From IMG/VR virus record IMGVR_UViG_3300032053_000017, positions 1 through 64,000 of that record: DNA of 64,000 nucleotides. One strand, given 5' to 3'. Each line of letters starts with the position of its first letter. Position 1 is the first letter of the stretch. The DNA is from a virus. Both the position numbers and the translations under genes were made by a program. Below are positions 1 through 64,000 of the stretch, piece after piece. The notes beneath the pieces were generated by a model. That model saw nothing but the letters and a program-made list of their open reading frames with translations, was not told the origin of the DNA and did not search any database.

Positions 1-2
1 GT

Positions 3-881
3 ATGCTGTTCATGACGCATATCCTGCAGGCGCTTGTCAGCAGCGGGCTTTTCCAGAAACTGCTGATGTGGAGTCAGAAACTCTCGGCCGATATGACCAA
101 GTGGATCAACGAGCATGCGCCGCAGATCGAGGCGTTTATCAAGAATGCGGTAGATATTGCGGGCAATATCCTCGGGAAGGTCGGGGATGTCGGCGGGTAC
201 ATAGTCGATAAGTTCATGGACCTGCATGACTGGTTTGACACCCACCTCGGCGGGTTCGGCGACTGGATGGGCAAGATAATGATCGCCCTTGCGGGGATCG
301 CCCTTGCCATAGGCGGTGGAAAACTGCTGAGTGCGCTGCCGTTTATGGGCGCTGCTGGTATACCGTGGGCGATGGCGGGCGGTGGTATAGGCATGGCGGG
401 CCCCGCGGCTAAGGCGGCTGGCTTTATGCTCAGTCCTAACAGCGCGGGCCGTTTCCTTGGGTGGCCGGGATTGGGTCTGGCTGCTGGAGCCGCAGGAGCG
501 AACGCTGTTGGTCAGGCTGGGGGCCCAGGCTGGCTGGCTGGTGGGGTAGGTATGGGTATGACTGGGATGGGTATCGGTGCCGCAGTTGGATCCGTCATAC
601 CTGGTTTCGGCACACTGGCTGGGGCCGGGATCGGCGGGGCCATTGGGTTCGGCGCCGGCGCGCTTGGCCACATCGGCGGGCTGGGCAAGCTGCCTGGCAT
701 CGGCGGTTTGTTTGGTGGTGGCGAGGGCGGTGGTCCTAAGGGCGATGTGAAGGTCGAGAACTCCGGCAACACCATCTCCAATACCTTCAATATTGACGGC
801 GCAGCGAATGCGCGTGAGGTGGCGGACGAGGTGATCAAGAGACAGGACTCTATGTACGGTGCCCTCTCTAACAGTAGGTAA
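3..881 (+). CDS. Tape measure protein, C-terminal part (5' end outside window)
   Basis: The reading frame is already open at the window edge, so the gene is 5'-truncated here. The visible part has an amphipathic helical stretch (about residues 1-85), then about 170 residues of Gly/Ala/Met-rich hydrophobic sequence with GxxxG-like spacing, then a short polar tail. That composition is typical of the C-terminal, membrane-active end of siphovirus tape measure proteins, which set tail length and help DNA cross the host envelope. The downstream baseplate and lysin genes fit a tail operon. It overlaps RNase HII by 23 bases. Function is inferred from composition and position, as no catalytic motif is visible. 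Confidence 0.7.
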   Translation: MLFMTHILQALVSSGLFQKLLMWSQKLSADMTKWINEHAPQIEAFIKNAVDIAGNILGKVGDVGGYIVDKFMDLHDWFDTHLGGFGDWMGKIMIALAGIALAIGGGKLLSALPFMGAAGIPWAMAGGGIGMAGPAAKAAGFMLSPNSAGRFLGWPGLGLAAGAAGANAVGQAGGPGWLAGGVGMGMTGMGIGAAVGSVIPGFGTLAGAGIGGAIGFGAGALGHIGGLGKLPGIGGLFGGGEGGGPKGDVKVENSGNTISNTFNIDGAANAREVADEVIKRQDSMYGALSNSR

Positions 882-1455
882 GCTCAGTATCATCGGCATC
901 GATGAGGTCGGGCGTGGCGCGCTTGCGGGGCCCGTGGTCGCGGCTGCGGTGGCAAGTCCGGTCGGACAGCCCGAGAGCTGGTGGCGGCGGGTCAACGATT
1001 CGAAGAAACTCAAAAAGCGCACGATCACAGAACTGAGCGCCAAACTGATCGCGACGGTCCAGTATGGCGTTGGTGAGGCCTCAGCCCAGGAGATAGACCA
1101 GCTGGGTATCACGCGTGCGACTACCCTCGCTATGGAGCGGGCGGTTACGCAGCTTAAGCGCAAGCACCCGGCGGTAACCCGTTGGCCGGTGGTGGTTGAC
1201 GGCAACTCAAAGATGGGACACCAGAGCTGGACCCCGGTGATCCGGGGCGACAGTAAGGTCTGGACTGTGGCTGCGGCGTCGATCATCGCGAAGGCCGCGC
1301 GAGACAGTATGATGCAGCACCTGCTGGCATCGCGTTTTCCCCAGTATCTCTGGGGACGTAACAAAGGATATGGTACCAAGAAACACATGGCCGCGTTGCG
1401 AAAGTATGGGCCGTGTGAAGAGCATCGAAAAACGTTCAAAGGGGTGGTGAAGTAG
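859..1455 (+). CDS. rnhB: Ribonuclease HII
   Basis: Cleaves the RNA strand of RNA/DNA hybrids, for example to remove primers or misincorporated ribonucleotides. The 198-residue length matches the family. Near the N-terminus is GIDEVGRG with the catalytic Asp15-Glu16 pair, then ALAGPVVAAA. Asp114 lies in VDGN, and another Asp follows SIIAKAAR near residue 149. These are the family's acidic metal ligands. The GTG start overlaps the upstream gene. It is unusual to find it embedded between tail genes rather than with replication genes, so it is probably a moron-like insertion. Confidence 0.9.
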   Translation: MPSLTVGKLSIIGIDEVGRGALAGPVVAAAVASPVGQPESWWRRVNDSKKLKKRTITELSAKLIATVQYGVGEASAQEIDQLGITRATTLAMERAVTQLKRKHPAVTRWPVVVDGNSKMGHQSWTPVIRGDSKVWTVAAASIIAKAARDSMMQHLLASRFPQYLWGRNKGYGTKKHMAALRKYGPCEEHRKTFKGVVK

Positions 1456-1456
1456 T

Positions 1457-1969
1457 ATGCCTGAGATTGATGGCGTCTATATCAAGCTTGTAGACACGGG
1501 TAAGTCCGAGGTTGAGGGCTTCTCGCTTCCAGTTGAGTCGATCAAGCATACGATCTCGCGGAATCCCATCGTATTTCCGGTCCCTGGCATCAGTATGGGG
1601 ACGACGGGGCAGCCTATCATCTTTGGGCTTGACTTTGGCATGATGAGCGAGCAGCTTACGTTCACGGGTATCCTCAAGGACAACGAGGAGGATCCAGACC
1701 GCCCGAGTCATCAGGAGCTGGCGGCCGCGGTGCGTACCTGGTGGCGGTATCTGAGCATGAGTTGCGGGGCTCTAGGATCAGCCAACGCAAATAAGATCCT
1801 TGTAAAGGAGGGGCCCGGGCATGGTACCTGGATCTACGCGGGCGTGATACAGTCGGCGACTTTCGGCCGGGAGGGCGGTAAGACCTGGTGGACGTATACC
1901 ATAACGTTCCAGATCACGAACCCGCCGTCGGTAGACCCGTCGTGGAATCCAGCGCCGCCCGAGTGGTAG
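1457..1969 (+). CDS. Putative tail/baseplate structural protein
   Basis: A 170-residue protein with no recognisable catalytic motif. It is rich in beta-prone and aromatic segments and has a Pro-rich end. It lies between the tape measure and a large hub-like protein, each junction being 1-2 bases, which is where siphophages encode distal tail or hub adaptor proteins. The RNase HII stop is one base before its ATG. The structural role is inferred from position only. Confidence 0.5.
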   Translation: MPEIDGVYIKLVDTGKSEVEGFSLPVESIKHTISRNPIVFPVPGISMGTTGQPIIFGLDFGMMSEQLTFTGILKDNEEDPDRPSHQELAAAVRTWWRYLSMSCGALGSANANKILVKEGPGHGTWIYAGVIQSATFGREGGKTWWTYTITFQITNPPSVDPSWNPAPPEW

Positions 1970-1970
1970 C

Positions 1971-3851
1971 ATGGGTTACGTACTAGAGATCAGCGACATG
2001 GCCGGGTACGGCGCGGGGGCGGGCCCTGAGAACTGGACAGCCGTCACTGGCCTCCTTGAGTTTGAGGTGACGCGGTCTGGGGTGGCGCGCTGTGGCACTT
2101 TTGAGGGCGTCTATGTGGCGCCAGACGTGCCGTCGTGTGGTAAGCCCGCGTCGGCGCGGCAGCGGTTTCGACTGCGTGATACGTCTGCTACACCGGTTCA
2201 GAATCTTGACATCATCATGGTTGGGCGTCTTGATGACGTTGAGCCGCAGGAGAATGCGCAGTTTGGACGCTGTTATCGCGTCAGGGGGCGCGACTATCTG
2301 GGCTCGTTGGCTGACAACCACATCGACGCCGGCTTTGAGAACGCGGTAGACTTCGGACTGTGCCTTGGCGTCGGTACGGTGCCTTGGCTTGCAAATTGGG
2401 CCTCATACCCCGGTGGCTATGCTTCTCCAGGCGGCGTGTCGTATGGTCTGGGCGAGAAGCGTAGTAACATCATCACGCAGCTGGCGCTGAATATCCTTGA
2501 GTGGGGACAGGGTATCTTGTGGGTAGCGCACCCGTATGGCTGGATCCAGTCTAAACCGGTCGAGGTGAACTACACGGATATGACAGGTCTCACAATCCTG
2601 GACGCTATCAGGAATTTGTCTCGTGAGGATCCCTGGGGGATTGGCATCCCGTCATGTCCTACCGTTGATGCGTACGACATCGTTATGGGGGTTGATGTTT
2701 ATCCCCCTGTAGGACCGCCGGTGCACATGATGTTTCCAGATGCCGGTATCGGGGGCGAGTTTCAGATAGACTACTACAGCACGGGTTTTAGTCCTCTTAT
2801 ATGCGGGCCAGCGAATCAGCGCGCCGGCCACCAGGCCATGTACTACAGGCGTGGTGAGGAGCTTTGGGACCCGGGTATCATCTTGCAGTATGGGACCTTG
2901 CAGATAACTGGCGGTAAGGTAGCGACCATTCCTATCCTTAGCTACAGTCTGCCTGAGCTTGGGTCTGATATCTTTAGTCGTAGCAGGGTACTGGGCACAG
3001 GCGAGGCGAAATATGTACCTCCGGCGCCGGCTGGGAGTTCTGGTACCGGCAACGTGCTACAGTCAGCGGAGGACACTTGGGATCCAGTAAGCGGGCTGTA
3101 TGCATCGCGGCGTGAGATCATCGATTACGATGAGTCGCTTGTCGGTGATTGGACCCATGAATTTCTTCCAACCTCGGATAGCTATGTGTCAAGAGAGCTT
3201 CGTGACCGCGCGTATGCCAGCCTCTACACGGGAAATACAGCGCTGTCGCGCTACCGTGGCGCTATGGCTGGGGAAGTCGTGGTGCCTTATTTTCTTCGCA
3301 ACCTTGCTGGTTTTCCGCTCGTGCCGGGTCAGTTGGTCACGATCCAGATAGACCACCTCGGTATCACAGCAAAGAGCTTCGTTGTCGACAGTTGGAAGTA
3401 CTCGTGGCCGGCGAACAAGATGACGCTCCAACTTTCGCGTAACCCACTGCGGTCGTTTGGTGAACAGATCGTTAAGGGCGTGCGCCGGCAGGAGCAGCTT
3501 ATCGCGGGCATGGTAAACTGTTGGGACTCCGGGTGGTGGCAGACTGATGGTACCGGGTCGCGTAGGTTTGACCATAATAGGGCGGTCCTCCCGAAGGAGA
3601 TCGTTGTGATGGTCGCGACAGCATCTGGCAACGTCGATGCCCTTGGTCGACCGGTCCCGGTTCTAGGGACTGAGGTTGCGCTCCCGATGACCTTGGGTTT
3701 CGACGCAGCGAGCGGGCAGTACTTTGGCTGGTATGGGAGTGAGTCGAACAACCGTTACGTCACGGTCCGTTACAACTCGAACCTGGCGTATAACGACACG
3801 GGCGGGTGGTATGCAGATGGCGTCAGTCTGATGCGCGTGCTTGTCAAGTAA
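1971..3851 (+). CDS. Putative tail hub/baseplate protein
   Basis: A 626-residue protein starting at an ATG one base after the previous stop. It has no signal peptide and no enzymatic motif. It is mostly beta-rich, with repeated Gly/Tyr/Trp-rich segments and a stretch (about residues 440-510) resembling the beta-barrel domains of gp27/gp44-type hub proteins that cap the tail tube. The next gene is a tail-associated lysin, the usual partner of a hub. The assignment rests on size and gene order; a sheath-less tail-tip protein is equally possible. Confidence 0.5.
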   Translation: MGYVLEISDMAGYGAGAGPENWTAVTGLLEFEVTRSGVARCGTFEGVYVAPDVPSCGKPASARQRFRLRDTSATPVQNLDIIMVGRLDDVEPQENAQFGRCYRVRGRDYLGSLADNHIDAGFENAVDFGLCLGVGTVPWLANWASYPGGYASPGGVSYGLGEKRSNIITQLALNILEWGQGILWVAHPYGWIQSKPVEVNYTDMTGLTILDAIRNLSREDPWGIGIPSCPTVDAYDIVMGVDVYPPVGPPVHMMFPDAGIGGEFQIDYYSTGFSPLICGPANQRAGHQAMYYRRGEELWDPGIILQYGTLQITGGKVATIPILSYSLPELGSDIFSRSRVLGTGEAKYVPPAPAGSSGTGNVLQSAEDTWDPVSGLYASRREIIDYDESLVGDWTHEFLPTSDSYVSRELRDRAYASLYTGNTALSRYRGAMAGEVVVPYFLRNLAGFPLVPGQLVTIQIDHLGITAKSFVVDSWKYSWPANKMTLQLSRNPLRSFGEQIVKGVRRQEQLIAGMVNCWDSGWWQTDGTGSRRFDHNRAVLPKEIVVMVATASGNVDALGRPVPVLGTEVALPMTLGFDAASGQYFGWYGSESNNRYVTVRYNSNLAYNDTGGWYADGVSLMRVLVK

Positions 3852-3863
3852 AGGGTTAGAGCT

Positions 3864-6440
3864 ATGCCACTGCCGGTGCTTAAGGACAGGGTCACGCCAG
3901 GCAAGTATGCGATAGTGCGCACTGCGCCGTCGGTGTCTGCTGCCGATTACGCCGGGCGGGCGCAGGCCTGTGGGCTTACCGGCCTGGTGTTCAAACTGAA
4001 TGACAAGGACCAACTGTTGGCAGAGTGGCTTCCGGACCCGGCCGGCGCTGACTGGCAGAAACTGCAGTATATGCTGGGGACGGCCGGCGGTCTTGATGCG
4101 TTGCTCGGCTATGGTCTGAAGGTCGGCGTCATGTTTGATGCCGGCAAGGGTGCCTACGAGGTACCGACGGCGGAGGGCTCGAGCTGGGCCAGCGTCATGC
4201 GGCTGCTCGACCCCCTTGGCATAAAGATCGACTTCTTCGCGGCTGATATCACTGTTGAGCCGCGGTGGGCGGACATTTCGAATGTGCAGCCGGACTACGC
4301 TCCCTACTATTATACCCGCGCCGCGTCAGGACGTTCACTCTCTGCGCTGATAGCCGCGTCGCGTGTCTCACAGGTGGGTCGAGTACGCCCGATCTATCTT
4401 ATCACCCCCGCCGAGCCACTGGCAGACTGGCCGGGACTTTACGGTAACCAGACACCAGGGGTCAACGGCTTCGGTGTCCTGGCGCCGGCGACTGAGGTCT
4501 TCTGCAACGCGGTACTCAACCTCGCGCACCGCGTTGACCCGGCTAACGGGACAGCGGACACATCGACAGCCTGGCTCTGGCACCAGACCTACAAAGGGAC
4601 CCAGAGCATGGTCCGGGGCGAGTTTGTCTTTGACCTCCGCACGACCACTGCTGATGCAGAGGCGCTCAAGGGCATGGTCCAGTACGTGGTGAATGGTTTT
4701 GACATCACGCTGGCGGACCTGGGTATCGTAGGTGATTGTATCTGGCACCCGACAGCGGGTCTGGTCATGTTCGACGACCTTGATGCGGTCGAGTCCAAGG
4801 GCCTCTGCGCCGCTGTCGGGGAGGCTCTGACACCGACAGACTTTTGGGACCTGGATATCTACGAGGGTGGACCGTGTCTCGAAGGTCCCTCAGGGGATCT
4901 GGTCTGGTGGGCACTTGGTCAGACCCCGGCGCTGGTCGCTGGCCAGCCGTGGGAGGCGCGTCTGGCGATCGAGAGCTGGCGGCTCGGCAGACTCCCCAAC
5001 TGGATATTTTTGTACTCTATGAAGACATGCGCAGAGGAGACGGATCTGACTCTCCCGCAGAACTACGCGAGCTGGCTCTATGTTGGAACTCTGCCGGTCT
5101 TGTTTCATGCGGGCGCGGGCTTTGCTACGCGCGTTGAGGGCGAGCTTGAGGACTACACTGATCCGGCGACGGGCTTGACGCACAAGGTCTTTCACCTGCA
5201 CGGGACGCCTACGGCGGCCGACGTTGACGCGCAAACACTGGAGCTTGATTTCTACGGTGGATTTCTGAGCTTTAACACCTGCGGGGTGTTTACACTGGTT
5301 GTCGGTTCAACGGCCGTTCCGATCCCACCTATTGGTGTGGGAAGTACCGTCGTGTCGGATATGCTGCACCCGATCGTGCCGTTTATGGGTAACCGCGGCA
5401 GTCCCTGCTTGCCGATAGCGGTCGGCTTGGCGCCAGGACCGGTCATCCCGCCGGGTCCCGGTGGCGTTGGGGACTGCGGACAGACAACTACATTTAGCTG
5501 TCCAGATGGAGATTGGACGGCGTGTAACAGTATCCTTAACATCGTTTGGGTGGCGGCGGGTAAGCCGACAGACTGGGAGGAGATGGCGTTCTATATCGCG
5601 GTATTGTTCCGTGAGTCTGGCGACATGCCGATGGGCGATACGGCAGGGGACTGCTGCCCGAACGCGGCCCTCGACTGTACCAGGTGTATCGTGTGTGCTG
5701 CGAGCAGCGATCCGACATCATGCTGCTGTTCATTCGGTCTGTTTCAGCTTAACAGGTGCGGGGGTCAGGGTGCCGACTACGGCTGTGTTGAGCTGCTTGA
5801 CCCGATAACCAACGCGGTCATCGCTATGGTAGCCCTGCTGTCTGCTTGGAGCGAGAACAAGGCAGCCGGGTATACCGGCATGGATCTGTACAAGCGCGTA
5901 GCAGCGGATAGCGGACATCCTGGCAGCAGCGCTTCGGGCGAGGCTTCGCGGCAGGCGATCGCAAGTCTCACAACGTGCATAGCGGCGAGTCCGCTGGTGT
6001 TTCCGCTGCCGACATTTGGACTGGTGTGGCCGCTGCATGGGGCGCTTAACGCCGATTGCGCATGGCACATGGCGGTCGAGACTCTTTCAGCCATCGATAT
6101 CAACTGTAGTGGTGGGGAGACCATCAAGGCGGCGCATACGGGCACCGTCACATTTGCGGGACTGGACCCGAGGAGCGACCCGGCGCAAGGCGGGGACCCG
6201 AGCATGGGCTACGGTTATACGGTCGAGATCGCTGATGCCTCGTACCCGGAGTATGTTACGAAGTACGGACATATGCAGGCCGGTCTTTTGGTAACTGCTG
6301 GCGATCATGTGACGGCTGGGGTTACAGGTCTAGGACTTTGCGACTCGACCGGGCACTCGACTGGACCGCACTTGCACTTTGAACTGCGGCATAACGGCGT
6401 GACGGTGTGTCCGTGCACATATCTGACGGGAGGATGCTGA
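3864..6440 (+). CDS. Tail-associated lysin with transglycosylase-like and M23 peptidase domains
   Basis: An 858-residue multidomain cell-wall hydrolase. Residues 1-300 look like an alpha/beta-barrel glycosidase-like or carbohydrate-binding region. Residues about 550-660 form a Cys-rich lysozyme/transglycosylase-like domain with a candidate catalytic Glu in LFRESG near residue 583, followed by SFGLFQLN. Residues about 710-855 are an M23 metallopeptidase: HxxxxxxxxxD near residues 734-744, and the Zn-ligand motif HLHFE near the C-terminus. It probably sits at the tail tip and opens peptidoglycan during DNA injection. The many Cys residues suggest disulfides or metal sites in the exposed particle. 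ATG start, 12 bases after the hub gene. Confidence 0.75.
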   Translation: MPLPVLKDRVTPGKYAIVRTAPSVSAADYAGRAQACGLTGLVFKLNDKDQLLAEWLPDPAGADWQKLQYMLGTAGGLDALLGYGLKVGVMFDAGKGAYEVPTAEGSSWASVMRLLDPLGIKIDFFAADITVEPRWADISNVQPDYAPYYYTRAASGRSLSALIAASRVSQVGRVRPIYLITPAEPLADWPGLYGNQTPGVNGFGVLAPATEVFCNAVLNLAHRVDPANGTADTSTAWLWHQTYKGTQSMVRGEFVFDLRTTTADAEALKGMVQYVVNGFDITLADLGIVGDCIWHPTAGLVMFDDLDAVESKGLCAAVGEALTPTDFWDLDIYEGGPCLEGPSGDLVWWALGQTPALVAGQPWEARLAIESWRLGRLPNWIFLYSMKTCAEETDLTLPQNYASWLYVGTLPVLFHAGAGFATRVEGELEDYTDPATGLTHKVFHLHGTPTAADVDAQTLELDFYGGFLSFNTCGVFTLVVGSTAVPIPPIGVGSTVVSDMLHPIVPFMGNRGSPCLPIAVGLAPGPVIPPGPGGVGDCGQTTTFSCPDGDWTACNSILNIVWVAAGKPTDWEEMAFYIAVLFRESGDMPMGDTAGDCCPNAALDCTRCIVCAASSDPTSCCCSFGLFQLNRCGGQGADYGCVELLDPITNAVIAMVALLSAWSENKAAGYTGMDLYKRVAADSGHPGSSASGEASRQAIASLTTCIAASPLVFPLPTFGLVWPLHGALNADCAWHMAVETLSAIDINCSGGETIKAAHTGTVTFAGLDPRSDPAQGGDPSMGYGYTVEIADASYPEYVTKYGHMQAGLLVTAGDHVTAGVTGLGLCDSTGHSTGPHLHFELRHNGVTVCPCTYLTGGC

Positions 6441-6817
6441 TGCAGCACTACGATGTCTGGATCCAGAACGACTACCCGGAACTGGAGACTGCGTTCGAGC
6501 AGGCACAGAATACGATCTGTCGTGCACTCTTGCTCTGCGCTAGCATCGGTTGCCGGTGTGTTATCGGGAAGGGCGAGCAGCACTGCAGCGAGGTCTACCA
6601 CGGTAAGACGCTTCGGGTCTCGGTCAGCGAGGGTCCGACCTGGCTGGTTATCGTGTATCTGCTCCGTGAGTCGCTGCATTTGCAGATATACCTGGACGAC
6701 CTTCCGGGCTTGGAACAGCGTAAGGAGCTGGAGCGCGCCCTGCGGGCCCTCGGTGGGGTGCTGTACTGGACGCAGGACAGCAAGGCAATAACAATGGAGG
6801 AGCGCCTTGGACGTTAA
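6440..6817 (+). CDS. Hypothetical protein, tail region
   Basis: A 125-residue protein of unknown function. The ATG overlaps the lysin stop (TGATG), with a GGAGG-like site just upstream, so it is probably translationally coupled. The predicted composition is mixed alpha/beta with several Cys in the first half. It may be a small tail component or an assembly factor; nothing in the sequence decides. Confidence 0.6.
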   Translation: MQHYDVWIQNDYPELETAFEQAQNTICRALLLCASIGCRCVIGKGEQHCSEVYHGKTLRVSVSEGPTWLVIVYLLRESLHLQIYLDDLPGLEQRKELERALRALGGVLYWTQDSKAITMEERLGR

Positions 6818-7493
6818 CTTGATGCGCCCGTTTGATGCCCACGCGGCCAGGGAGGCCTGGCTCATTGCCGCCTGGAAGCATGGCGACAAGAAGACGCAGC
6901 GCGTTGCTCAGATGTGTTGTTGGAAGAATGTCATCGAGGATCAGCAGAGGTTGCCGGAGGAGCAGCGGCTGGCGATGCTTAATGAGTTCTTTTCTGTCTA
7001 CCCGGCGAACGGCGATAAGATCGCTGCCGCTTTGAACAAGTTGGGTACCGTTGATCTGTTCGTGCCGAACCAACTGTTGGCCGACGTCACGAAGCCTGTG
7101 CTTACTTGGGCTGAGAAGCTTGGCGTTGAGATCGAGGGCATCGACAGGATCCTCTGGGAGCCTCCGCGTATCCTCGGCCTGAACTGGCAAGCCCGCGGTG
7201 TGCAGCTGCGCCAGTCGCTGAGCGAGCAGGGCGCGGGCAACACCTATTTGCTGCGGCTCGACGACATGTTGGTCGCGGTGATAGCTCTGCAGCGAGACAA
7301 GCAGGACAGGACCGGACGCATGGCGCTGCAAGAAGTAAAATTGATCGCGCAACGCGCGCTATGGGACCTGGCACTTGAGGAGGACTCGGGCTGGGGTGAT
7401 CTTTTGGAGGTTGTGCTTATGGGGTTCTGGCCCTGCGGTGTGACCCAAGACAACCGCTTCATTATCTCGCACAAGTCGACGCTGGGAGGATAG
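6807..7493 (+). CDS. Hypothetical protein, paralogue of the next gene
   Basis: A 228-residue protein with a TTG start overlapping the preceding gene by 11 bases. The N-terminal two thirds look helical. The C-terminal about 45 residues (ALWDLALEE, then W--LL-V---G--P-G and FIIS) align with the end of the following protein, which is also 228 residues long, so the two probably arose by tandem duplication. The location right after tail genes suggests a tail or tail-assembly role, but no known domain is visible. Confidence 0.6.
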   Translation: MDVNLMRPFDAHAAREAWLIAAWKHGDKKTQRVAQMCCWKNVIEDQQRLPEEQRLAMLNEFFSVYPANGDKIAAALNKLGTVDLFVPNQLLADVTKPVLTWAEKLGVEIEGIDRILWEPPRILGLNWQARGVQLRQSLSEQGAGNTYLLRLDDMLVAVIALQRDKQDRTGRMALQEVKLIAQRALWDLALEEDSGWGDLLEVVLMGFWPCGVTQDNRFIISHKSTLGG

Positions 7494-7496
7494 GCC

Positions 7497-8183
7497 ATGG
7501 CGTTCGAGACAGAACGGAACCTCTTGATCAAGGTCGTCAGCGGGTTGCCTATGCAGCCAAAGTCTATGGACGTGTGGCTGCGGACCTGCTTTCCTCAGAT
7601 CTTGACTGAGAGCGGTACGTATACCACAGAGCTTCACCGAAAACTTGTGTGGGGGTGGGTGCGCGAGCTGATACCGGACCGCTACACAGCGGACAGTCTT
7701 TCACAGACATTCTGGAAGATCTTGTCGAGAAGCTCGCGGCTGTTCACGCCTGAGGTCTCGCCACAGAAGGCCGCGACGTCTGCCGTGCATGAGCACCTGA
7801 CCGCGATGTCGGCATTGGTTCCGATGCCGGTCGTGAGTGAGATCCGCTGGGTTCCGTTGGAGAACTGGCATGAGGCGGCCCTCTACCCGGGGTGGCGAGC
7901 GCGCTATGACGCGGCGCTTGCGGGACTGCGGGGACACAGTGATGATATGCAGGACCTCTGGCGTCAGCTTGCATTCGCCCATATTCAGAACGTCTCTGAA
8001 CCGCGCTACTCGGCGGCGTATAAGTGGTTCAGGCCGATCTGGGTGCAGGCCCTGTGGGAGGTTTTGAACGGGGCGCCAGGAATGTGGTGCAGTATCCTCC
8101 GAGTGGCGGGCTGGGGCTACCTCCCGGTGGGCCTCGCTGAGGACGGGCAGGCATTCATCGTCAGCTCAAGGTTGCTTCCATGA
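7497..8183 (+). CDS. Hypothetical protein, paralogue of the previous gene
   Basis: A 228-residue protein with no recognised domain. Its ATG lies in a GGAGGATAGGCC context giving a strong ribosome site. The C-terminus (ALWEVL, then W-SILRV-GWG-LPVG and FIVSS) resembles that of the upstream 228-residue protein, while the N-terminal parts have diverged. The pair may form a heteromeric structural element. Confidence 0.6.
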   Translation: MAFETERNLLIKVVSGLPMQPKSMDVWLRTCFPQILTESGTYTTELHRKLVWGWVRELIPDRYTADSLSQTFWKILSRSSRLFTPEVSPQKAATSAVHEHLTAMSALVPMPVVSEIRWVPLENWHEAALYPGWRARYDAALAGLRGHSDDMQDLWRQLAFAHIQNVSEPRYSAAYKWFRPIWVQALWEVLNGAPGMWCSILRVAGWGYLPVGLAEDGQAFIVSSRLLP

Positions 8184-8434
8184 GCGCGCCGCGCTATCCT
8201 CTTCGGGTCATCTCATTCGACGGCGGTGGAAGGATGAATGTGCTGCGCTTTACCGATCGCGTCCTCTGTGGGCGCAAAGCTGCAGATCTGGCTGCCGAGG
8301 GGTTGGCCGTGCTGGTCTGCGAGGTCAAGGATGTGCTGAACGGCGGAGATGAGGGCGCTGCTCTGCCTGAGCCGTTGGCCCCGCGGCCACGCCGGTACAG
8401 GTCGCCTGCTCCACGCGGGCGTCTGTCTAGGTAA
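8180..8434 (+). CDS. Hypothetical small protein
   Basis: An 84-residue protein whose ATG overlaps the upstream stop (ATGA). The first about 55 residues look folded (GGGRMNVLRF, then VLVCEVKDVL). The last 25 residues are a Pro/Arg-rich, strongly basic tail that could contact nucleic acid. No family recognised. Confidence 0.5.
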   Translation: MSAPRYPLRVISFDGGGRMNVLRFTDRVLCGRKAADLAAEGLAVLVCEVKDVLNGGDEGAALPEPLAPRPRRYRSPAPRGRLSR

Positions 8435-8440
8435 ATTAAG

Positions 8441-9031
8441 ATGCCGACCGGTGTGTACATGCGGACATTAGAGAGTCGGATAATATATAGCATAGCTGCA
8501 AAGCGGCGTTGGCAGAATCCTGCGCAGCGCAGGGCTAGGAGTAAGGAGCGGACACGGTGGTGGGCCGATATAACGTCAAAGCAGCGAGAGCAACACCGTA
8601 GTGCTACCAGCGCGGCGATGAAGTCTAGCCAGCGGGTGGCTGCTCACTTGATAAGACTTCGCCATGTTCGTCCTACAGGCATTGAGTGTATCCTCCGTGA
8701 GTTTCTGCTGCCGACGCTGCTGCCACGCCGTCGCATTCTCAATGAGCACCGTATCAAGTGCCCTCGGGAGATGTTCAACCAGCTTACATTTCAGGTCGAT
8801 GCCTATGCGCCTGCCCTGAGATTGGTGATCGAAGCTGACGGTGACTACTGGCATAGCCGGCCTGATACTCAGACGCGCGATTATTATAGAAATGAGTATC
8901 TGCGGGCCGACGGCTTCACGGTGGTTCGCTTTAGCGAACGTGAGTTTAACGCCTATGCGATTGGGCATGACCCAGGTCTTGAGTTTTGGCATAAGATCGA
9001 TATCATCGAGAAACTTGCTGGGGCGGTGTAA
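8441..9031 (+). CDS. Vsr-like (PD-(D/E)XK) homing-type endonuclease, copy 1
   Basis: A 196-residue probable free-standing mobile endonuclease. The basic N-terminus (about 1-70) looks like a DNA-binding region with NUMOD-like repeats. The C-terminal half has TGIE, then QVDAY, then IEADGDYWH and a final VVRFSE, the pattern of Vsr/DUF559-type nucleases, with the Asp and Glu-x-Asp as likely metal ligands. It is closely related to the protein at 43059-43769, so this element has moved within the genome. ATG start, 6 bases after the previous gene; base composition is slightly richer in A+T than its neighbours. Confidence 0.75.
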   Translation: MPTGVYMRTLESRIIYSIAAKRRWQNPAQRRARSKERTRWWADITSKQREQHRSATSAAMKSSQRVAAHLIRLRHVRPTGIECILREFLLPTLLPRRRILNEHRIKCPREMFNQLTFQVDAYAPALRLVIEADGDYWHSRPDTQTRDYYRNEYLRADGFTVVRFSEREFNAYAIGHDPGLEFWHKIDIIEKLAGAV

Positions 9032-9057
9032 CAAAACGGCCGTCATTCCGTTATTAT
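9029..9057 (+). promoter_or_regulatory. Possible sigma70-like promoter before DUF932 gene
   Basis: GTAACA (9029-9034), a 17-base spacer and TATTAT (9052-9057) lie in the 115-base gap between the endonuclease and the DUF932 gene. The match is four of six at -35 and five of six at -10. This is one of the few real intergenic gaps on the left half, so a promoter is plausible. Supported by sequence resemblance only. Confidence 0.35.
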
Positions 9058-9146
9058 AAGTAGGCAAGGCTAAAGGTTTTCAACTTTGTGCCGATGATCT
9101 AGGTGAGAAGGCAAGCAGGCATTAGGTGAAAGGATGAAAAGAACAT

Positions 9147-10199
9147 ATGGCACACGCAGTAGAGACCGCAGCCTACGCTGACACGCCTGCATGGCATGGC
9201 GTAGGAACAGTTGTCAAGGGGGCTATGTCGACCGCCGAAGTAGCGCAGCTGGCGGGCATCGACTGGGATGTCGAACTGCGCAAAGTCTACACGTCGATAG
9301 GTGGCCGCTACGTGCCGCTCACGGATGCCGACCCCTGCGGGGCCAGGTTCGTGGTAGCGCGGAAGACGGACGGACGCCGGCTGGGCGTCGTGGGTAAGCG
9401 CTACCGGCCGATCCAGAACGCCCAGGCCATCAGCTTCCTGGATGAGCTCATCAGCAAGGAGGGGCTCGAGTGGGAGGCCGCGGGCTCACTCCACAACGGG
9501 GCCAAGATCTGGGCGCTGGTCCGGATCCCGGATGAGATCGTCATCGGTAGCAAGCGGGACATCACGCACCCGTTCCTGTTGGTCACGACAGCTCACGACG
9601 GTAGCTCACGCGCCAAGGTGTTGCCGACGGCCGTCCGGGTCGTCTGCGACAACACTCTCAGGGCCGCGCTCTGGGAGGGCGACAAGGACCTCACGGTCGA
9701 GATCCCCCACCTGGGCGACATCCGTACCAAGGTCGCCGCGGCGCGGCAGATCCTCGGCATCAGCGTGGACCTCTTCAAGCTCTACGGCACGGCCATGAAC
9801 CAGCTTGCGACCGTCGACGGGCTCCCGCTCGTCGGGCCGCTGCTGGACACACTGTTCCCGCCGAAGACAAAGCTTGAGGGCGTCGACAAGGAGGACAAGC
9901 GGCGCATGGTCAAGGTCGACGGCATCACTGAACTGTTCCGTGCCGGTGGTGATGAGTCGGCATGGGGCCTGCTCAACGGCGTGACCGAATTCGTTGACCA
10001 CGTACTCGCCCACAGCTCGACGCGTGACGCACGGTCGCGGCCGAAGGCTGACGGGGTCATGGACTCGGCGCTCTTCAACCGTGGGGCCGATCTGAAGTCG
10101 TCGGCTGCGAGCATCCTGCTCACGATGACCGGGATCTACGACAACATGCAGAGCGACCTGGACGCCATGAAGGTCCGGGTGCGCCAGGGTATCAAGTAA
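9147..10199 (+). CDS. DUF932 (phage/plasmid-like TIGR03299) protein
   Basis: A 350-residue protein with the DUF932 hallmarks: an N-terminal AWHGVGTVV segment, KRYRPIQN near residue 90, and a central LVTTAHDGSSRAKVLPTAVRVVCDNTL block. This family is widespread on phages and plasmids and is often highly expressed, but its biochemical role is not established. Links to recombination or DNA metabolism have been suggested from gene neighbourhoods. The ATG follows a GAAAGGATG site. It stands alone between a promoter-bearing gap and a double hairpin, so it may be its own transcription unit. Confidence 0.85.
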   Translation: MAHAVETAAYADTPAWHGVGTVVKGAMSTAEVAQLAGIDWDVELRKVYTSIGGRYVPLTDADPCGARFVVARKTDGRRLGVVGKRYRPIQNAQAISFLDELISKEGLEWEAAGSLHNGAKIWALVRIPDEIVIGSKRDITHPFLLVTTAHDGSSRAKVLPTAVRVVCDNTLRAALWEGDKDLTVEIPHLGDIRTKVAAARQILGISVDLFKLYGTAMNQLATVDGLPLVGPLLDTLFPPKTKLEGVDKEDKRRMVKVDGITELFRAGGDESAWGLLNGVTEFVDHVLAHSSTRDARSRPKADGVMDSALFNRGADLKSSAASILLTMTGIYDNMQSDLDAMKVRVRQGIK

Positions 10200-10203
10200 C
10201 CGA

Positions 10204-10246
10204 GGAGGGGCTTCCCGCCCCTCCGCGTGCCCGCCATTGGGCGGGC
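10204..10246 (+). terminator. Two adjacent GC-rich hairpins after DUF932 gene
   Basis: Hairpin 1 pairs GGAGGGG (10204-10210) with CCCCTCC (10218-10224). Hairpin 2 pairs GCCCGCC (10229-10235) with GGCGGGC (10240-10246) over an ATTG loop. They start four bases after the DUF932 stop. No U-tract follows, so this is either a partial or factor-dependent terminator, an RNA-stability barrier, or a protein-binding site. Confidence 0.5.
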
Positions 10247-10271
10247 GCACGATAGGGCAGGAGGTACAGGG

Positions 10272-10577
10272 ATGAGGGTGGTGCTTGAGAGCTACGATGA
10301 CCATCTGACGGTCGTAACACCGACAGGCGCGCAGATCGATATCGAGGCTACCGAGGTCAAGAAGTCGATCAGCGTGAGCGGTACGTCCGACCAGATCGTT
10401 ATTCGCGCGCGACTGCCGATCAAGGTCAGCGAGGCATACACGGTGGGTCGTCGCGGGCACAGGGAGTGCAAGATCCTTGTGGGTAAGGACAACTGGGACA
10501 ACGTTGAGCCGCTTGACGCTGAGCCGCTCAGAGAGGATGAAAAGGACGACGAGGTCTATAGGCTCGTACTTGACTGA
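10272..10577 (+). CDS. Hypothetical protein
   Basis: A 101-residue acidic protein. The start at 10272 is chosen for the consensus CAGGAGG eight bases upstream; an upstream in-frame ATG would run through the hairpins. It is mostly short beta-prone segments with an acidic C-terminus. No family recognised. Confidence 0.6.
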   Translation: MRVVLESYDDHLTVVTPTGAQIDIEATEVKKSISVSGTSDQIVIRARLPIKVSEAYTVGRRGHRECKILVGKDNWDNVEPLDAEPLREDEKDDEVYRLVLD

Positions 10578-10607
10578 GTAAGTCAGGACAGATTAGGAGG
10601 TGCGGCA

Positions 10608-10919
10608 ATGCCGCTCGATATCAAAAAGGCCATCTCAACGCAAAGCATCGGACAGGGACGCTGCCCTTTCCGCGGGCTTCCGCACTACCCGCTTGACGAG
10701 CGGTGCCCGAGCACGGTGCCGGTCATTGAGGGCAGCACGGATCCAGAGCCCCGTAACTATGATGTTTTTCCGGTCCCTGTGGTCCGCCTGGACAGCCCTT
10801 GTGCCGTGTGCCTAGGCAACCGCGCGCGGGAACGTGACGCGGGGGAGTCAGTGTCAACTCAGACCCGAGAACACCACCCCCGTCGCATGGCGATCGCACG
10901 TCGGAGGCGCAGCAGGTGA
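10608..10919 (+). CDS. Hypothetical Cys-containing protein
   Basis: A 103-residue protein with a strong TTAGGAGG ribosome site. It has several Cys (CPF, then ERCPS, then SPCAVC) and a very basic C-terminal tail (RRMAIARRRRSR), which suggests a small metal-binding, nucleic-acid-contacting protein. It overlaps the next gene by four bases. Function unknown. Confidence 0.55.
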   Translation: MPLDIKKAISTQSIGQGRCPFRGLPHYPLDERCPSTVPVIEGSTDPEPRNYDVFPVPVVRLDSPCAVCLGNRARERDAGESVSTQTREHHPRRMAIARRRRSR

Positions 10920-11191
10920 GCGAGACCACGTTCTGGACCTGGCCAATCAATGACACTACGCAGATGCGGGTCTCGGTGCAGCTCTGGCATGGCCGGTATG
11001 CACTCGATATCCGCAAGTACTGGATCAAGCCTGGGGACGAGGGGTTCACGCCTACCAAGCTTGGGGTTAAGGTCTATATGGACATGCTGCCATCGTTTCT
11101 GGCCGCGGTGGTTGAGGCAGCTCGGATGGTCGACCAGCTTGAGAGTGTAAAGGTTTTGGAGGATCCTGCCGATAATAAGGGTAGGAGGTGA
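10916..11191 (+). CDS. PC4-like single-stranded DNA/RNA-binding protein
   Basis: A 91-residue protein. Its core (ALDIRKYWI, then GFTPTKLGVKVYMDMLPSF, then a helix) matches the PC4/Sub1/p15 coactivator fold. In that fold a DIRKYW strand and a PTKKGI-type strand form the curved sheet that grips single-stranded nucleic acid. Phage and bacterial members bind ssDNA and can influence transcription or replication. GTG start overlapping the upstream stop. The call rests on motif resemblance. Confidence 0.65.
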   Translation: MSETTFWTWPINDTTQMRVSVQLWHGRYALDIRKYWIKPGDEGFTPTKLGVKVYMDMLPSFLAAVVEAARMVDQLESVKVLEDPADNKGRR

Positions 11192-11194
11192 ATC

Positions 11195-11437
11195 ATGAGA
11201 AACATTGTAAAATGCACCTGCGGGGGCACTTTACGGCCGGTTATCGACAGTGAGTCGGGTTTGACCCGTATCAAGTGCGACTCTCCGACGCATCGGTCGG
11301 GCTCGGCGAGGGCTCTTGAGATAGAGGGTATCTCGGTTATCCCGGCTGGCAGGGACAGTCTATGGTCGGCGCTGCAGGTTCGAGACGATGATGATCCACC
11401 TGACCCGAGAGGGTGCTCTGGATCATCGCACAGGTGA
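11195..11437 (+). CDS. Small zinc-ribbon-like hypothetical protein
   Basis: An 80-residue protein with an N-terminal VKCTCGGTLRP, then IKCDSPTH, suggesting a CxC...C...H metal site, followed by a polar tail. The GGAGG six bases before the ATG is strong. It belongs to a run of four small Cys-containing ORFs (11195-12231). Function unknown. Confidence 0.5.
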   Translation: MRNIVKCTCGGTLRPVIDSESGLTRIKCDSPTHRSGSARALEIEGISVIPAGRDSLWSALQVRDDDDPPDPRGCSGSSHR

Positions 11438-11441
11438 GGTT

Positions 11442-11600
11442 ATGGTAAACATCTACGAGATAGGTCGGTTCTACGGCAGGTCCCGTCCGTACGGCGCCAG
11501 GCAGGCCCTCAGGTGTGAGGCCCTCCTGTCCTGGGGGCGAACCAAGAGGCTCGTTTTTCTGGCCGGGTTCGGGCGCGGCCGCCAGGAGATAGGGTCATGA
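11442..11600 (+). CDS. Hypothetical small basic protein
   Basis: A 52-residue ORF. The start at 11442 is chosen because AGGTGAGG lies just upstream and it does not overlap the previous gene; ATGs at 11388 and 11391 in the same frame are alternatives. It is Arg/Gly-rich and basic, so nucleic-acid contact is possible. It shares four bases with the next gene. Confidence 0.45.
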   Translation: MVNIYEIGRFYGRSRPYGARQALRCEALLSWGRTKRLVFLAGFGRGRQEIGS

Positions 11601-11803
11601 GGCAACCAGACGAGGACGAGAGCGAGGGGTATCGTGTGGAGGCGGCGTTCGACTCTGGCCACAGGCTGGATCCTGAGCCGTGCGCCTGCGGCGGTGAGTG
11701 GCGCGAGACGGGGTACGACCGGAACTATTGCGGCGCTGAGTTCGCGGAGTTTGAGTGCACCGGCTGCGGGCGGCTGGAGGCCGTAGTGGGAGATCTGCGA
11801 TGA
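11597..11803 (+). CDS. Zinc-ribbon protein
   Basis: A 68-residue acidic protein with two Cys pairs (CACGGEW and then CTGCGR), a small treble-clef or ribbon zinc site. The ATG overlaps the previous stop and its own stop overlaps the next ATG, so it is translated as part of a coupled string. Confidence 0.6.
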   Translation: MRQPDEDESEGYRVEAAFDSGHRLDPEPCACGGEWRETGYDRNYCGAEFAEFECTGCGRLEAVVGDLR

Positions 11804-12231
11804 AGCATCCTGCGTGTGGTCATAGACTGATCTGTGGGTGCGAGCACGGGGCCGACTGTTGCGAGCAGTGCCCTTTGAAGACCTGCATATTTGACGCGCT
11901 TGACGCGGGCCTGACGTCTGCGCGCTCCTATATCGGCATGCACCAGATACTCAAGCGGAGACACAGCGCGCCTAAGCGACAAGACCGTATCAACGCGCTT
12001 GAGACGCTGAGGGACCGCTGCGAGGCTGCCAAGCAGCACGCGTTGAGCACTATCGTGCAGCGGCAGGCCGCGCTGCGACCGGCTGTTACGAGGTTGCCAG
12101 ATGAAGCACGCCCCTGTCCGCGAGGGCATGGATGGTTATTTCGCGAGCGCAACGACTACCACTGTCTCGTCTGCGGCCACCGCGAGCCGGCGGGACGGTT
12201 TTTCGATGCGGACACGACTCGGGTATCATAA
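11800..12231 (+). CDS. Two-ended zinc-binding hypothetical protein
   Basis: A 143-residue protein. The N-terminal CGHRLICGCEHGADCCEQCPL is Cys-rich, the middle is an alpha-helical basic segment, and the C-terminal CPRGHGWLF, then YHCLVCGH, is a typical CxxxH...CxxC zinc ribbon. The ATG overlaps the preceding stop (ATGA). An adaptor or nucleic-acid-binding role is plausible; no family named. Confidence 0.6.
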   Translation: MKHPACGHRLICGCEHGADCCEQCPLKTCIFDALDAGLTSARSYIGMHQILKRRHSAPKRQDRINALETLRDRCEAAKQHALSTIVQRQAALRPAVTRLPDEARPCPRGHGWLFRERNDYHCLVCGHREPAGRFFDADTTRVS

Positions 12232-12264
12232 GTATTAGGACGGTTAGTAGGCAGGAGGACCAGC

Positions 12265-12792
12265 ATGACGAAGATAGGTGTGGTAGGTCCGACGCGCAAC
12301 GTCAGCTCACTGGTCGTGGTGGACTTCATCCGGCGACTTGCGGCAGATACCGTTGTGGTAGCCGGGGGTGCGCGGGGGGTTCAGGAGGCGGCGGTGTGGG
12401 CGGCCGAGAGTCGAGGGCTTAAGACAGAGATACACCGGCCAGACTTTGGCAGCCGGCAGCGCTCCGTGGAGCAGAAGGAGCAGGATAAGTGGGCTGCCCT
12501 CGACAAGGCAACGGACGAGCTGATTGAGGCCAGCGACGAGCTGCACGCGTTCGTAAAGTATGGCGAGCGCGCGAACAGTGTGCTGACAGCCATGGTGAAG
12601 GCCAAGCGTCTAGGTAAGCCTGTGACTGTGCACTACGATGCCCCAGGCGGGACCGCTGAGGTGCTGGTGCCGAGCCTGCCATCGCCGCTGCGGCGCTCTC
12701 TCGCGGAGTTCATCTTCACGTGGGAACGGCGCGGCACGCAGACTGGCCGGTTCGCCGCATCCAAGCCGAACGTCAGTCAGGTGGAGCGATGA
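12265..12792 (+). CDS. SLOG-superfamily (YspA-like) nucleotide-binding protein
   Basis: A 175-residue protein with a Rossmann-like fold. It has GVVGPTRNVSS at the N-terminus, VVAGGARGVQEAAVWAAESRG (glycine-rich phosphate-binding loop and helix), then ALDKATDELIEASDELHAFV and GKPVTVHYD. This matches the SLOG/DprA-LOG superfamily, which binds nucleotides or nucleotide-derived signals. AGGAGG precedes the ATG. Whether it hydrolyses a nucleotide or senses one cannot be read from sequence. Confidence 0.65.
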   Translation: MTKIGVVGPTRNVSSLVVVDFIRRLAADTVVVAGGARGVQEAAVWAAESRGLKTEIHRPDFGSRQRSVEQKEQDKWAALDKATDELIEASDELHAFVKYGERANSVLTAMVKAKRLGKPVTVHYDAPGGTAEVLVPSLPSPLRRSLAEFIFTWERRGTQTGRFAASKPNVSQVER

Positions 12793-13148
12793 TAGCTGAG
12801 ATCGCCGGCGTGGCGTTCCTGATCGCGGTCGTCGCGTTGTCGGCGATTGCCCTCATCCGCGGGCGCAGGCGGCAGCGCGCGTACGACGATATCATGGTCG
12901 AGATCTTGAAGGTGAGCAACTCGGCCCTATTGCTCGCCGTTGGTACGATACGGGAGCAGACGGCTAGGTACGACGAGCTCATGGGGATCCTGAAGGACCT
13001 CGATCTATACATGGACTTCGGCGAGCCGGTGCGCAACGGTGAGGGCAAGATGATGGTAGCCGATTCTGCGCGGTTGAACAGTGTATTCAGCAGGGCGCAC
13101 GAACTGCTGCAGGACTTGGACTCTGGAGATGTTCGGACTAACTCCTGA
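12789..13148 (+). CDS. Single-pass membrane protein
   Basis: A 119-residue protein with an N-terminal transmembrane helix (about residues 5-27: VAFLIAVVALSAIALI) followed by an Arg cluster, so the rest is predicted to be cytoplasmic and helical. The start at the ATG overlapping the SLOG stop gives the membrane segment at the very N-terminus. Function unknown. Confidence 0.6.
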   Translation: MIAEIAGVAFLIAVVALSAIALIRGRRRQRAYDDIMVEILKVSNSALLLAVGTIREQTARYDELMGILKDLDLYMDFGEPVRNGEGKMMVADSARLNSVFSRAHELLQDLDSGDVRTNS

Positions 13149-13560
13149 TATGATCTTGGCGACCGCTGCGGCCGGCCAGTCGGTGGTGTTCTACCCGATG
13201 GTCGTGCGCAATTGGCGGCGCCACTACTGCCACTTTCCGCTGTACATCTCTGCCTTGAAGATAGCATTCTTGGTGGGGTCGTTCATCGGGTTCGTGGCTG
13301 CGGGACTGCCGATGGCCGCCGCGGTAGTGGTGGTCGATGTCGGCGCGTGGATCGTGCTCGCTGCGCAGCGGCAGGTATGGGGTGATGGCGGAGCGCTGGG
13401 GCAGCGGGCGGCTGAAGAAGCAGAATATCAAATGGATGGGACGCCGATACGGTGCAGACTTCGTTTTCACTATTGGGGTGCGTGGCATGTGGTCATAACG
13501 GATGAGTGGGCATACACAGAGCGGCACTGTAGCCGGTGTTTGGCGACTCAGGTCAGATAG
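13129..13560 (+). CDS. Multi-pass membrane protein, PQ-loop-like, with zinc-binding tail
   Basis: A 143-residue protein with three predicted membrane helices in the first about 85 residues (YPMVVRNWRR after the first helix, then FPLYISALKIAFLVGS, then VVVVDVGAWIVLAAQR). This arrangement resembles a PQ-loop/SemiSWEET triple-helix unit. The C-terminus ends HCSRC, a possible metal site. It overlaps the previous gene by 20 bases. The PQ-loop call is tentative. Confidence 0.5.
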   Translation: MFGLTPDMILATAAAGQSVVFYPMVVRNWRRHYCHFPLYISALKIAFLVGSFIGFVAAGLPMAAAVVVVDVGAWIVLAAQRQVWGDGGALGQRAAEEAEYQMDGTPIRCRLRFHYWGAWHVVITDEWAYTERHCSRCLATQVR

Positions 13561-13575
13561 GTGCCAGGGCGGTTG

Positions 13576-13605
13576 TTTACCGCTCGGGTGGTCTTGCGGT
13601 ATAAT
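13576..13605 (+). promoter_or_regulatory. Sigma70-like promoter
   Basis: TTTACC (13576-13581), an 18-base spacer and a perfect TATAAT (13600-13605) sit in the gap before a pair of duplicated genes and upstream of the DNA polymerase. The start codon of the next gene is 30 bases downstream, leaving room for a short leader. Confidence 0.6.
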
Positions 13606-13634
13606 GACTATGGCGATATGAAAGGGGCTTCAAG

Positions 13635-13919
13635 GTGAAGGTGGGAGACTACATCCGGCCTAAGGACAGGAGACGACAAGATGAGGTCTTCCTGGTTGAA
13701 AGCATAGAACTCGATATCGACGAGGGGTACCTGGCGAGGGGCGGGACTAAGCAGTTGGCGGCGATGCCGATCCTGTGGCTGAAGGCACCGCCGGGGTCGC
13801 CGTACGATGACAGAATCCTGCAATCGCCGTGGGACTTCGAGGTCATGACGGACTGGTCCAGCAGGGCGATGGGACGGCTTAAGGCATCGTGGCGGAAGAA
13901 AACTGGAGGCATGGGGTGA
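13635..13919 (+). CDS. Hypothetical protein, first of a tandem duplicate pair
   Basis: A 94-residue protein with a GTG start (KVGDYIRP). Its plan matches the next gene: a VGDxI N-terminus, then VESIELDIDEG, a P-[IF]L-L-APxGxPY motif and a C-terminal ASWR. The small beta-rich N-terminus is reminiscent of SH3-like folds. Function unknown; it is driven by the promoter just upstream. Confidence 0.6.
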   Translation: MKVGDYIRPKDRRRQDEVFLVESIELDIDEGYLARGGTKQLAAMPILWLKAPPGSPYDDRILQSPWDFEVMTDWSSRAMGRLKASWRKKTGGMG

Positions 13920-14200
13920 AGGTAGGGGATTGGATCCAGAATCGGAAGGACCTGAAAGAGGTCTATCAGATCGAGAGCATCATAATCGATATCGACGAGA
14001 CTATGGTGTTCGAGATGCAGCAGGGCGGCGCCAAATTCATCGGTCTTACCCGGGCGCTGGCAGCGCGACCGTTCCTGCGGTTGATGGCACCGGATGGGGC
14101 ACCGTACCCGGATGGGTTTACGCAGTATCCTGCTGATTTTAAGGTTATATCGGAAGAGGAACTGAGGGAGGTAGAGGCGTCATGGCGAACGGTAGAGTAA
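13916..14200 (+). CDS. Hypothetical protein, second of a tandem duplicate pair
   Basis: A 94-residue protein. The GTG at 13916 is preferred over an upstream start because it matches the paralogue's start (KVGDWIQN) and has TGGAGG upstream. It shares VGDWI, IESIIIDIDE, PFLRLMAPDGAPY and EASWR with its neighbour, so the two arose by tandem duplication and have since diverged. Function unknown. Confidence 0.6.
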   Translation: MKVGDWIQNRKDLKEVYQIESIIIDIDETMVFEMQQGGAKFIGLTRALAARPFLRLMAPDGAPYPDGFTQYPADFKVISEEELREVEASWRTVE

Positions 14201-14655
14201 ACCTTCCGCGCACGGCCGTTCACAAGCTGGCGGACCTGGTATCTCAGGCAGCCGAGCTTGATACCGTTATCAAGCTGAAGAGCCAGCAACTGGATGGACT
14301 GAAGCAGCTGATCCGTGATCTTGTTGAGAAGTATGGGGACCAGCTGCCCATCATCTCCTCGAGCAGGATCATCCCCCTTTCCAACATAGGCAAACAGTTG
14401 CGCGTGACCTACACGACGTCGGCGCCGCGCCTCGACTACGATGAACTGCGCGACAAGGTCGGCGGCGAGGTCTTCATGCGCATCACGCACCCCACGGCGT
14501 GGGAGCTTGTGCCTGAGGATGTCAACAGCGCGATCAACGACGAGCTTCTCAAGGAGTCGGACCTCGTGGCCTGTCTCCGGGATGCGCCGCCGCGTAAGCC
14601 ATCTGTGTCATGGGACATCCTGAAGGGTATCGTGGCGGGGAACGAAGAGGAGTAG
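14182..14655 (+). CDS. Hypothetical coiled-coil protein before DNA polymerase
   Basis: A 157-residue protein. Residues about 10-55 form a heptad-like helix (LADLVSQAAELDTVIKLKSQ), followed by a mixed alpha/beta region. It overlaps the previous gene by 19 bases and ends just before the polymerase. A replication-accessory role is possible only by position. Confidence 0.55.
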   Translation: MANGRVNLPRTAVHKLADLVSQAAELDTVIKLKSQQLDGLKQLIRDLVEKYGDQLPIISSSRIIPLSNIGKQLRVTYTTSAPRLDYDELRDKVGGEVFMRITHPTAWELVPEDVNSAINDELLKESDLVACLRDAPPRKPSVSWDILKGIVAGNEEE

Positions 14656-14731
14656 ATCAACGGACGCGCCGCACTACAAGCCGCTTACACCGAAGCAGGT
14701 TGACAACACCCGCCGGCTGACGCGTGGGGAC

Positions 14732-17281
14732 ATGCCGCCGCTTCTGGTCGCTACCCAGCGGCTGTGGAATGAGGTGCGGAACCCCCGTTGTCAGCAGTGT
14801 GCACTTTCCACCGGCCCCTTGACCGTGTGTATGCTGGGTGATGGGCCGGTGCCTGCGGCGGGCATGATAATCGGCGAGTCGCCAGGGTTCGAGGAGGATC
14901 GTGTTGGGCGGCCGTTCAAGGGGCAGTCAGGGGTCTACCTTGATATCGTTTTGGCTGATGTCGGCCTCAACCGTGATGACCTCTATGTGACCAACGCGGT
15001 CAAGTGTATGCCGCCCAACGCCGGTAAGGAGACCGCGCTTAAGCGCGCCGTGCCTGCGTGCAAACTCTACCTCGAGCAGGAGATCAAGCAGGTCAGTCCG
15101 CGTGCGATCCTGCTGCTTGGCGGTTCAGCGTTGAAGTCGCTGACCGGCAAGGAGGGCATCACTAACATGCGGGGTCATGAGTACTATGATGAGGCGCTCA
15201 AGGCGTGGGTTGTGGTCGCGATGCACCCGACGTGGGTAGCACAGCACCCACATGGGCATGACAATTTCTACTCAGATCTGGCTAGGTTCGCTAGGCGCGT
15301 GCGTGGCGAAGAGATCCCTGAGCCGGTGGTCAGGTTCTGTATGACTCGTGCTGAGGTCGACGCTTGTTTGACGCATTTTGAGGGCGTCGAGCATCCGTTT
15401 GCGTGTGACCTTGAGACTCAGGGCTATTTCGACTTCCGTCCAGGCGCGCGCATCTGGCTGCTTACCATGTCTGATGACCCGCAGCTTGGCTATGTCATCC
15501 CGCTCGAGCATCCGGAGTCGCCGTGGATAGACCATCAGCACTACACGGGTGAACTCTGGGGCCGCCTCAAGCGTCTTCTTGAGCGGAGCAAGACTGTGTG
15601 GCAGAATGCAAAGTTCGACAAGCGCTGGCTAGCTCGGCGTGGCATCAACCCGCCGGTCCAGTTTGATACTATGATCGCGGCCCACCTTCTCAACGAGAAT
15701 CGTAAGGTCGGTCTGGAGGAGCTCGCCGTTGTCGAGCTGGGTGCGTCGCGGTGGGGCAAGGGTAAGATCAAATTCGACCCGCCCGACCCGCTTGAGAAGA
15801 TGGGTATGTATGCTGCGAAGGACGCGGCGTATACCTACGCCCTTTATCGCAAGTTTCGAGAGCAGCTTAGCGCAAACCAAGGCCTGGCACACCTGTATAA
15901 GCACGCTTGTCTGCCGGGCGCGGAGGCGCTGTTGAAGGCTGAGGTTCACGGTATCTGGGTGGACCCGGGGCGGTTCCAGGAGCGTCGCGATGAGACCAAC
16001 ATCAAGGCGGCGGAGATTGTTCGTGCGCTTTATGAGACTATCCCGGCAAACCTGCGCGAACAGGCAGACCTGAAGGCAAAGGAGGCCAAACACGGGCATC
16101 CCTTCTCTTCGCCTGACTTCGTTTCAAGCTGGTTGTTTAGCGCTGAGGGACTTGGTGTTAAGGCGACAAGGTTCACGCCGAAGCGCAAGGATCCTCAGGT
16201 CACGGCCGAGGCGCTTGAGGCCCTCGCTGGGCAGCACCCGGCGGTTGACCTGCTCCTCCAATTGCACCAGCAGGAGAAGCGCCAGGGATTCTTTGTGCAA
16301 TGGGCGGAGTTTCTTGGGCCAGACGGCAGACTGCATCCGTTCAACAATTTGGTAGGTACCAAGACTGGCCGGCGAAGCTGTGCCAATCCTAACCTGCAGC
16401 AGACTCCCCGTGAGATCTATATGCGGTCGATCCTCGGCGCGCCGCCTGGAAAGAAGCTTGCGACAGTTGACTACTCACAGGTTGAGCTGCGTATCGCGGC
16501 GTACCTGTCGGGCGATCCGATCATGCTTTTGGCATTTACCCTTGGACGTGATATCCACGCTTTGACTGCGTCGATGGCGACTGGGAAGTTCGACAAGCTG
16601 GTTGAGGATCGCGGGCTCGTGGGTAAGAACATCGAGGAGTTGCTCTACAACGATGAGTTGTTCGCGGCCGTGAACGCATCCGTGACGAGCGACGAGCGAC
16701 GGATGGCGAAGGCCATCAACTTTGGGTTCCTCTTTGGGATGGGCGCACGAGGATTCCAGGCCTACGCCTGGGAGAACTATGGCATCGTTGTTTCGCTGGA
16801 TGAGGCTATCGCATTCCGCACGCTGTTTTTCATGCTCTATCCGACGCTGACGTCCTGGCACGCGCGTCAGAAGGCCCGCGCATTCCGCTATCATGAGGTT
16901 CCTAACCCAGCGGGTCGGCTACGGCGCTTACTTACTATCTTGTCGTCGGACCATGACATCCAGTCAGCTGCCGAGCGGCAGGCGATCAACGCCCCGGTGC
17001 AGGGTTTCGGTGGCGATCTCACGCTTACGTCCGAGGGTATTTTCAACGACGAGCTGGACTGGTCGGAGTGTGCTATCGTTGGGGACATCCACGACGAGCT
17101 GCTCTTTGAGGTGGACGAGGATAAGGTTGACAAGTGGATGCCGGTCATCAAACAGGTCATGGAGTACCCGCGGCTGCGCGAGTACTTTGGACTCGAGTTC
17201 AGTGTCCCACTTGAGGTCGAGATCAAGGTCGGACAGCACTGGAGTGAGGGTAGGGTATGGGAAGGGAAGACGGCAGCATGA
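14732..17281 (+). CDS. polA: Family 4 uracil-DNA glycosylase / family A DNA polymerase fusion
   Basis: An 849-residue replicative polymerase. Residues about 15-205 are a family 4 UDG: four Cys in the spacing of the 4Fe-4S site (CQQC, then C-x16-C around VKCMPP), GESPGFEEDRVGRPFKG, and the late motif MHPTW. Residues about 215-390 are a DEDDy 3'-5' exonuclease (DLETQG, QNAKFDKRW, AAKDAAYTY). Residues 400-849 are a PolI-type polymerase: motif A DYSQVELRIA, motif B RRMAKAINFGFLFG, motif C HDE. It presumably removes uracil and proofreads while copying phage DNA. The ATG has only a weak GGGG upstream; an in-frame ACG at 14660 has a better-placed GAGGAG. Confidence 0.92.
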   Translation: MPPLLVATQRLWNEVRNPRCQQCALSTGPLTVCMLGDGPVPAAGMIIGESPGFEEDRVGRPFKGQSGVYLDIVLADVGLNRDDLYVTNAVKCMPPNAGKETALKRAVPACKLYLEQEIKQVSPRAILLLGGSALKSLTGKEGITNMRGHEYYDEALKAWVVVAMHPTWVAQHPHGHDNFYSDLARFARRVRGEEIPEPVVRFCMTRAEVDACLTHFEGVEHPFACDLETQGYFDFRPGARIWLLTMSDDPQLGYVIPLEHPESPWIDHQHYTGELWGRLKRLLERSKTVWQNAKFDKRWLARRGINPPVQFDTMIAAHLLNENRKVGLEELAVVELGASRWGKGKIKFDPPDPLEKMGMYAAKDAAYTYALYRKFREQLSANQGLAHLYKHACLPGAEALLKAEVHGIWVDPGRFQERRDETNIKAAEIVRALYETIPANLREQADLKAKEAKHGHPFSSPDFVSSWLFSAEGLGVKATRFTPKRKDPQVTAEALEALAGQHPAVDLLLQLHQQEKRQGFFVQWAEFLGPDGRLHPFNNLVGTKTGRRSCANPNLQQTPREIYMRSILGAPPGKKLATVDYSQVELRIAAYLSGDPIMLLAFTLGRDIHALTASMATGKFDKLVEDRGLVGKNIEELLYNDELFAAVNASVTSDERRMAKAINFGFLFGMGARGFQAYAWENYGIVVSLDEAIAFRTLFFMLYPTLTSWHARQKARAFRYHEVPNPAGRLRRLLTILSSDHDIQSAAERQAINAPVQGFGGDLTLTSEGIFNDELDWSECAIVGDIHDELLFEVDEDKVDKWMPVIKQVMEYPRLREYFGLEFSVPLEVEIKVGQHWSEGRVWEGKTAA

Positions 17282-17457
17282 AGGCAATAGACGTCCGCCG
17301 GGCTGGCGAATATGTTAAGTGCGGGCAACTGATCGAGGTCGTCGACGGGCCAGGTGGTGTCGCCTGCGGCGTGGTGCTCCTCGGCAGTGGGGAGTTGCGG
17401 CGCATCGCGCTTAGCGAGCTGCGTGCGGTTCGTCAGAGTCAGGAGGTAAAGGCATGA
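17278..17457 (+). CDS. Hypothetical small protein
   Basis: A 59-residue protein whose ATG overlaps the polymerase stop (ATGA). It looks like a small beta-barrel (VKCGQLIEVVDG, then GVVLLGSGELRRIAL). Possibly a small nucleic-acid or polymerase-binding protein; no family recognised. Confidence 0.5.
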   Translation: MKAIDVRRAGEYVKCGQLIEVVDGPGGVACGVVLLGSGELRRIALSELRAVRQSQEVKA

Positions 17458-17735
17458 ACTTTGAGACGAGCTATCTGGAGTTCATCGAGGGTCTTATCCG
17501 TGGTGCTGCGCAGGCCAAGTGCTATCGCCATCATGCCCTTATGGGGGCCTACGCGACCATGGCTACTGTGATGCTCGCGGACCTTGTGCCAGGGTCGATG
17601 CTCTACGACGTGATCCGCCCGGGGCGGGATCTGATCGGCGAACCTTTTGGTGGCGCTCCAAGCGACATGAAGATGATCGCGAGCTTTCAGATGCTGTTGA
17701 CGGTGGTAGCAATGACTGAAGGGGTGGCGCTGTGA
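17454..17735 (+). CDS. Hypothetical helical protein
   Basis: A 93-residue, mostly helical protein with an AGGAGGTAAAGGC ribosome site. Two hydrophobic helices (MGAYATMATVMLADLV and MIASFQMLLTVVAM) could be membrane-associated or a packed bundle. It overlaps its neighbours by four bases on each side. Function unknown. Confidence 0.55.
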   Translation: MNFETSYLEFIEGLIRGAAQAKCYRHHALMGAYATMATVMLADLVPGSMLYDVIRPGRDLIGEPFGGAPSDMKMIASFQMLLTVVAMTEGVAL

Positions 17736-18448
17736 ACGAGTACCCGAAGATCCCGACGCTGTTCAAGCGGGGCGATGATCGCAAAGTTATCCCGTTTGAG
17801 TGGAGCGAGCCGGAGTTCGACTATTTGAGAGACAACTCGTGGGAGTTCACCGAAAAGGTGGATGGCACGAATATCCGTGTAGGACTTGAGCCGTTCCCGG
17901 AGTCGTCGGGCCGACCGTATGATGACTGGTTTTTACACATCGCCGGTCGTACGGACAAGTCGGATATCCCGCCGTTCCTGGTGGATAAGCTCATGAGCCT
18001 GTTCACGGCTGACAACCTGAAGGCGCTCTGGCGTGGTCAGAAGAACTGCGAGGAGTGCGGCGGCTTCGGTCGTGTCGGTCCGATGACATGCAGCTGTGTT
18101 GTGCCGTATCCGATCACACTCTATGGCGAAGGCTATGGTGCGCGGATCCAGAAGGGCGGCGGCAACTACATTAAGGACGGCGTGGACTTTGTTTTGTTCG
18201 ACGTCATGGTCGGAGGGATGTGGTTGCGCCGAACAGACGTTCATAGGATCGCTTCTGAACTGGGTATCAAGCATGTGCCGGTCATAGCGAGAGGCTTGTT
18301 GGGGGACGCGATCGATCTAGTCCACCACGGCATCTGCTCTGAGTGGGGACCCTTCACGGCTGAGGGGCTGGTGGCGCGGCCGGCGATAGAGCTTCGCGAT
18401 CGGCGTGGACGTCGGATAATTGGCAAGCTTAAGGAGAAGGACTTTTAG
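17732..18448 (+). CDS. RNA ligase with embedded zinc finger
   Basis: A 238-residue nucleotidyltransferase-fold ligase that seals 3'-OH/5'-phosphate RNA ends. Motif I KVDGTNIR carries the lysine that would be adenylated (about residue 42). GEGYG, EGLVARP (motif IV) and a C-terminal GKLKEKDF (motif V) follow. Between motifs I and IV is a CEECGGFG...TCSC zinc-finger insertion (about 108-130), unusual for the family. With RtcB and the tRNA cluster elsewhere in this window, it suggests active tRNA repair. GTG start overlapping the previous gene. Confidence 0.85.
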   Translation: MNEYPKIPTLFKRGDDRKVIPFEWSEPEFDYLRDNSWEFTEKVDGTNIRVGLEPFPESSGRPYDDWFLHIAGRTDKSDIPPFLVDKLMSLFTADNLKALWRGQKNCEECGGFGRVGPMTCSCVVPYPITLYGEGYGARIQKGGGNYIKDGVDFVLFDVMVGGMWLRRTDVHRIASELGIKHVPVIARGLLGDAIDLVHHGICSEWGPFTAEGLVARPAIELRDRRGRRIIGKLKEKDF

Positions 18449-18456
18449 GGTCAACT

Positions 18457-19032
18457 ATGAGAGAGCTACTTTTGGTCCAGAGGTATGGTCTGCTGCGGGG
18501 TTTCTTGAGGCAGGCTAAGCGCTACCGCAACCAGTCGCAGGTGGACTACTACATCGCGCGATTGGGAACGCTGCTCAGACAGCCGCGAAAGCGTGTAGTA
18601 TACAAGGTCGTTGACCTGTGGAGTGACGGCGTATACCACTCGTGCAATGTGGGCAAGCCACTCTGCTGTAAGTACATGTTTGGGTATCGGACCTCCCCGG
18701 TCGATGGGACGCGGCTGCTCGCCTTTGCGGAGCTTGCTGACGCTGTGCGGTTCCACGAGTGGTGGCACGGGCGTATCCTGGCTGGGGTCACGACGGAGTT
18801 GCCGCGGTATACGGACACTGTCGCGTACTGCTCTAGTGGTGGGTATCGTGGCGTTTCAGACTACCGCGATCGTGCATGGGTGCGACGCTGGTGGGCATCA
18901 TGGCCCAAGCCATTAGCAGAAGACCCGGACGCGCACGAAGCTCCGGAGGGTACGGTCGCTATAGCCGATTTTCGGCCGCTTGCCGAGGTGGCGCCTGATG
19001 GTACTTTGGTACAGGTAGAGTGCAGGAGGTAA
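18457..19032 (+). CDS. Hypothetical protein
   Basis: A 191-residue protein without a recognised domain. The N-terminus is basic and helical, followed by a Cys-containing segment (HSCNVGKPLCCKYMFGY) and a Trp-rich stretch (WVRRWWASWP). It starts at an ATG eight bases after the RNA ligase. Nothing ties it to RNA repair except position. Confidence 0.55.
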   Translation: MRELLLVQRYGLLRGFLRQAKRYRNQSQVDYYIARLGTLLRQPRKRVVYKVVDLWSDGVYHSCNVGKPLCCKYMFGYRTSPVDGTRLLAFAELADAVRFHEWWHGRILAGVTTELPRYTDTVAYCSSGGYRGVSDYRDRAWVRRWWASWPKPLAEDPDAHEAPEGTVAIADFRPLAEVAPDGTLVQVECRR

Positions 19033-19039
19033 CGGGTTA

Positions 19040-19333
19040 GTGGATACAAAAGACTGCGGCATGACGCCTATCTGTGATATCGGCGTTCACACTTTTGGTC
19101 GCCCATTGCAGGCCAAGATCCGCGATTTCGACAGTTTTACGACGGTCGAGATCGTGGTCTGTGGGGGGCCGCTGCAGCTTGATCACAGGATCGTGTTTTT
19201 CATCAACCTGCGCGACGACGCTCAGCTCGAGGCCGTGGTCAACGGCATACTAGAGGCCAGGCCGGAGCTCAGGGAGAAGCTGGTGCGTGAGGACATGGGT
19301 CCGGAAGGGACGGCGAATGATGGGCAGGCCTAA
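19040..19333 (+). CDS. Hypothetical protein
   Basis: A 97-residue protein with a GTG start after AGGAGGTAACGG. Beta strands in the middle (TTVEIVVCGG, HRIVFFINL) and a helical acidic end. It overlaps the next gene by 17 bases. No family recognised. Confidence 0.5.
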   Translation: MDTKDCGMTPICDIGVHTFGRPLQAKIRDFDSFTTVEIVVCGGPLQLDHRIVFFINLRDDAQLEAVVNGILEARPELREKLVREDMGPEGTANDGQA

Positions 19334-19763
19334 GCACGCAGCGGATAGCAATCCGCTGCCAACCAAGGTGACGGTAGACGTCTGCCGGTGGTGCGCGGCG
19401 CGCGGATTGCCGTGCGAGAAGTACGACATCCCTGAGCTCGGGCTGTCACAGCTGAGCTGGGAGGTCGCGGCGAGGATTGCCCTCGCCTGGAACGACGGCA
19501 ACGACCTCAGCCTTATACTCCGGCGGATCCAGGGGGCGATGGCGTCGAGGGGCAACCTTTCGGACAAGCAGGTGCTCAGCGAGATCCAGTGCGTGCTCAT
19601 GGCCGGCCGCGGGCCTATGGCGGAGGGTAAGCTCTACGGGCGGCCGTTTTCTGAGTGGCTGGATGTCGGGCGCGCGATGCAGGAGTTCGATATTCACGAT
19701 GCGGACGAGCTGCGCCGGCGGATGATCTATCTGAAGGGCGTGACTGCAATGGTGACGAAGTGA
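19317..19763 (+). CDS. Hypothetical protein
   Basis: A 148-residue protein. The ATG at 19317 is used because GGAAGGGA lies just before it; the 19320 ATG is equally possible. A VCRWCAARGLPC cluster near the N-terminus suggests a metal site, and the rest is helical. Function unknown. Confidence 0.5.
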   Translation: MMGRPKHAADSNPLPTKVTVDVCRWCAARGLPCEKYDIPELGLSQLSWEVAARIALAWNDGNDLSLILRRIQGAMASRGNLSDKQVLSEIQCVLMAGRGPMAEGKLYGRPFSEWLDVGRAMQEFDIHDADELRRRMIYLKGVTAMVTK

Positions 19764-20167
19764 GACTGCTCAGTTGGCTGCAGGACAGGTGGTACGCCGC
19801 GAGGTGTTTCGTGCAGCGCGGCCGCCGCGGCTGGTCGAATGGCGATTGGTGGATGGGGTATTCATACTTCGGGCAGGTCATGGCCGGCATACTGACGGAC
19901 CTGCGGGACAAGGGCAACGGCTACTGGTGTCCGGATATGCCATTCCCCAGTATCTTTTCTCAGGGCATCGCGTGCGACGATGGCGGTGCGGACAATGAGT
20001 GTCGCCTCTGGTGGCGTGCAACACTGACGACGATGATCGAGGGCTTCGAGCGGATGGCCAACGCCGAGGATCTGCTTGGTGATGCTTGGGCTAACCCGGA
20101 GACCGATCCACAGATTATTGAGGCGCTCAGGTTGTTCGCGCTGTACTGGCCGGCGCTGTGGGACTAA
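19760..20167 (+). CDS. Hypothetical Trp-rich protein
   Basis: A 135-residue protein. The GTG at 19760 overlaps the previous stop (GTGA), whereas the same frame stays open far upstream without a good ribosome site. It has Trp/Tyr-rich segments (GWSNGDWWMGYSYFG, YWCPDMPFP) and an acidic helical end. No family recognised. Confidence 0.5.
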   Translation: MRLLSWLQDRWYAARCFVQRGRRGWSNGDWWMGYSYFGQVMAGILTDLRDKGNGYWCPDMPFPSIFSQGIACDDGGADNECRLWWRATLTTMIEGFERMANAEDLLGDAWANPETDPQIIEALRLFALYWPALWD

Positions 20168-20170
20168 GAT

Positions 20171-20830
20171 ATGCATACGCGACTTAATCTTAACGCGCTG
20201 AGGCTGCCGCTGGCGGACGAGAGCATCGACACCATCATCACGGATCCACCGTGGCACTTTGACCGGCGCGTGAGTGCCAAGGCGAAGGCCGTTAAGGCGA
20301 GCGATTATCCTCTCATCGATGATGACAAGGTATTGAAGATGCTTGCTGAGATAAGTAGGGTCCTCAAGCCCGGGGCGCATCTCTATGTGTTCTGTCCTGA
20401 GCGCAAGCTTGAGCTGCTGCTTAACAGCTACCCGATGATGCTGGAACACTTTCATACACTTGTCTGGGTAAAGACGCGGAAGGATGGGACAGACCTGAGG
20501 ATTGGTCTCGGGCACTCATACCGCGCCGCGCATGAGTTTATCGTCTGCTTCTATCGGCGGTCGTATGAGGAGGCGGAGGCTGCACTGATGGGCAAGCCGG
20601 TAAAGTCGGTCAGGCGGCCGCTCCGGTCCAAGTCCATACCGAGCGTGTTCTTCGCGCCTCCGATAGGCGGGTCGCGCAAGCCACCAGAGATCTACGCCAC
20701 CTTAGCGCGGGCGAGCACGGTGCCGGGTACTGTTATCTTGGACCCATTTGCAGGATCTGACCCGCTTGGGCGGGCTGGCTTGGACGAGTACTTTACAGTC
20801 AGTGGAGACATCGGCTATGGCACAGGATGA
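20171..20830 (+). CDS. DNA adenine/cytosine-N4 methyltransferase
   Basis: A 219-residue SAM-dependent methyltransferase. Motif IV DPPW (about residue 27) comes first and the SAM-binding motif ILDPFAGSDPLG near the C-terminus (about residue 195), the circularly permuted beta order. DPPW rather than DPPY resembles the MT-A70/N6-adenine branch. The usual DPFxGSGTT motif reads GSDPL here, so SAM binding may be altered. It probably protects phage DNA from restriction. Confidence 0.8.
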   Translation: MHTRLNLNALRLPLADESIDTIITDPPWHFDRRVSAKAKAVKASDYPLIDDDKVLKMLAEISRVLKPGAHLYVFCPERKLELLLNSYPMMLEHFHTLVWVKTRKDGTDLRIGLGHSYRAAHEFIVCFYRRSYEEAEAALMGKPVKSVRRPLRSKSIPSVFFAPPIGGSRKPPEIYATLARASTVPGTVILDPFAGSDPLGRAGLDEYFTVSGDIGYGTG

Positions 20831-21242
20831 GACCGTCGCCAAGTGGCTCTATGAGCGCGTGAAGCCTCACTTCGGGGGCCGGTACCGCGATTATGTGGTA
20901 CTGCGCCGGCGTGTTCGTGACCTTGTTCAGGACTTCAGGGATCCTGATATGGTAGCTGTCATTTGTGCCCATATCATCGGCGAGCAACGCAGCGCGTTCA
21001 ACGCGCTTCAGTCATTGAACTTCTTTCACTTTACCTTTGTGCGGAACAGCTTGGGCTATCCGCCGGGAGCTTGGCGCTATGCGCGGTGGTTTTTTGATGA
21101 GCAGGACTCTAAGGTGCGGGCGTCCATTGACCATTGGCTGGTTTATTGGATGGACGCTATCAAGGACGGTGATACGCCCAGGCAACTTCGTGCTGCTCGG
21201 ATGCTGAACCGACTGAATGATGAACGGGGAGCGGTACTTTGA
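20817..21242 (+). CDS. Hypothetical protein
   Basis: A 141-residue, mainly helical protein with many aromatic residues (SLNFFHFTF, WRYARWFF). The ATG at 20817 overlaps the methyltransferase by 14 bases and has GGAG upstream. The position just before the helicase suggests a replication role, but no motif confirms it. Confidence 0.5.
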   Translation: MAQDETVAKWLYERVKPHFGGRYRDYVVLRRRVRDLVQDFRDPDMVAVICAHIIGEQRSAFNALQSLNFFHFTFVRNSLGYPPGAWRYARWFFDEQDSKVRASIDHWLVYWMDAIKDGDTPRQLRAARMLNRLNDERGAVL

Positions 21243-21258
21243 CCGAGGAGGTAGCGTG

Positions 21259-21513
21259 ATGGTAACGGTACGCAAGGTTCCTACGTGGTGTGTGGTGATT
21301 CACACATACGGGCATGGTATGAGTAGCGAGTGCCAGATCCAAACAACGACAGTCATGGGGGCCATCGCCGAGGTCCTGAGTTACATGACGCCAGAAGAAC
21401 AGGCGGCGGTTGATACTGTGGTCGTGACGCGCCTCTACAGTCTTAACGAGGCTACGCTGCCCGGCTCGACAGCTGGACTGAATGTATTTGGAGAGCAGGT
21501 AGAGGATGCCTGA
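21259..21513 (+). CDS. Hypothetical small protein
   Basis: An 84-residue protein with a strong GAGGAGG ribosome site; an adjacent GTG at 21256 is an alternative start. Beta-strand N-terminus (TWCVVIHTYG) and a helix in the middle. It overlaps the helicase by eight bases. Function unknown. Confidence 0.5.
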   Translation: MVTVRKVPTWCVVIHTYGHGMSSECQIQTTTVMGAIAEVLSYMTPEEQAAVDTVVVTRLYSLNEATLPGSTAGLNVFGEQVEDA

Positions 21514-22774
21514 TCTGACGCCCGACGAGGTCGAGCTTCTTGCCTTGTCAGCTCTGCGCACATCTGAGAGTGTGCAGTGGGCTATCAAGCAGGGGCTTCT
21601 CAGCTCAGCGTTTCAGAATGATGTCCACCGTCGGGCGTGGGAGTTGCTCGCGGAGCGCTCTGTGGGTGGTGGGATGCTGCCCGGTGCCGCTGATTTGGCT
21701 GCGCTCGGTGTGGTTGTTCTTGATGATGCTCGCGACTACGAGACGCATGTCAACGAGCTGGTGCGTTATGACATAGCGCGTCGTTCGCGCGTGATCCTGT
21801 TGGATTTGGTGCCAGCGCTGGACAATGACCCTGAGGGGGTAACCCATCGCATTGTTCAAGAGCTTTCTGCTGTGTCGACGCGTCAGGATGTGCACACGGG
21901 ATTTTCTGACAAGGACGCGGGCGTCCGCGCGCAGGAGGTCCAGAACCGTGTTCAGGCGCGTATCGAGGGGCGTAGCTGGGGTATCCCTACGGGTCTGCCT
22001 ATCTTCGATGACGAGGGCTCATCTTGGCAGCCAGGGGAACTTGTAGCTATCATGGGTATCCCTGGGTCTGGGAAGAGCTCGATGCTTGTCTACTTTTCCT
22101 GCGTTGCCTACCTCGCCGGTAAACGGATCCTCTTGCTCTCGCCGGAAAATTCAAAGCTGGACATGGAGTGGCGCGTTGATGTTTTTCTATCACAGCTTGA
22201 CGGTCCTGAGTGGGGGTTTACACTCAAGGACCTGCGTAACGGGACTGTCGATCTAGCCAAGTATGATGAGTGGGCCGAGAAGTTCGCCTTGCGCGACGAC
22301 TGGATAACTGTGGATTCGGGCCAGCGCGGGGAATTTACGGTCGAGGACGTCATTTCGCTGACCCGCGAGCATAAGCCTGATATCCTTGCGATCGACGGTT
22401 TTCACCTCCTTAGTGGGAAGGGCAAGAGTTGGGAGGTGATGTTCGATGCGGCGAAACGGATCAAGGGGCTGGCGCAGGGCATGGGTATCACAGTCCTCTG
22501 CGTGACGCAGGCCAACAGGGAGGCCGCTGTCATCCAGGAGGACACGCCCGAGCAACACCAGGCTGCGTATGGGAACGCGATCGTTGAGGATGCGAACCGC
22601 CTCATCTCGCTGGCGAAGGTGCGGGGAAATAAGCTGCAGCGGGTCTTCAGGGTGCCGAAGTTCAGGGACGGCCCTGAGGTCACCTACAGACAGTACCTTG
22701 AGTTTGATGTTAACCGGGGCGTCATCCGGCAGCTTCAACCTCAGGAAGGAGACAGGGGTCTTGTTGAGTTCTAG
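21506..22774 (+). CDS. dnaB: DnaB-like replicative helicase
   Basis: A 422-residue ring helicase of the RecA-fold SF4 family. A DnaB-type N-terminal helical domain (about 1-115) is followed by the ATPase. Walker A is GIPGSGKSS near residue 185, Walker B ILAIDGF near 297, and the sensor segment LCVTQANR near 332. The linker TGLPIFDDEG is the usual DnaB fold start. It should unwind the fork ahead of the UDG-polymerase and work with the separate primase encoded downstream. Confidence 0.9.
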   Translation: MPDLTPDEVELLALSALRTSESVQWAIKQGLLSSAFQNDVHRRAWELLAERSVGGGMLPGAADLAALGVVVLDDARDYETHVNELVRYDIARRSRVILLDLVPALDNDPEGVTHRIVQELSAVSTRQDVHTGFSDKDAGVRAQEVQNRVQARIEGRSWGIPTGLPIFDDEGSSWQPGELVAIMGIPGSGKSSMLVYFSCVAYLAGKRILLLSPENSKLDMEWRVDVFLSQLDGPEWGFTLKDLRNGTVDLAKYDEWAEKFALRDDWITVDSGQRGEFTVEDVISLTREHKPDILAIDGFHLLSGKGKSWEVMFDAAKRIKGLAQGMGITVLCVTQANREAAVIQEDTPEQHQAAYGNAIVEDANRLISLAKVRGNKLQRVFRVPKFRDGPEVTYRQYLEFDVNRGVIRQLQPQEGDRGLVEF

Positions 22775-22895
22775 GGTGATTCATCTGGTGCTGTGTTGTT
22801 TGCGCCGCCATGCGTGGAAGCCCTGGCAGCCGTTCTGCGACGTGTATCTGCGGAGGTGTCGTTATTGCCCGGCTCGTCAGAGAAGGTACAAATAA
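22761..22895 (+). CDS. Small Cys/His/Trp zinc-finger-like protein
   Basis: A 44-residue ORF from a TTG with AAGGAG upstream, ending in TAATG shared with the next gene. It has CCLRRHAW, then PFCDV, then CRYC, a C-H-C-C pattern seen in many tiny phage zinc-binding proteins. It overlaps the helicase end by 14 bases. Small size makes the call uncertain. Confidence 0.45.
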   Translation: MLSSRVIHLVLCCLRRHAWKPWQPFCDVYLRRCRYCPARQRRYK

Positions 22896-23041
22896 TGAAA
22901 GGGCCGCCCGTGTACAAGATCTACTGTTCGAAATGTGGCAAGTTTCTCTTCGAGACTGAGTTGACTGAGGGTGAGGCTTACTGCGTATGCGGCGGCGTCA
23001 CTGACCTGGCTAAGAACATTGGTCAACTGCCGCAGAGGTAG
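22895..23041 (+). CDS. Small zinc-ribbon protein
   Basis: A 48-residue protein with CSKCGKFLF and CVCGG, a classic two-knuckle zinc ribbon. The ATG at 22895 has AGAAGG upstream and shares its A with the previous stop. It lies between helicase and primase, so it may modulate replication proteins; that is inference. Confidence 0.55.
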   Translation: MKGPPVYKIYCSKCGKFLFETELTEGEAYCVCGGVTDLAKNIGQLPQR

Positions 23042-23094
23042 TATCCTACCGCCGGGTACCAGAACGCGCCCTCAGGGGCGTTAGAGGGTTGGTC

Positions 23095-24045
23095 TTGAAT
23101 ACAAAGATCTTCACGAAATATGGAAGTGCAAGCTACCGTCGCGAGGTGGCTGATGTTTTGGATATCCTCGGCGTAGAGGTCGTGCGCGTCGAGCAGAAGA
23201 CGCGTGACCCGTGGGCGCTCTGTCTGTGCCCCTTTCATGATGATCACTCGCCATCGTTTGCTATCTCGATCGAAACTGGGCACTGGGTCTGCTACGCGGG
23301 CTGCGGCGCGGGTCGATTGGAGGAGCTGGTAGCGCGTCTTCGTGGGATCTCTGAGGCTGATGCACTGCGGTGGCTTCAGGACATGGTGGCACCAGATCCT
23401 GGCACGGATGTGCTGGTTCAGGCGTTGAAACCCGCGGTTGGCGCGCTAGACACTCAGGCGGTGGTTCCGCCTTACGAGCATGGGAGAACATACCGTTACA
23501 TGATAGATAGGGGCTTCGAGCCCGCTACACTTAAGGAGTGGGATGTGGGGCAGGACCGTTCACGCGGTGCGGTGGTGCTGCCAGTAAGTTTCAAGGGTCG
23601 CGTCATGGGACTTATCTATCGGTATGTCAACCCGTTGGTGACTCCGAAGTATGTCTATACGCCGGGTCTTCAGGCATCAGATGTCCTGTTTGGCTGGGAC
23701 ATGCTGCCCGAGGTACCGTCCGAGGTCGTCGCGGTCGAGGGGCCGTTGGACGCGGTATGGCTTTGGCAGTGTGGGATCCCCGCGGTAGCACTGCTGGGTG
23801 CTCAAGTCTCGCGGGCGCAAGCTGCACTGCTGTCTGGCCGCACGCGCGTCGTTGTTCTGGCGCTGGATCATGATGACGCGGGGCGTCGGGGCACCGAGCA
23901 GGCATTGCGGCTGCTGGGCAAGCGGGTCAAGGTGCGTATCGCCAGTTTATCGAACGGGCGGAAAGATGTTCAGGAGTGTAACTGCATCGAGTTGAAGGTC
24001 GCCATATCGGAGGCGGTTGATGCCGCGGTGGGTGGCCTGCCATGA
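23095..24045 (+). CDS. DnaG-like primase (CHC2 zinc + TOPRIM)
   Basis: A 316-residue primase. The zinc domain reads CPFHDDHSPSF...CYAGCG (about 41-68). The TOPRIM region has VVAVEGPLDAVW with the catalytic Glu near residue 213 and LALDHDDAG near 262. It lacks a helicase domain, consistent with the separate DnaB. The TTG at 23095 is chosen because TTAGAGGG is well spaced from it; a TTG six bases earlier would sit on that site. Confidence 0.85.
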   Translation: MNTKIFTKYGSASYRREVADVLDILGVEVVRVEQKTRDPWALCLCPFHDDHSPSFAISIETGHWVCYAGCGAGRLEELVARLRGISEADALRWLQDMVAPDPGTDVLVQALKPAVGALDTQAVVPPYEHGRTYRYMIDRGFEPATLKEWDVGQDRSRGAVVLPVSFKGRVMGLIYRYVNPLVTPKYVYTPGLQASDVLFGWDMLPEVPSEVVAVEGPLDAVWLWQCGIPAVALLGAQVSRAQAALLSGRTRVVVLALDHDDAGRRGTEQALRLLGKRVKVRIASLSNGRKDVQECNCIELKVAISEAVDAAVGGLP

Positions 24046-24062
24046 CTGTGGTATACTATAAT
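24043..24062 (+). promoter_or_regulatory. Extended -10 promoter before sigma factor gene
   Basis: TGTGGTATACTATAAT carries a TGn extension and two overlapping -10 hexamers (TATACT 24052-24057, TATAAT 24057-24062), with no convincing -35. It lies in the 49-base gap between primase and the sigma-factor gene, 33 bases before that gene's ATG. Confidence 0.5.
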
Positions 24063-24094
24063 CGGCAGGGTTTTGTACACTGGAAGGGATTGTT

Positions 24095-24676
24095 ATGCAC
24101 GATGGGATGACCTTTGAGGGCTGCATGAAACGGTACGGGAACTTTGTTGAGGCGCATTCGCGCTGGCATATAGCCGGCTTTGATCGTGATGACGTCCGTC
24201 AGGAGATTATCGAGGTCATGATACGGTGTCTCCGCAACTACGACGTGTCGTTGAATGTTCCCTTCTACCCCTACTTCAAACGAGCAGTCATCAACCAGCT
24301 TTGTAAGCTGGGCTCACGCGGCCGCAAGCGGGCCCACCTCTTTGCGGAGGTAAGCCCATTGCCCGATGACCCGGATAAGGTGCCCGCTGCTCCTGAGCCA
24401 GATTTGACTGACCTGGCGGCGTCTAGTGAGTTTATCGCTCGGGTCAAAGACTTGAGTCTCGCGACTCGGACGGTTGTAACGAAGGTGTTGACCGGCAAGC
24501 CGGTGACGGCTGCCGAACGACGGGGTGCCCGTGTCGAGCTGTTCGACGCTTTGGGCGACGACGTGCGCGATTGGCGCTGTGCGCAGCGCGTACCATTGGA
24601 TAGTAAGGGACAACCGGCGCGACGGATCACAGCGGCGGTAAACTGGCGTCCTGCGGTAGCTCTAAGAGGAGGGTAG
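24095..24676 (+). CDS. Sigma-70-family RNA polymerase sigma factor
   Basis: A 193-residue protein. Residues about 25-75 match sigma region 2: GFDRDDVRQEIIEVMIRCLRNYD, then VPFYPYFKRAVINQL, then a basic KLGSRGRKR segment. This region binds the core enzyme clamp and melts the -10 element. The C-terminal part (about 110-170) is helical and could be a degenerate region 4. A phage sigma factor would redirect host RNA polymerase to phage promoters. It has its own upstream promoter-like element, as expected of a regulator. Confidence 0.7.
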   Translation: MHDGMTFEGCMKRYGNFVEAHSRWHIAGFDRDDVRQEIIEVMIRCLRNYDVSLNVPFYPYFKRAVINQLCKLGSRGRKRAHLFAEVSPLPDDPDKVPAAPEPDLTDLAASSEFIARVKDLSLATRTVVTKVLTGKPVTAAERRGARVELFDALGDDVRDWRCAQRVPLDSKGQPARRITAAVNWRPAVALRGG

Positions 24677-24681
24677 ACAAC

Positions 24682-25425
24682 TTGAGCGGTTACGGAAGGG
24701 GACTTGCTTACCTGGGTAAGGAGCGTGAGAAGCACGCTTTCAGGGGAAGTGGTATCAGGAAACTGTGGTTGACACAGGACGGTGATATCGCCAAGTTCAG
24801 GATCTTGACTGACGGCAACGAGACCTTTACGCACCTCTTTCACGAGGTGGCGATGTCGTCGCAGCGCGGCAAGGACTACACGAAGGACGTGCTCTGCACG
24901 CGCAGGCTGAACGAAGAGGCCGAGTTCATCGACGATGCGGATGCTTGCAAGTACTGCGCTGCAGGATTGCCTGGCAAGCCGAAGGGCGTGCTTTTGGTCT
25001 ACCTCTACGCGGTCGCGCACAAGTACCCAGACGCAGAGGGCAAGTGGACGAGGGCCATGCGGGGCGAAGTGCCGATCTTCATCGAGAAGATCAACGAGGT
25101 ACGCATCTGGCTCATACGCAACCGGATGGTTGATATGGTCGCTGACAAGTTCGGCGAGTTGGGGACACTGCTGGACCGGAACTGGGATCTGAAGCGATTT
25201 GGCAAGACCGGCGAGGGTCCGGTGCAGTACATCTTCGAGGGGAAGGACCCGGGACCGCCCAGCGCAGAGTGTGCTCAGGCGATCCAGACTCTTCGCCCGC
25301 TGGATGAGGTTGTGTTGGAGGAGTTCGGCGGTGAGCCGGTGAAGACCGCGGTTGAGCCTGCTGCTGAGGTTGCAGGCGGCGCGGCCGACACGGTCCCGCC
25401 CGACGACGAGGTCGGTTTCGACTAG
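24682..25425 (+). CDS. Putative single-stranded DNA-binding protein
   Basis: A 247-residue protein with a TTG start. The core (FRILTDGNETFTH, a CTRR...CKYC metal site near residues 74-94, and aromatic/basic segments) is followed by a Pro/Ala spacer and an acidic tip (PPDDEVGFD), the layout of gp32-like SSBs. It sits between the primase/sigma genes and RecA. The role is inferred from layout and position rather than a diagnostic motif. Confidence 0.55.
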   Translation: MSGYGRGLAYLGKEREKHAFRGSGIRKLWLTQDGDIAKFRILTDGNETFTHLFHEVAMSSQRGKDYTKDVLCTRRLNEEAEFIDDADACKYCAAGLPGKPKGVLLVYLYAVAHKYPDAEGKWTRAMRGEVPIFIEKINEVRIWLIRNRMVDMVADKFGELGTLLDRNWDLKRFGKTGEGPVQYIFEGKDPGPPSAECAQAIQTLRPLDEVVLEEFGGEPVKTAVEPAAEVAGGAADTVPPDDEVGFD

Positions 25426-25428
25426 ACC

Positions 25429-25890
25429 GTGCCAGGACGTAGGACAAATAAGACAGCCGAGGGCGTCGAGCCCCTGACCATATCGGTTACGCTCGGCGCC
25501 ACTATCCCGACAGGTGACTTCGGGAACGTACGGCCCACGGTCGAGATCAAGAACATCAGGCTCGACCAGCCGTTGGAGCCGCAGCTTGAGCACGCCCTGG
25601 CCGCGGCGGGCAAGGCCTGGCTCGCTATCGACGATGAGATTGAGCATCGCGTGATGGACATGCTGTCTATCGATGCAGGCTCAACTGAGACGCCGACGCT
25701 GCGCGACCGGGTGGCTAGGCTCGAGACCTGGCAGACTACGGTTCGAAAGAACACCAAGGTTATTGTGGACGAGGTGCGGAGACAGAAGGACGTGCTGGAG
25801 AAGCCGAAGGGGAAGAAGAAGGAGGCTATTGGTGAGCACAGTCAGGATAGTGGAGATAGCGCACGGGAGGCCGATGGTGAACAGGGATAG
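25429..25890 (+). CDS. Hypothetical protein
   Basis: A 153-residue protein with a GTG start four bases after the SSB candidate. Basic N-terminal tip, beta-rich segment (TISVTLGATIPTGDFGNV, then PTVEIKNIRL), a long helix with coiled-coil character (about 95-130) and a polar Lys/Glu-rich tail. Function unknown; a replication accessory is possible. Confidence 0.55.
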   Translation: MPGRRTNKTAEGVEPLTISVTLGATIPTGDFGNVRPTVEIKNIRLDQPLEPQLEHALAAAGKAWLAIDDEIEHRVMDMLSIDAGSTETPTLRDRVARLETWQTTVRKNTKVIVDEVRRQKDVLEKPKGKKKEAIGEHSQDSGDSAREADGEQG

Positions 25891-26137
25891 GATCATCGGA
25901 TTGAGCGACAAGATCGGTATGCTCGGTCTGCTCGCATTCTATGTGTTCCACCTGTGGAACCTGTTGCGGACCAGAGAGACGGCTGGGCTCTCGCTGCCGG
26001 CGTTCTCCTGTCTGCTGGTCGGGTGCGTCGCATTCACGGTCCTCGGGGCTGCAACGCAGAAGGTCGGACTGCTCATCGCGAACGGTTTGGCTACGATCGT
26101 CACGACGATCACGCTGGGGTTCATACTGTGGGCCTAA
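25874..26137 (+). CDS. PQ-loop/SemiSWEET-like membrane protein
   Basis: An 87-residue protein with three predicted membrane helices. The sequence LLRTRETAGLSLPAF between helices 1 and 2 and ANGLATIVTT in helix 3 match the (SemiSWEET/MtN3) PQ-loop repeat, including the RT--T-GLS-P signature. SemiSWEETs work as dimers carrying sugars. A phage copy is unusual. ATG at 25874 with GGGAGG just before; the following GTG is an alternative. Confidence 0.6.
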   Translation: MVNRDRIIGLSDKIGMLGLLAFYVFHLWNLLRTRETAGLSLPAFSCLLVGCVAFTVLGAATQKVGLLIANGLATIVTTITLGFILWA

Positions 26138-26334
26138 CACCGTTCTTCGGGATCTGTTACTCGGACAACTGCGGGGCCGAGCGCGAGTTTATTAAGCCGC
26201 GCAAGGTCAGGCGCTTGTTGGATGCTGGTACCGAGGCGCTGATAGTCAGATTCATGTGCAAGGCGTGCAAGGTCGATCAGGACTTCGTTATGACCCCACT
26301 GCACGCTCTGGAGGCGGGACTGAAGAATGTCTAA
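26128..26334 (+). CDS. Zinc-ribbon hypothetical protein
   Basis: A 68-residue protein from a GTG overlapping the membrane protein end. Cys at ICYSDNCGAE and MCKACK form a likely four-Cys zinc site around a helix. It overlaps the next gene by eight bases. Function unknown. Confidence 0.5.
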   Translation: MGLTPFFGICYSDNCGAEREFIKPRKVRRLLDAGTEALIVRFMCKACKVDQDFVMTPLHALEAGLKNV

Positions 26335-26518
26335 CCCTTATAGGTTTGACCATGACCGTGTTCTCGAGCAGCTTTATCTTGACGATGAGCAGATTCGTGC
26401 GGAGCAGCGGGCTTTGCGCGGGATCGATCGTGATGGCATCCGGTCTCTCGAGGGCCGACGTCAGCAGACCTGGGGCATGATTCGACAGCGGAAGGCAGAT
26501 CTGCATCGGTGGGGCTAG
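26327..26518 (+). CDS. Small helical protein
   Basis: A 63-residue charged, fully helical protein rich in Arg, Gln and Glu, probably a short coiled coil. ATG overlaps the preceding gene and it ends just before recA. No family recognised. Confidence 0.5.
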   Translation: MSNPYRFDHDRVLEQLYLDDEQIRAEQRALRGIDRDGIRSLEGRRQQTWGMIRQRKADLHRWG

Positions 26519-26520
26519 TG

Positions 26521-27504
26521 ATGGTGGATAAGAGTGAACTGGAACAACTGAAGAAGGGTCTTGCGGCCGATAAGCGGATCGGTAACGTGCCTTTGTTCTG
26601 GGGCAGTGATGAGAAGCTCATCGTGGAGGTCTTGCCGACAGGTATCGCCTCCTTTGACGCGGCCCTTGATGGTGGCTTTGCTTTTGGGCGCATATCAATG
26701 CTGATCGGCGAGTGGTCGTCAGGCAAGACACTCTTGGCCTATATGGCGATCAAACAGGCGCAGGCCCGAGGGCTCATCGCGGCATTCATCGATGTGGAGC
26801 ACTCATACGATCCCTCCTGGGCTAAGACACTTGGCATCGATACCGAAAGTCTTCTGCTTTCGCGCCCGCTTACGGGTGAGCAGGCATGGGACGTGGCGGA
26901 GGCTCTTTGTAAGGCTCAGATCGGGATTGTGGTCATGGACAGTATAGCGCAACTTACGCCGACGGCCGAGTCTGAGGGCGCAATGGAGGATATGACCATG
27001 GCCAGCCTTGCACGACTGGTCAACAAGGGTCTGCGTAAGGTGGTATCTGTCAACGAGAAGACCGTTGTCATCCTCATCAACCAGCTTCGTGAAAAGGTGG
27101 GTCTTATCTTCGGCAGTCCAGAGACGCTGCCCGGTGGACGTGGCCAGCGCTTTGTGGCGCACCAGATCGTGCGCGTGCGGCGCGGCAACTGGATTGAGGA
27201 GGGTAAGGGCGATGATAAGCACCGTATAGGCTATCAACTTGGACTGCGGGTCGAGAAGTCCAAGATGGGCGCGCCTTGGAAGGAGGGCAGTGCCCCCTTC
27301 TACTTTACCGGCATCATAGATGAGATCGGCGGTCTGGTGCCCCTCGCGGTCGAGCTGGGCATAATCGCGAAGGACGGCGGGTGGTACACGCTGCCGGGCG
27401 GTGAGCGGGTCTTTGGCAAGATGAATCTCTACGAGCAGGTACGGGGGAACGAGGTCTTGCAGGATACGCTCAAAAAACTGATCTCGGAGATTCCTGACTT
27501 CTAG
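26521..27504 (+). CDS. RecA/UvsX-like recombinase
   Basis: A 327-residue ATPase of the RecA fold. The N-terminal PTGIASFDAALDGG leads to Walker A GEWSSGKT (about 62-70). FIDVEHSYDPSW follows, then Walker B IVVMDSI near residue 140, and the L2-adjacent ILINQLREK segment. It should catalyse strand exchange for recombination-dependent replication and repair. The ATG at 26521 is used; a GTG 12 bases earlier is possible. Confidence 0.85.
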   Translation: MVDKSELEQLKKGLAADKRIGNVPLFWGSDEKLIVEVLPTGIASFDAALDGGFAFGRISMLIGEWSSGKTLLAYMAIKQAQARGLIAAFIDVEHSYDPSWAKTLGIDTESLLLSRPLTGEQAWDVAEALCKAQIGIVVMDSIAQLTPTAESEGAMEDMTMASLARLVNKGLRKVVSVNEKTVVILINQLREKVGLIFGSPETLPGGRGQRFVAHQIVRVRRGNWIEEGKGDDKHRIGYQLGLRVEKSKMGAPWKEGSAPFYFTGIIDEIGGLVPLAVELGIIAKDGGWYTLPGGERVFGKMNLYEQVRGNEVLQDTLKKLISEIPDF

Positions 27505-27516
27505 GGAGGAGCTAGT

Positions 27517-27756
27517 ATGAATCCATACGATCCAAGCGCGAAGTGCAAGCAGTGCGGCTGCGTGGTCATAGACACTGTGTACTATAACTACGACAACAAG
27601 CCTAAGGCGGAGGTGTGTCGGTATGCCAGCGAGGGACTGCTGAGTATCTGTCCCTGCTGCGGTTATCAGTGGGTGGATGAGACATTGGTGCAGACCGCTG
27701 CTCGGCTTATCAAGGAGGCGGAGGAGGCAGCACAGCAGGGACAGAGCGAGGCCTAA
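27517..27756 (+). CDS. Zinc-ribbon protein
   Basis: A 79-residue protein with AGGGAGGAGC before its ATG. CKQCGC at the N-terminus and CPCCGY near residue 50 form a four-Cys ribbon, followed by a helical Gln/Glu-rich tail. Function unknown. Confidence 0.55.
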   Translation: MNPYDPSAKCKQCGCVVIDTVYYNYDNKPKAEVCRYASEGLLSICPCCGYQWVDETLVQTAARLIKEAEEAAQQGQSEA

Positions 27757-27926
27757 TGCGACAGAGACTGATGGTCATCATCAAGCGCGAGGGGGTGGGA
27801 ACGCACAGTGAGCGTCACGAGGCCATCTTGTACGTGAACGAGCTCCCGCGCGTCCTGCAGCGCGGTAAGAACAAGGCCGGTAAGCGACGACAAGGTAAGC
27901 ATCCTAGATATGCCAGCGTGGAGTAG
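27756..27926 (+). CDS. Small basic hypothetical protein
   Basis: A 56-residue ORF whose ATG overlaps the previous stop (TAATG). It starts MRQRLMVIIKREG, and the second half is strongly basic (RGKNKAGKRRQGKH). It overlaps the next gene by 17 bases. The coupled junction and codon pattern support translation; function unknown. Confidence 0.5.
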   Translation: MRQRLMVIIKREGVGTHSERHEAILYVNELPRVLQRGKNKAGKRRQGKHPRYASVE

Positions 27927-28296
27927 GGAGGAGACGCCCAGGACGTTGACGAAGCCGCACAGGCAGCTTATGGCGCTACTGACTGGGCTGGGGTTGGAGG
28001 TCAGGTCGGAGGTCCGGGTTGGACGGTACGCACTTGATATCTTGGTGGAGGAGCTCTGGCTTGGCTTTGAGGCTGATGGGACTTCGGCGCATGCTGGTCC
28101 GCGAAAACGCAAGCGGGACGCCGCACGCGACCTATGGATCTATGATAACGCGAGGATCCCGGTGTTGCGCGTGGATGAGGAGATGCTTAGGGCTTCGGCA
28201 TCTGATGCGGCGATGGTGCTTATCGATGACTTTATCAAGCAGCATTCTTCCGATGTAGAGGAGCGAAAGGAGCAGGGGAAATGGGTAGTCGTTTAA
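27910..28296 (+). CDS. DUF559/Vsr-like nuclease
   Basis: A 128-residue PD-(D/E)XK-type protein: TKPHRQLMALL, then VGRYALDILVEEL with a metal-ligand Asp, then FEADGTSAHA and a basic RKRKRDAARD helix, ending VLRVDEEML. This is the Vsr/DUF559 fold. Unlike the two larger relatives in this window it lacks an N-terminal DNA-binding extension. Possibly a mobile or repair nuclease. Confidence 0.6.
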   Translation: MPAWSREETPRTLTKPHRQLMALLTGLGLEVRSEVRVGRYALDILVEELWLGFEADGTSAHAGPRKRKRDAARDLWIYDNARIPVLRVDEEMLRASASDAAMVLIDDFIKQHSSDVEERKEQGKWVVV

Positions 28297-28697
28297 GACA
28301 GCGACACCGTCCGTTGAAGCCAGTCAAGGTTGCTTCTGCTGAGTTCTGTCTTGCTGAGATGCTCCTCATCCAGAAGTCGATCAAGGCGACGATTGACGCG
28401 CGCCTCAAGGGGCATAAGAAGCTGTCGCCATCTTTGAAGATGGTCATGCTGGCCGACGCTATCATCAATGAGGGTTCGGAGCTTAAAGCATGGCTGCCAT
28501 GGAAACTGTGGAGGGGCGACTACGGGCGCGAGCTGACAGAGGGGGAGCGTGAAGGCGTCATCGAGGAGCTCGTTGATCTTCTGCACTTTGTCTTGGAAGG
28601 TTTCATTGACATGGGTATCGATGACCCGAAGTTGCTGACCGGGTACTATCTAGCTAAGGCGAAGATCAATAAGGAGCGTCAGCAGAATGGGTACTAG
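28281..28697 (+). CDS. All-alpha NTP pyrophosphatase, dimeric dUTPase/dCTPase-like
   Basis: A 138-residue helical protein. DAIINEGSELKAWLPWKLWRG and EELVDLLHFVLEGF match the dimeric dUTPase/MazG-type fold: an E-xx-E helix, a WK-W segment, and an E-xx-D helix that together bind Mg-NTP. T4 gp56 (dCTPase-dUTPase) belongs to this group. It should hydrolyse dUTP and/or dCTP to the monophosphate, feeding the hydroxymethylase/thymidylate-synthase-like enzyme at 35403. First gene of the putative base-modification block. Confidence 0.65.
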   Translation: MGSRLRQRHRPLKPVKVASAEFCLAEMLLIQKSIKATIDARLKGHKKLSPSLKMVMLADAIINEGSELKAWLPWKLWRGDYGRELTEGEREGVIEELVDLLHFVLEGFIDMGIDDPKLLTGYYLAKAKINKERQQNGY

Positions 28698-28947
28698 AGC
28701 TTTTGAGGTCCAGCGCGGCCAGGTATGGCAGGATAGGGACCGCCGCTGTATCGGCTGTGAGTTCAAAATTGTCGGGTTTGGCTATGACGGCGACCCGGCT
28801 TGGAACTATTTCTGTGTGAGGGGGCGGGAAATGGATAAGGCGATTGTCTTCCATACGGTTACTCGCCGCCATTCACAGATACTGCTCAGACGCCTCAGGC
28901 CGATGGGCGGGGCCTATAAACTGCTGGGAAGGTTTGACAGTGCGTAA
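28687..28947 (+). CDS. Hypothetical small protein
   Basis: An 86-residue protein resembling a small SH3-like beta barrel (VQRGQVWQDRDRR, then FKIVGFGYD). Related small proteins (DUF6354-like) occur in actinophages; that link is tentative. ATG overlaps the previous gene by 11 bases. Confidence 0.5.
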   Translation: MGTRAFEVQRGQVWQDRDRRCIGCEFKIVGFGYDGDPAWNYFCVRGREMDKAIVFHTVTRRHSQILLRRLRPMGGAYKLLGRFDSA

Positions 28948-29215
28948 GTCAGGTATCTCTCGTCATGGTCCATTTCTGCTCTGGCAGTGGCGCGGGGGAC
29001 TGCGCCTGCCCACGTGGATGGCGAAGTCTATTATTCATTGTTGGAACTGGGTCGCGTGCCGGATCTGGGGGCACGACGATGTCTTGTGGCACTTGGCACA
29101 CGCGGGGCATGTTCCCGAGGCTGAGGCGAGGTGCTTACACTGTTCGAAGCGGTTGACAGCTTGCACTATAGTCCACAACAGGTGGGCGCTGGGTCGTAAT
29201 CGAACGGAAAAGTAG
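28940..29215 (+). CDS. His/Cys/Trp-rich small protein
   Basis: A 91-residue protein starting at a GTG inside the end of the previous gene. It is rich in Trp and His ([22 protein letters not shown]) and has CLHCSK, so a metal site is likely. Function unknown. It is the last gene before the inositol-phosphate synthase. Confidence 0.5.
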
Positions 29216-29228
29216 GAGGACGAGACTC

Positions 29229-30308
29229 GTGCGCAAGAAGATAAACGTAGCTATTGTCGGGGTAGGCAACTGCGCTTCGTCGCTTGTCCAGGGCGTTAAC
29301 TTCTATCGTGATGCCAAGGTTCTCCAGGAGATCCCCGGCCTCATGCATCCGGTCTTGGGTGGGTACAAGATCTCGGACATCAATTTCGTTGCGGCATTTG
29401 ACATCGACGCCAACAAGGTGGGCAAGGATCTGTCTGAGGCCATCTATGCGCCGCCCAACAACACGCTTAGGTTTGCTCAAGGCTCATCAGATGTGCCGTA
29501 CATGGACGTCCCTGTTCAGCGTGGAATGACCCACGATGGGCTGGGCAAGTACCTATCGCAGATCATCAAGAAGTCGACAGCGCCTACGGTTGATGTGGCA
29601 AAGGTGCTGCGGCAGACAAAGACCGATGTCCTCCTCAACTACCTGCCGGTGGGCAGTGAGGAGGCGACCAAGTGGTACATGGAGCAGGCGCTCGAGGCTA
29701 ATGTGGGTGTGGTCAACTGCATCCCGGTCTTCATCGCCAGTTCGCCCTACTGGGGGGCGCGGTTCGAGGAGGCAGGACTGCCCATCATCGGGGACGATAT
29801 TAAGTCTCAGGTGGGCGCGACGATCCTGCACAGGGTGCTGGCGCGTCTCTTTGAGGACCGCGGTGTCCGCATCGACCGGATGTATCAGCTTAACTTCGGC
29901 GGCAACACCGACTTCCTCAACATGCTGGAGCGCGAGCGTTTGGAGTCGAAGAAGATCTCGAAGACGCAGTCGGTTCAGTCGCAGTTGGGAACGGCGCTTC
30001 CCGCTGAGCAGATCCATGTCGGGCCTAGCGACCATATCCCGTGGTTGTTGGATCGCAAGTGGTGCCACATCCGCATAGAGGGTACGACGTTCGGGAACGT
30101 GCCGCTGAACTTGGAGCTGAAGCTGGAGGTCTGGGACTCGCCGAACTCGGCGGGTATCGTGATCGACGCGCTGCGCTGCGTTAAACTAGCGCTTGACCGT
30201 GGCATCGCCGGCCCGCTGATCGCGCCGAGCTCCTACTTCATGAAGAGTCCGCCGACACAATTCACGGACAACGAGGCCCGTGAGGAACTGGAGGAGTGGA
30301 TTGCCTAA
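29229..30308 (+). CDS. ino1: Myo-inositol-1-phosphate synthase
   Basis: Converts glucose-6-phosphate to 1L-myo-inositol-1-phosphate using bound NAD. The 359-residue length matches the short prokaryotic form. The N-terminal [12 protein letters not shown] is the dinucleotide-binding loop. [49 protein letters not shown], and SDHIPWL with a DRKWCHI segment follow the family order. GTG start after AGGAGG. In a host it feeds inositol lipids or signalling compounds. Here it sits inside a DNA-modification block, so inositol phosphate might be a precursor for decorating DNA or for altering the host envelope. Confidence 0.9.
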
Positions 30309-30834
30309 GGGCGTTATTTACGCGCTGATCAATTCCGATACACTTGAGATGCGATATGTCGGCAAGACTTCCAAGACGGCTGAGGCCAGACTTCAGACGC
30401 ATCTCAGGAATGTTCGCTTACGGCGCGGGTGCAATCATCATTTGCAGGCCTGGCTTCGTTCTCTTCTAGTTCCCCCGGCGGTGGTCATTCTCGAGCGTGA
30501 TGTGCTAGATTTGAACGAGGCTGAACGTCGGTGGATTGCAGATCTTCGGGCTCAGGGCGCTCGTTTAACAAATATGACTGATGGTGGCGATGGGTGCGCC
30601 CTTACGGGTCGGCATAATTCGGCAGAGACCGTTGCTAAAATAGTGGCTAAGACGCGCGGCCGAATTGTCTCTGCTGAGGCTAGGGCGCATATTTCGGCAT
30701 CAAGACAAAACGGGCGGCGTAGATTTGGTATGGATGCGCCTTTTTATGGTCGCCGGCATTCGTCGGTAACCAAGGCTAAGATTGCTGCTGCGCTGAAGGG
30801 CCCGCTTAATCCGAATTGGAAAGGCGGTCGTTAA
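30301..30834 (+). CDS. GIY-YIG homing endonuclease with NUMOD3 repeats
   Basis: A 177-residue protein from a TTG preceded by GGAGGAG. The GIY-YIG domain is at the N-terminus ([18 protein letters not shown], then a catalytic-region [15 protein letters not shown]). The C-terminal half has NUMOD3-type DNA-binding repeats ([24 protein letters not shown]). The base composition is richer in A+T than its neighbours, consistent with a mobile gene inserted between ino1 and the next gene; it overlaps both by 1-8 bases. Confidence 0.8.
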
Positions 30835-31856
30835 TGGTTGTGCGTGAGGTAAAAGGCGACCCGAGGACCCACCGCCGCGCGTTCAGGGAGTTCGTGCGGT
30901 ATGAGTTGCTCTGCGGTGGCCCTGACCCGCATATGAAGTTGGCCCAGTCGATCGCCGGGCAACTGAGCGCGGATCTCATGCAGCGGGCCTGGTTTATCGG
31001 CTGCTACATCGGGCCGTACAACGTGCCGACCGGTGAGGCTATATTCGCTGATTGGTCACACCCTGTGCGCGCGCTGCATGAGCCGTGGGATTTCGAGGAC
31101 TGGATCCGAAGCAATTGGAGCAATTTGGTGCTGCGGCGCGAGCGCAGGCCGGTGCGGTCGCCGCGCAAGTTTGCCGAGCACATGCTCGACTACGCGGACT
31201 GGCTGACGCGGCCCGGCGGCTTTGAGGCGCTGGCACGGGCAGAGAGCTTCGAGGAGAGTTTTGAGATCGTGCGGCAGGTCCGGTACAACGGCCGGTACGC
31301 TACGATGAAGCTGTATGAGACGCTTCGGCGAACATGCGGGCTGCCGAAGTACGAGTTCACGGACATCAGGCCAGCAGGCGGCTGGTCGCCGCGGCTGGCG
31401 CTCTCTTGGCTCTATCCTGACGACGCGGTTGAACTGAACGGTAACGACAGCGCGTTCAACCTCACGATGGCACAGTGGGACGCCGAGCTCTTGCGCTATG
31501 AGTTGAAAATGGGAGGGATTGACCTCGACTGGTTCAACCTTGAGGTCATGCTCTGTGACTACAAACAGGCCTACGACGGGCGGCAATACCCGGGGCGGGC
31601 GCACGACTCGGAGCTGGGGCACTTGCGAAAGGTGCAGGCGGCATTTCCAAATACGGTGTTCAGAACGTTGAACACACGTTCGCTGCTGTTTCCAAGCTGG
31701 GCCCTCGGTGAGGTGCAGGGATGGGAGGGTCGGCGTGACGAGTGTAGTGCCGTGCTGGGTGAGCACGGGTACACATGGAGTGACGCGATATACGACTACG
31801 TACGAACGCGTGAAACCGGGGACTTTGTCAATCCCGTGGTGAGGAGCGGTTCATGA
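30834..31856 (+). CDS. Putative DNA base hypermodification protein (ADDT/aGPT-PPlase-like)
   Basis: A 340-residue protein. RYELLCGGPDPHMKLAQ, then WFIGCYIGPYNVPTGEAI and a long helical middle resemble the family named amino acid:DNA transferase or alpha-glutamyl/putrescinyl-thymine pyrophosphorylase, known from phages that hypermodify thymine. In those phages it acts after a DNA kinase has phosphorylated hydroxymethyluracil. That kinase family is encoded two genes downstream (32502). I recognise the family by pattern and context, not by a catalytic motif, so the exact branch is unsure. ATG overlaps the GIY-YIG stop (TAATG). Confidence 0.55.
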   Translation: MVVREVKGDPRTHRRAFREFVRYELLCGGPDPHMKLAQSIAGQLSADLMQRAWFIGCYIGPYNVPTGEAIFADWSHPVRALHEPWDFEDWIRSNWSNLVLRRERRPVRSPRKFAEHMLDYADWLTRPGGFEALARAESFEESFEIVRQVRYNGRYATMKLYETLRRTCGLPKYEFTDIRPAGGWSPRLALSWLYPDDAVELNGNDSAFNLTMAQWDAELLRYELKMGGIDLDWFNLEVMLCDYKQAYDGRQYPGRAHDSELGHLRKVQAAFPNTVFRTLNTRSLLFPSWALGEVQGWEGRRDECSAVLGEHGYTWSDAIYDYVRTRETGDFVNPVVRSGS

Positions 31857-32311
31857 AGGTAACACAGATCACAGACGGACTCTATATCAGGGGCAAGTTC
31901 TTTGACATCCAGCAGCAGGATAAGCGTGTCGCTCTGCGTAAACTGGGTATCACATATGTGGTGAACCTTGTTCGACACGAGGATTGGGACCTCTACCAAA
32001 GCGCCGAGATCATGTACGAGCACATCCCGATCTCGGACGGGCGACTGGCAACGCCTGTCGCAGATAAATTGACGGTTCTTGCGAGGCGTCTGGCCATCCA
32101 CATCAAGCACGGGGGAGGGGTGCTCGTCTTCTGTAACGCGGGACGAAACCGTTCGGGGTTGCTTGCGGCTCTGATACTGCATGAGCTCTACCCCATATCA
32201 GGTAACACGGCGCTTGGCTGGGTGCGCAGGGCACGGCCGCGGGCGGTGGCAAACGAACACTTCGCGCGGTATCTTAACAGTGTAGGGATCAATACGGAGG
32301 CGGTGCTATGA
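31853..32311 (+). CDS. Dual-specificity/tyrosine phosphatase-like protein, copy 1
   Basis: A 152-residue Cys-dependent phosphatase. The signature loop VFCNAGRNRSG (Cys-x5-Arg, about residues 99-107) and an upstream general-acid-type Asp segment (ISDG) are present. Such enzymes remove phosphate from proteins, lipids or nucleotides. It lies between the ADDT-like gene and the DNA kinase, so it might act on a phosphorylated base or nucleotide intermediate; that is speculative. A second homologue lies at 54237. Confidence 0.75.
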   Translation: MKVTQITDGLYIRGKFFDIQQQDKRVALRKLGITYVVNLVRHEDWDLYQSAEIMYEHIPISDGRLATPVADKLTVLARRLAIHIKHGGGVLVFCNAGRNRSGLLAALILHELYPISGNTALGWVRRARPRAVANEHFARYLNSVGINTEAVL

Positions 32312-32505
32312 TTAGGGATAACCCCGCGGTTCAAATTGCTAGTGGGGTAAAGCTAGAGATGGCGTATGGGCAGCATACGGTGATTCAGGCGTGTCCCTCA
32401 ATGGCCGATGTGTATCGTGCTGACCGGATAATCAACCTCGAGACGGGCGTCGTGCTGAAGGACCGTTGGGGTTCAGTGGGGTTGCCGAGGAAGTACGCGC
32501 GATGA
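32308..32505 (+). CDS. Hypothetical small protein
   Basis: A 65-residue protein overlapping both neighbours by four bases (ATGA). Beta-prone, no recognisable motif. It is co-translated with the phosphatase and the DNA kinase. Confidence 0.5.
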   Translation: MIRDNPAVQIASGVKLEMAYGQHTVIQACPSMADVYRADRIINLETGVVLKDRWGSVGLPRKYAR

Positions 32506-33065
32506 TCGTCAACCTGCGCGGACCTTCAGGAAGCGGTAAGTCCTACGTGGGACACCAGCTGTTGGACACATTTGGCGGCGAGCCTATCTTTGAGGATGGC
32601 TGGAACAAGTTCTCGCCGCGACTGATAGGCTACAAGCTGCCAGACAACTTCTACCTGCTCGGCTCGTACCGAGCAAAGGGTGGAGGATTGGATACGCTCT
32701 CGCCGCACGACAGGTCGGCACTGTTGCCGCTCATTGAGCGCTATGCTGCCATGGGGCATATCTTTTTCGAGGCGCTCGTGATCTCGAGCACTGTGCCATC
32801 ATACATAGAGATGGCGCAGCGACTGAAAATGCCATTCATCTTCGCATTCCTGGACACGCCGGTGGATCTCTGCATCCAGCGGATCTATCAGCGAAACGGC
32901 GGGAAACCTATCAAGGAGGATCCTGTCAAGGGGCACCACAAGTATATGACCCGGGTGGCTCAGCGGCTCCGTGATGCGGGCATGAAGACCGTGACCATCG
33001 ACTATAAGCGCTCGTTCGAAGAGGTCGTTAACCTCTTTCGCGCCGAGGGCTGGTATCCACTGTGA
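32502..33065 (+). CDS. P-loop kinase of the 5-hydroxymethyl-dU DNA kinase family
   Basis: A 187-residue kinase. MIVNLRGPSGSGKS gives Walker A at residues 7-14. LLGSYRAKGGGLDTLSPHD, HIFFEALVISS and FAFLDTPVDLCIQRI follow in the order typical of 5-HMU DNA kinases. These transfer phosphate from ATP to the hydroxymethyl group of 5-hydroxymethyluracil in DNA, priming it for further modification. The substrate here could be hydroxymethylcytosine instead, given the Asp-type hydroxymethylase at 35403. The ATG overlaps the previous stop. Confidence 0.75.
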   Translation: MIVNLRGPSGSGKSYVGHQLLDTFGGEPIFEDGWNKFSPRLIGYKLPDNFYLLGSYRAKGGGLDTLSPHDRSALLPLIERYAAMGHIFFEALVISSTVPSYIEMAQRLKMPFIFAFLDTPVDLCIQRIYQRNGGKPIKEDPVKGHHKYMTRVAQRLRDAGMKTVTIDYKRSFEEVVNLFRAEGWYPL

Positions 33066-33262
33066 CCGACGCTGAGCTTATAGCCCTGGCTGCCCTTGTA
33101 TGGGTTGAGACGCAAGGGATGATCGCGTTCAATGAGGAGAGGGCGCATGAGGGGTACGCTCCGGCTTATGGTGAACTTCTTTTTGTAACAAACCCTTCAA
33201 CATTGAAACTGCGGAAGGAACTAGAGCGGCGGGGCGTGCTGAAGGAGACTGATGACAGTTAA
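33062..33262 (+). CDS. Hypothetical small protein
   Basis: A 66-residue helical protein with a GTG start overlapping the kinase stop and an 11-base overlap with the next gene. No family recognised; its role is presumably tied to the flanking modification genes by co-translation. Confidence 0.5.
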   Translation: MTDAELIALAALVWVETQGMIAFNEERAHEGYAPAYGELLFVTNPSTLKLRKELERRGVLKETDDS

Positions 33263-34343
33263 ACTAACTGGCGTCGGGGTTCATATCTACTCTGGTGGCT
33301 TCACCATTGGTATGGAGCAGGCCGGCGTTGAGGTTTTGGCACAGCTCGAGGAGCTTGACGCGGGGTTTGAGACGGCGCAGTTAAACCTCGCTACACGGAT
33401 GGATCATACTCTAGCGCCGTATGAGGACTGGCCGCTTAGGACGTATCAGAATAGAGTCAACATCGTGTATGCGAACCCCCCGTGTGCGCCGTGGAGTTTG
33501 GCAGGAGGTCGGAAGGGTATGGATGATCCGCGTATCGTCTATGCCATGGATTCGCTGGATGCGGGGCTGAAACTGAATGCGGACTTTATTGTGATCGAGT
33601 CGGTATGCCGCGCATGGTCGCCTACAGGCGGTCGGCCGTTGTTTGAGCGGTTTGCGCATAAGGCCATGAGGGATGGTTATGCCGTGACCATATTCTTCAC
33701 GAACGCGGTCTTGCATGGGGCGCCACAGTTGCGGCAACGGTTTCACTTTATCGCGCACAAGTATGAGATCAGGGATCTCTTCACCATAGCGCCCCTTACG
33801 TACGGTGACGTGTCTACAGTGTGGGATACCATTGGTGACCTTGAGGACCGTCCCGATGATGAAGCGTGGGGGCACAGTCGCACTGTTCCAGATGAGCGCG
33901 AGCTAAACGTGATACGCGACCTGCAGCAGGGCGAAAGTTGGGGTGATGCTTGGCGGCGCGTGATGGCGCGGGGGTTGCCCGCGAAGCCCGCACGGTTTAT
34001 CGCGCATAGACTGATCTACGACGCGCCGTGTGGGACCATCTTGGATATCGGTGCGATGGTGCACCCGACACAGGACCGAGTGCTGACGCTACGTGAGGGC
34101 GCGCGGCTGTGCGGCTACCCCGACGACTTCCAGTTCGCGCGGGGTAAACGTGGTTTCCACAACTCGGACGTGACACAGGCTGTCCTGCCGTTTGTGGGTC
34201 GGTACCTTGGTGCGGTATTCTCTCTAGGGATGAGGCGTGGACTACGGGTCGATGGGCGTGACGGCATAGAGGTCATCGACCTGCGGTCGTTTGCCAAGCC
34301 CTTCATGCCGAAGAAGTTCATAAGCGCTGGGAGGCCGGTGTAG
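33252..34343 (+). CDS. Cytosine-C5 DNA methyltransferase homologue
   Basis: A 363-residue protein. It has motif I-like GVGVHIYSGGFTIGMEQAG, motif IV ANPPCAPWS with the nucleophilic Cys near residue 78, motif VI VIESV (normally ENV), motif VIII QLRQRFHF and the C-terminal motif X VGRYLGAVFSLG. It should flip out cytosine and act on C5. The missing Asn of ENV and the weakened FxGxG motif leave activity open. Lying in the base-modification block, it may methylate, or help form, another C5-substituted cytosine. Confidence 0.75.
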   Translation: MTVKLTGVGVHIYSGGFTIGMEQAGVEVLAQLEELDAGFETAQLNLATRMDHTLAPYEDWPLRTYQNRVNIVYANPPCAPWSLAGGRKGMDDPRIVYAMDSLDAGLKLNADFIVIESVCRAWSPTGGRPLFERFAHKAMRDGYAVTIFFTNAVLHGAPQLRQRFHFIAHKYEIRDLFTIAPLTYGDVSTVWDTIGDLEDRPDDEAWGHSRTVPDERELNVIRDLQQGESWGDAWRRVMARGLPAKPARFIAHRLIYDAPCGTILDIGAMVHPTQDRVLTLREGARLCGYPDDFQFARGKRGFHNSDVTQAVLPFVGRYLGAVFSLGMRRGLRVDGRDGIEVIDLRSFAKPFMPKKFISAGRPV

Positions 34344-35401
34344 TGGACTACGGACCATACATCGTACTCGAGGGTCCTGACGGCACTGGGAAGACAACCC
34401 TTGCCAACGAGATCATCAGGCGTACGGGCGCGAATTATGTCCACTGCGGGCCGCCAGACGGGCCGGCGCTCGAGTACTACCTTCGGAAGCTTCGCTCTGT
34501 CAAGGGTCCTGCGGTGGTGGATCGGCTGCACGTCGGCAGCTACTGCTATGGCATCGCCTTCAGGCACGCCCCGGACCTGACGGAGTTTGAGAACTGGCTG
34601 ATCGAGGGGTTCCTTTACGCGCATGGCGTGCAGCTTATAAACTGTGAGCTGCCGGCTGAGATGGTCGACAAGAACTTGGCGCGGGGACCCGATAACGCGG
34701 ACGCGGCGATATATGAGAATCCAGCGAAGCGTGAGCTTCTGCGGGAGCTCTATAAGGAGAGGATGCTGGCGACCGAGCTGCCGCTCGTGCACTATGACTA
34801 CACCTCCTACTGTGGTGCATTTGAGGATATCGCGAGCTACATCGGTAACGCTCTGCGCATAGATACTCGGGCGCATGAGAGCTTGACTGAGCTGGATGCG
34901 ATTGGAAATATGGTCAACCCACGGCATATCTTGATCGCTGATCGGCCGTCATGGTATGACAGCACGGAAAACAGGCTGCGTAAGCAGGGTCTACTGCCGA
35001 CATGGCGTGTTGAGTTCATGAAGCGGTTTAACCGACGATTCGGGGGACTGGTGCTTAACTCAACGTCTGGTCGGTACATGTACATGGCGCTTCAGAGCGC
35101 CCAACTCAGATTGCGCGACTTTGCGATGTTCAACTCGGTCCAGGGCGACGGGCGGCATCTGCCTGAGACAATGTGGGGGCTGCCGCTCAAGTTTTGGACA
35201 CAGGCGGGTGATATTGTGGCATTGGGGCGTAACGCAGGTAGCGAACTGGCACGTGCCAATGTGCCCTACCGGGCCGTGCCGCACCCGCAGCATGTCAGAC
35301 GCTTTCACTACAAGGATGTTATGCGCTATGGGGCGGCATTGACTGACCCGAAGCAGCCCTGGGAGTGTGAGACTAGCTACTGCAAGACGGGAGAGTGGTA
35401 G
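34343..35401 (+). CDS. Thymidylate-kinase-like dNMP kinase fused to UDG-fold domain
   Basis: A 352-residue fusion. Residues 1-175 are a dNMP kinase: EGPDGTGKTT (10-19), the DRLHVGSYCYG segment, and a Lid-like RGPDNADAA. Residues about 190-352 resemble the uracil-DNA-glycosylase superfamily fold (ILIADRPSWYDS, VLNSTSGRYMYMAL, DIVALGRNAGSELA, then AVPHPQHVRR). It probably phosphorylates the monophosphate made by the hydroxymethylase. The second domain may bind or excise unwanted bases, or only recognise the modified base. GTG start overlapping the methyltransferase stop (TAGTG). Confidence 0.65.
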   Translation: MDYGPYIVLEGPDGTGKTTLANEIIRRTGANYVHCGPPDGPALEYYLRKLRSVKGPAVVDRLHVGSYCYGIAFRHAPDLTEFENWLIEGFLYAHGVQLINCELPAEMVDKNLARGPDNADAAIYENPAKRELLRELYKERMLATELPLVHYDYTSYCGAFEDIASYIGNALRIDTRAHESLTELDAIGNMVNPRHILIADRPSWYDSTENRLRKQGLLPTWRVEFMKRFNRRFGGLVLNSTSGRYMYMALQSAQLRLRDFAMFNSVQGDGRHLPETMWGLPLKFWTQAGDIVALGRNAGSELARANVPYRAVPHPQHVRRFHYKDVMRYGAALTDPKQPWECETSYCKTGEW

Positions 35402-35402
35402 G

Positions 35403-36266
35403 ATGAACCCTACTATATTCGCTGGTGAGGACGCGACAGGACTTTGGCTCAGGGCGCTTAGAGGACTGATCAACGAGGGCGAGAGGGTCAGTCCGCGTGG
35501 GATGGGGACGCTTGAGCTGCGGCCGGCTATCTTGTCATTGCGTGACCCGCGGAAGCGGTGGGTTCAGGTGCCAGAGCGTAAGCTGTCAAAGGCGTTGGGC
35601 TACATCGAGGCGTTTCTACTGTTGACTGGTATGAGTGATGCGGAGCTGCTGGTGAAGGCCGCGCCGCAGTATGCTAACTTTGTCAACCCGGAGACCAAGA
35701 CGCTTGACGGGGCGTATGGGCCGCGTGTCGGTCCGCAACTTGACTACATCCGTGAGCTACTGAGGCGTGACCCGGACACCAGGCAGGCCGTCGTCACTAT
35801 CTTTGGACCAGCTGACCATCATGAGTCGCGGGACGTGCCGTGTACGGTCAGTTTGCACTTCATGGTGCGAGATGGGGCGCTTGAGCTTATCGTCTACATG
35901 CGGTCTAACGATGTCTGGCTAGGATGGCCTTACGATGTCGTGATGTTTACGGTGTTGCATGAGGCGTTGGCTGTTGATCTGGGACTGGCGCTTGGGCAGT
36001 ACACACACGTGGCTGGGTCGCTTCACCTCTATGATAGAAACAGCGACAAGGCCGTTAGGATCGCGGCGGAGTACGGCGGAAGATGGACTGAATCTGACGT
36101 GCCAATGCCAGAGGGCGCGACGCTTGAGGAACTGCAGGGTTATGCGCGCGCGCTGCTTTCAGCGTATAGGCGTGACCTGACGGTGAAAGATGTTTTGGGC
36201 AGTTTTAGCAGACTGCCAGCATTCTTCAAGGCCGCTGCTCGTGAGATGCTGGAGAAGGAGGCATAG
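35403..36266 (+). CDS. Thymidylate-synthase-family pyrimidine hydroxymethylase (dCMP type likely)
   Basis: A 287-residue TS-fold enzyme using methylene-tetrahydrofolate. Cys147 in DVPCTVSLHF aligns with the catalytic Cys, MRSNDVWLGWPYDVV with the substrate-binding segment, and SLHLY with the late His-x-Tyr. Where TS has Asn177 (GLPFN) this protein has Asp178 (GWPYD), as in T4 dCMP hydroxymethylase, so the substrate is predicted to be dCMP and the product hydroxymethyl-dCMP. The His after the catalytic Cys is Thr, also unlike TS. Preceded by the dNMP kinase, which would carry the product on. Confidence 0.75.
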   Translation: MNPTIFAGEDATGLWLRALRGLINEGERVSPRGMGTLELRPAILSLRDPRKRWVQVPERKLSKALGYIEAFLLLTGMSDAELLVKAAPQYANFVNPETKTLDGAYGPRVGPQLDYIRELLRRDPDTRQAVVTIFGPADHHESRDVPCTVSLHFMVRDGALELIVYMRSNDVWLGWPYDVVMFTVLHEALAVDLGLALGQYTHVAGSLHLYDRNSDKAVRIAAEYGGRWTESDVPMPEGATLEELQGYARALLSAYRRDLTVKDVLGSFSRLPAFFKAAAREMLEKEA

Positions 36267-36268
36267 CG

Positions 36269-36553
36269 ATGCCGCACATTCCAGAGCGACGACGTGACGA
36301 TATTGACTTGTCCAGGGAAGGACGCAACAGCGCTGGGGAGTGCGATGGGCCAGGTGAGCTCAACTGGGCATTGACGGAGGTTGTTATCGGCTACCTTCTG
36401 GCGAAGGGCCTGAGCTATAGAACGTGCAACGACATTGTCGGCGCGCTGGACAACGCCAAGGACGAGTTCCGCCGGCTTGTACAGCATCCATACGAGGACC
36501 GGAAGATAGTGGAGAATGGGAATGCCTATCCCAAGGAGGTCTTGTCATGCTGA
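36269..36553 (+). CDS. DUF6899-like protein
   Basis: A 94-residue protein. MPHIPERRR, GELNWALTEVVIGYL, and HPYEDRKIVENG-AY match a small phage family often encoded next to thymidylate-synthase-type genes. Its function is not known. It starts three bases after the hydroxymethylase. Confidence 0.65.
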   Translation: MPHIPERRRDDIDLSREGRNSAGECDGPGELNWALTEVVIGYLLAKGLSYRTCNDIVGALDNAKDEFRRLVQHPYEDRKIVENGNAYPKEVLSC

Positions 36554-36999
36554 ACCTCTATCTAGCAGGCCCTATAACGGGCTGCACCTACAAGGGGGCG
36601 ACCAACTGGCGCGCGTCGTTTGCCGAGCGGGTTAAGGAGCTCGGGTACAACGTGTACAGCCCGATGCGGGGCAAGGAGCACCTGTCGCGGGTCAAACGGC
36701 TCAGGCCGCACGGTTATGACAACCCGACGTCGATTGACAAGGCGATCATGCGTCGTGATTCATTTGATGTCAGGCGCGCTGACGTCGTATTGGCTAACTT
36801 GCATGGCGCCGAGATCGTGAGTATCGGGACGATGTTCGAGCTCGCCTGGGGATACATCCTCGGGAAGTTCGTTCTCGTTGTCATGGATGATACGGACAAG
36901 ATACACGACCACGCGTTCGTTGAGCAGTCGGCCAGCACAATCGTTGAGTCGCTCGAGGACGCTGAGCGGGTGCTTGAGGTCTTGGCGGGTAGCCTCTAA
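36547..36999 (+). CDS. Nucleoside 2-deoxyribosyltransferase-like protein
   Basis: A 150-residue protein. LYLAGPITGCTYKGATNWR at the N-terminus, then RDSFDVRRADVVLANLHGAEIVSIGTMFELAWGY, is the deoxyribosyltransferase fold, with the likely catalytic Glu in MFELAWGY. It could exchange or strip bases on deoxynucleosides or nucleotides, fitting the nearby precursor enzymes. The ATG at 36547 is chosen; the same frame is open upstream but overlaps the previous gene. Confidence 0.75.
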   Translation: MLNLYLAGPITGCTYKGATNWRASFAERVKELGYNVYSPMRGKEHLSRVKRLRPHGYDNPTSIDKAIMRRDSFDVRRADVVLANLHGAEIVSIGTMFELAWGYILGKFVLVVMDDTDKIHDHAFVEQSASTIVESLEDAERVLEVLAGSL

Positions 37000-37859
37000 T
37001 GCCGACGGGAGGCGGAGGTATCGGACGGTTGCTGCGGCAACTCGGGTCTGATGATTGGCTTGGGCGAATCATGGACTCGTACTTCAACAAGTCGTCATCT
37101 GAGAGGTGGAACCCGCCCGACTATACGGTTCATCCTAGCGGGTGCGGGAACGCTTGCGCTTTGTCTATTGAACTGAGTATGCTGGGGCACCGTGGCGCGG
37201 TAAAGGGTAAGAATCGACGTCGCATGGACAACGGCATCGCTGCCCATGAGCGGTGGACTCGGTATTTCCGCGAGATGGGGATCTTGGTCGCCGCGGAGTG
37301 GAACCTCAAGATGGTGGACCCGGTTACAAGCGGTAAACTTGATGACATCATTCAGAATCCGGGTACAGGCGACCTGTATATGGTCGAGGTCAAGACCACG
37401 AATACCCGAAAGTTTGGGGAGCTTTCAAAGCCGATTGCAGACCACGTCGCGAATGGGGTGATGCTTTACAGGTGGCATCGTGAGTGGTACCTGCAGTTTG
37501 TATTCTATCTGACGCACGCCGATTACAACGGCCGGCGATTTGAGGGTGGACTGTTCGTTGTAGAGAACACCGACAATCAGGACTATATGATCATCTATGC
37601 CAAGCCTTCGGCAGAACACATTGCCGAGGCAGAACGGAATGCGGTGGCCGCGCAGCGGTCGGTGATGCATGGCGAGATGATATCGCGTCCGTTCCAGCAC
37701 GGCGATCATGCCTGCAGGTGGTGCGACCACGTCGCACTCTGCGGGTTGTTAGATGAGGGAGATGAGAACGCATGGAGCCTAGCAGCCAGCCAGTTCAAGA
37801 GGTTGAGCTTAACGCTGAAGACGAAACCCCCAGCGGGTGGACCTGGCGTAACGCCGTAG
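36999..37859 (+). CDS. Cas4/RecB-like PD-(D/E)XK nuclease
   Basis: A 286-residue nuclease. SGKLDDII and MVEVKTT give the Asp and Glu-x-Lys of the active site (about residues 111-135). CGNAC near residue 50 plus CRWCDHVALC near residue 240 resemble the Cys set of Cas4-type 4Fe-4S nucleases. Phage members act in recombination or DNA processing. The Pro/Gly-rich C-terminus runs 88 bases into the next gene. Confidence 0.75.
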   Translation: MPTGGGGIGRLLRQLGSDDWLGRIMDSYFNKSSSERWNPPDYTVHPSGCGNACALSIELSMLGHRGAVKGKNRRRMDNGIAAHERWTRYFREMGILVAAEWNLKMVDPVTSGKLDDIIQNPGTGDLYMVEVKTTNTRKFGELSKPIADHVANGVMLYRWHREWYLQFVFYLTHADYNGRRFEGGLFVVENTDNQDYMIIYAKPSAEHIAEAERNAVAAQRSVMHGEMISRPFQHGDHACRWCDHVALCGLLDEGDENAWSLAASQFKRLSLTLKTKPPAGGPGVTP

Positions 37860-38323
37860 AGAAGGCCGATGCGCTCGTCAAGGCGCATCAGTTTCCGAAC
37901 CCGAAGCGACCTGACGGCCTGGGGTCTGAATATGAGTTTCCGACCGATCCGCGTACGTTGACCAGCGAAAAACTGGGGGGCTTGCGGTTGATGCTGTCGG
38001 CGTTTCACGGCTACCTGCTGTGGCTTATCGGGAAGGAGGACGTTGAGCTTTCGGCGTTTGAGAGCGTGTATGACCTCATTCTTGGTGATGCTATGAACAA
38101 GATCCAGCACGAGCAGCCGAAACGTCTGGTAACCGACGTGCTGCGTGCTGTGACTATTATGGGCAACAAGACGTTGCTTCGACTGACCCGAGCGGTGATC
38201 GAGCGGCGCGCGAAACTTGGACGGCTTCGCGCCCAGTTGTCGGTCTACGAGGCGCATTTGAGCGCGCTTTCGCGTGAACAGTCCCGTCGGGAAATGGAGG
38301 CTAGACTCGGGATCCCGTCATGA
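37772..38323 (+). CDS. Hypothetical helical protein
   Basis: A 183-residue, mostly helical protein with an acidic N-terminus and a basic coiled-coil-like C-terminus (AHLSALSREQSRREMEAR). ATG inside the nuclease gene gives a long overlap of 88 bases. Function unknown; it could partner the nuclease. Confidence 0.55.
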   Translation: MEPSSQPVQEVELNAEDETPSGWTWRNAVEKADALVKAHQFPNPKRPDGLGSEYEFPTDPRTLTSEKLGGLRLMLSAFHGYLLWLIGKEDVELSAFESVYDLILGDAMNKIQHEQPKRLVTDVLRAVTIMGNKTLLRLTRAVIERRAKLGRLRAQLSVYEAHLSALSREQSRREMEARLGIPS

Positions 38324-38592
38324 CGCATCTGTCGCGGAAATGGTTCCTGGGGGCGGCACACGCAACGACTCCCGTCGGCTGGCGCAAGCTTATTGATTGT
38401 AGCTCGGACTGCGACTCGTGCCCTCTGGCGGTCAACGGGTGCGCAAAGAACTGCACGAGGTGGGATACGCTGATCTGCTTTGACTGCCCCTGTCTAGGGC
38501 ACCCGTGCTGCCTAGACGACCCTAAGATGTGTGTGGACCCGACTGCGGCGGATATCGTGGATATGCCGTGCAAGGATCCGCTGAAACGGTAG
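38320..38592 (+). CDS. Cysteine-rich hypothetical protein
   Basis: A 90-residue protein with about 14 Cys (SSDCDSCPL, GCAKNC, CFDCPCLGHPCC, then MC and PC). This density points to multiple zinc or iron-sulfur sites. ATG overlaps the previous stop. No family recognised. Confidence 0.6.
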   Translation: MTHLSRKWFLGAAHATTPVGWRKLIDCSSDCDSCPLAVNGCAKNCTRWDTLICFDCPCLGHPCCLDDPKMCVDPTAADIVDMPCKDPLKR

Positions 38593-38629
38593 GTTTTGGA
38601 ACAGATAGCAGGAGGGTTATGATAAAGCT

Positions 38630-38815
38630 ATGGCTGATGCTGACCTAATCGGCGCCGGCATTGCCATCGCGGGTGTTGTAAGCGCTCTCGTTGGCGTCTT
38701 TCTGCCGGATAACTTCTTACGGTGGCAATTTGACCGAAGTACAGCCCTTGGGCTGGCGCTTATCTTTGTGATCATTGGGTGCGCTACGGTGGCGCTGACT
38801 GGAGGTTTGTCATAA
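38630..38815 (+). CDS. Two-helix membrane protein, holin-like
   Basis: A 61-residue protein with two hydrophobic segments (AGIAIAGVVSALVGVFL and ALGLALIFVIIGCATVAL) linked by a charged turn. That matches small class II holins, but position alone (no lysin next door) does not confirm it. The GGAGGG upstream is better spaced for an overlapping ATG at 38619 that opens a nine-codon ORF. Confidence 0.5.
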   Translation: MADADLIGAGIAIAGVVSALVGVFLPDNFLRWQFDRSTALGLALIFVIIGCATVALTGGLS

Positions 38816-39354
38816 TGGGTAAGAAGAAGGACGAGGCACCCCTACAGGGCCAGGTCCTGGGGTCGACCTTGCCGGAGGAGGATGCCAAGTCGTTGGAAGA
38901 AACTGGGCAGCCGGTGCAACTTCCGAGTCTTGTTGAGGCTGTGGGCACTTGGGATGTCCTGCGCAAGGAGATCGTGGAACGGCAGGCAGAGCTCAGGGAT
39001 CTGTTGGAGGGCGCTGAGACGCTTCGGCAGTTCCTGCTCTCGTCGTATGGCGTTGCGGTAGCGAGTCTGGGGCAGACTACAGCTGCGCCGGCTGAGTCTA
39101 CGACACCGGGGCTGGCTGAATCTACGACACCGGGTCCGGCTGAGTCTACGAGACCGGGGCCGGCGGGTGGTGAGACGTATACGCCGCCTCTACAGGGTCC
39201 GATCTACGACCCGGTGCAGACAGGGCCTATGACCGAGGCGCAGGTTGATGGCATCAGAAAAGATGCAGCGATCCCTGGCGGGGACTCAGCGTCATTCGGC
39301 GCGGGCATTCAGGGCGTGCTTGATTCTGTCAGACGGACATTTGCTGGGAGGTAA
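38815..39354 (+). CDS. Hypothetical protein with AESTTPG repeats
   Basis: A 179-residue protein. The ATG overlaps the previous stop (TAATG). A helical segment (about 40-75) is followed by three copies of an AES-TPG repeat (about 91-115) and a Pro/Gly-rich end. It may be a linker-bearing head or scaffold component, being just upstream of terminase. No family recognised. Confidence 0.5.
   Translation: MGKKKDEAPLQGQVLGSTLPEEDAKSLEETGQPVQLPSLVEAVGTWDVLRKEIVERQAELRDLLEGAETLRQFLLSSYGVAVASLGQTTAAPAESTTPGLAESTTPGPAESTRPGPAGGETYTPPLQGPIYDPVQTGPMTEAQVDGIRKDAAIPGGDSASFGAGIQGVLDSVRRTFAGR
39088..39159 (+). repeat. Three 24-base tandem repeats inside a gene
   Basis: Three imperfect copies of a 24-base unit starting CCGGCTGAGTCTACGACACC encode the AESTTPG peptide repeats of the 38815 protein. 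Slippage at such a repeat would change linker length in frame. Confidence 0.85.
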
Positions 39355-39959
39355 TGATGGGTGAGAACATGAAGGCTGTGGGCCCTGCGATCTCGGGGTT
39401 TTCGCTTGACGTTAACACGTTGATGACCATGGAGGCTGAGGAACTGGGTCGGCTGGTGCCGATGTTCTACAGTGCTCCTGAGCTCAACGTAGAGCCGTTC
39501 TTGCGAGCGCGGCGGGAGTTGATGGAGCCTGCGGCGGTGTCCTACACTATGCCGGATGTAACCGCGGTATGGTTCGAGAGTTTTACTGGCGCTGAGCCTA
39601 CGCTCAACTACCCGGACTTCGTCAAGGGGGTGAGCTGCGCTGCTCTGGGGGTAGAACTTGACGACATTGAACTGGTCAAGGGTACCATACGGTTGCTGTC
39701 TGAGCGGGTTATGGCCGGTGGGGATCTGCCCCCGCTTGACACGCGGTTCGGGCCGGCCGTCAAGGAGTGTTACGCCGTGATCTTGGCGAATGGCGAGCCC
39801 ATAAGCTGGCGTGGACTCATGGCCTATACGCTGGGTGCATTCTGGCTGCTGGGGTTCATTATCAACCCTACAAAGCGCATTGGTAAGCGGCGCAGTCCGC
39901 TTGAGTTTGTGCAGGGGTTCATCGAGTACTACGGACGTCTCGGATACATGCCGTCTTAA
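39354..39959 (+). CDS. Hypothetical protein
   Basis: A 201-residue, mostly helical protein starting ATG-ATG with GGGAGG upstream. It has a hydrophobic stretch near the C-terminus (YTLGAFWLLGFIIN). The location suggests a packaging or tail-chaperone-like role, but no motif supports one. Confidence 0.5.
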   Translation: MMGENMKAVGPAISGFSLDVNTLMTMEAEELGRLVPMFYSAPELNVEPFLRARRELMEPAAVSYTMPDVTAVWFESFTGAEPTLNYPDFVKGVSCAALGVELDDIELVKGTIRLLSERVMAGGDLPPLDTRFGPAVKECYAVILANGEPISWRGLMAYTLGAFWLLGFIINPTKRIGKRRSPLEFVQGFIEYYGRLGYMPS

Positions 39960-39976
39960 CGGTCTGGGAGGTCATT

Positions 39977-40636
39977 GTGGCCGGAATGTTTGGGCCTGAT
40001 CATCCCTTGTGGGATGTCTTCATCTCTTTGCGTCGTAACGGGGTGGCGATCAAGACGCTTGTCGTTATGGCCGGTGATTACGATCCTCCCTATAGTTTGA
40101 CATGGCGTCAGATTTACAGGGGTATGCAGCGTGCGCCGGCGACATTTGGGCTACCGACAAAGAGTGCTCTCTGGCTAGCCCATAAGTATGCAGCTATCGA
40201 GGGTAAGATCAGTGCCTACAAGACGATGGCCCATATCTTGGGTGAATCTCTAGAGCGTCTGCAGAAGATGCACGTCGATCTGGCGGTTGCTGATACTCCG
40301 GAGCGGCGCTATGCTTTGGAGCACACCTACATCCCAGGCGAGATGAAGACAGCGTTTGAGTACGCCCAGGTGATCGCGAGTCTTGATATCGAGATCCGCA
40401 GGGCGCTTGGGCATGATGTTACACCGCAGGGTTCACTCAATGTTGGGACCCAGAACGTCATTGTACTTGCCGCCAAGGACATCGTGGAGTTCTCGCGGCA
40501 GCTGGGCCAGGAGTTCACAAGCCTGATCAGCGCGGGGTCGGCTGAGGAGGCCGCCATCAACCAGTTTGGCAATGATAACGTGCGCGCCGTGGATGACCTC
40601 AAGGCAGATGTTATTGATGAGGATGAGGTGGAGTGA
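39977..40636 (+). CDS. Putative small terminase subunit
   Basis: A 219-residue protein directly before and overlapping (4 bases) the large terminase. The N-terminal about 70 residues could hold a helix-turn-helix (LTWRQIYRGMQRAP), the middle is helical and suited to oligomerisation, and the C-terminus is acidic (DDLKADVIDEDEVE). This is the usual layout of TerS, which recognises phage DNA for packaging. GTG start after GGGAGG. Assigned mainly by position. Confidence 0.55.
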   Translation: MAGMFGPDHPLWDVFISLRRNGVAIKTLVVMAGDYDPPYSLTWRQIYRGMQRAPATFGLPTKSALWLAHKYAAIEGKISAYKTMAHILGESLERLQKMHVDLAVADTPERRYALEHTYIPGEMKTAFEYAQVIASLDIEIRRALGHDVTPQGSLNVGTQNVIVLAAKDIVEFSRQLGQEFTSLISAGSAEEAAINQFGNDNVRAVDDLKADVIDEDEVE

Positions 40637-42159
40637 AGCAAGGCGCGCCCTTCGTTGAGAATCCGCAGCCCTTCACGCCGGAGGAGCTGATGGCCATCAC
40701 GCTTGGGCAGGCCTCTTTTCCGTACTTCCTTGAGCACATCTTTTCTGCATCGTTTGACAATCAGCTGTTTGTGATGGCTGACAGACAGCGTCATCCCTTT
40801 AGCTTGAGCCGGTTGCACTACGTGTGGGCAGGTTTGGCCCAGACTTACCCTCGACTATCTGTGATGGCCCCCCGCATGCACCTCAAGAGTACGGTGCTCA
40901 ACAACGCCTTCTGCATGTGGCAGCTGTTTCGAGGCGGGGGCGACTATATCGATGGGCTGGTGATTTCTTACAAGGATGAACTGGCCATGGACCACGTCGC
41001 GCGCATGAAGCGGTACTCTAAGGCTAACAAGTTCTTTAGGTTCTTTAGCGACCTCAAGCCGCGTTCTGAGCACGTGGTTGACTTCATATGTAATTTTGGA
41101 CTGGGGCAGTCTTGGGAGGGCGCAGTTGATGGTGTTGGTGTCATGAGCGCCAAGCGAGGACGCCACCCTCGTTTTGTTGTCTGCGACGACATCCTCAGCG
41201 ACTTTGCCAACCCCCTTGAGCCTGCGGCCTTGAAAAAGATCAACACTATCTTCAACACGGTTATCCAATCGCTGCCGTTGCCGGACGACCCATTGGTCCT
41301 GGTAGGCACCCCGCAGTCCTATGATGACACACTTTACAGGCTGCGGAACAACCCAGAGTTCTACTGGATACGGTGCCCAGCGCAGCCTGACCCTAATGAC
41401 CCATCAAAGACGGCGTGGCCGGAGCGCTTTGATGCGCGAGTGCTGCGTCAGGTTCGGCGGCGTGTTCAGCGAATGGCGTTCCAGGTCGAGTACCTTCTTG
41501 TACCATATCTAGCCGTGAACAGCTACCTGCCGCGCGAGTCAGTCGAACTTTGCGTTGATTCGGAATTGCATCGCTGGGGTCTGGATGAGTTGTTCGAGAA
41601 TTTGGACAACTGGCCAGTCTACGGCGGTATGGACATCGGTAAAGAGGCCCACCCGACTCACATCAGCATCGCGGTTCAGGCCCCTGATGGGACACTCGTG
41701 CAGGTATATGAGCAGTTCATCGATCACATGAAGTACAACGTGCAGGCAGTGTTGGTCAACAAGCTGATTGAGCACTTCAACATCACCAAGTTCTACTATG
41801 ACAGCACGCGGGCAGAGTTGGATGACAGGGGGCTAACGCGGCGGGCTCGCGGCAAGAAGTTCACCAAGCAACGGAAGGTTCAGCTCGCACTGCAGCTGGA
41901 GAGGCATGTGTTTGCGGGCTCAAATGAGCCGGGGATTCTTTTTCTTAGCAACGAGCGTCAGGTAAGTCAGATTTGCGCTGTCAACCCGCAGCTGAAGTCG
42001 CTAGAGACCTCTGAGGGTCACGGCGACAGTTTTTGGTCGAACGCGTTGATGGTTCAGGCGGCAGCAGATGGGCCGGGGATAACGATTCTGGGCGACGTCA
42101 ATGAGATCTGGTCGCGTAGTCCAGTTGACCAGTTCAAACGCGGCAATAGACCCGTATGA
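40633..42159 (+). CDS. terL: Terminase large subunit
   Basis: A 508-residue packaging motor. The N-terminal ATPase has APRMHLKST as a Walker-A-like segment (about 78-87), VVCDDIL as Walker B (about 184), and the coupling-motif-like LVGTPQSYDDT. The C-terminal RNase-H-fold nuclease has GGMDIGKE near residue 333 and a late HGDSFWSNA with acidic ligand. It should translocate DNA into the procapsid and cut it. GTG start overlapping the TerS stop. Confidence 0.85.
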   Translation: MKQGAPFVENPQPFTPEELMAITLGQASFPYFLEHIFSASFDNQLFVMADRQRHPFSLSRLHYVWAGLAQTYPRLSVMAPRMHLKSTVLNNAFCMWQLFRGGGDYIDGLVISYKDELAMDHVARMKRYSKANKFFRFFSDLKPRSEHVVDFICNFGLGQSWEGAVDGVGVMSAKRGRHPRFVVCDDILSDFANPLEPAALKKINTIFNTVIQSLPLPDDPLVLVGTPQSYDDTLYRLRNNPEFYWIRCPAQPDPNDPSKTAWPERFDARVLRQVRRRVQRMAFQVEYLLVPYLAVNSYLPRESVELCVDSELHRWGLDELFENLDNWPVYGGMDIGKEAHPTHISIAVQAPDGTLVQVYEQFIDHMKYNVQAVLVNKLIEHFNITKFYYDSTRAELDDRGLTRRARGKKFTKQRKVQLALQLERHVFAGSNEPGILFLSNERQVSQICAVNPQLKSLETSEGHGDSFWSNALMVQAAADGPGITILGDVNEIWSRSPVDQFKRGNRPV

Positions 42160-42183
42160 GGTTTCTAGATAGGGCACGGTGAG

Positions 42184-42198
42184 ATAGTATAGTACTAT
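42184..42198 (+). promoter_or_regulatory. Palindromic -10-like element after terminase
   Basis: ATAGTATAGTACTAT is an inverted repeat (ATAGTA/TACTAT) containing TATAGT (42188-42193) as a possible -10. The 10-mer TATAGTACTA recurs at 55623. A GGTTTCTAGA lies about 20 bases upstream, as in the 53.7 kb gap. It may be a promoter, an operator, or both. Confidence 0.35.
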
Positions 42199-42421
42199 GC
42201 CAAATATCAACACGAATCGACGGCATCTTGAGGAGGCGCAGCGGCGCAGAGCTTTGAGGGAACGCGCCGGCAGTCTTGCCGGACGTCGTGGCCAATTCAT
42301 CAGGTACATGGAGGATAACGGTTTTTCGTCCGAAGCCCGTGAGGCCGAACTTAAGAAGTACGAGGAGCTGGTCGAGCGTCTGGAGGAGCAGGCCGAGTAC
42401 GAGGCTGTAGATGGACTCTGA
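42197..42421 (+). CDS. Small coiled-coil protein
   Basis: A 74-residue highly charged helical protein (EEAQRRRALRERAG, then EAELKKYEELVERLEEQAEYEA). It begins inside the palindromic element. Possibly a head-assembly or scaffold helper, given the portal nearby; no family recognised. Confidence 0.55.
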   Translation: MPNINTNRRHLEEAQRRRALRERAGSLAGRRGQFIRYMEDNGFSSEAREAELKKYEELVERLEEQAEYEAVDGL

Positions 42422-42728
42422 TCACGGCTTTCGGCTTACTTCACCTTTTGCGCGGTCGCGTGAGCGGCCCAAACTTCCAGTTGAGTTGCTTGACTTGACC
42501 GAGGCTGACTATGCTGCGCAGCTGCGGGAGTACGGGTATGGCGAGCGCGCCATCCAGAAGGAGTTGGTCAAGCTGCGGGACTACCTTATCAAGATGACGC
42601 CAGTGGACACGACGCCGACTGTGCAGCCCGGTCCCGTTAAGGGTCGGCTGTTCAATGACTGGGCGCGTGCGGCGCGGAGACGGCGGGTACGAAAGGAATA
42701 CAGCGATGACGAGACGAACGAGCGGTAA
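42411..42728 (+). CDS. Hypothetical basic protein
   Basis: A 105-residue protein with a helical middle (YAAQLREYGYGERAIQKELVKL) and a strongly basic stretch (ARAARRRRVRKEY). It overlaps the previous gene by 11 bases and the next by 23. DNA or RNA contact is likely; function unknown. Confidence 0.55.
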   Translation: MDSDHGFRLTSPFARSRERPKLPVELLDLTEADYAAQLREYGYGERAIQKELVKLRDYLIKMTPVDTTPTVQPGPVKGRLFNDWARAARRRRVRKEYSDDETNER

Positions 42729-43059
42729 GATACCGGGTGTCGGGTATGTGCGCCAGTCTGTTTCTGTTGATGCGCTCCAGATGATCGGGCGGTGGCTGGT
42801 GGTTGCGGAGGAGTTCGACAATCCGGTGCAGGCGTCGGGTCTTTTGATTGTTCGCCCTGGCACGCTGAATACTGTGTTTGGACGGGTGCTGCGTGCTGGC
42901 CCAGAGTGTGAGCTTGATGGCGTTAAAGAGGGCGATCGAATCTTGTTTGAACGGTGGGCTGGCGGACGGTGGGCCTTGAAGGACGCAGAGGGACTTGATG
43001 TACGCGTACTTATCATGAGCGCGGACTCGATTGTCGCCCGTGTCGAGGTAACTGATTGA
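42706..43059 (+). CDS. GroES-like co-chaperonin, copy 1
   Basis: A 117-residue beta-barrel protein. RWLVVAEEFDNPVQASGLLIV, GRVLRAGPE, VKEGDRILFERWAGG and DVRVLIMSADSIVARVE follow the GroES plan, including the mobile-loop position and the final DIVA-type strand. Phage GroES homologues (for example T4 gp31) cap host GroEL to fold capsid protein. A second, divergent copy lies at 50191. ATG at 42706 chosen. Confidence 0.7.
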   Translation: MTRRTSGKIPGVGYVRQSVSVDALQMIGRWLVVAEEFDNPVQASGLLIVRPGTLNTVFGRVLRAGPECELDGVKEGDRILFERWAGGRWALKDAEGLDVRVLIMSADSIVARVEVTD

Positions 43060-43769
43060 TGCCGACAGGCGTATTTGAACGAACGCCCGAGTTACGCGCA
43101 CGGATTGGCGCGACTTTGAGGGGTCAGTCAAAGTCTCCTGAGCATTGTACGGCTATCAGTGCTGCTCGGAAGACATCTCCTGCGGCTGCTGCGCAGCTGG
43201 CGAGACTGCTTATGGATCCTGTGATACGGATGAAGCGAGGTACGTCATTGAGGATGAGCCTAAAGGCTATTGCTCAACGGGAGATGCTTAATCACGATCC
43301 CACAATTATGGCGAGGAGGCGTGAGTCACTGAGGACAAGTCCGAAAGCGAAAGCCCATAATCAAGTCGTGGGTGCTATGGGCAGGGCGGCCGCACGTCAA
43401 GCCCATCCTACTGGTATCGAGTGTATCTTGCGCGAGTTCCTGTTGCCGACGCTCCTGCCTGGGCGGCGTATACTTAGCGAGCACCGTATCAAGTGCCCTG
43501 CGGATTTTCGCAATCAGCTTATGTATCAGGTCGATGCCTATGTCCCGGCCCTCCGTCTGGTGGTTGAGGCCGACGGCGACTATTGGCACGGCCTGCACGA
43601 CGTGCGGGTTCGCGACTACTACAAGGATGAGTTCTTGCGGACCGACGGTTTCACCGTGGTCCACTTCATGGGGAATGAGCTCAACGCGTGGGTCGGCGGG
43701 CGGGACCCTGGTTCAGAGTTTTGGCGGAAGATAGACATCCTCTTGGCAGTGGTCAGGGAGGAGGAATAA
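43059..43769 (+). CDS. Vsr-like homing-type endonuclease, copy 2
   Basis: A 236-residue relative of the protein at 8441-9031. The N-terminal about 115 residues carry NUMOD-like repeats (TPELRARIGATLRGQSKSPEHC and similar). The nuclease part has TGIECILREFLLPTLLP, YQVDAYVPALRLVVEADGDYWH and VVHFMG. The near-identical middle block shows recent copying. It lies between a GroES-like gene and the portal, an insertion of a mobile gene in the structural module. ATG overlaps the preceding stop. Confidence 0.75.
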   Translation: MPTGVFERTPELRARIGATLRGQSKSPEHCTAISAARKTSPAAAAQLARLLMDPVIRMKRGTSLRMSLKAIAQREMLNHDPTIMARRRESLRTSPKAKAHNQVVGAMGRAAARQAHPTGIECILREFLLPTLLPGRRILSEHRIKCPADFRNQLMYQVDAYVPALRLVVEADGDYWHGLHDVRVRDYYKDEFLRTDGFTVVHFMGNELNAWVGGRDPGSEFWRKIDILLAVVREEE

Positions 43770-43773
43770 CAGC

Positions 43774-45759
43774 ATGAGCTGGCAGACCTATCTGCGGTCA
43801 GTGATGAACCGCGCACTTGTGCCACCGGGTGGACAGAGCCTCGGCGCTGGCCCCAGCTCGTATGGATCGAACCTCATGGACTTCCTAGGGGAAAGGATCC
43901 AGGCGGGAGGCTCGGGGCTGTCTACTGCGGAGTTTGCGCGTGACGTGATGCTGAAGTCTGCCGCGCACGCTTCTGGTGGACTCATAGGCATTAACGACTA
44001 CGGGTTCAAGGGCAAGCGCCAGTACATAGCCGACAGGCGCTACCTGCTGGACCTTTATGTCATACACTACAACAACTCTGACATCAGGACGGTGACCACC
44101 CACCTTCGGAATGAGATATTCCGGCGCGGCATCGAGTGGGAGCCGGCATTTGAGTGGAAGTGCGGGCAGTGCGAGAAGGAGTACACTTCGTCTGAGGCTA
44201 AGACGATGAAGAATCGCTGCCGTGCGTGCGGTCCTTGGCATAAGGTCGTGGATGGCCAGAAGGTGCTGCTTGGCGCGGATGGCAAGCCTGTCAGAGACGA
44301 GCAGCGACCCGATGGTCGGGTGGCAAAGACAAAGCCGGCACGACCGCCGCTCTATCAGCCAGACGAGCGACAGAAGAAGCGGTTTGAGGGTTTCTTGACC
44401 GAGGCGAACTACTTTGGACAGAGCCTCGAGACCGTTCTCAGGGAGTGCGAGGACGATATCAACACGATCGATGATGCGTTCTTGTACTTGCGACCCGAGT
44501 ACACCATCCGTGCGGAGGATCACCAGGCCGCGATTGAGGGTAAGGATGTCCACCCGCAGAAGACGGTAAGGCACATCTTGCGGCTGGACCCGGTATTGAT
44601 CGAGTATGACCTCGACTACCGTGGCATTCCCGGTATGCGCCATCATCTGTGTGTCTTTCACCGGGAAAACATCATGGAGGTCCCGCCTGAGGAGGGATGG
44701 GAAGAGGAGTGGAAGGGTAAGTGCGGTGTCTGCGGACTTCAGACGTACCCTGTCTACTACAAGTACAACGAGCAGTACCTCCAGGGTGGCTATGGATCTG
44801 CGCAGACGAAGGTCATGTATCTGCTGCGCGATGAGGTTGTTCACTGGAGTTACTACACGCCGACGGAGCTCTATGGATACCCGCCTATCCTGAGCATCTA
44901 CGAGAAGGCTCTGACGCTTATCGGTATGGACCGGTACGTCTATGATTATTTCTACGAGCGCAAGGTCCCGCAGGGGATCATAGCGACGGCGACCGACGAC
45001 CCGCAGGGTATGGAGCAGCGCAAGGCCACGATCGAGGCGCGCATGCGGCAGGACCCCCACTACATCCCCTGGATCGCCGTGTCGAGCAAGACCGGCCAGG
45101 GGCGGACCGAGTTCGTACGGTTCGCTTACAGTCTCGATGAGCTGAACTACCTTCCGGTCCGTGACGAGATCAGGGAGCGTATCGCCGGCCTCTACGGCGT
45201 GTCCGCCATCTGGATGTCCTCGACCCAGAGCTCGGGCGGGCTCAACAACGAGAGCCAGCAGCTTGTCGTCATGAGTCGTGTGGTTGAGGGCAAACAGCGC
45301 ATCTACCACGAGGCGGTGTTCCCGCCCCTCATCGCCGCGTTTGGCATCACCGATTGGCACCTTCAGCTGCGGCAGCCGGAGGAGATGTCAGAGTTGGCGG
45401 AGATACAGGTACAGACCTCGAAGGCAGCTTGGGCCAGCACTATGGCTAGTATGGGCTTCGGCGTTCGGTACGACCAGGGCAAGGACGAGTACGAGATCTT
45501 CGGCGAGGTCAAGCCGGCGACAGAGCGTCAGCAGCAACAGGGCGGCGAGGCTGGAGGTCAGCCCGGCGGTGGAGGCGCAGCGGGCGGTGGACCGCCGGTG
45601 CCTGGTACATTTGGGTTGATGCAGAAGTCTGACCCGGGCGCTGAGGAGACGGCTGAGGGCGATATCGATGGGATCATCGATGAGCCGCCTCAGGAGCCTA
45701 TGGACACGCGCGGTGAGGAAGAGGATGTTGTACTGGGTATAGATGATGACCTCTGGTAG
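43774..45759 (+). CDS. Portal protein with zinc-finger insertion
   Basis: A 661-residue portal candidate. The alpha/beta core and clip region occupy residues about 230-560 (HWSYYTPTELYGYPPI, then LPVRDEIRERIAGLYGVS). Two unusual inserts carry CGQCEKEY...CRACGPW (about 129-151) and CGVCGL (about 316), probable zinc knuckles. The C-terminus is Gln/Gly/Pro-rich and acidic. The portal forms the DNA gateway at one capsid vertex; it follows terminase and precedes the Mu-F-like gene as usual. Confidence 0.8.
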   Translation: MSWQTYLRSVMNRALVPPGGQSLGAGPSSYGSNLMDFLGERIQAGGSGLSTAEFARDVMLKSAAHASGGLIGINDYGFKGKRQYIADRRYLLDLYVIHYNNSDIRTVTTHLRNEIFRRGIEWEPAFEWKCGQCEKEYTSSEAKTMKNRCRACGPWHKVVDGQKVLLGADGKPVRDEQRPDGRVAKTKPARPPLYQPDERQKKRFEGFLTEANYFGQSLETVLRECEDDINTIDDAFLYLRPEYTIRAEDHQAAIEGKDVHPQKTVRHILRLDPVLIEYDLDYRGIPGMRHHLCVFHRENIMEVPPEEGWEEEWKGKCGVCGLQTYPVYYKYNEQYLQGGYGSAQTKVMYLLRDEVVHWSYYTPTELYGYPPILSIYEKALTLIGMDRYVYDYFYERKVPQGIIATATDDPQGMEQRKATIEARMRQDPHYIPWIAVSSKTGQGRTEFVRFAYSLDELNYLPVRDEIRERIAGLYGVSAIWMSSTQSSGGLNNESQQLVVMSRVVEGKQRIYHEAVFPPLIAAFGITDWHLQLRQPEEMSELAEIQVQTSKAAWASTMASMGFGVRYDQGKDEYEIFGEVKPATERQQQQGGEAGGQPGGGGAAGGGPPVPGTFGLMQKSDPGAEETAEGDIDGIIDEPPQEPMDTRGEEEDVVLGIDDDLW

Positions 45760-46621
45760 TCCTGGTCCTCGGTACACATTGTATCCCGGCGTGCGGGATA
45801 TTGCTCAGAGCCTCGAGAGTGTGCTCGGTGATGCGTACACCGGGCTTCTAGACAAGATCGTCGAGGATTGGCGTGCTCAGGGGGGCATGCTGACTCCGAC
45901 GCTTGCTCGGCAGATCGTTGAGAGAGAACTGCTTGAGTGGCCGATGATCACGGCGGGGCAGTACGCTGGACTGATCGACGATATCTTCATCGCCGGGTTC
46001 ATGGTCGGGATCGCAGACACGGGTGTACGCGTAGGACCTGACCATGGTGATGCGATGGCTCTGGACTGGATCAAGAGTAACCAGCATGGGTTCATCCCGG
46101 CGTTGCAGCGGTTCGCGGATGATGAGCGGAAGTTCTTCGAGGATGTGCTTGGGGACGCATACAAGGGGGTTGACCGCGAGGGTCGTATACGTCCGTTTGA
46201 CCTCGACGACATGACCAGGCGAGTTCAGGAGCATACGCAAGCCACTAAGTCGAGCATCGAGCGGGTGGTACGCACTGAGACTGCTAAGGTTACATCGCTG
46301 GGCAGGATCGCGGCCTGGGATAACGACCCTGACAAATACCTCTATGATTATCACTGGGTAGCGACCCACGACGACAGGACGAAGGACGTTTCGCTCCTCT
46401 TTGAGCGTGAGGGGCCGTACGAGTTCGACGGCATCAAGCAGCGGTGGACCGAGGACCACAATAAGCCGTGGCCGGTCATTAACAGGCACACCAACAAGCT
46501 TGAGTATCAGACATCGGCGTTCAACTGTCGCTGTACGGCGGCCAGAGCGCCTAAGTCCCCAGATACGCTGCTCGCACAGGGGCTCATCACCCATGAGCAG
46601 TATGAGGCGATGACCACTTAA
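45743..46621 (+). CDS. Mu-F-like head morphogenesis protein
   Basis: A 292-residue protein. The C-terminal half has RVVRTETAKVTSLGRIAAWDN, HWVATHDDRTKDVS and the terminal SAFNCRCTAAR, the signature of phage Mu gpF/SPP1 gp7 minor head proteins that are packed with the portal. Starts at ATG-ATG overlapping the portal by 17 bases. Confidence 0.85.
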   Translation: MMTSGSPGPRYTLYPGVRDIAQSLESVLGDAYTGLLDKIVEDWRAQGGMLTPTLARQIVERELLEWPMITAGQYAGLIDDIFIAGFMVGIADTGVRVGPDHGDAMALDWIKSNQHGFIPALQRFADDERKFFEDVLGDAYKGVDREGRIRPFDLDDMTRRVQEHTQATKSSIERVVRTETAKVTSLGRIAAWDNDPDKYLYDYHWVATHDDRTKDVSLLFEREGPYEFDGIKQRWTEDHNKPWPVINRHTNKLEYQTSAFNCRCTAARAPKSPDTLLAQGLITHEQYEAMTT

Positions 46622-46623
46622 GA

Positions 46624-46633
46624 GGTATTCTAT
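46624..46633 (+). promoter_or_regulatory. Recurring motif GGTATTCTAT, copy 1
   Basis: Exact 10-mer located two bases after the Mu-F stop and about 20 bases before the metallophosphoesterase start. Further copies precede tRNA-Gln (58943) and a structured RNA element (59996). TATTCT is a weak -10-like hexamer, so it may be a phage-specific promoter or a processing site. Confidence 0.3.
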
Positions 46634-46652
46634 CTCTGGAGGGAGACTGATT

Positions 46653-48011
46653 TTGGAGATTTTCTGGACCGAGGAACGAAAGCGGGCGCTGGCCGACTGC
46701 GTGGGCACAGAACAGATGCGCGCAGCATTTCCTGACCATGACCTTCATTATCTTGTCCAGCGACGCGCGCTATTTCGAAGGCAGCTGAAGGCACGCGGCG
46801 AGACGGTGCCAGAGGGGCGCAAGAGTCGGGCGTATGTCGCCGTAGAGGGCAGAGCGGTGGTGGAAGGGTCAGTGGATCAAGACATACTGATGTTGAAGGA
46901 TCAGCGCATTGACCTGTTGACAACTGTCAACAAAACTCTTAAGGCTAAGCTGGCGCATGCCATCGGCGACAAGTCTGTGCTTGAGGCGCTGCGCTATACG
47001 TCTGATGAGGAGGCCAAACTGGTTCGCGCGAGTTTCGCCTCGTTGGGTTCCTCTGAACTGCCGATCCCAAACATCATCCACAAGCACCCTCAGGACGCGG
47101 TGCTGTTCGAGAGCTGCCTCCACTACGGTGAGGTGGTGTCGCTGGCTGAGACTGGCGGGATCAGCAGCTATGATATCCCGACGGCCCAGGCCGCGTACCA
47201 GGTCTTGACTGAGGCAACGCTGGACCTACTGCGTAATCACCATTCAGGCGAGCAGTTCGAGACGGTGTGGGTTATCGACGTGGGCGACAACGTGTCGGGC
47301 GACATCCATGATGAGTTGAAGATCACGAATGAGCGGCCTATTGTCAGTCAGGTCAAGGGGGCGGCGCTGCTGAAGTCGCTGCAGTTGCGCGATATAGCCC
47401 GGCACTTCAAGCGCGTAGTGTTCGTAGGACTGCCGGGTAACCACGCGCGGACTACGCGCAAGCCCAGCTTCAAGCAGAAGTCTGAGGACTCGTTCGACCG
47501 TGCGGTATACGAGGACATGGCGCTGCTACTGTCGCAGATCCCGAACGTTGAGATGCGCATTCCGCGGTCGTCTCGCGAGGTCGTTAACATCAACGGGCAC
47601 AACTTCATGTTTGAGCATGGGGACAGTATCCCGTCCTGGATGGGCATTCCCTTCTATGGTGCCCAGCGCGAGGACGCTAAGTTGACCAAGCTCTACACCA
47701 ACTATTTCAACCAGGGGTTCCGTTACTTTGGGTTCGGGCACTTCCATCAGGTGGGGTTCCTTCAGACGCCGGGCGGTGGTGAGATGATCATGACTGGCTC
47801 GCCGAAGGGCGGTGATGAGTTCTCGTTGGGCAGACTTTCGACTGCGTCACAGCCTTCACAGATCCTGTTTGGGGTGCATCCGACGCGTGGGGTATCATTC
47901 AGGTACCCGTTGGACTTGAGCACCCGTGATCCGGAGATACATACGGAATACCAGTTTGAGCTGTCAGACATGACTCTGCTGGAAGCCGCAAAGGGGCTTG
48001 GGTTGCTGTAG
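46653..48011 (+). CDS. Calcineurin-like metallophosphoesterase
   Basis: A 452-residue protein. The metal motifs appear in order: IDVGDNV, VGLPGNHAR, FEHGDS and FGHFHQVG, the five-block phosphoesterase core (about residues 210-370). Phage members are nucleases or phosphodiesterases (SbcD/Mre11-like or unknown). Being within the head module suggests a role in DNA processing during packaging, or only a shared operon. TTG start with GGAGGGAG upstream; a GGTATTCTAT motif precedes it. Confidence 0.8.
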   Translation: MEIFWTEERKRALADCVGTEQMRAAFPDHDLHYLVQRRALFRRQLKARGETVPEGRKSRAYVAVEGRAVVEGSVDQDILMLKDQRIDLLTTVNKTLKAKLAHAIGDKSVLEALRYTSDEEAKLVRASFASLGSSELPIPNIIHKHPQDAVLFESCLHYGEVVSLAETGGISSYDIPTAQAAYQVLTEATLDLLRNHHSGEQFETVWVIDVGDNVSGDIHDELKITNERPIVSQVKGAALLKSLQLRDIARHFKRVVFVGLPGNHARTTRKPSFKQKSEDSFDRAVYEDMALLLSQIPNVEMRIPRSSREVVNINGHNFMFEHGDSIPSWMGIPFYGAQREDAKLTKLYTNYFNQGFRYFGFGHFHQVGFLQTPGGGEMIMTGSPKGGDEFSLGRLSTASQPSQILFGVHPTRGVSFRYPLDLSTRDPEIHTEYQFELSDMTLLEAAKGLGLL

Positions 48012-48014
48012 ATC

Positions 48015-48317
48015 ATGGTTGAGGAGAACGCGGTACAATTTTCGCCAGAGGAACTGCTCTACTACCTCTACCTGAAGCGGCGGCGCAAGGCTGGGGAAGT
48101 TGGCTCGCGTATGACCATGGGTGATGTTGTTGTGGCGCACAACAAGCTTCGTGCTTTACTGGGTGACGGCATGACCATATCCGAGGAGGGAGATGTAAGC
48201 TCGGTGAAGAGCACGGCGGGGCCGCTACAGGTCGAGATGACTGAGGAGATGCAGGCGCTCTGTGATCTGCTTTACGTTGAGATCTCGAGCGAGCAGGGAG
48301 GGGAGGATGCCCCTTGA
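48015..48317 (+). CDS. Hypothetical protein, head module
   Basis: A 100-residue acidic helical protein, ATG three bases after the phosphoesterase. Basic KRRRKAG patch near residue 21. It overlaps the HK97-gp10-like gene by 11 bases. Possibly a neck or head-completion factor; no motif. Confidence 0.5.
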   Translation: MVEENAVQFSPEELLYYLYLKRRRKAGEVGSRMTMGDVVVAHNKLRALLGDGMTISEEGDVSSVKSTAGPLQVEMTEEMQALCDLLYVEISSEQGGEDAP

Positions 48318-48729
48318 GAATAGACTCGTACGCGCGATGACCCGTGGCCTGCAGGACTTTGGTGAGGCCGTGTTTCTCCTCTCGCAGCAGCCTGGCTACG
48401 TTCCAGTAGATAAGGGCACACTGAAGAAAAGCGGGGTTTTCAGGTTGCTGCCCAATGGTTTTGAGATCGTGTACCGCACTCCGTATGCGGCGCCAGTTCA
48501 TTTTGGGGTTCCTGAGCATGATGAGACGGTTCGACGGCATTGGGTGCGTCCTTTCAGAAGGATCAAGCCACGTTCAACGCTGGTGCACGGGCACTTCCGG
48601 GGTCCGTTTGGACGGCACATGAGCACACGGGAAGCTCGGCCCTGGCTGCAGAACGCTGTTGACAGTCTATATCCAGAGATCGGCAAATACTTGAAACGGC
48701 GACTCGTCATTGAGTTCCAAGGGCGGTAA
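48307..48729 (+). CDS. HK97 gp10-like head-tail joining protein
   Basis: A 140-residue protein. PVDKGTLKKSGVFR and IVYRTPYAAPVHFG are the conserved core of the HK97-gp10/neck family, where the small beta-sandwich plugs the head-tail interface. ATG at 48307 has GGGAGGGGAGG upstream. The preceding in-frame extension overlaps the upstream gene and is unlikely. Confidence 0.75.
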   Translation: MPLENRLVRAMTRGLQDFGEAVFLLSQQPGYVPVDKGTLKKSGVFRLLPNGFEIVYRTPYAAPVHFGVPEHDETVRRHWVRPFRRIKPRSTLVHGHFRGPFGRHMSTREARPWLQNAVDSLYPEIGKYLKRRLVIEFQGR

Positions 48730-48730
48730 G

Positions 48731-48931
48731 ATGGCAGCCAGGCAACGTCGATATCGTAAGGCTACAGTGTCCGCGCGGGTGCTCGCTGCTGAGCTAGCTG
48801 CCGCGGTCCGCAAGTATGTGGTGCCTGCCGAAAGTGGTCCGAGGAAAAAGACATTCAGGCGTATCAATCCGCTCAATCTGCCAGACGACGCTGGCGCAAG
48901 CTACGGCAGTAACTACGGACCTGTCTCGTAG
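48731..48931 (+). CDS. Small basic protein
   Basis: A 66-residue Lys/Arg-rich protein (MAARQRRYRKATVSAR, then SGPRKKTFRRI). Possibly a DNA-condensing or head-internal protein. Starts one base after the neck gene. Confidence 0.5.
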   Translation: MAARQRRYRKATVSARVLAAELAAAVRKYVVPAESGPRKKTFRRINPLNLPDDAGASYGSNYGPVS

Positions 48932-48946
48932 GGGAAGGGGTAGTAC

Positions 48947-49405
48947 TTGAGACTCATCGGACTTGACTTATCGACGAAGAAGATCGCGATAGCTGTATAT
49001 GACGGCGAGGGTACCGTCCCGCGGTTCGTAGAGGTGGTTGCACGCGGCAGACACGCCACCGATAGGCTGGACGCTCTTCTGGTGAACTTCCGCAACCAAC
49101 TTGCACAGCTTAAGCCGGTGTGGGGCGCATTCATCGAGGACGTCTCGTTTGTCAGGAGTCGTCGCGCTGAGCTGGACCTGGCACAGGTCTTAGGCGGGGT
49201 GAAGGCGCACTTGATTGAGGCCGGGATCACCTACATAGCAGTCAACAACATGACCTGGAAGCATGATCTGGGACTCGGGGGGCGAGCGTCCAAGACTAAC
49301 ATCGCCGAGTACGTCAGTGAGCGTTGGCTCGGCTTGGTGGTGCCGAGTCAAGACTGTGCTGACGCGCTTTGTGTGCTTGAGTGGGGGGTTCTGCAAGATG
49401 GGTAA
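48947..49405 (+). CDS. ruvC: RuvC-like Holliday junction resolvase
   Basis: A 152-residue RNase-H-fold nuclease. GLDLSTKK gives the first catalytic Asp, FIEDVSFV the second acidic residue, and SQDCADALCVLEWG the late acidic pair, as in RuvC. It would resolve branched DNA before packaging. TTG start with GGGGAAGGGG upstream. Confidence 0.75.
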   Translation: MRLIGLDLSTKKIAIAVYDGEGTVPRFVEVVARGRHATDRLDALLVNFRNQLAQLKPVWGAFIEDVSFVRSRRAELDLAQVLGGVKAHLIEAGITYIAVNNMTWKHDLGLGGRASKTNIAEYVSERWLGLVVPSQDCADALCVLEWGVLQDG

Positions 49406-49637
49406 GAATGCACAGAGGCGGCGGGAGGTTAAGGCCGCACGGCCTGCAGGGGTGGCGAGCGTGCTTATCCCTCTACGGGGGAGCCGGGCGCTGCGTCGGA
49501 GATTTGATCGGGTGATGCATAACGCGATTACGCGCGAGATGCGGCGTGCACAGCGTAGACACGTAGTGGAGGAGACCGATGGTGACGGCAGTAAAGCCAA
49601 AGCCCCAGACGGTCCAGACGATCAGAGTTCCGGTTGA
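49398..49637 (+). CDS. Small basic protein
   Basis: A 79-residue protein. ATG at 49398 overlaps the resolvase end by eight bases. Very basic N-terminal two thirds, then an acidic tail. The unusually long 59-base overlap with the next gene makes one of the two starts uncertain. Confidence 0.45.
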   Translation: MGKNAQRRREVKAARPAGVASVLIPLRGSRALRRRFDRVMHNAITREMRRAQRRHVVEETDGDGSKAKAPDGPDDQSSG

Positions 49638-49815
49638 GCTCAACAGAGTCGTAGATCGGGACCGGTTCTTCATCTTTGTCGCTGACCTGCTGACAGCTCT
49701 CGTAGATCGGCGCGAGAAGTACGCCATGCTGGCGGCCGGTAGGGGTCAGATGACTGTATTTCTAGGCGACCACGAGTACGACGTGCGCAACGCTCAGCGT
49801 CCCAAGGAGAGGTAA
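49579..49815 (+). CDS. Hypothetical protein
   Basis: A 78-residue protein with GGAGG before the ATG. Beta strand TIRVPVELN and helix FIFVADLLTALVDR, ending in a basic tail. Overlaps the previous gene. Function unknown. Confidence 0.5.
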   Translation: MVTAVKPKPQTVQTIRVPVELNRVVDRDRFFIFVADLLTALVDRREKYAMLAAGRGQMTVFLGDHEYDVRNAQRPKER

Positions 49816-49816
49816 G

Positions 49817-50194
49817 ATGCCAGACGATGAGTCGGCCTACACTATGGAGTTCGACGAGATCCTTGCCCTTCTGAATGGCCCGCAGGAGTCATTTCCTGAA
49901 CTGCGCGGGCAGGCGGAGGCGTTGATGCTCGGCAAGTATGACGAGATGATTCATCAGGTCGCTCATCATATGCTGCTCTTGGGTATGGTAGCTCCCACCC
50001 GCTGCGACATCATGCAGCCCGTGCTGTACACGATGATCGTTTTCGGTTACATACTTGGTGCGACAGGCGCGAAACTGTCTCCTGATGAGGAGGGCGCGGA
50101 GCCGAAGCGCATCATGAGCGGTGAGGAGCTGGGCAAGCTACTGGGTGACCTTGATTTGAATCTGGAGTCAGACAGTGAGGAGAAAATAGAATGA
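49817..50194 (+). CDS. Hypothetical acidic protein
   Basis: A 125-residue acidic, helical protein. HMLLLGMVAPTRCDIM and YTMIVFGYILGA could form a hydrophobic hairpin. ATG one base after the previous gene; overlaps the GroES-like gene by four bases. No family recognised. Confidence 0.5.
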   Translation: MPDDESAYTMEFDEILALLNGPQESFPELRGQAEALMLGKYDEMIHQVAHHMLLLGMVAPTRCDIMQPVLYTMIVFGYILGATGAKLSPDEEGAEPKRIMSGEELGKLLGDLDLNLESDSEEKIE

Positions 50195-50532
50195 CGGCTG
50201 TATACACGCCGATCGACAACCGGGTGTTGGTAGAGGTTGTCCGTCCCAGTGCGGAGACTGTCGGGGGAATCTTTATCCCTGAGTCGGCGCAGGAGATCTC
50301 GGCTGTCGGAATAGTGCTGGCGCGCGGCCCACTGGCGTACGAGGCCATCGTAGTAGGTGCTCGCGTGCTCTTTCATCCGCTCTTGGTTGATGAGGCATGG
50401 GATGAGGATGGCAGGCGGCTGGCGTTCATGCTCGATGATAACATCTACGCGGTCATAGCAGACGCCTATGATGGTACTGGGAGGATCCCTGACACACTGC
50501 CAGGAACACTGTTGAGTGATAAAGGAGAATAG
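50191..50532 (+). CDS. groES: GroES-like co-chaperonin, copy 2
   Basis: A 113-residue beta-barrel protein closer to canonical GroES than the 42706 copy. PIDNRVLVEVV, a mobile-loop segment SAETVGGIFIPES, SAVGIVLARGP, GARVLFHPL and DDNIYAVIAD are present. It should cap GroEL-type chaperonins to fold phage structural proteins. ATG overlaps the previous stop (ATGA). Confidence 0.8.
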   Translation: MTAVYTPIDNRVLVEVVRPSAETVGGIFIPESAQEISAVGIVLARGPLAYEAIVVGARVLFHPLLVDEAWDEDGRRLAFMLDDNIYAVIADAYDGTGRIPDTLPGTLLSDKGE

Positions 50533-50534
50533 CG

Positions 50535-50924
50535 GTGCAGGTTGAGCTGGTAACACTTCTGGGTATCTTTGCGGCGGCGTGCGCGGTCAACCAGATCTCG
50601 CACCTGATCTTGGAGGGAAGCCTGTTCGCAGGGCTGCGGCGGTGGGCGGAGCAGAAGGAGTTCGTGCGCGAGGGGCCCGGGGTGAAGGGCATAGCGCTGC
50701 GTGAGAAGAGAGGCCTCTTTTCATCATACATCCGCGGGTTGTTTGACTGTCGGCTCTGCTTCGCGCAGGAGGTCGCCGTCGCGGTGACGTGGGCGACACT
50801 CGCGCTGGCGTATTCGGTTGACCCGGGGTTGACAAGCTGGCAGGGCTGGGCGGGAGCTGCAGTCTTTGGCCCGTTCATTGTCGGTGGTGTTGACTGGATT
50901 CTCAACGCATGCAGGGAGAACTAG
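50535..50924 (+). CDS. DUF1360-like membrane protein
   Basis: A 129-residue protein with an N-terminal hydrophobic helix, a CRLCFAQEVAVAVTW segment (the CPYC-like core of DUF1360 proteins) and a further membrane helix (GAAVFGPFIVGGVDWIL). The family, found in phages and Bacillus, has no proven role. GTG start after GGAGAA. Confidence 0.65.
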   Translation: MQVELVTLLGIFAAACAVNQISHLILEGSLFAGLRRWAEQKEFVREGPGVKGIALREKRGLFSSYIRGLFDCRLCFAQEVAVAVTWATLALAYSVDPGLTSWQGWAGAAVFGPFIVGGVDWILNACREN

Positions 50925-50926
50925 TA

Positions 50927-51184
50927 GTGGACAGCGTGCCCGTCGGTTCGATAGTCGAGATAACCTGGTGCGACTCCGCGCAGCACATGCTGGAGTGGGC
51001 GACAGTTAAGGAGGCCGTGGGGTTTCCTCTAGCGACCGTCTACTCGGTCGGTTATCTTCTACTGGTGGACGACGAGAAGATCGTGCTTGCATCGGATAAA
51101 GATGGAGACGATGACGTTAAGAACTTCACTGTCATCCCGCGCGGGTGCGTGCTTATGCTTAGCGCATTGGGGGTGGCAGAGTGA
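50927..51184 (+). CDS. Hypothetical beta-rich protein
   Basis: An 85-residue protein. The GTG at 50927 is preferred (AGGGAG upstream); an ATG at 50909 lies inside the previous gene. VPVGSIVEITWCDS and VYSVGYLLLVDDEKIVLA suggest an SH3-like barrel as in many small phage proteins. Function unknown. Confidence 0.5.
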   Translation: MDSVPVGSIVEITWCDSAQHMLEWATVKEAVGFPLATVYSVGYLLLVDDEKIVLASDKDGDDDVKNFTVIPRGCVLMLSALGVAE

Positions 51185-51393
51185 TGGGTGTGCTGGTGAG
51201 GACCCTAGTCACGGAGACAAAGGACGGACTTGTTTCCTACGTTACTCAGGAGACGGCCGACCGTATCAAGGCTGACGGGTTTACAGTTGTCCACCCGCTG
51301 GTCCATTTCAAGATCCATGTCAACCCTTTGACAAGGGGTTTCTTATCCGTAGTGACGCCAGAAGACGTTATGGCGCTGTTCGTGAAGCCATAA
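51184..51393 (+). CDS. Hypothetical small protein
   Basis: A 69-residue protein, ATG overlapping the previous stop. Alternating strands and helix (KDGLVSYVTQETADRI, HPLVHFKIHV). No family recognised. Confidence 0.5.
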   Translation: MGVLVRTLVTETKDGLVSYVTQETADRIKADGFTVVHPLVHFKIHVNPLTRGFLSVVTPEDVMALFVKP

Positions 51394-51395
51394 TA

Positions 51396-51671
51396 ATGCG
51401 GTACCTGCTGCGCATCAAGGTCGATAGTCAGCCTGTTCTGTACGTTGATACCCACGGTAAGGCGCACTGGGTTGACCTTGAGAAACTGCAAGGTTTCTGC
51501 GAACGTTTTCTTACGGCCACCATCATCGAGTCAGCTCGCCGTGGGCCGGCGACCGAACTGACAGACACGTCGGCTATAGATATGGATCTACGTTCGGTGG
51601 GACTACCTACAGATGGTTCCCGGGCCAGCGTGGTGCTGGGCTTCGGGGTGGAGGACCGTCGTGCGCTCTAG
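51396..51671 (+). CDS. Hypothetical protein
   Basis: A 91-residue protein starting two bases after the previous stop. YLLRIKVDSQPVLYVDTHGK at the N-terminus looks like a beta hairpin, followed by a helix. It overlaps the next gene by 11 bases. Function unknown. Confidence 0.5.
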   Translation: MRYLLRIKVDSQPVLYVDTHGKAHWVDLEKLQGFCERFLTATIIESARRGPATELTDTSAIDMDLRSVGLPTDGSRASVVLGFGVEDRRAL

Positions 51672-51972
51672 GCTTCCCTTTATCAGACCGCTGTCGCAGG
51701 GAATCGCTGAACATGTGGGTTTGACCTGGTTTTTGAGCTTCGGGGGCATAGCGCTTGCTATCATGGGGCAGCTGCGTCTCGCCGGCTTGGCATGGTTCGG
51801 GCTGGGGGCTGGCGCGGTGGGCGTCGCCTTCGCGCGGGCGACTGGTACCGAGGACCTCAGGTTTATGAATGTGCGCCGGCATCTGGACGAGAAGGAGGTC
51901 GACTTCCTTCTTGGACATCTGCCATTTCTAGTCTTCGGGCTGCTTGCTCTGCTGCACAGGGAGGATAGGTAG
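51661..51972 (+). CDS. Small membrane protein
   Basis: A 103-residue protein with three hydrophobic segments (about 18-35, 42-58 and 86-99). The GTG at 51661 has GGAGG upstream. A holin-like role is conceivable, but no lysis gene is adjacent. Confidence 0.5.
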   Translation: MRSRLPFIRPLSQGIAEHVGLTWFLSFGGIALAIMGQLRLAGLAWFGLGAGAVGVAFARATGTEDLRFMNVRRHLDEKEVDFLLGHLPFLVFGLLALLHREDR

Positions 51973-51974
51973 AC

Positions 51975-52196
51975 ATGCCGATATATGAGTTTCGGTGCCC
52001 ATATTGCGGGCACGAGTTCGACAAACTGGTGCCTTATGGAACCGACGAGGCCCCGTGTTCAAATATCGGGATGATGGATAGTTACGGTAAACCGTGCGGG
52101 GCGTCGGCCAAGCGCGTGGAGGTGCCGTCCTCCCCGCCGGTGACTATTTTTAAGGCTGGCGGGTTCACCCGTTCAAGCAATAACGAGAAGCGGTAG
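51975..52196 (+). CDS. FmdB-type zinc-ribbon protein
   Basis: A 73-residue protein. MPIYEFRCPYCGHEFDKLV, CSNIG and CGASAKRVEV match the FmdB/CxxC putative regulatory family, a four-Cys ribbon. Such proteins are suspected regulators, unproven. ATG two bases after the previous gene. Confidence 0.75.
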   Translation: MPIYEFRCPYCGHEFDKLVPYGTDEAPCSNIGMMDSYGKPCGASAKRVEVPSSPPVTIFKAGGFTRSSNNEKR

Positions 52197-53044
52197 TGGA
52201 CTGTTCAACTTGTGGTCGCGTACGATCTAGTGGGCCTGAGGTGCAGATCATTAGAGCATGGGATGGGACTGTGACGGCGGTGTCTCGTAATCATGAGGCT
52301 ACGGAAAACGTGGTGGCCTTGACATACGCACCGAATGGGTTTAGGGAACGTGCCCGACAGCTCTTGGTCTTGTACGCTGAGAAGCACCAGTGCAATGGCA
52401 TGTTTGACGACAGGCCGTCAATACCGAGCCACTATGCTGCTCGTTGGGAGCCTCTTACCCACGCGGTGGGCCATATCGTGCCGCAAGAGTTGGCAGACCA
52501 GCTTGCTGAGTTGACACAAGAGGCTATCGAGTGGTTTCATGATCCTGCCCATGTACTGTTGGGCGACCCGACGGTGCGCGTGATCCCAGACGATGAGGTG
52601 CATACACGCATCATGGGGATGCAGTATGCCATGGATAAGGAAGTCATGCGGATCAATGGCGGTGGGCAGATCATGTCGCTGGTGAATCCCGAGACCATGG
52701 AGGGTTACGACCAGTTCATAGAGTGGTACGAGTTGAGTCTTGCGCGTCGAATGACATCACCTAGCTACAGTCTTGAGGCGCTCGGTTTCTACGCGGAGAC
52801 TGTGGAGCGCTACGACTTGACGAAGTTGCCATACGAGCAGCAGCGCGCTCTGGTGGAGCGGTGGGAGCGTGCTCACATCGACTATCTTGCCGCGCATCTA
52901 GATGTCGGATACGACGTGGACGGAGGCTATCTGCGTCAGCCATATCGGATCTTTGATCGTGAAGAACTGAAGCCGGCATCCTGGTCGGCGTACGATCCTT
53001 CACAGCAGTATACGCATTATTTCTATGACTACGATGGGAGGTAA
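52196..53044 (+). CDS. Hypothetical protein
   Basis: A 282-residue protein with a GTG overlapping the FmdB stop. N-terminal CSTCGRV may be half a metal site; the rest is alpha-rich with many Tyr and Trp and an aromatic end (HYFYDYDGR). It has no capsid-like signature that I can recognise. Function unknown. Confidence 0.5.
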   Translation: MDCSTCGRVRSSGPEVQIIRAWDGTVTAVSRNHEATENVVALTYAPNGFRERARQLLVLYAEKHQCNGMFDDRPSIPSHYAARWEPLTHAVGHIVPQELADQLAELTQEAIEWFHDPAHVLLGDPTVRVIPDDEVHTRIMGMQYAMDKEVMRINGGGQIMSLVNPETMEGYDQFIEWYELSLARRMTSPSYSLEALGFYAETVERYDLTKLPYEQQRALVERWERAHIDYLAAHLDVGYDVDGGYLRQPYRIFDREELKPASWSAYDPSQQYTHYFYDYDGR

Positions 53045-53046
53045 AA

Positions 53047-53703
53047 GTGCCACGAAGTGATGAACTCGACAGTTACATAGGGAGGACCGTTCGAGCGATC
53101 AGGTTCGACGGCGCGCGTATCGAGGGCGTGCTGGAGTCGGTATCCCATCAGGATGTGGACGATATACTGGTGATCGGTCCAGATCCAATTCGGCTTGGGA
53201 AGCTTACGCAGCTGTTCGTTATCGATGACAGCAGCCCGCCAGACATCGGGTATCCTCAGATCTGGCCGGAGTCAGGTGGCACGCCTTTCATCGAGGACGT
53301 AGCTGAAGAGACCGACCAAGAGATCTACGACAAGGCCATCCAGCTCTTGGAGAGGTCTGTCATAGTGTCTATCGGACAAGAGAAGCTGAGCGGGACGCTT
53401 GAGGCGGTGAGTCCGTCGACTGCATCTGAGGGCTCTGTGCTGTATCTAGGTCTTACTGAGGGCGGGCCTACTTTGCGCATCAACCTGGTTGGGGTTACAG
53501 ACATCGAGGAGGATATAGGCCAGGGCGTGCCGCTGACGGTCACGGATTTGGAGTCGATGCTTCTCTCGGAGGATACCCCTGCCGAGGATGATCTGGACAT
53601 CGTGCTAGACCCCGAGGTTAAGGGGGCAGCGGAGGAGCCGCAGTATCCGGCCGACGCCACGGTCGATCCAGAGGACGGTGGACTGCTCGCTCCGCCGGCA
53701 TAG
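53047..53703 (+). CDS. Hypothetical protein with two Sm/LSm-like repeats
   Basis: A 218-residue acidic protein. Residues about 8-58 (GRTVRAIRFDGARIEGVLESVSHQ, then RLGKLTQLFVID) and about 96-155 (RSVIVSIGQEKLSGTLEAVSP, then RINLVGVTDI) share a five-strand pattern, G--V---------G-LE-VS. This resembles two fused small beta barrels of the Sm/Hfq or SH3 type. The C-terminal 60 residues are acidic. RNA binding is possible but unproven. Confidence 0.55.
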   Translation: MPRSDELDSYIGRTVRAIRFDGARIEGVLESVSHQDVDDILVIGPDPIRLGKLTQLFVIDDSSPPDIGYPQIWPESGGTPFIEDVAEETDQEIYDKAIQLLERSVIVSIGQEKLSGTLEAVSPSTASEGSVLYLGLTEGGPTLRINLVGVTDIEEDIGQGVPLTVTDLESMLLSEDTPAEDDLDIVLDPEVKGAAEEPQYPADATVDPEDGGLLAPPA

Positions 53704-53704
53704 G

Positions 53705-53820
53705 TTTCTAGACCGTAGGTTCTCTGATACGATAGCATAGAGAAACGTTTGGGACGGTTTTGACTGGTTTGCGTAGCGGGCACTGGGGGGTTCCCTGGTG
53801 GCTGGAAGGGACCGTCCTTT
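53705..53820 (+). promoter_or_regulatory. Putative promoter and structured leader
   Basis: A 136-base gap between genes. TGATACGAT (extended -10 with TACGAT at 53728-53733) follows GGTTTCTAGA, as at 42160. Downstream, GGACGGT (53752-53758) can pair with ACCGTCC (53811-53817), closing a 60-base loop that contains a CAC/GTG inner hairpin and ends in TTT. It reads as a promoter plus a structured 5' leader or attenuator for the 53840 gene. Confidence 0.4.
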
Positions 53821-53839
53821 ACGCGATATGGAGGGCGAG

Positions 53840-54244
53840 ATGCCAGCACTAAGTTTGAGCAAGTGTTCACAGCTGCTTGAGGCAGCCAGTTTCGAGCCCC
53901 TGCCTGGACGTACGTCGGGCGAGTCGGTAACTGCCCTCTGTATGGCGGCCAGCATGCATAAGTCGGCGGTCGAGAACGGATTGACTGCTGAGGTTCTGCT
54001 TGAGCTACGGACCAGTCGTTTTCCCATGCTGACCAAGACGGTCGAGGGCGGCTTCAAGCACATGATCTCAGTTGACAGCGGTGCCGTCTATGCTGAGCTT
54101 TGGAGCAAGGGCGACAACTGGTACGCGGTCACGGATGCCGCGATCAACCTAGTCAAGGGGATCCGCAAGGGCATGGATGCGCGAGATGCGGTGCCTCTGT
54201 TTCTGAAGGCCGTGTTCCCTCGAAAGCGTTGCTGCGGTGGATGA
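53840..54244 (+). CDS. Hypothetical protein
   Basis: A 134-residue protein. ATG at 53840 with GGAGGG upstream lies just after the structured leader. Helical N-terminus, beta segment ISVDSGAVYAELWSKGDNWYAV, and a basic Cys-containing end (FPRKRCCGG). First gene after a probable promoter. Function unknown. Confidence 0.55.
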   Translation: MPALSLSKCSQLLEAASFEPLPGRTSGESVTALCMAASMHKSAVENGLTAEVLLELRTSRFPMLTKTVEGGFKHMISVDSGAVYAELWSKGDNWYAVTDAAINLVKGIRKGMDARDAVPLFLKAVFPRKRCCGG

Positions 54245-54749
54245 GCCGGTAGTACTACTTAGCAGTGGGGTTGGCGTCTACGGTATAACGCAGGGCCTCT
54301 ATCAGTCGAGCGAGCCCATGGTGGACGCAGACTGGGACAAACTGTGGGAGCTGGCAGACGTGATCGTTGGGCTTAACGCGGCGGTAGTCAGCGAGGTGCC
54401 GACCAACAAGATGTTGGTCAAGTGGCCTATCGAGGATGGTCCGCTGCCGAACCTTGAGGTACTGCGCGGGCTGGTGGAGCTGCTGGCCGAGCTGCTAGAG
54501 AACGAGAAGCGTATCGTGGTATTCTGCGGCGCGGGTGCAAATAGGTCGGGACTGATCACAGCATTGGTCGTCCGCCAGCTAACAGGTGAGACTGGGCGCA
54601 GGGCCGCAGATCATGTGCGGACACGTCGACCGGGAGCGCTTATAAGCGGGACATTCAATATGTACCTCAACGCCTTGCCCGACCTGGAGGAAGAACTGGT
54701 AGGGGCAGGGCCTGAGACGCCCCAAGAGGGCGAGATCGAGGGGATCTAA
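54237..54749 (+). CDS. Dual-specificity phosphatase-like protein, copy 2
   Basis: A 170-residue Cys-phosphatase. VFCGAGANRSGLITAL carries Cys-x5-Arg (about residue 100), and WPIEDG provides a possible general acid. It parallels the 31853 protein in layout (PLSDG/WPIEDG, loop, then a basic RRPGA segment) and is a paralogue. Acidic C-terminal tail. GTG start overlapping the previous gene. Confidence 0.75.
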   Translation: MDEPVVLLSSGVGVYGITQGLYQSSEPMVDADWDKLWELADVIVGLNAAVVSEVPTNKMLVKWPIEDGPLPNLEVLRGLVELLAELLENEKRIVVFCGAGANRSGLITALVVRQLTGETGRRAADHVRTRRPGALISGTFNMYLNALPDLEEELVGAGPETPQEGEIEGI

Positions 54750-54750
54750 G

Positions 54751-54903
54751 ATGATCGAGCAGAAGTCGCTGACTCCCGAGGATCTGAGTAAGCTTGAGGC
54801 CGCCAAGGTGGCTCGCGAGCAGGAGCAGGCGAAGCCACGCGGCTGGCCGCCTATCCAGGGTCCTGCCGAGCAGCAGACCGGCGATGAGCCGGCGAGGGGG
54901 TAG
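54751..54903 (+). CDS. Small hypothetical protein
   Basis: A 50-residue ORF starting one base after the phosphatase. Helical Glu/Gln/Lys-rich N-terminus and Pro/Gly-rich end. Tight spacing supports translation; no family recognised. Confidence 0.45.
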   Translation: MIEQKSLTPEDLSKLEAAKVAREQEQAKPRGWPPIQGPAEQQTGDEPARG

Positions 54904-54907
54904 TACG

Positions 54908-55579
54908 ATGCCGTCAGATATGCAGAAGGCGGTCAACAAGGCGAAGGACGAGGTCGACGAGGTCGAAGAGATTGACTTCGATACTCTGTGGGGGCCAAGC
55001 AAGCCCGGTGATGGTGAGATGAGCGACAACATCTTCACTGATGAGACCAAGGACCCCGACAAGAAGTACGCCAAGGTCTACAACGTCGGCGACATCGACG
55101 TGGAAGGCGACGTGCCGGGTGTGATAAAGAAGGGTCTCTCGGTGAACGTGGCCGATGCGATCCATGACCTTCAGGAGGCGGCCGCGACTCTAGCTGAGAT
55201 CGGGGACGGGCTGGACAACGTAGGTAAGGCCGTGTCCTGCAAGGCCTGCGGTGGTAAGGTCTCGGAGGGACAGCGGAACCTCTACCGGAAAACGATGATG
55301 CGGCGCGGCTGGAAGCCGGAGGGACACAAGGCCTTCTGGTCGAAGATCTCTTCGGGCATGGACAAGGGTGGACCGGGTGGGCACCGGGCGTGCGTCGCGC
55401 GTATGGAGGGAAAGACGGATGATCCCCACTCGTACTGCGCATGGGCTGAGAACGAGGCGACTGGGAACTGGCCGTCAGAGGACCAGACCCAGGTGCAGGC
55501 TGTACGAAAGGCCCGCACGCTTGGAAGCCGCCTGGCCAAGCAGGCCCGGGCGCTGAACAGCTACCTCAAGGGGCTCTAG
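54908..55579 (+). CDS. Structural-type hypothetical protein with CA-motif C-terminus
   Basis: A 223-residue protein with an acidic N-terminal region, CKACGG near residue 115, and a C-terminal HRACVARMEG...DPHSYCAWAENEATG stretch. That C-rich block recurs in phage head-related proteins. Probably a virion or head-assembly protein. It ends one base before a consensus promoter, closing the structural block. Confidence 0.5.
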   Translation: MPSDMQKAVNKAKDEVDEVEEIDFDTLWGPSKPGDGEMSDNIFTDETKDPDKKYAKVYNVGDIDVEGDVPGVIKKGLSVNVADAIHDLQEAAATLAEIGDGLDNVGKAVSCKACGGKVSEGQRNLYRKTMMRRGWKPEGHKAFWSKISSGMDKGGPGGHRACVARMEGKTDDPHSYCAWAENEATGNWPSEDQTQVQAVRKARTLGSRLAKQARALNSYLKGL

Positions 55580-55608
55580 TTGCCAACTGCGGTCGGTTGT
55601 GTTATAAT
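55580..55608 (+). promoter_or_regulatory. Consensus sigma70 promoter
   Basis: TTGCCA (55580-55585), a 17-base spacer and TATAAT (55603-55608), with TG one base before the -10. It lies right after the structural block and before the short ORF and tRNA region. The best host-type promoter in the window. Confidence 0.75.
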
Positions 55609-55646
55609 GGACACAGACAGGGTATAGTACTACAGAGGAGGACGGG

Positions 55647-55880
55647 GTGTTCGACGAGTCCATAGAGACGGCCCAAGGATGGAAGGGCTTTTACCGAAGT
55701 TCAGGAATAAGCACGCCTACTGCTAATGTCCGACAGGCGTGGAGCTTCGGCTGGCTCGTTGACCCCCGTCGTGGGAAAAGCGGTGGCGCAGCGGTCGCGG
55801 AAACGACAGGCGGGTTGGCTGGGCGCAATCGGTCCAGGCGCCACCACATTTCAGAACTGAATAGCGATGACGGTACATAG
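55647..55880 (+). CDS. Hypothetical small protein before tRNA cluster
   Basis: A 77-residue ORF with a GTG start and AGAGGAGGA upstream, between a consensus promoter and a strong terminator. It is Gly/Ser/Arg-rich with no recognised family. The isolated promoter-ORF-terminator unit could instead be a non-coding RNA, but the ribosome site favours translation. Confidence 0.45.
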   Translation: MFDESIETAQGWKGFYRSSGISTPTANVRQAWSFGWLVDPRRGKSGGAAVAETTGGLAGRNRSRRHHISELNSDDGT

Positions 55881-55911
55881 CGTGCGGTAGAGCCTAGACG
55901 GTTTTACTGCG

Positions 55912-55938
55912 CGCCGTGTCCACCGACACGGCGTTTTT
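55912..55938 (+). terminator. Rho-independent terminator
   Basis: CGCCGTGTC pairs with GACACGGCG around a CACC loop (55912-55933) followed by TTTTT. It ends the 55580 transcription unit before the tRNA cluster, so the tRNAs need their own promoter or read-through. Confidence 0.85.
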
Positions 55939-56106
55939 GTTGTCTAGGGTTCAGGTCTCGGTGAAAGTACCGATAATACAGACGAGAGTGTATGACACGG
56001 GTGCGGGCAGGCATGGTGTAAAGCGAAGCACGCCGAGTCGGGGATCCCAACGACGCGGAGGCTGCTGGGCATACGGGTCCAGGCTGCCGGCTCGATATAA
56101 CAACAC

Positions 56107-56194
56107 GGACGGTTGGCCGAGCGGACTATGGCGCCGCGGTGCTAACGCGGAGGTCCTTCGGGGCCCGGGAGTTCGAATCTCTCACCGTCCGCCA
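56107..56194 (+). tRNA. tRNA-Ser (GCT)
   Basis: Acceptor GGACGGT/ACCGTCC, anticodon loop GTGCTAA giving GCT for AGC/AGT, long variable arm as expected for Ser, T loop TTCGAAT, encoded CCA end. Confidence 0.9.
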
Positions 56195-56202
56195 ATTTTA
56201 AC

Positions 56203-56300
56203 GGGGAGTGGTGTAACAGGGCACACTGGTCTTTGTAGGGCCAGAGGAGATGGGTAAAACGTCTGGGGCAACCCAGGGACCGGCCCATCCTTCCCCGCCA
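56203..56300 (+). tRNA. Atypical tRNA-Thr (TGT) with 31-nt T loop
   Basis: GGGG/CCCC acceptor core, G discriminator and CCA are present, and the anticodon loop TTTGTAG reads TGT. The T stem GATGG/CCATC closes a 31-base loop that contains CTGGG-GCAA-CCCAG, a GNRA-capped hairpin, and no TTCRA. A normal tRNA-Thr (TGT) lies at 56633. It may be a disrupted gene, an RNA with an inserted element, or a tRNA mimic. Confidence 0.6.
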
Positions 56301-56323
56301 TATAGGTGAGAGGAACGATCAAG

Positions 56324-56464
56324 ATGACAGGTCTGTGTGGCAGGTGTAATCATCCGGCCATCATGAAGATGACGGACAGCAATGCTACGGTCAAGGTCTG
56401 CGCGTACCACTGGCACGTGTTGTCTGGGCAAGGCTGGAAGCAGGTTTACCCGAAGGGGCGGTAG
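56324..56464 (+). CDS. Small zinc-finger-like protein overlapping tRNA-Asp
   Basis: A 46-residue ORF with AGAGGAA before its ATG. CGRCNHP, then VCAYHWHV, suggests a CxxC...C...H metal site. Its last codons and stop lie inside the 5' acceptor strand of tRNA-Asp, so RNA processing and translation of this message would compete. Confidence 0.5.
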   Translation: MTGLCGRCNHPAIMKMTDSNATVKVCAYHWHVLSGQGWKQVYPKGR

Positions 56465-56529
56465 CTCAGCGGCAGAGCGCCCGGCTGTCGACCGGGAGGT
56501 CGCGGGTTCGATGCCCGTCCGCCCCGCCA
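56455..56529 (+). tRNA. tRNA-Asp (GTC)
   Basis: Acceptor GGGGCGG/CCGCCCC, anticodon loop CTGTCGA, T loop TTCGATG, CCA encoded. Overlaps the end of the small ORF upstream. Confidence 0.9.
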
Positions 56530-56532
56530 TAC

Positions 56533-56622
56533 TGGGGAGTGGCCGAGTCTGGATTATGGCGACCGTCTCGAAAACGGTTGGTCCGAGAGGGCACGGGGGT
56601 TCGAATCCCTCCTCCCCAGCCA
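56533..56622 (+). tRNA. tRNA-Ser (CGA)
   Basis: Acceptor TGGGGAG/CTCCCCA, anticodon loop CTCGAAA giving CGA (TCG codon), long variable arm, CCA encoded. Confidence 0.9.
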
Positions 56623-56632
56623 TATTAACAAT

Positions 56633-56709
56633 GCTGGAGTAGCTCAAGTGGGGAGAGCGGCTGTCTTGTAAACAGCGGGTTGGGGGTTCGAGGCCCTCCT
56701 CCAGCTCCA
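56633..56709 (+). tRNA. tRNA-Thr (TGT)
   Basis: Acceptor GCTGGAG/CTCCAGC, anticodon loop CTTGTAA, normal T arm, CCA encoded. Normal counterpart of the atypical Thr gene upstream. Confidence 0.9.
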
Positions 56710-56718
56710 TAATAGCGG

Positions 56719-56794
56719 TGCGGGGTAGAGCAATGGTTAGCTCGACGGCCTCATAAGCCGTAGATTGAGGGTTCGAATCCCTCCCCCGCTACCA
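56719..56794 (+). tRNA. Initiator-type tRNA-Met (CAT), copy 1
   Basis: Position 1 T faces 72 T (unpaired, as in bacterial initiators). D stem GAGC/GCTC has A11-T24, and the anticodon stem ACGGC/GCCGT has three G-C pairs next to the CTCATAA loop. CCA encoded. Confidence 0.85.
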
Positions 56795-56807
56795 AATAAT
56801 AATCAGC

Positions 56808-56884
56808 GCCGAGGTAGCTCAGCATGGTAGAGCGCCTGGTTGAAGGCCAGGGCGTCAGCGGTTCAACTCCGTTCCTCGGCACCA
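56808..56884 (+). tRNA. tRNA-Phe (GAA)
   Basis: Acceptor GCCGAGG/CCTCGGC, anticodon loop TTGAAGG, CCA encoded. Confidence 0.9.
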
Positions 56885-56886
56885 CA

Positions 56887-56963
56887 CGCGGGGTAGAGCG
56901 TTGGTCGCTCGCCAGCTTCATACGCTGGAGGTAGTTGGGTTCGATTCCCTTCCCCCGCTACCA
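56887..56963 (+). tRNA. Initiator-like tRNA (CAT), copy 2
   Basis: Acceptor GCGGGG/CCCCGC with C1 facing T72 unpaired, A11-T24 D stem, anticodon loop TTCATAC, CCA encoded. Initiator-like rather than elongator Met or lysidine-type Ile, though the anticodon stem has only two G-C pairs at 29-31. Confidence 0.8.
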
Positions 56964-56964
56964 T

Positions 56965-57033
56965 GGGGTCGGTAGCTCAGTGGTCAGAGCGCGGTCGCAC
57001 CGAGGACGCGGGTTCGAATCCCGCCCCTCCCCA
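56965..57033 (+). pseudogene. Degenerate tRNA
   Basis: D arm GCTC/GAGC and T arm GCGGG-TTCGAAT-CCCGC are intact, but only 17 bases separate them (about 23 expected), so the anticodon arm is truncated. The acceptor pairs only GGGG with CCC(T), and no CCA is encoded. Identity cannot be read. Confidence 0.6.
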
Positions 57034-57046
57034 TTTTAACAAGCAA

Positions 57047-57125
57047 GGGCCCGTAGCTCAGTTGGAATCAGAGCGCCGGTCTTCGAAACCGGGCGGCGGG
57101 GGTTCGAGTCCCTCCGGGCCCGCCA
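57047..57125 (+). tRNA. tRNA-Arg (TCG)
   Basis: Acceptor GGGCCCG/CGGGCCC, anticodon loop CTTCGAA giving TCG (CGA codon), CCA encoded. Confidence 0.9.
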
Positions 57126-57143
57126 TTAAACATAGGTGAATCT

Positions 57144-57557
57144 GTGCATAGGAAAGGAAACCCGAATCATCCCGCAATGTGCCAGTGTCCTTGGCACGGT
57201 GGATGTCGAAAGCCAGCGACGTTGGCTAAGACGGGCGTTCATTTGCGGCGTGGTAACGGGCATCATCGCATCGATTGCCTATGTCCGTTTTGTATTCCGA
57301 AGTCTGGCGATAAGAGCCCTACGTGGAAAGGCGGACAAGGGAAGTTTCAGTGGGAATGTAATGGATGGAAGGCCGCACGGCGGGTGGTCTGGGCGCGGGA
57401 TAAAGTGTGCCGTATATGCGGCGGGCCGCCTCGGAAGCGGCGGTTGGATGTTCATCATATCATCGCTCGACGCGATGGCGGGACTAACGATCCGAGCAAT
57501 CTGATCGGGGTTCATCAGGGCCGATGTCACAAGTCGGTCGAGACGTACAAAAACTGA
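57144..57557 (+). CDS. HNH endonuclease in tRNA cluster, copy 1
   Basis: A 137-residue probable homing nuclease with a GTG start after AGGTGA. N-terminal CQCPWHGGC knuckle, then CLCPFC, and the HNH core CRICGGP...LDVHHIIARRDGGTNDPSNLIGV...CHK with the catalytic His pair and late Asn/His. Its N-terminal C-CPWH block is shared with the 59039 HNH. It ends two bases before tRNA-Val, an insertion between tRNAs. Confidence 0.85.
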   Translation: MHRKGNPNHPAMCQCPWHGGCRKPATLAKTGVHLRRGNGHHRIDCLCPFCIPKSGDKSPTWKGGQGKFQWECNGWKAARRVVWARDKVCRICGGPPRKRRLDVHHIIARRDGGTNDPSNLIGVHQGRCHKSVETYKN

Positions 57558-57559
57558 AT

Positions 57560-57635
57560 AGGGGCGTAGCTCAATTGGAAGAGTGCCTGTTTTACAAGCA
57601 GGAAGTTGGGGGTTCGATTCCCTCCGCCCTTACCA
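57560..57635 (+). tRNA. tRNA-Val (TAC)
   Basis: Acceptor AGGGGCG/CGCCCTT with one G-T, anticodon loop TTTACAA, CCA encoded. Directly abuts the HNH stop. Confidence 0.9.
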
Positions 57636-57643
57636 GATATCGC

Positions 57644-57706
57644 AGGGGCTGGCAAGTCCTGGCTCTCACCAGGCACCGGGTGCCTACGTATAAGGCGTCA
57701 GCCCCT
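57644..57706 (+). other. Cloverleaf-like RNA element without CCA
   Basis: AGGGGCTG (57644-57651) pairs with CAGCCCCT (57699-57706), enclosing CCTGG/CCAGG, CAC/GTG and CCT/AGG hairpins. The three-armed shape with an 8-bp closing stem resembles a tRNA skeleton, but there is no TTCRA loop and no CCA. Possibly a decayed tRNA or part of an attachment region. Confidence 0.4.
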
Positions 57707-57710
57707 ATCA

Positions 57711-57780
57711 TGGGACATTTCGGTGGACATTTTGTCTGTCGAGTAGGTTCGAATCAGATAGGGACACAACACGGGACATT
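57711..57780 (+). repeat. GGGACATT-type short repeats around a tRNA-like GGTTCGAATC
   Basis: GGGACATT, GGACATTTT, GGGACAC and GGGACATT occur within 70 bases, flanking GTAGGTTCGAATC. Spaced short repeats beside a tRNA T-arm sequence resemble integrase arm sites and a tRNA-derived core, but no integrase gene is visible. Confidence 0.35.
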
Positions 57781-57782
57781 AT

Positions 57783-57857
57783 GGGCTGGTAGCTTAATGG
57801 GAGAGCGGGTGCCCTGCAAGCATTCAGATGTCGGTTCGAGTCCGACCCGGTCCACCA
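57783..57857 (+). tRNA. tRNA-Ala (TGC), C33
   Basis: Acceptor GGGCTGG/CCGGTCC with wobbles, anticodon loop CCTGCAA, CCA encoded. Position 33 is C instead of the near-universal U. Confidence 0.8.
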
Positions 57858-57870
57858 CCTTAACAAATGT

Positions 57871-57947
57871 GGCTCTCTAGCCCAACTGGTAGAGGCATCT
57901 GCCTTAGAAGCAGATCAGTCAGAGTTCGAATCTCTGGGGAGCCACCA
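57871..57947 (+). tRNA. tRNA-Leu (TAG), short variable loop
   Basis: Acceptor GGCTCTC/GGGAGCC, anticodon loop CTTAGAA, CCA encoded. The variable loop is only about 5 bases, whereas bacterial tRNA-Leu normally has a long arm. Confidence 0.85.
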
Positions 57948-57950
57948 TAA

Positions 57951-58026
57951 GCGACGGTAACTCAATTGGTAGAGTGTCTGCCCTCCAAGCAGGTCGTTGC
58001 GGGTTCGAGTCCCGCTCGTCGCTCCA
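57951..58026 (+). tRNA. tRNA-Gly (TCC), C33
   Basis: Acceptor GCGACGG/TCGTCGC, anticodon loop CCTCCAA, CCA encoded; C at position 33. Confidence 0.85.
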
Positions 58027-58028
58027 AC

Positions 58029-58103
58029 GCGGGGGTAGCTCAGCGGCAGAGCGCCTGCTTGCCATGCAGGAGGTCGTGGGTTCGAGCCCCATTCCCCGCT
58101 CCA
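58029..58103 (+). tRNA. tRNA-Gly (GCC)
   Basis: Acceptor GCGGGGG/TCCCCGC, anticodon loop TTGCCAT, CCA encoded. Confidence 0.9.
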
Positions 58104-58104
58104 G

Positions 58105-58179
58105 AGGCGGGTAGCTCAGGGGTAGAGCAACGGCCTTATAAGCCGTACGTCGAAGGTCCGATTCCTTCCCCGCCCACCA
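58105..58179 (+). tRNA. tRNA-Ile (TAT)
   Basis: Acceptor with A1 facing C72 then GGCGGG/CCCGCC, anticodon loop CTTATAA, T loop TCCGATT, CCA encoded. Reads ATA directly, so it does not depend on lysidine synthase. Confidence 0.85.
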
Positions 58180-58180
58180 T

Positions 58181-58256
58181 GGGCCGGTAGCTCAGAGGAT
58201 AGAGCGGCAGTTTCCTAAACTGCGCGGCGCGGGTTCGAGTCCCGCTCGGCCTTCCA
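58181..58256 (+). tRNA. tRNA-Arg (CCT)
   Basis: Acceptor GGGCCGG/TCGGCCT, anticodon loop TTCCTAA (AGG codon), CCA encoded. Confidence 0.9.
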
Positions 58257-58257
58257 T

Positions 58258-58333
58258 AGACGGGTAGCTCAACAGGCAGAGCAGGAGTCTGATACGCCCC
58301 AGGTTGGAGGTTCGAGTCCTCCCCCGTCTACCA
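58258..58333 (+). tRNA. tRNA-Ile (GAT)
   Basis: Acceptor AGACGGG/CCCGTCT, anticodon loop CTGATAC, CCA encoded. One A-C mismatch in the anticodon stem. Confidence 0.8.
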
Positions 58334-58334
58334 C

Positions 58335-58409
58335 ACCAGGGTGGCGCAACGGTAGCGCGGCTCCCTGTTAAGGAGACGGTTGCAGGTCCGAATCCTGCCC
58401 CTGGTGCCA
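58335..58409 (+). tRNA. tRNA-Asn (GTT)
   Basis: Acceptor ACCAGGG/CCCTGGT, anticodon loop CTGTTAA, T loop TCCGAAT, CCA encoded. Confidence 0.88.
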
Positions 58410-58410
58410 T

Positions 58411-58484
58411 GGCCCACTCGTTTAACGGCAGGACATCTCCCCCTCAAGGAGAAGACGTCGGTTCGACCCCGGCGTGGGCTACCA
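58411..58484 (+). tRNA. tRNA-Glu (CTC), C33
   Basis: Acceptor GGCCCAC/GTGGGCT, Glu-type D arm, anticodon loop CCCTCAA with C33, CCA encoded. Confidence 0.85.
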
Positions 58485-58540
58485 TTCCTTAATAAATAAC
58501 GGTCATAACTGTAAGAATAGTCGGCCATAGCTTTACAATC

Positions 58541-58616
58541 GGCGGCGTAGCCCAATTGGCAGAGGTACCGGGTCCAAACCCCGGGGATCAGAGTTCGAAT
58601 CTCTGCGTCGCCACCA
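58541..58616 (+). tRNA. tRNA-Leu (CAA), short variable loop, C33
   Basis: Acceptor GGCGGCG/CGTCGCC, stem CCGGG/CCCGG with loop TCCAAAC (anticodon CAA), CCA encoded. D and T arms closely match the TAG tRNA-Leu at 57871, supporting Leu. A one-base shift would read CCA (Trp), but a normal tRNA-Trp is present at 58702. Confidence 0.7.
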
Positions 58617-58618
58617 AT

Positions 58619-58694
58619 GGGAGTGTAGCTCAACGGCTAGAGCAGCTGCCTTTTAAGCAGAGGGATGGGGGTTCGAGTCCCTTCGCTCCCACCA
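58619..58694 (+). tRNA. tRNA-Lys (TTT)
   Basis: Acceptor GGGAGTG/CGCTCCC, anticodon loop CTTTTAA, CCA encoded. Confidence 0.9.
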
Positions 58695-58701
58695 TAATGA
58701 T

Positions 58702-58777
58702 ACGGACGTAGCTCAGAGGCCAGAGCGGTTGTCTCCAAAACAACTGGTCGGAGGTTCGACTCCTCTCGTCCGTGCCA
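58702..58777 (+). tRNA. tRNA-Trp (CCA)
   Basis: Acceptor ACGGACG/CGTCCGT, stem GTTGT/ACAAC with loop CTCCAAA, CCA end encoded. Confidence 0.9.
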
Positions 58778-58778
58778 A

Positions 58779-58856
58779 GGGGGCGTAGCTCAGTTTGGTT
58801 AGAGCGGCGGACTCTTAATCCGCGCGGCGGGGGTTCGAATCCCTCCGCCCCTACCA
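58779..58856 (+). tRNA. tRNA-Lys (CTT)
   Basis: Acceptor GGGGGCG/CGCCCCT, anticodon loop CTCTTAA, CCA encoded. Confidence 0.9.
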
Positions 58857-58859
58857 TAT

Positions 58860-58935
58860 CAGCGCGGTAGTGTAAGTGGCAGCACGAGAGGTTGTGGCCC
58901 TCTTAGAGTGGGTTCGAATCCCACCCCGCTGACCA
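58860..58935 (+). tRNA. tRNA-His (GTG)
   Basis: Acceptor CAGCGCG/CCCGCTG with one C-C mismatch, anticodon loop TTGTGGC, CCA encoded. I see no clear extra G at -1. Confidence 0.85.
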
Positions 58936-58942
58936 TCATTCA

Positions 58943-58952
58943 GGTATTCTAT
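58943..58952 (+). promoter_or_regulatory. Recurring motif GGTATTCTAT, copy 2
   Basis: Exact 10-mer ending two bases before the acceptor stem of tRNA-Gln. Too close to the mature 5' end for a normal promoter, so a processing or overlapping signal is an alternative. Confidence 0.3.
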
Positions 58953-58954
58953 AC

Positions 58955-59028
58955 TCGGGGGTAGGCTAGCGGTAGACCGCCTGACTCTGGATCAGGAAAG
59001 AGAGGTTCGAATCCTCTTCCCCGAGCCA
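58955..59028 (+). tRNA. tRNA-Gln (CTG)
   Basis: Acceptor TCGGGGG/TCCCCGA, anticodon loop CTCTGGA, CCA encoded. The CCA runs into the ribosome site of the following HNH gene. Confidence 0.88.
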
Positions 59029-59038
59029 AGGAGATGAT

Positions 59039-59410
59039 ATGTGCGATGGTTGCGTATTCCATAACGGGCGCAGAGACCACAAGCCGGGGTGTCGATGTCC
59101 CTGGCATAGTGGGCATTCCGAACGCGCATTGAAGAATAATCCGCGGCATGCCCGTCCGCTCGCGGAGTTACTTGTGGAGAACGGCCAGGCGGGTAAGGCT
59201 CAGCGCATAAAGGCTAGGCTTCTCAAGGAGGGGCTTATCAAGGACCGCTGTGAGATATGTGGACTTGGGCCGGAGTGGCAGGGTCAGCAACTGGTGCTGC
59301 CGTTGGATCATCGCAATGGCAATAGGCGGGACTGGCGATTGGAGAATCTTCGGGTCCTCTGTCCCAACTGTCATACGCAGACGGCTACATTTTCTGGGCG
59401 TAAACTATGA
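59039..59410 (+). CDS. HNH endonuclease in tRNA cluster, copy 2
   Basis: A 123-residue nuclease with AAGGAGATGAT before the ATG. N-terminal CRCPWHSGH matches the CQCPWHGGC block of the 57144 HNH. CEICGLGP, then LPLDHRNGNRRDWRLENLRVLCPNCH is the HNH core. A helical segment in the middle (LAELLVENGQAGKAQRIKARLL) may bind DNA. Probably a homing nuclease. Confidence 0.85.
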   Translation: MCDGCVFHNGRRDHKPGCRCPWHSGHSERALKNNPRHARPLAELLVENGQAGKAQRIKARLLKEGLIKDRCEICGLGPEWQGQQLVLPLDHRNGNRRDWRLENLRVLCPNCHTQTATFSGRKL

Positions 59411-59580
59411 GCTGTACGCCGGGATACAACAAGCGGGAGCGGGCGCTGCTTTTCGCGCTTCGCCATCTGATAGGTAAGAACCACCCGCTCGACCCTGAAA
59501 GGTGCGAGGGATGCATGGAGATTGCCGGGTTCCTCACTATACCAGGGTATGAGTCGGTAAACAAGCAGGATGTCCATTGA
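59407..59580 (+). CDS. Small hypothetical protein
   Basis: A 57-residue ORF whose ATG overlaps the HNH stop (ATGA) and whose stop overlaps the next ATG. A CEGC pair in the middle and many charged residues. Coupled layout supports it; function unknown. Confidence 0.5.
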   Translation: MSCTPGYNKRERALLFALRHLIGKNHPLDPERCEGCMEIAGFLTIPGYESVNKQDVH

Positions 59581-59909
59581 TGGTGCAGGTAGTACACTGC
59601 AAGCGTGAACGATACGATGTCTATATCGGTCGGCCGTCAAAGTGGGGCAACCCGTTTGTGATCGGACCAGATGGCGACCGCGGTGAGGTCATAGCGAAGT
59701 ACCGCGCATATCTGCTGGCCAGTCCGGGGCTTATGGCCGCCCTGCCGGAGCTGCGGGGAAAGGTGCTGGGGTGCTGGTGCAAGCCAGCCGCATGCCACGG
59801 GGACGTACTGGCGGAGCTGGTGGATTCTGAGCTCTGGACATTTGGCCAGCTTGATGAGCTTGATCGCATCATCGCGGAGGGCGAAGGTCGCGATGAAGGC
59901 GTGCTGTAG
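59580..59909 (+). CDS. DUF4326 family protein
   Basis: A 109-residue protein with YIGRPSKWGNPF, ALPELRG and the late GCWCKPAACHGDVLAEL, the signature of DUF4326, a small family common in phages with unknown role (Cys/His arrangement suggests metal). ATG at 59580 is used rather than the TTG just before it. Confidence 0.8.
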   Translation: MVQVVHCKRERYDVYIGRPSKWGNPFVIGPDGDRGEVIAKYRAYLLASPGLMAALPELRGKVLGCWCKPAACHGDVLAELVDSELWTFGQLDELDRIIAEGEGRDEGVL

Positions 59910-59910
59910 T

Positions 59911-59988
59911 CGGGGTGTAGCTCAGTTAGGTCAGAGCACGCGGCCTGGGACCGCGGGGTCGGGAGTTCGAATCTCTCCGCCCCGACCA
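59911..59988 (+). tRNA. tRNA-Pro (TGG), C33
   Basis: Acceptor CGGGGTG/CGCCCCG, stem CGCGG/CCGCG with loop CCTGGGA, CCA encoded; C at 33. Confidence 0.85.
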
Positions 59989-59995
59989 TAACAAG

Positions 59996-60005
59996 GGTAT
60001 TCTAT
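59996..60005 (+). promoter_or_regulatory. Recurring motif GGTATTCTAT, copy 3
   Basis: Exact 10-mer eight bases after tRNA-Pro and immediately before the structured RNA element. Confidence 0.3.
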
Positions 60006-60006
60006 A

Positions 60007-60103
60007 TTGGAGGGGAATTGCTCTATTTGAGGAGGGCTAGCCAGTGAGGCGGGACTGCTCATTCGCCGGTGAGACACCCGGTCTAGAGGTTCCGCCCCTC
60101 CAA
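60007..60103 (+). ncRNA. Structured RNA element with tRNA-like closing stem
   Basis: TTGGAGGGG near 60007 can pair with CCCCTCCAA near 60103, enclosing a self-complementary GGCTAGCC, a GGCG/CGCC arm and a CCGG(TG)/(CA)CCGG arm. It has no CCA, no TTCRA loop and no clear anticodon. It lies between tRNA-Pro and tRNA-Tyr. It could be a decayed long-armed tRNA or a distinct small RNA. Confidence 0.45.
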
Positions 60104-60111
60104 ATGATAAT

Positions 60112-60203
60112 GGGCCGGTGGCCGAGTCTGGCTGAAGGCGGCGGATTGTAGACCCGCTCTTCCTAACGGGGGCACGGAGGTTCGAATCCTTCCCGGCCCA
60201 CCA
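60112..60203 (+). tRNA. tRNA-Tyr (GTA)
   Basis: Acceptor GGGCCGG/CCGGCCC, stem GCGG/CCGC with loop TTGTAGA (anticodon GTA), long variable arm, CCA encoded. Last tRNA of the cluster. Confidence 0.88.
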
Positions 60204-60221
60204 ACATCTTTGACCGAACTG

Positions 60222-60230
60222 TGTTACAAT
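60222..60230 (+). promoter_or_regulatory. Extended -10 element after tRNA cluster
   Basis: TGTTACAAT, a TGn-extended TACAAT. The bases TGTGTTA-AAT are shared with the consensus promoter at 55603. TTGACC lies only 9 bases upstream, too close for a -35, so the extended -10 would act alone. Confidence 0.4.
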
Positions 60231-60244
60231 AAGGAGAGATGAAG

Positions 60245-60532
60245 ATGAAACTGTATAGAGACGGACATACCTGGGTAGCTGAGAACATCGGCGAGACGCT
60301 GGGTAACCTCATCGCGTTCAGCGGCGACCTGAAGCTCGTGCTGCTTGAGTTGAACTTCGGTCTGCAACTGTTCGGATTTGGGTTTGACGGTTGGTTCAGC
60401 GCAAGCAAGTTCTACGGTCAGGCGGGTGGTGGGATAAGCCTCTTTACGCCAGCTGCTGGGTTCACCGTGGAAGGTGGGGTGAAGTGGACAGGGGAACTTG
60501 AGCGTCTGGACAGGCGCTCGGGTTGCATATAG
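60245..60532 (+). CDS. Hypothetical beta-rich protein
   Basis: A 95-residue protein. The ATG at 60245 is chosen for its spacing from AAGGAG; one at 60239 is too close. Amphipathic, Phe/Gly-rich strands (LNFGLQLFGFGFDGWFSASKFYG) suggest a beta-barrel or membrane-interacting sheet. Function unknown. Confidence 0.55.
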   Translation: MKLYRDGHTWVAENIGETLGNLIAFSGDLKLVLLELNFGLQLFGFGFDGWFSASKFYGQAGGGISLFTPAAGFTVEGGVKWTGELERLDRRSGCI

Positions 60533-60548
60533 CGAGGAGAAGGATAGC

Positions 60549-60911
60549 ATGAGCATCAAGCCGTATGTATCTGTCGGTTCGTCTATAGCCAAGAGCGTTG
60601 GTGAGGCGCTGAAGAGGATCCCGGTCTTTGACCTGCAGGCGTACGCCACCCTTTCCGATGGGTTCGAGCTCGGCATTGGGCTCACGATAGCCGGCTTCTC
60701 GCTGGCGGTAGCGCTCAGTGCAGACAATGGGTTCGGCGACCTGAGCATCCAAGCTGGGTTCGAGACGCCCGCGTTCGGCGCAGACGTCATCATAGGACTA
60801 GCTTGGCCGGGTACCCTCCAGCGGCAGTTCGAAGCTGATGTACGCGCGGCGCTGACGACCCTAGCGACTGGTGACGCTGCCGGCGACGTTGCTGAGGTAG
60901 ACCCGAAGTAG
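60549..60911 (+). CDS. Hypothetical beta-rich protein
   Basis: A 120-residue protein with GAGGAGAAGG before its ATG. Alternating small and hydrophobic residues (GFELGIGLTIAGFSLAVALSADNGFGDLSIQAGF) resemble the previous protein's strand pattern, so the two may be related or partners. Function unknown. Confidence 0.55.
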   Translation: MSIKPYVSVGSSIAKSVGEALKRIPVFDLQAYATLSDGFELGIGLTIAGFSLAVALSADNGFGDLSIQAGFETPAFGADVIIGLAWPGTLQRQFEADVRAALTTLATGDAAGDVAEVDPK

Positions 60912-60918
60912 CGGCGGG

Positions 60919-61065
60919 GTGGATAACGCAGAACTGGTTCACTGGATGCTCATAGGAGCCATCGGTCTTGTGGTAGGAACCGTCTGTGGCGGTGCCACAG
61001 CGAGTGTTCTCATCTTCTGGCTGATGATCAAACAGGGGTTCTTCAAGAAGGGTTGGCTTGACTGA
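60919..61065 (+). CDS. Small single-pass membrane protein
   Basis: A 48-residue ORF with a GTG start. MLIGAIGLVVGTVCGGATASVLIFWLM is a long hydrophobic span, then a KKGW end. A holin- or pilotin-like peptide is possible. Weak ribosome site, so the start is uncertain. Confidence 0.45.
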   Translation: MDNAELVHWMLIGAIGLVVGTVCGGATASVLIFWLMIKQGFFKKGWLD

Positions 61066-61579
61066 TAGCATGATCCACAAAATAGTCATAGAGAAGAACA
61101 GAAGGCGGCCGGTCCTGCACGAGGTCTGCCGCGCGGTGCTGCCAGACGATGTGGACTGGCCGAAGATCCAGAAACTGGCGGACGACCTCGCTGACACGCT
61201 TGAGGCGAATCCCGATGCTGTTGGCCTCGCGGCCCCACAGGTCGGGGTCCCAGTGCGCGTCATCGCGGTACGGACCGGCAAGACGCAGATCACCGTGTTG
61301 GTGAACCCAGAGGTGGAGGTCGAGCGCGGGTGGAGGATGATTGAGGAGGGCTGTCTGTCGCTTCCGAAGCGTACGTTCCTTGTGCAGCGTTCACAGACTG
61401 TGTGCGTGCGCGCTCTCAAGGCATCCGATGGCACTTCGGTGAAGCTGACGGCGCGGGGCAACGCGCTAGCTCAAGCGCTTCAGCACGAGATAGACCACTT
61501 GAACGGGGTGCTTTTGACCGAGCGGGGTAAGGAGCGCCTGCCAGGTGTCCAGAAGATCATCGACCCCTGGGCGAAGTGA
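61058..61579 (+). CDS. def: Peptide deformylase
   Basis: Removes the N-formyl group from new proteins. A 173-residue metalloenzyme with all three motifs: GLAAPQVG (about 60), EGCLSLP with the metal-binding Cys (about 101), and QHEIDHLNG with the two His ligands (about 141). The TTG at 61058 has AAGAAGGG well placed; an ATG at 61070 is the alternative. Phage deformylases are thought to speed maturation of abundant phage proteins. Confidence 0.9.
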   Translation: MTDSMIHKIVIEKNRRRPVLHEVCRAVLPDDVDWPKIQKLADDLADTLEANPDAVGLAAPQVGVPVRVIAVRTGKTQITVLVNPEVEVERGWRMIEEGCLSLPKRTFLVQRSQTVCVRALKASDGTSVKLTARGNALAQALQHEIDHLNGVLLTERGKERLPGVQKIIDPWAK

Positions 61580-61683
61580 TGTCGAAGCGTGGGAGCAGAA
61601 AACGTCATTCCCTACCGCGGCCGACCAAGTCCCGCAGGGGAAGCAGGAAGGCCAACGCCAGGCGGTACAAGCGGCTGGGGTAA
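61579..61683 (+). CDS. Small very basic peptide
   Basis: A 34-residue ORF whose ATG overlaps the deformylase stop (TGATG). About half its residues are Lys or Arg (SKRGSRKRHS, RRGSRKANARRYKR). Could contact RNA or DNA. Supported only by coupling and composition. Confidence 0.4.
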   Translation: MSKRGSRKRHSLPRPTKSRRGSRKANARRYKRLG

Positions 61684-61728
61684 AGGTTCTGGCTAAGGTG
61701 CCGATAATAGAGGTAGGAGGCGTAGATC

Positions 61729-61860
61729 ATGGGTACTCTGGTAAACATCGTCGTTATACTTTTGCTCGCGTGGCTTGGCGTGATTGTGCTCTTAGGCTTG
61801 ACAGCCGTATTTTGTACAGTATTTGCGGCGGTCACATACCTGCTACGGTCGTCCAGATAG
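61729..61860 (+). CDS. Small membrane protein
   Basis: A 43-residue ORF with TAGGAGG upstream of its ATG and one long hydrophobic span (about residues 4-37), ending RSSR. Role unknown. Confidence 0.5.
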   Translation: MGTLVNIVVILLLAWLGVIVLLGLTAVFCTVFAAVTYLLRSSR

Positions 61861-61873
61861 GAGGCTAGCGGCC

Positions 61874-62209
61874 ATGACTATGAAATACCGGGGCAGGAAC
61901 GGGCACACGGTCGAGAAGCTCGTGTATGGCTGCTGGGAGCCACTCCCATTGGCGCCGAGTCTTAAGATCAGAAACCATTCTCCGACGGGGTTCAGCTGGG
62001 GCTACCTTGGCAGTGGTCCGGCACAGCTCGCGCTGGCGCTGCTGCTGGACGCGATGGACGCACAGACCGTCGATGAGATCGCCGACATCACCAGTGAGTA
62101 CCAGAACTTCAAGACGAAGTTTGTGGCCAGGTGGCACACAGATGGCGAGTGGGAGATCGACGCCATGACGATCCGTGACTGGCTGTTTGAGAAGGGAAAC
62201 CCACTGTGA
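61874..62209 (+). CDS. DUF6166-like protein
   Basis: A 111-residue protein. SPTGFSWGYLGSGPAQLALALLLDAM matches DUF6166, a phage/bacterial family of unknown role with a conserved GFxWGYxGSGPAQLA core. ATG at 61874 with GGAGG upstream. Confidence 0.7.
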   Translation: MTMKYRGRNGHTVEKLVYGCWEPLPLAPSLKIRNHSPTGFSWGYLGSGPAQLALALLLDAMDAQTVDEIADITSEYQNFKTKFVARWHTDGEWEIDAMTIRDWLFEKGNPL

Positions 62210-62598
62210 GAGCTGAGAGCGCGGTATTCTATCTGTCGGGCGGCTTCTATGGCGACTGGCAGACGCGGCTCCAGAAGGAGTGCGCCGGCCTCAAAGCATT
62301 CAACCCTGAGACAGCCGTCGGTGGAGATGCTCTCTATATGTTCGTAGCTGCTGACCTCGATGCGATCGATGTGGTCGACGGGGTTATCGCGCGTTGGGAC
62401 ACCTACCCGTACGTCGAGGGGACGATGGCCGAGATAGGTTACGCCGTGGCACGGGGCAAGCCTGTGCTCCTTATCTTAGACGGTGTGACTATTCCGAACC
62501 CCTTCATCCTTGGCCTGGCGCGACGGGTCTTTGTAGGTATGGATGCGTTCATCACCTGGTGGAACGACCGGGTGAAAAAGGGAACTCCGATAGCTTAG
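62206..62598 (+). CDS. Nucleoside 2-deoxyribosyltransferase-like protein, copy 2
   Basis: A 130-residue protein. VFYLSGGFYGDWQTRL, then DLDAIDVVDGVIARWDTYPYVEGTMAEIGYAVARGKPVLLI gives the fold, with a candidate catalytic Glu in GTMAEIGYA. Distinct from the copy at 36547. GTG start overlapping the previous stop. Nucleotide salvage or base exchange is likely. A GGTATTCTAT motif falls within its first codons. Confidence 0.65.
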   Translation: MRAESAVFYLSGGFYGDWQTRLQKECAGLKAFNPETAVGGDALYMFVAADLDAIDVVDGVIARWDTYPYVEGTMAEIGYAVARGKPVLLILDGVTIPNPFILGLARRVFVGMDAFITWWNDRVKKGTPIA

Positions 62599-62618
62599 CT
62601 AGGTGAAAGGACGGTACA

Positions 62619-63650
62619 ATGGGTAAGTGGTTTAAGGTAGCTATAGTAGGACTCATAGCGGCAGCGGCTGTCGTGCTGGCCTCCGCGGTGTACACGCCGG
62701 CATCGGCAGTTGGTGTTGGTGGTGGCGGCGGCGGCGGCGGCGGCAAGACGCACACGCCGACAGCGACGGCGACGGCAACATCTACGCCTCAGACGTACCA
62801 AGTCATTGAGGCGAAGGCGCTGACCGAGCACGAGTGCGACTGCCACGAGTGGCACTTCGTCATCAACAAGGTCAAGGAAGGCCCGCAGGGCGACAGGTAC
62901 AAGTATGTTCCGTCGCACATCCACGTAACTTGGGCCAATGGCGATACTGAGCGTGTGGACGTGGACGAGAAGTATGCGGACGGCAATTGGAGGGTTGGGC
63001 ACTACACCGTGGACCATAACCTCAACTTCACGGTTACCAGCGCTACGGCCGAGATATATGGGGAGTGGGACGGGCAGTTCAACCTCAGTCATGGTCCGTG
63101 TCCTCCGTCAACTAAGACGCCGACTCCGACGCTTACACCAACGGCGACTGCGACGACGGTTCCGACGGATACTCCGACGGCGACTCCGACGGACACGGCT
63201 ACGCCTGAGCCGACGGCAACGGATACCCCGGAACCTACGGCAACAGAGGTCCCGCCGACGGATACCGCGGTGCCCACGGCGACGCTGACCCCGACCCCGG
63301 AGGATACGGATACTCCTGTCCCGACGGACACGGCTACCCCGCTTCCGACGGATACGGCGACGGCGACCCCTTGGCATCGTGAGCACACTCCAACGCCTGA
63401 GGCGACCTCTACAGTTGCTCCGGAGCCTACAGCTACAGCGACGATACCTCAGGCGCGTCTTGAGCCTCTGGTCCCGCCGGCGCCGCCTGCGGTTGTACTA
63501 CCTAGCGCTGGAGAAGGTTTGGAGAAGACTGACGTTCCGCTGGGGCTCGCGATTGGCGTGGCGGTATGTCTCGTCATCATGTCCGGGTTCATCACCGTTA
63601 TCGTGGCGTGTTGCGTTCGTGGCGCAAGGTGGTTGAGGAGGGACAGTTGA
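62619..63650 (+). CDS. Secreted mucin-like Thr/Pro-repeat surface protein
   Basis: A 343-residue protein. An N-terminal signal-like helix (VAIVGLIAAAAVVLASAV) is followed by a Gly run, then a compact domain (about 60-160) with CDCHEWHF. About 110 residues of T-P-T/A/D/E repeats follow, and a C-terminal membrane helix (LGLAIGVAVCLVIMSGFITVIVACC) ends in RGARWLRR. This is the layout of a surface-anchored protein on a rigid stalk. Such TPT stalks are very common in Chloroflexota exported proteins. A phage could use it for superinfection exclusion or adhesion; function is not proven. Confidence 0.65.
   Translation: MGKWFKVAIVGLIAAAAVVLASAVYTPASAVGVGGGGGGGGGKTHTPTATATATSTPQTYQVIEAKALTEHECDCHEWHFVINKVKEGPQGDRYKYVPSHIHVTWANGDTERVDVDEKYADGNWRVGHYTVDHNLNFTVTSATAEIYGEWDGQFNLSHGPCPPSTKTPTPTLTPTATATTVPTDTPTATPTDTATPEPTATDTPEPTATEVPPTDTAVPTATLTPTPEDTDTPVPTDTATPLPTDTATATPWHREHTPTPEATSTVAPEPTATATIPQARLEPLVPPAPPAVVLPSAGEGLEKTDVPLGLAIGVAVCLVIMSGFITVIVACCVRGARWLRRDS
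63108..63430 (+). repeat. Low-complexity ACN-CCN repeats coding a Thr/Pro stalk
   Basis: Runs of CCGACG, ACTCCG and GATAC-type units encode TPT, TDT and TPE repeats. The region is prone to slippage and in-frame length change. Confidence 0.8.
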
Positions 63651-64000
63651 GGATCATAGACAGCTCCCCAGAGGGTGGCCTGCAGATCTTCGACTGGGCA
63701 GACAACCTCGAGCAGGGGGCGTTTCACCAGGCGCGTGACATCGCGGCGTTGCCGTTCGCGTTCCATCATGTGGCTGTCATGGCTGACGGGCACCAGGGCT
63801 TTGGGATGCCGATCGGCGGGGTGCTCGCGACGCGCGGCGTCGTGGTCCCGAACGCGGTTGGCGTTGATATCGGCTGCGGGATGATAGCTGTCAGGACCGA
63901 CAGGTCGGTCTTCGGCTTGACGCCGGATACGCTCAAGAGGATCCTTGCAGACGTGCGTAGGACGGTTCCGCTTGGTTTGGGTAAGCGCCATGACCAGTCG
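63647..64000 (+). CDS. rtcB: RtcB RNA ligase, N-terminal part (cut by window end)
   Basis: Joins 2',3'-cyclic-phosphate or 3'-phosphate RNA ends to 5'-OH ends in a GTP- and Mn-dependent way. The visible 118 residues include ADGHQGFGMPIGGV and VPNAVGVDIGCGM with a metal-binding Cys, both hallmarks of RtcB. TTG start after GAGGAGGGA. With the RNA ligase at 17732 and a large tRNA set, it could repair tRNAs cut by host anticodon nucleases. The C-terminal two thirds lies outside the window. Confidence 0.88.
   Translation, partial: MRIIDSSPEGGLQIFDWADNLEQGAFHQARDIAALPFAFHHVAVMADGHQGFGMPIGGVLATRGVVVPNAVGVDIGCGMIAVRTDRSVFGLTPDTLKRILADVRRTVPLGLGKRHDQS

Follow-up and report, generated by a model that had tools for sequence, protein, structure and literature searches.

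A predicted dCMP hydroxymethylase in a phage gene cluster that looks built for cytosine decoration

A dCMP-type active site in a thymidylate synthase fold

The window, i.e. the whole stretch of viral DNA analysed (64,000 nucleotides of a 105,972-base record), contains an open reading frame for 287 aa with zero internal stops, whose product is very probably a phage dCMP hydroxymethylase. Judging from its residues, this enzyme would form 5-hydroxymethyl-dCMP with methylene-THF, using Cys147 and a water molecule activated by Asp144. The unusual gene cluster around it has the look of a system for adding another group, possibly the sugar alcohol inositol, to the altered cytosine, disguising the viral DNA. 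The new part is this gene context of the hydroxymethylase.

The protein matched Pfam Thymidylat_synt (E=7e-20) and the PHROG family 'thymidylate synthase' (E=1e-47), and is the single thymidylate synthase (TS) family match in the record. It was aligned with E. coli ThyA, T4 gp42 and SPO1 gp29, whose sequences were taken from their own records. Its key residues are Glu69, Tyr105, Arg127, Asp144, Cys147, Thr148, Ser168, Asp170 and Asp178. Cys147 occupies the column of the catalytic Cys146 of E. coli TS and Cys148 of T4 gp42, and together with Glu69 provides the catalytic Cys and Glu of the TS fold. Asp178 falls on Asn177 of E. coli TS, Asp179 of T4 gp42 and an Asn of SPO1 gp29; Thr148 falls on His147 of E. 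coli TS, Thr of T4 gp42 and Asn of SPO1 gp29; and Asp144, three residues upstream of Cys147, falls on T4 Asp145 and E. coli Leu143. The first-pass annotation had noted the 31-residue gap between Cys147 and Asp178, as in E. coli TS and T4 gp42, and the loss of the His after the catalytic Cys (PCT). Both observations were confirmed by the alignment, which placed Asp178 at the specificity position with respect to T4 gp42 and SPO1 gp29. The two positions chosen in that annotation are the top two of MetaGPA, a comparison of contigs with and without modified DNA in which TS-family positions 177 and 147 ranked highest for modified cytosine (PMC8670742).

By its database names the protein would be a thymidylate synthase. 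We find an ordinary thymidylate synthase, or a dUMP hydroxymethylase such as SPO1 gp29 (own record; PMC5175136), hardly credible, since the protein scores far under the cut-offs of the NCBIfam TS models and the TS set Asn177/His147/Leu143 was not found in it, with Asp178/Thr148/Asp144 instead. SPO1 gp29 shares the TS fold family and the Asp three before the Cys with the window enzyme, but has Asn both at the base-specificity position and after the Cys; this Asn at 177 was not found in the window enzyme, which has Asp178.

Asp178 alone had been taken as the mark of a hydroxymethylase. The cytosine preference stands, while the hydroxymethyl product is not implied by the Asp alone, because the Asn-to-Asp change at 177 by itself turns thymidylate synthase into a dCMP methylase that makes 5-methyl-dCMP (according to a citation in PMC8670742). 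A dCMP methylase of the XP12 type, which would convert dCMP to 5-methyl-dCMP by hydride transfer, would agree with that conversion and with the Gly found in place of Ser94 of the T4 signature. It is nevertheless improbable, as Asp144 stands where TS has Leu, the columns of E. coli Trp80 and Trp83 hold Ala and Phe, the nearest structure is that of a hydroxymethylase, and the neighbour genes are of a kind that requires a hydroxymethyl group.

In the ternary structure of the T4 dCMP hydroxymethylase, Asp145, three before the Cys, was proposed as the water activator and hydroxymethylase signature in place of the Leu of TS, and the D145N mutant produced no 5hm-dCMP (PMC6400193). The second half of this signature is Ser/Thr at 94 (PMC6400193). 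The equivalent of T4 Ser94-Tyr96 in the window enzyme is Gly103-Ala104-Tyr105, with no Ser/Thr two residues before the active-site Tyr. SPO1 gp29 has Ala in the same column; this half of the T4 signature is therefore not general, and Ser/Thr at 94 is treated here as a trait of the T4-like group rather than as hydroxymethylase-defining. The equivalents of T4 Asp145, Cys148, the Thr after the Cys, Ser169 and Asp179 are all present.

The nearest known enzyme by both sequence and predicted fold is MilA, the CMP 5-hydroxymethylase of mildiomycin biosynthesis (PDB 5JNH, 5B6D). It was the best PDB sequence match (E=6e-31) and the best fold match of the AlphaFold2 model (pLDDT 93.5; TM 0.84-0.87), with thymidylate synthases at 0.55-0.67 among the matches listed. 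Both enzymes have Cys-Thr, Asp three before the Cys and Asp at the base-specificity position. The CMP preference of MilA is due to Ala176 and Lys133, which are Ser and Arg in deoxy enzymes (PMC5175136). This CMP-type pair of MilA/BcmA was not found in the window enzyme, whose Ser168 and Arg127 align with the deoxy-type residues; therefore dCMP is the expected substrate. A MilA-like CMP hydroxymethylase that gives free hydroxymethylcytosine, the PF05014 protein being its MilB-like N-hydrolase partner, would suit the closeness of MilA and the PF05014 gene that follows the enzyme here and in loci L002 and L003. Such an arrangement is very improbable in view of the Ser168/Arg127 pair, the absence of a good PDB match for the PF05014 protein, and neighbours that are DNA-modification genes, whereas the context of MilA is antibiotic synthesis. 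The call of a dCMP hydroxymethylase made in the first-pass annotation is thus supported, at the level of sequence and model, by Asp144, by MilA as the nearest structure and by the hydroxymethyl-requiring neighbours (5-hmdU-kinase-like protein and ADDT). Asp144 and Ser168/Arg127 are additional to the evidence given there.

Residue signatures across the TS-fold family

The residue after the Cys and residue 177 were compared in 38 dereplicated aligned rows. The combination was Thr/Asp in 21 and Asn/Asn in 13, and the other four were one Asn/Asp, one His/Asp, one Leu/Asp and E. coli ThyA itself (His/Asn). This pairing is a signature of the whole family and not chance. Asp at -3 from the Cys was present in 31 of the 34 dereplicated enzymes, including that of the window. 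In the tree, the window enzyme grouped with those of L002, L003 and other Asp177 enzymes, and T4 gp42 and SPO1 gp29 lay in other clades; labelling the tree with residue 177 required three changes in all. MW202510 ('pyrimidine hmase', Manatee Spring), with Asp177, served as a comparison sequence only. If the proposed cytosine route is right, the base that a phage modifies could be read from residue 177 (with 147) of its sequence.

Two enzymes in the survey deserve separate mention. The one in L126 (1930-3039) carries Asp177 within the SPO1-like Asn177 clade, an apparent separate switch to cytosine, and a C5-cytosine-methyltransferase (C5-MTase) homologue lies about 6 kb off. The Asp177 enzyme in L054 (14513-15529) has Asn rather than Asp three before the Cys; because T4 D145N is inactive, its product is uncertain and it may not be a hydroxymethylase.

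Gene cluster around the hydroxymethylase

The genes from MIPS (inositol-3-phosphate synthase) to the hydroxymethylase form a same-strand run in the order of Table 1, and on the 3' side a small ORF separates the hydroxymethylase from the PF05014 gene.

Table 1. Predicted features of the hydroxymethylase cluster (window coordinates)
Feature	Position	Strand	Basis
All-alpha dUTPase_2-type pyrophosphatase	28281..28697	+	PF08761 E=1.4e-9
MIPS, inositol-3-phosphate synthase	29229..30308	+	Full length vs TIGR03450
GIY-YIG/NUMOD3 homing endonuclease, between MIPS and ADDT	30280..30834	+	Pfam, PHROG
ADDT, amino acid:DNA transferase / aGPT-Pplase2 family	30816..31856	+	PF18724 E=5e-9, over gathering score; alignment
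Dual-specificity-type (DSP) phosphatase	31853..32311	+	PF00782
5-hmdU DNA kinase-like P-loop kinase	32502..33065	+	PF18748 E=2.7e-9, over gathering score
C5-cytosine-methyltransferase-like protein	33252..34343	+	PPC, ESV, QxRxR kept; Tyr13 for first Gly of FxGxG
dNMP-kinase-like P-loop protein + C-terminal domain	34343..35401	+	PHROG thymidylate kinase E=4e-10
dCMP-type TS-fold pyrimidine hydroxymethylase (predicted)	35403..36266	+	Residues, Pfam, PDB match, predicted fold
Nucleoside 2-deoxyribosyltransferase/N-hydrolase family	36547..36999	+	PF05014 E=1e-13; near hydroxymethylase in L002, L003 too

From its family, the dUTPase_2-type protein may supply dUMP/dCMP, and the dNMP-kinase-like protein is likely a (hm)dCMP kinase. 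In the listed loci, L126 excepted, homologues of the latter sit immediately 5' of the TS-fold gene. For its C-terminal domain (34880-35401), the L010 homologue matched the UDG superfamily weakly (E=0.003), and the window's own domain gave no match; no convincing solved structure was found for this domain or for ADDT. The homing endonuclease is probably a passenger. Its gene has no counterpart in the L010 cassette.

The PF18748 kinase and PF18724 ADDT adjoin a source of the hydroxymethyl base, as a kinase/ADDT pathway requires. Neither a Tet/JBP oxygenase nor an HMUDK-helical protein was detected by local profiles in the window or the rest of the record. Since the Pfam Tet/JBP search gave no match even in control genomes, the Tet/JBP negative is carried by the local profile, with which this gene was detected elsewhere among the loci. 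A Tet/JBP oxygenase was thus rejected as the hydroxymethyl-base source, and the dCMP-type enzyme is the sole source found; therefore the hydroxymethyl group used by the kinase and ADDT would come only from that enzyme, the record being possibly incomplete.

Thymidine hypermodification pathways reportedly use a 5-hmdU DNA kinase together with ADDT. The window cassette resembles them in its PF18748 kinase and PF18724 ADDT, and differs in the dCMP-type hydroxymethylase, MIPS, DSP phosphatase and C5-MTase-like gene, as well as in the lack of a detected HMUDK helical protein. The cassette is, on balance, probably a kinase/ADDT hypermodification system moved from thymidine and directed at cytosine. 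In the proposed route, Cys147 would attack C6 of dCMP, methylene-THF would donate the one-carbon unit, and addition of the Asp144-activated water to the exocyclic methylene would yield 5-hydroxymethyl-dCMP. Phosphorylation by the adjacent kinase would bring this product closer to the triphosphate, and the phage polymerase would insert the hydroxymethyl nucleotide into DNA. There the upstream kinase and ADDT would modify the hydroxymethyl group in the manner of thymidine hypermodification, with cytosine as the base. MIPS and a phosphatase might supply inositol as the possible attached group. T4 gp42 likewise adjoins a DNA-decoration pathway; its partner is a glucosyltransferase, whereas the window enzyme, of a separate clade and with Gly103 for T4 Ser94, is accompanied by the kinase, ADDT and MIPS. 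If true, kinase/ADDT chemistry known from thymine extends to cytosine, and could supply enzymes to label hydroxymethylcytosine.

Elsewhere in the window, a second DSP-type phosphatase (54237-54749) lies distant from the cassette, and 26 tRNA genes were found within about 4 kb (56107-60203).

MIPS and ADDT in viral loci

Loci were obtained from six IMG/VR scans, in which the query was the hydroxymethylase once, ADDT twice, MIPS twice and the C5-MTase homologue once, using thresholds set by ourselves and run at a single setting (5 and 10 kb; 1e-4 to 1e-6; dereplication cut-offs). MIPS was found at 80 loci in viral contigs, 58 after dereplication. ADDT lay within 5 kb of MIPS in 43 of these 58, and ADDT, a TS-fold gene or a Tet/JBP oxygenase was present in 50, while 7 had no marker gene within 5 kb. 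The MIPS-ADDT linkage was seen in several gene orders and across three hydroxymethyl-base sources, with statistics that take no account of shared ancestry. The kinase accompanied ADDT within 5 kb in 21/22 dereplicated ADDT loci and a separate DSP phosphatase in 19/22; in L020 and L034, the ADDT and DSPc Pfam matches fall within a single fused protein. In 31 of the 40 Tet/JBP-oxygenase loci, MIPS is typically followed directly by a small gene whose product has an HAD-like FDIDGV motif. Such genes are called phosphatases because of the motif, as neither of the two tested was recognised by Pfam.

The shared cassette genes of L010 and L055 follow the window's order. The slot that the GIY-YIG gene takes up between MIPS and ADDT is filled in L010 by SDR and Gfo/Idh/MocA genes and in L055 by a HAD-family gene; a radical-SAM gene lies there in L011 and an FkbM methyltransferase in L012. 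The Pfam ADDT model misses both L010 and L055, where comparison with the window's ADDT did reveal the gene, so an absence of ADDT by the Pfam model is soft. In the T4-like group, a gp42-like Asp177 enzyme lies near MIPS, and part of this group carries a further gene, for which the L060 member gave a weak match to the T4 glucosyltransferase. L002 and L003, whose enzymes are closest to that of the window, keep the kinase, hydroxymethylase and PF05014 gene, but no MIPS or ADDT was found in their records; the cassette is therefore accessory. One scan of genome contigs found no ADDT relative in bacterial genomes.

Inositol is put forward tentatively as the attached group, on the strength of this linkage. 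A comparable degree of belief goes to a reading that keeps the hydroxymethylase, in which an amino acid is added by the kinase and ADDT, and the role of MIPS lies elsewhere in inositol metabolism. Amino-acid transfer is what gave ADDT its name, and MIPS also exists in phages without ADDT, including Stenotrophomonas and Caulobacter phages; in the stretch examined, Stenotrophomonas phage IME-SM1 and Caulobacter phage Cr30 have MIPS without an annotated hydroxymethylase. Against amino-acid attachment stand the linkage across several gene orders and three hydroxymethyl-base sources, the DSP phosphatase by ADDT or the HAD-like gene after MIPS in most loci, and the SDR and Gfo/Idh/MocA genes of L010. 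If inositol is the group, it may join the known DNA decorations, and the modification could explain restriction resistance of such phage DNA; the MIPS linkage offers a direct target for mass spectrometry. No description of inositol on phage DNA was found in the titles and abstract openings listed, which, at partial literature coverage, is weak evidence of novelty.

The HMUDK helical-domain protein was seen in L042, L053, L044, L056, L020, L034 and L011, which are of the Asn177 type or have no TS-fold gene in view, and once alongside an Asp177 enzyme (L128). PF18723 was confirmed for the L053 protein.

A C5-MTase homologue often accompanies dCMP-type enzymes

A C5-MTase homologue often accompanies dCMP-type enzymes. 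By locus type, it was present in 21/28 Asp177, 0/17 Asn177 and 0/40 Tet/JBP loci, and in 5/32 with no base-forming gene in view, counts that take in loci found via the C5-MTase search. In a dereplicated set from which that search's loci had been removed, along with the window, L002 and L003, the homologue lay within 10 kb in 6 of 11 Asp177 and 0 of 12 Asn177 representatives (Fisher p=0.005, kinship ignored). Window-like homologues keep PPC, ESV and QxRxR, but have Tyr or Phe in place of the first Gly of FxGxG. More distant homologues occur in L045, L051, L039 and L041, and another subfamily in the T4-like group.

CmoX, a DNA cytosine carboxymethyltransferase (PDB 8YF3; PMC12783734), is likewise a phage C5-MTase fold tied to cytosine hypermodification. 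Its key Arg in motif X is replaced by HNSD in the window homologue; therefore Cx-SAM use is not supported, and CmoX-type carboxymethylation was rejected. SAM motif I of the homologue is altered. A shortened motif I loop was also rejected: the predicted loop length (DSSP string) is about normal, and the first-Gly substitution is therefore the better description. A broader and more doubtful proposal is that many phages decorate 5-hydroxymethylpyrimidines with inositol or a derivative that their own MIPS and phosphatase produce. In the window phage the decorated base would be cytosine, reached via a thymine-derived kinase/ADDT pair, with the C5-MTase fold as a cytosine-specific partner, possibly without normal SAM use.

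The C5-MTase ORF of L127 (8681-10903) is interrupted precisely at its catalytic NPP|C motif by a long insert, the ends of which are intein-like: it starts with CFSADTVV and ends in VVHN before the Cys.
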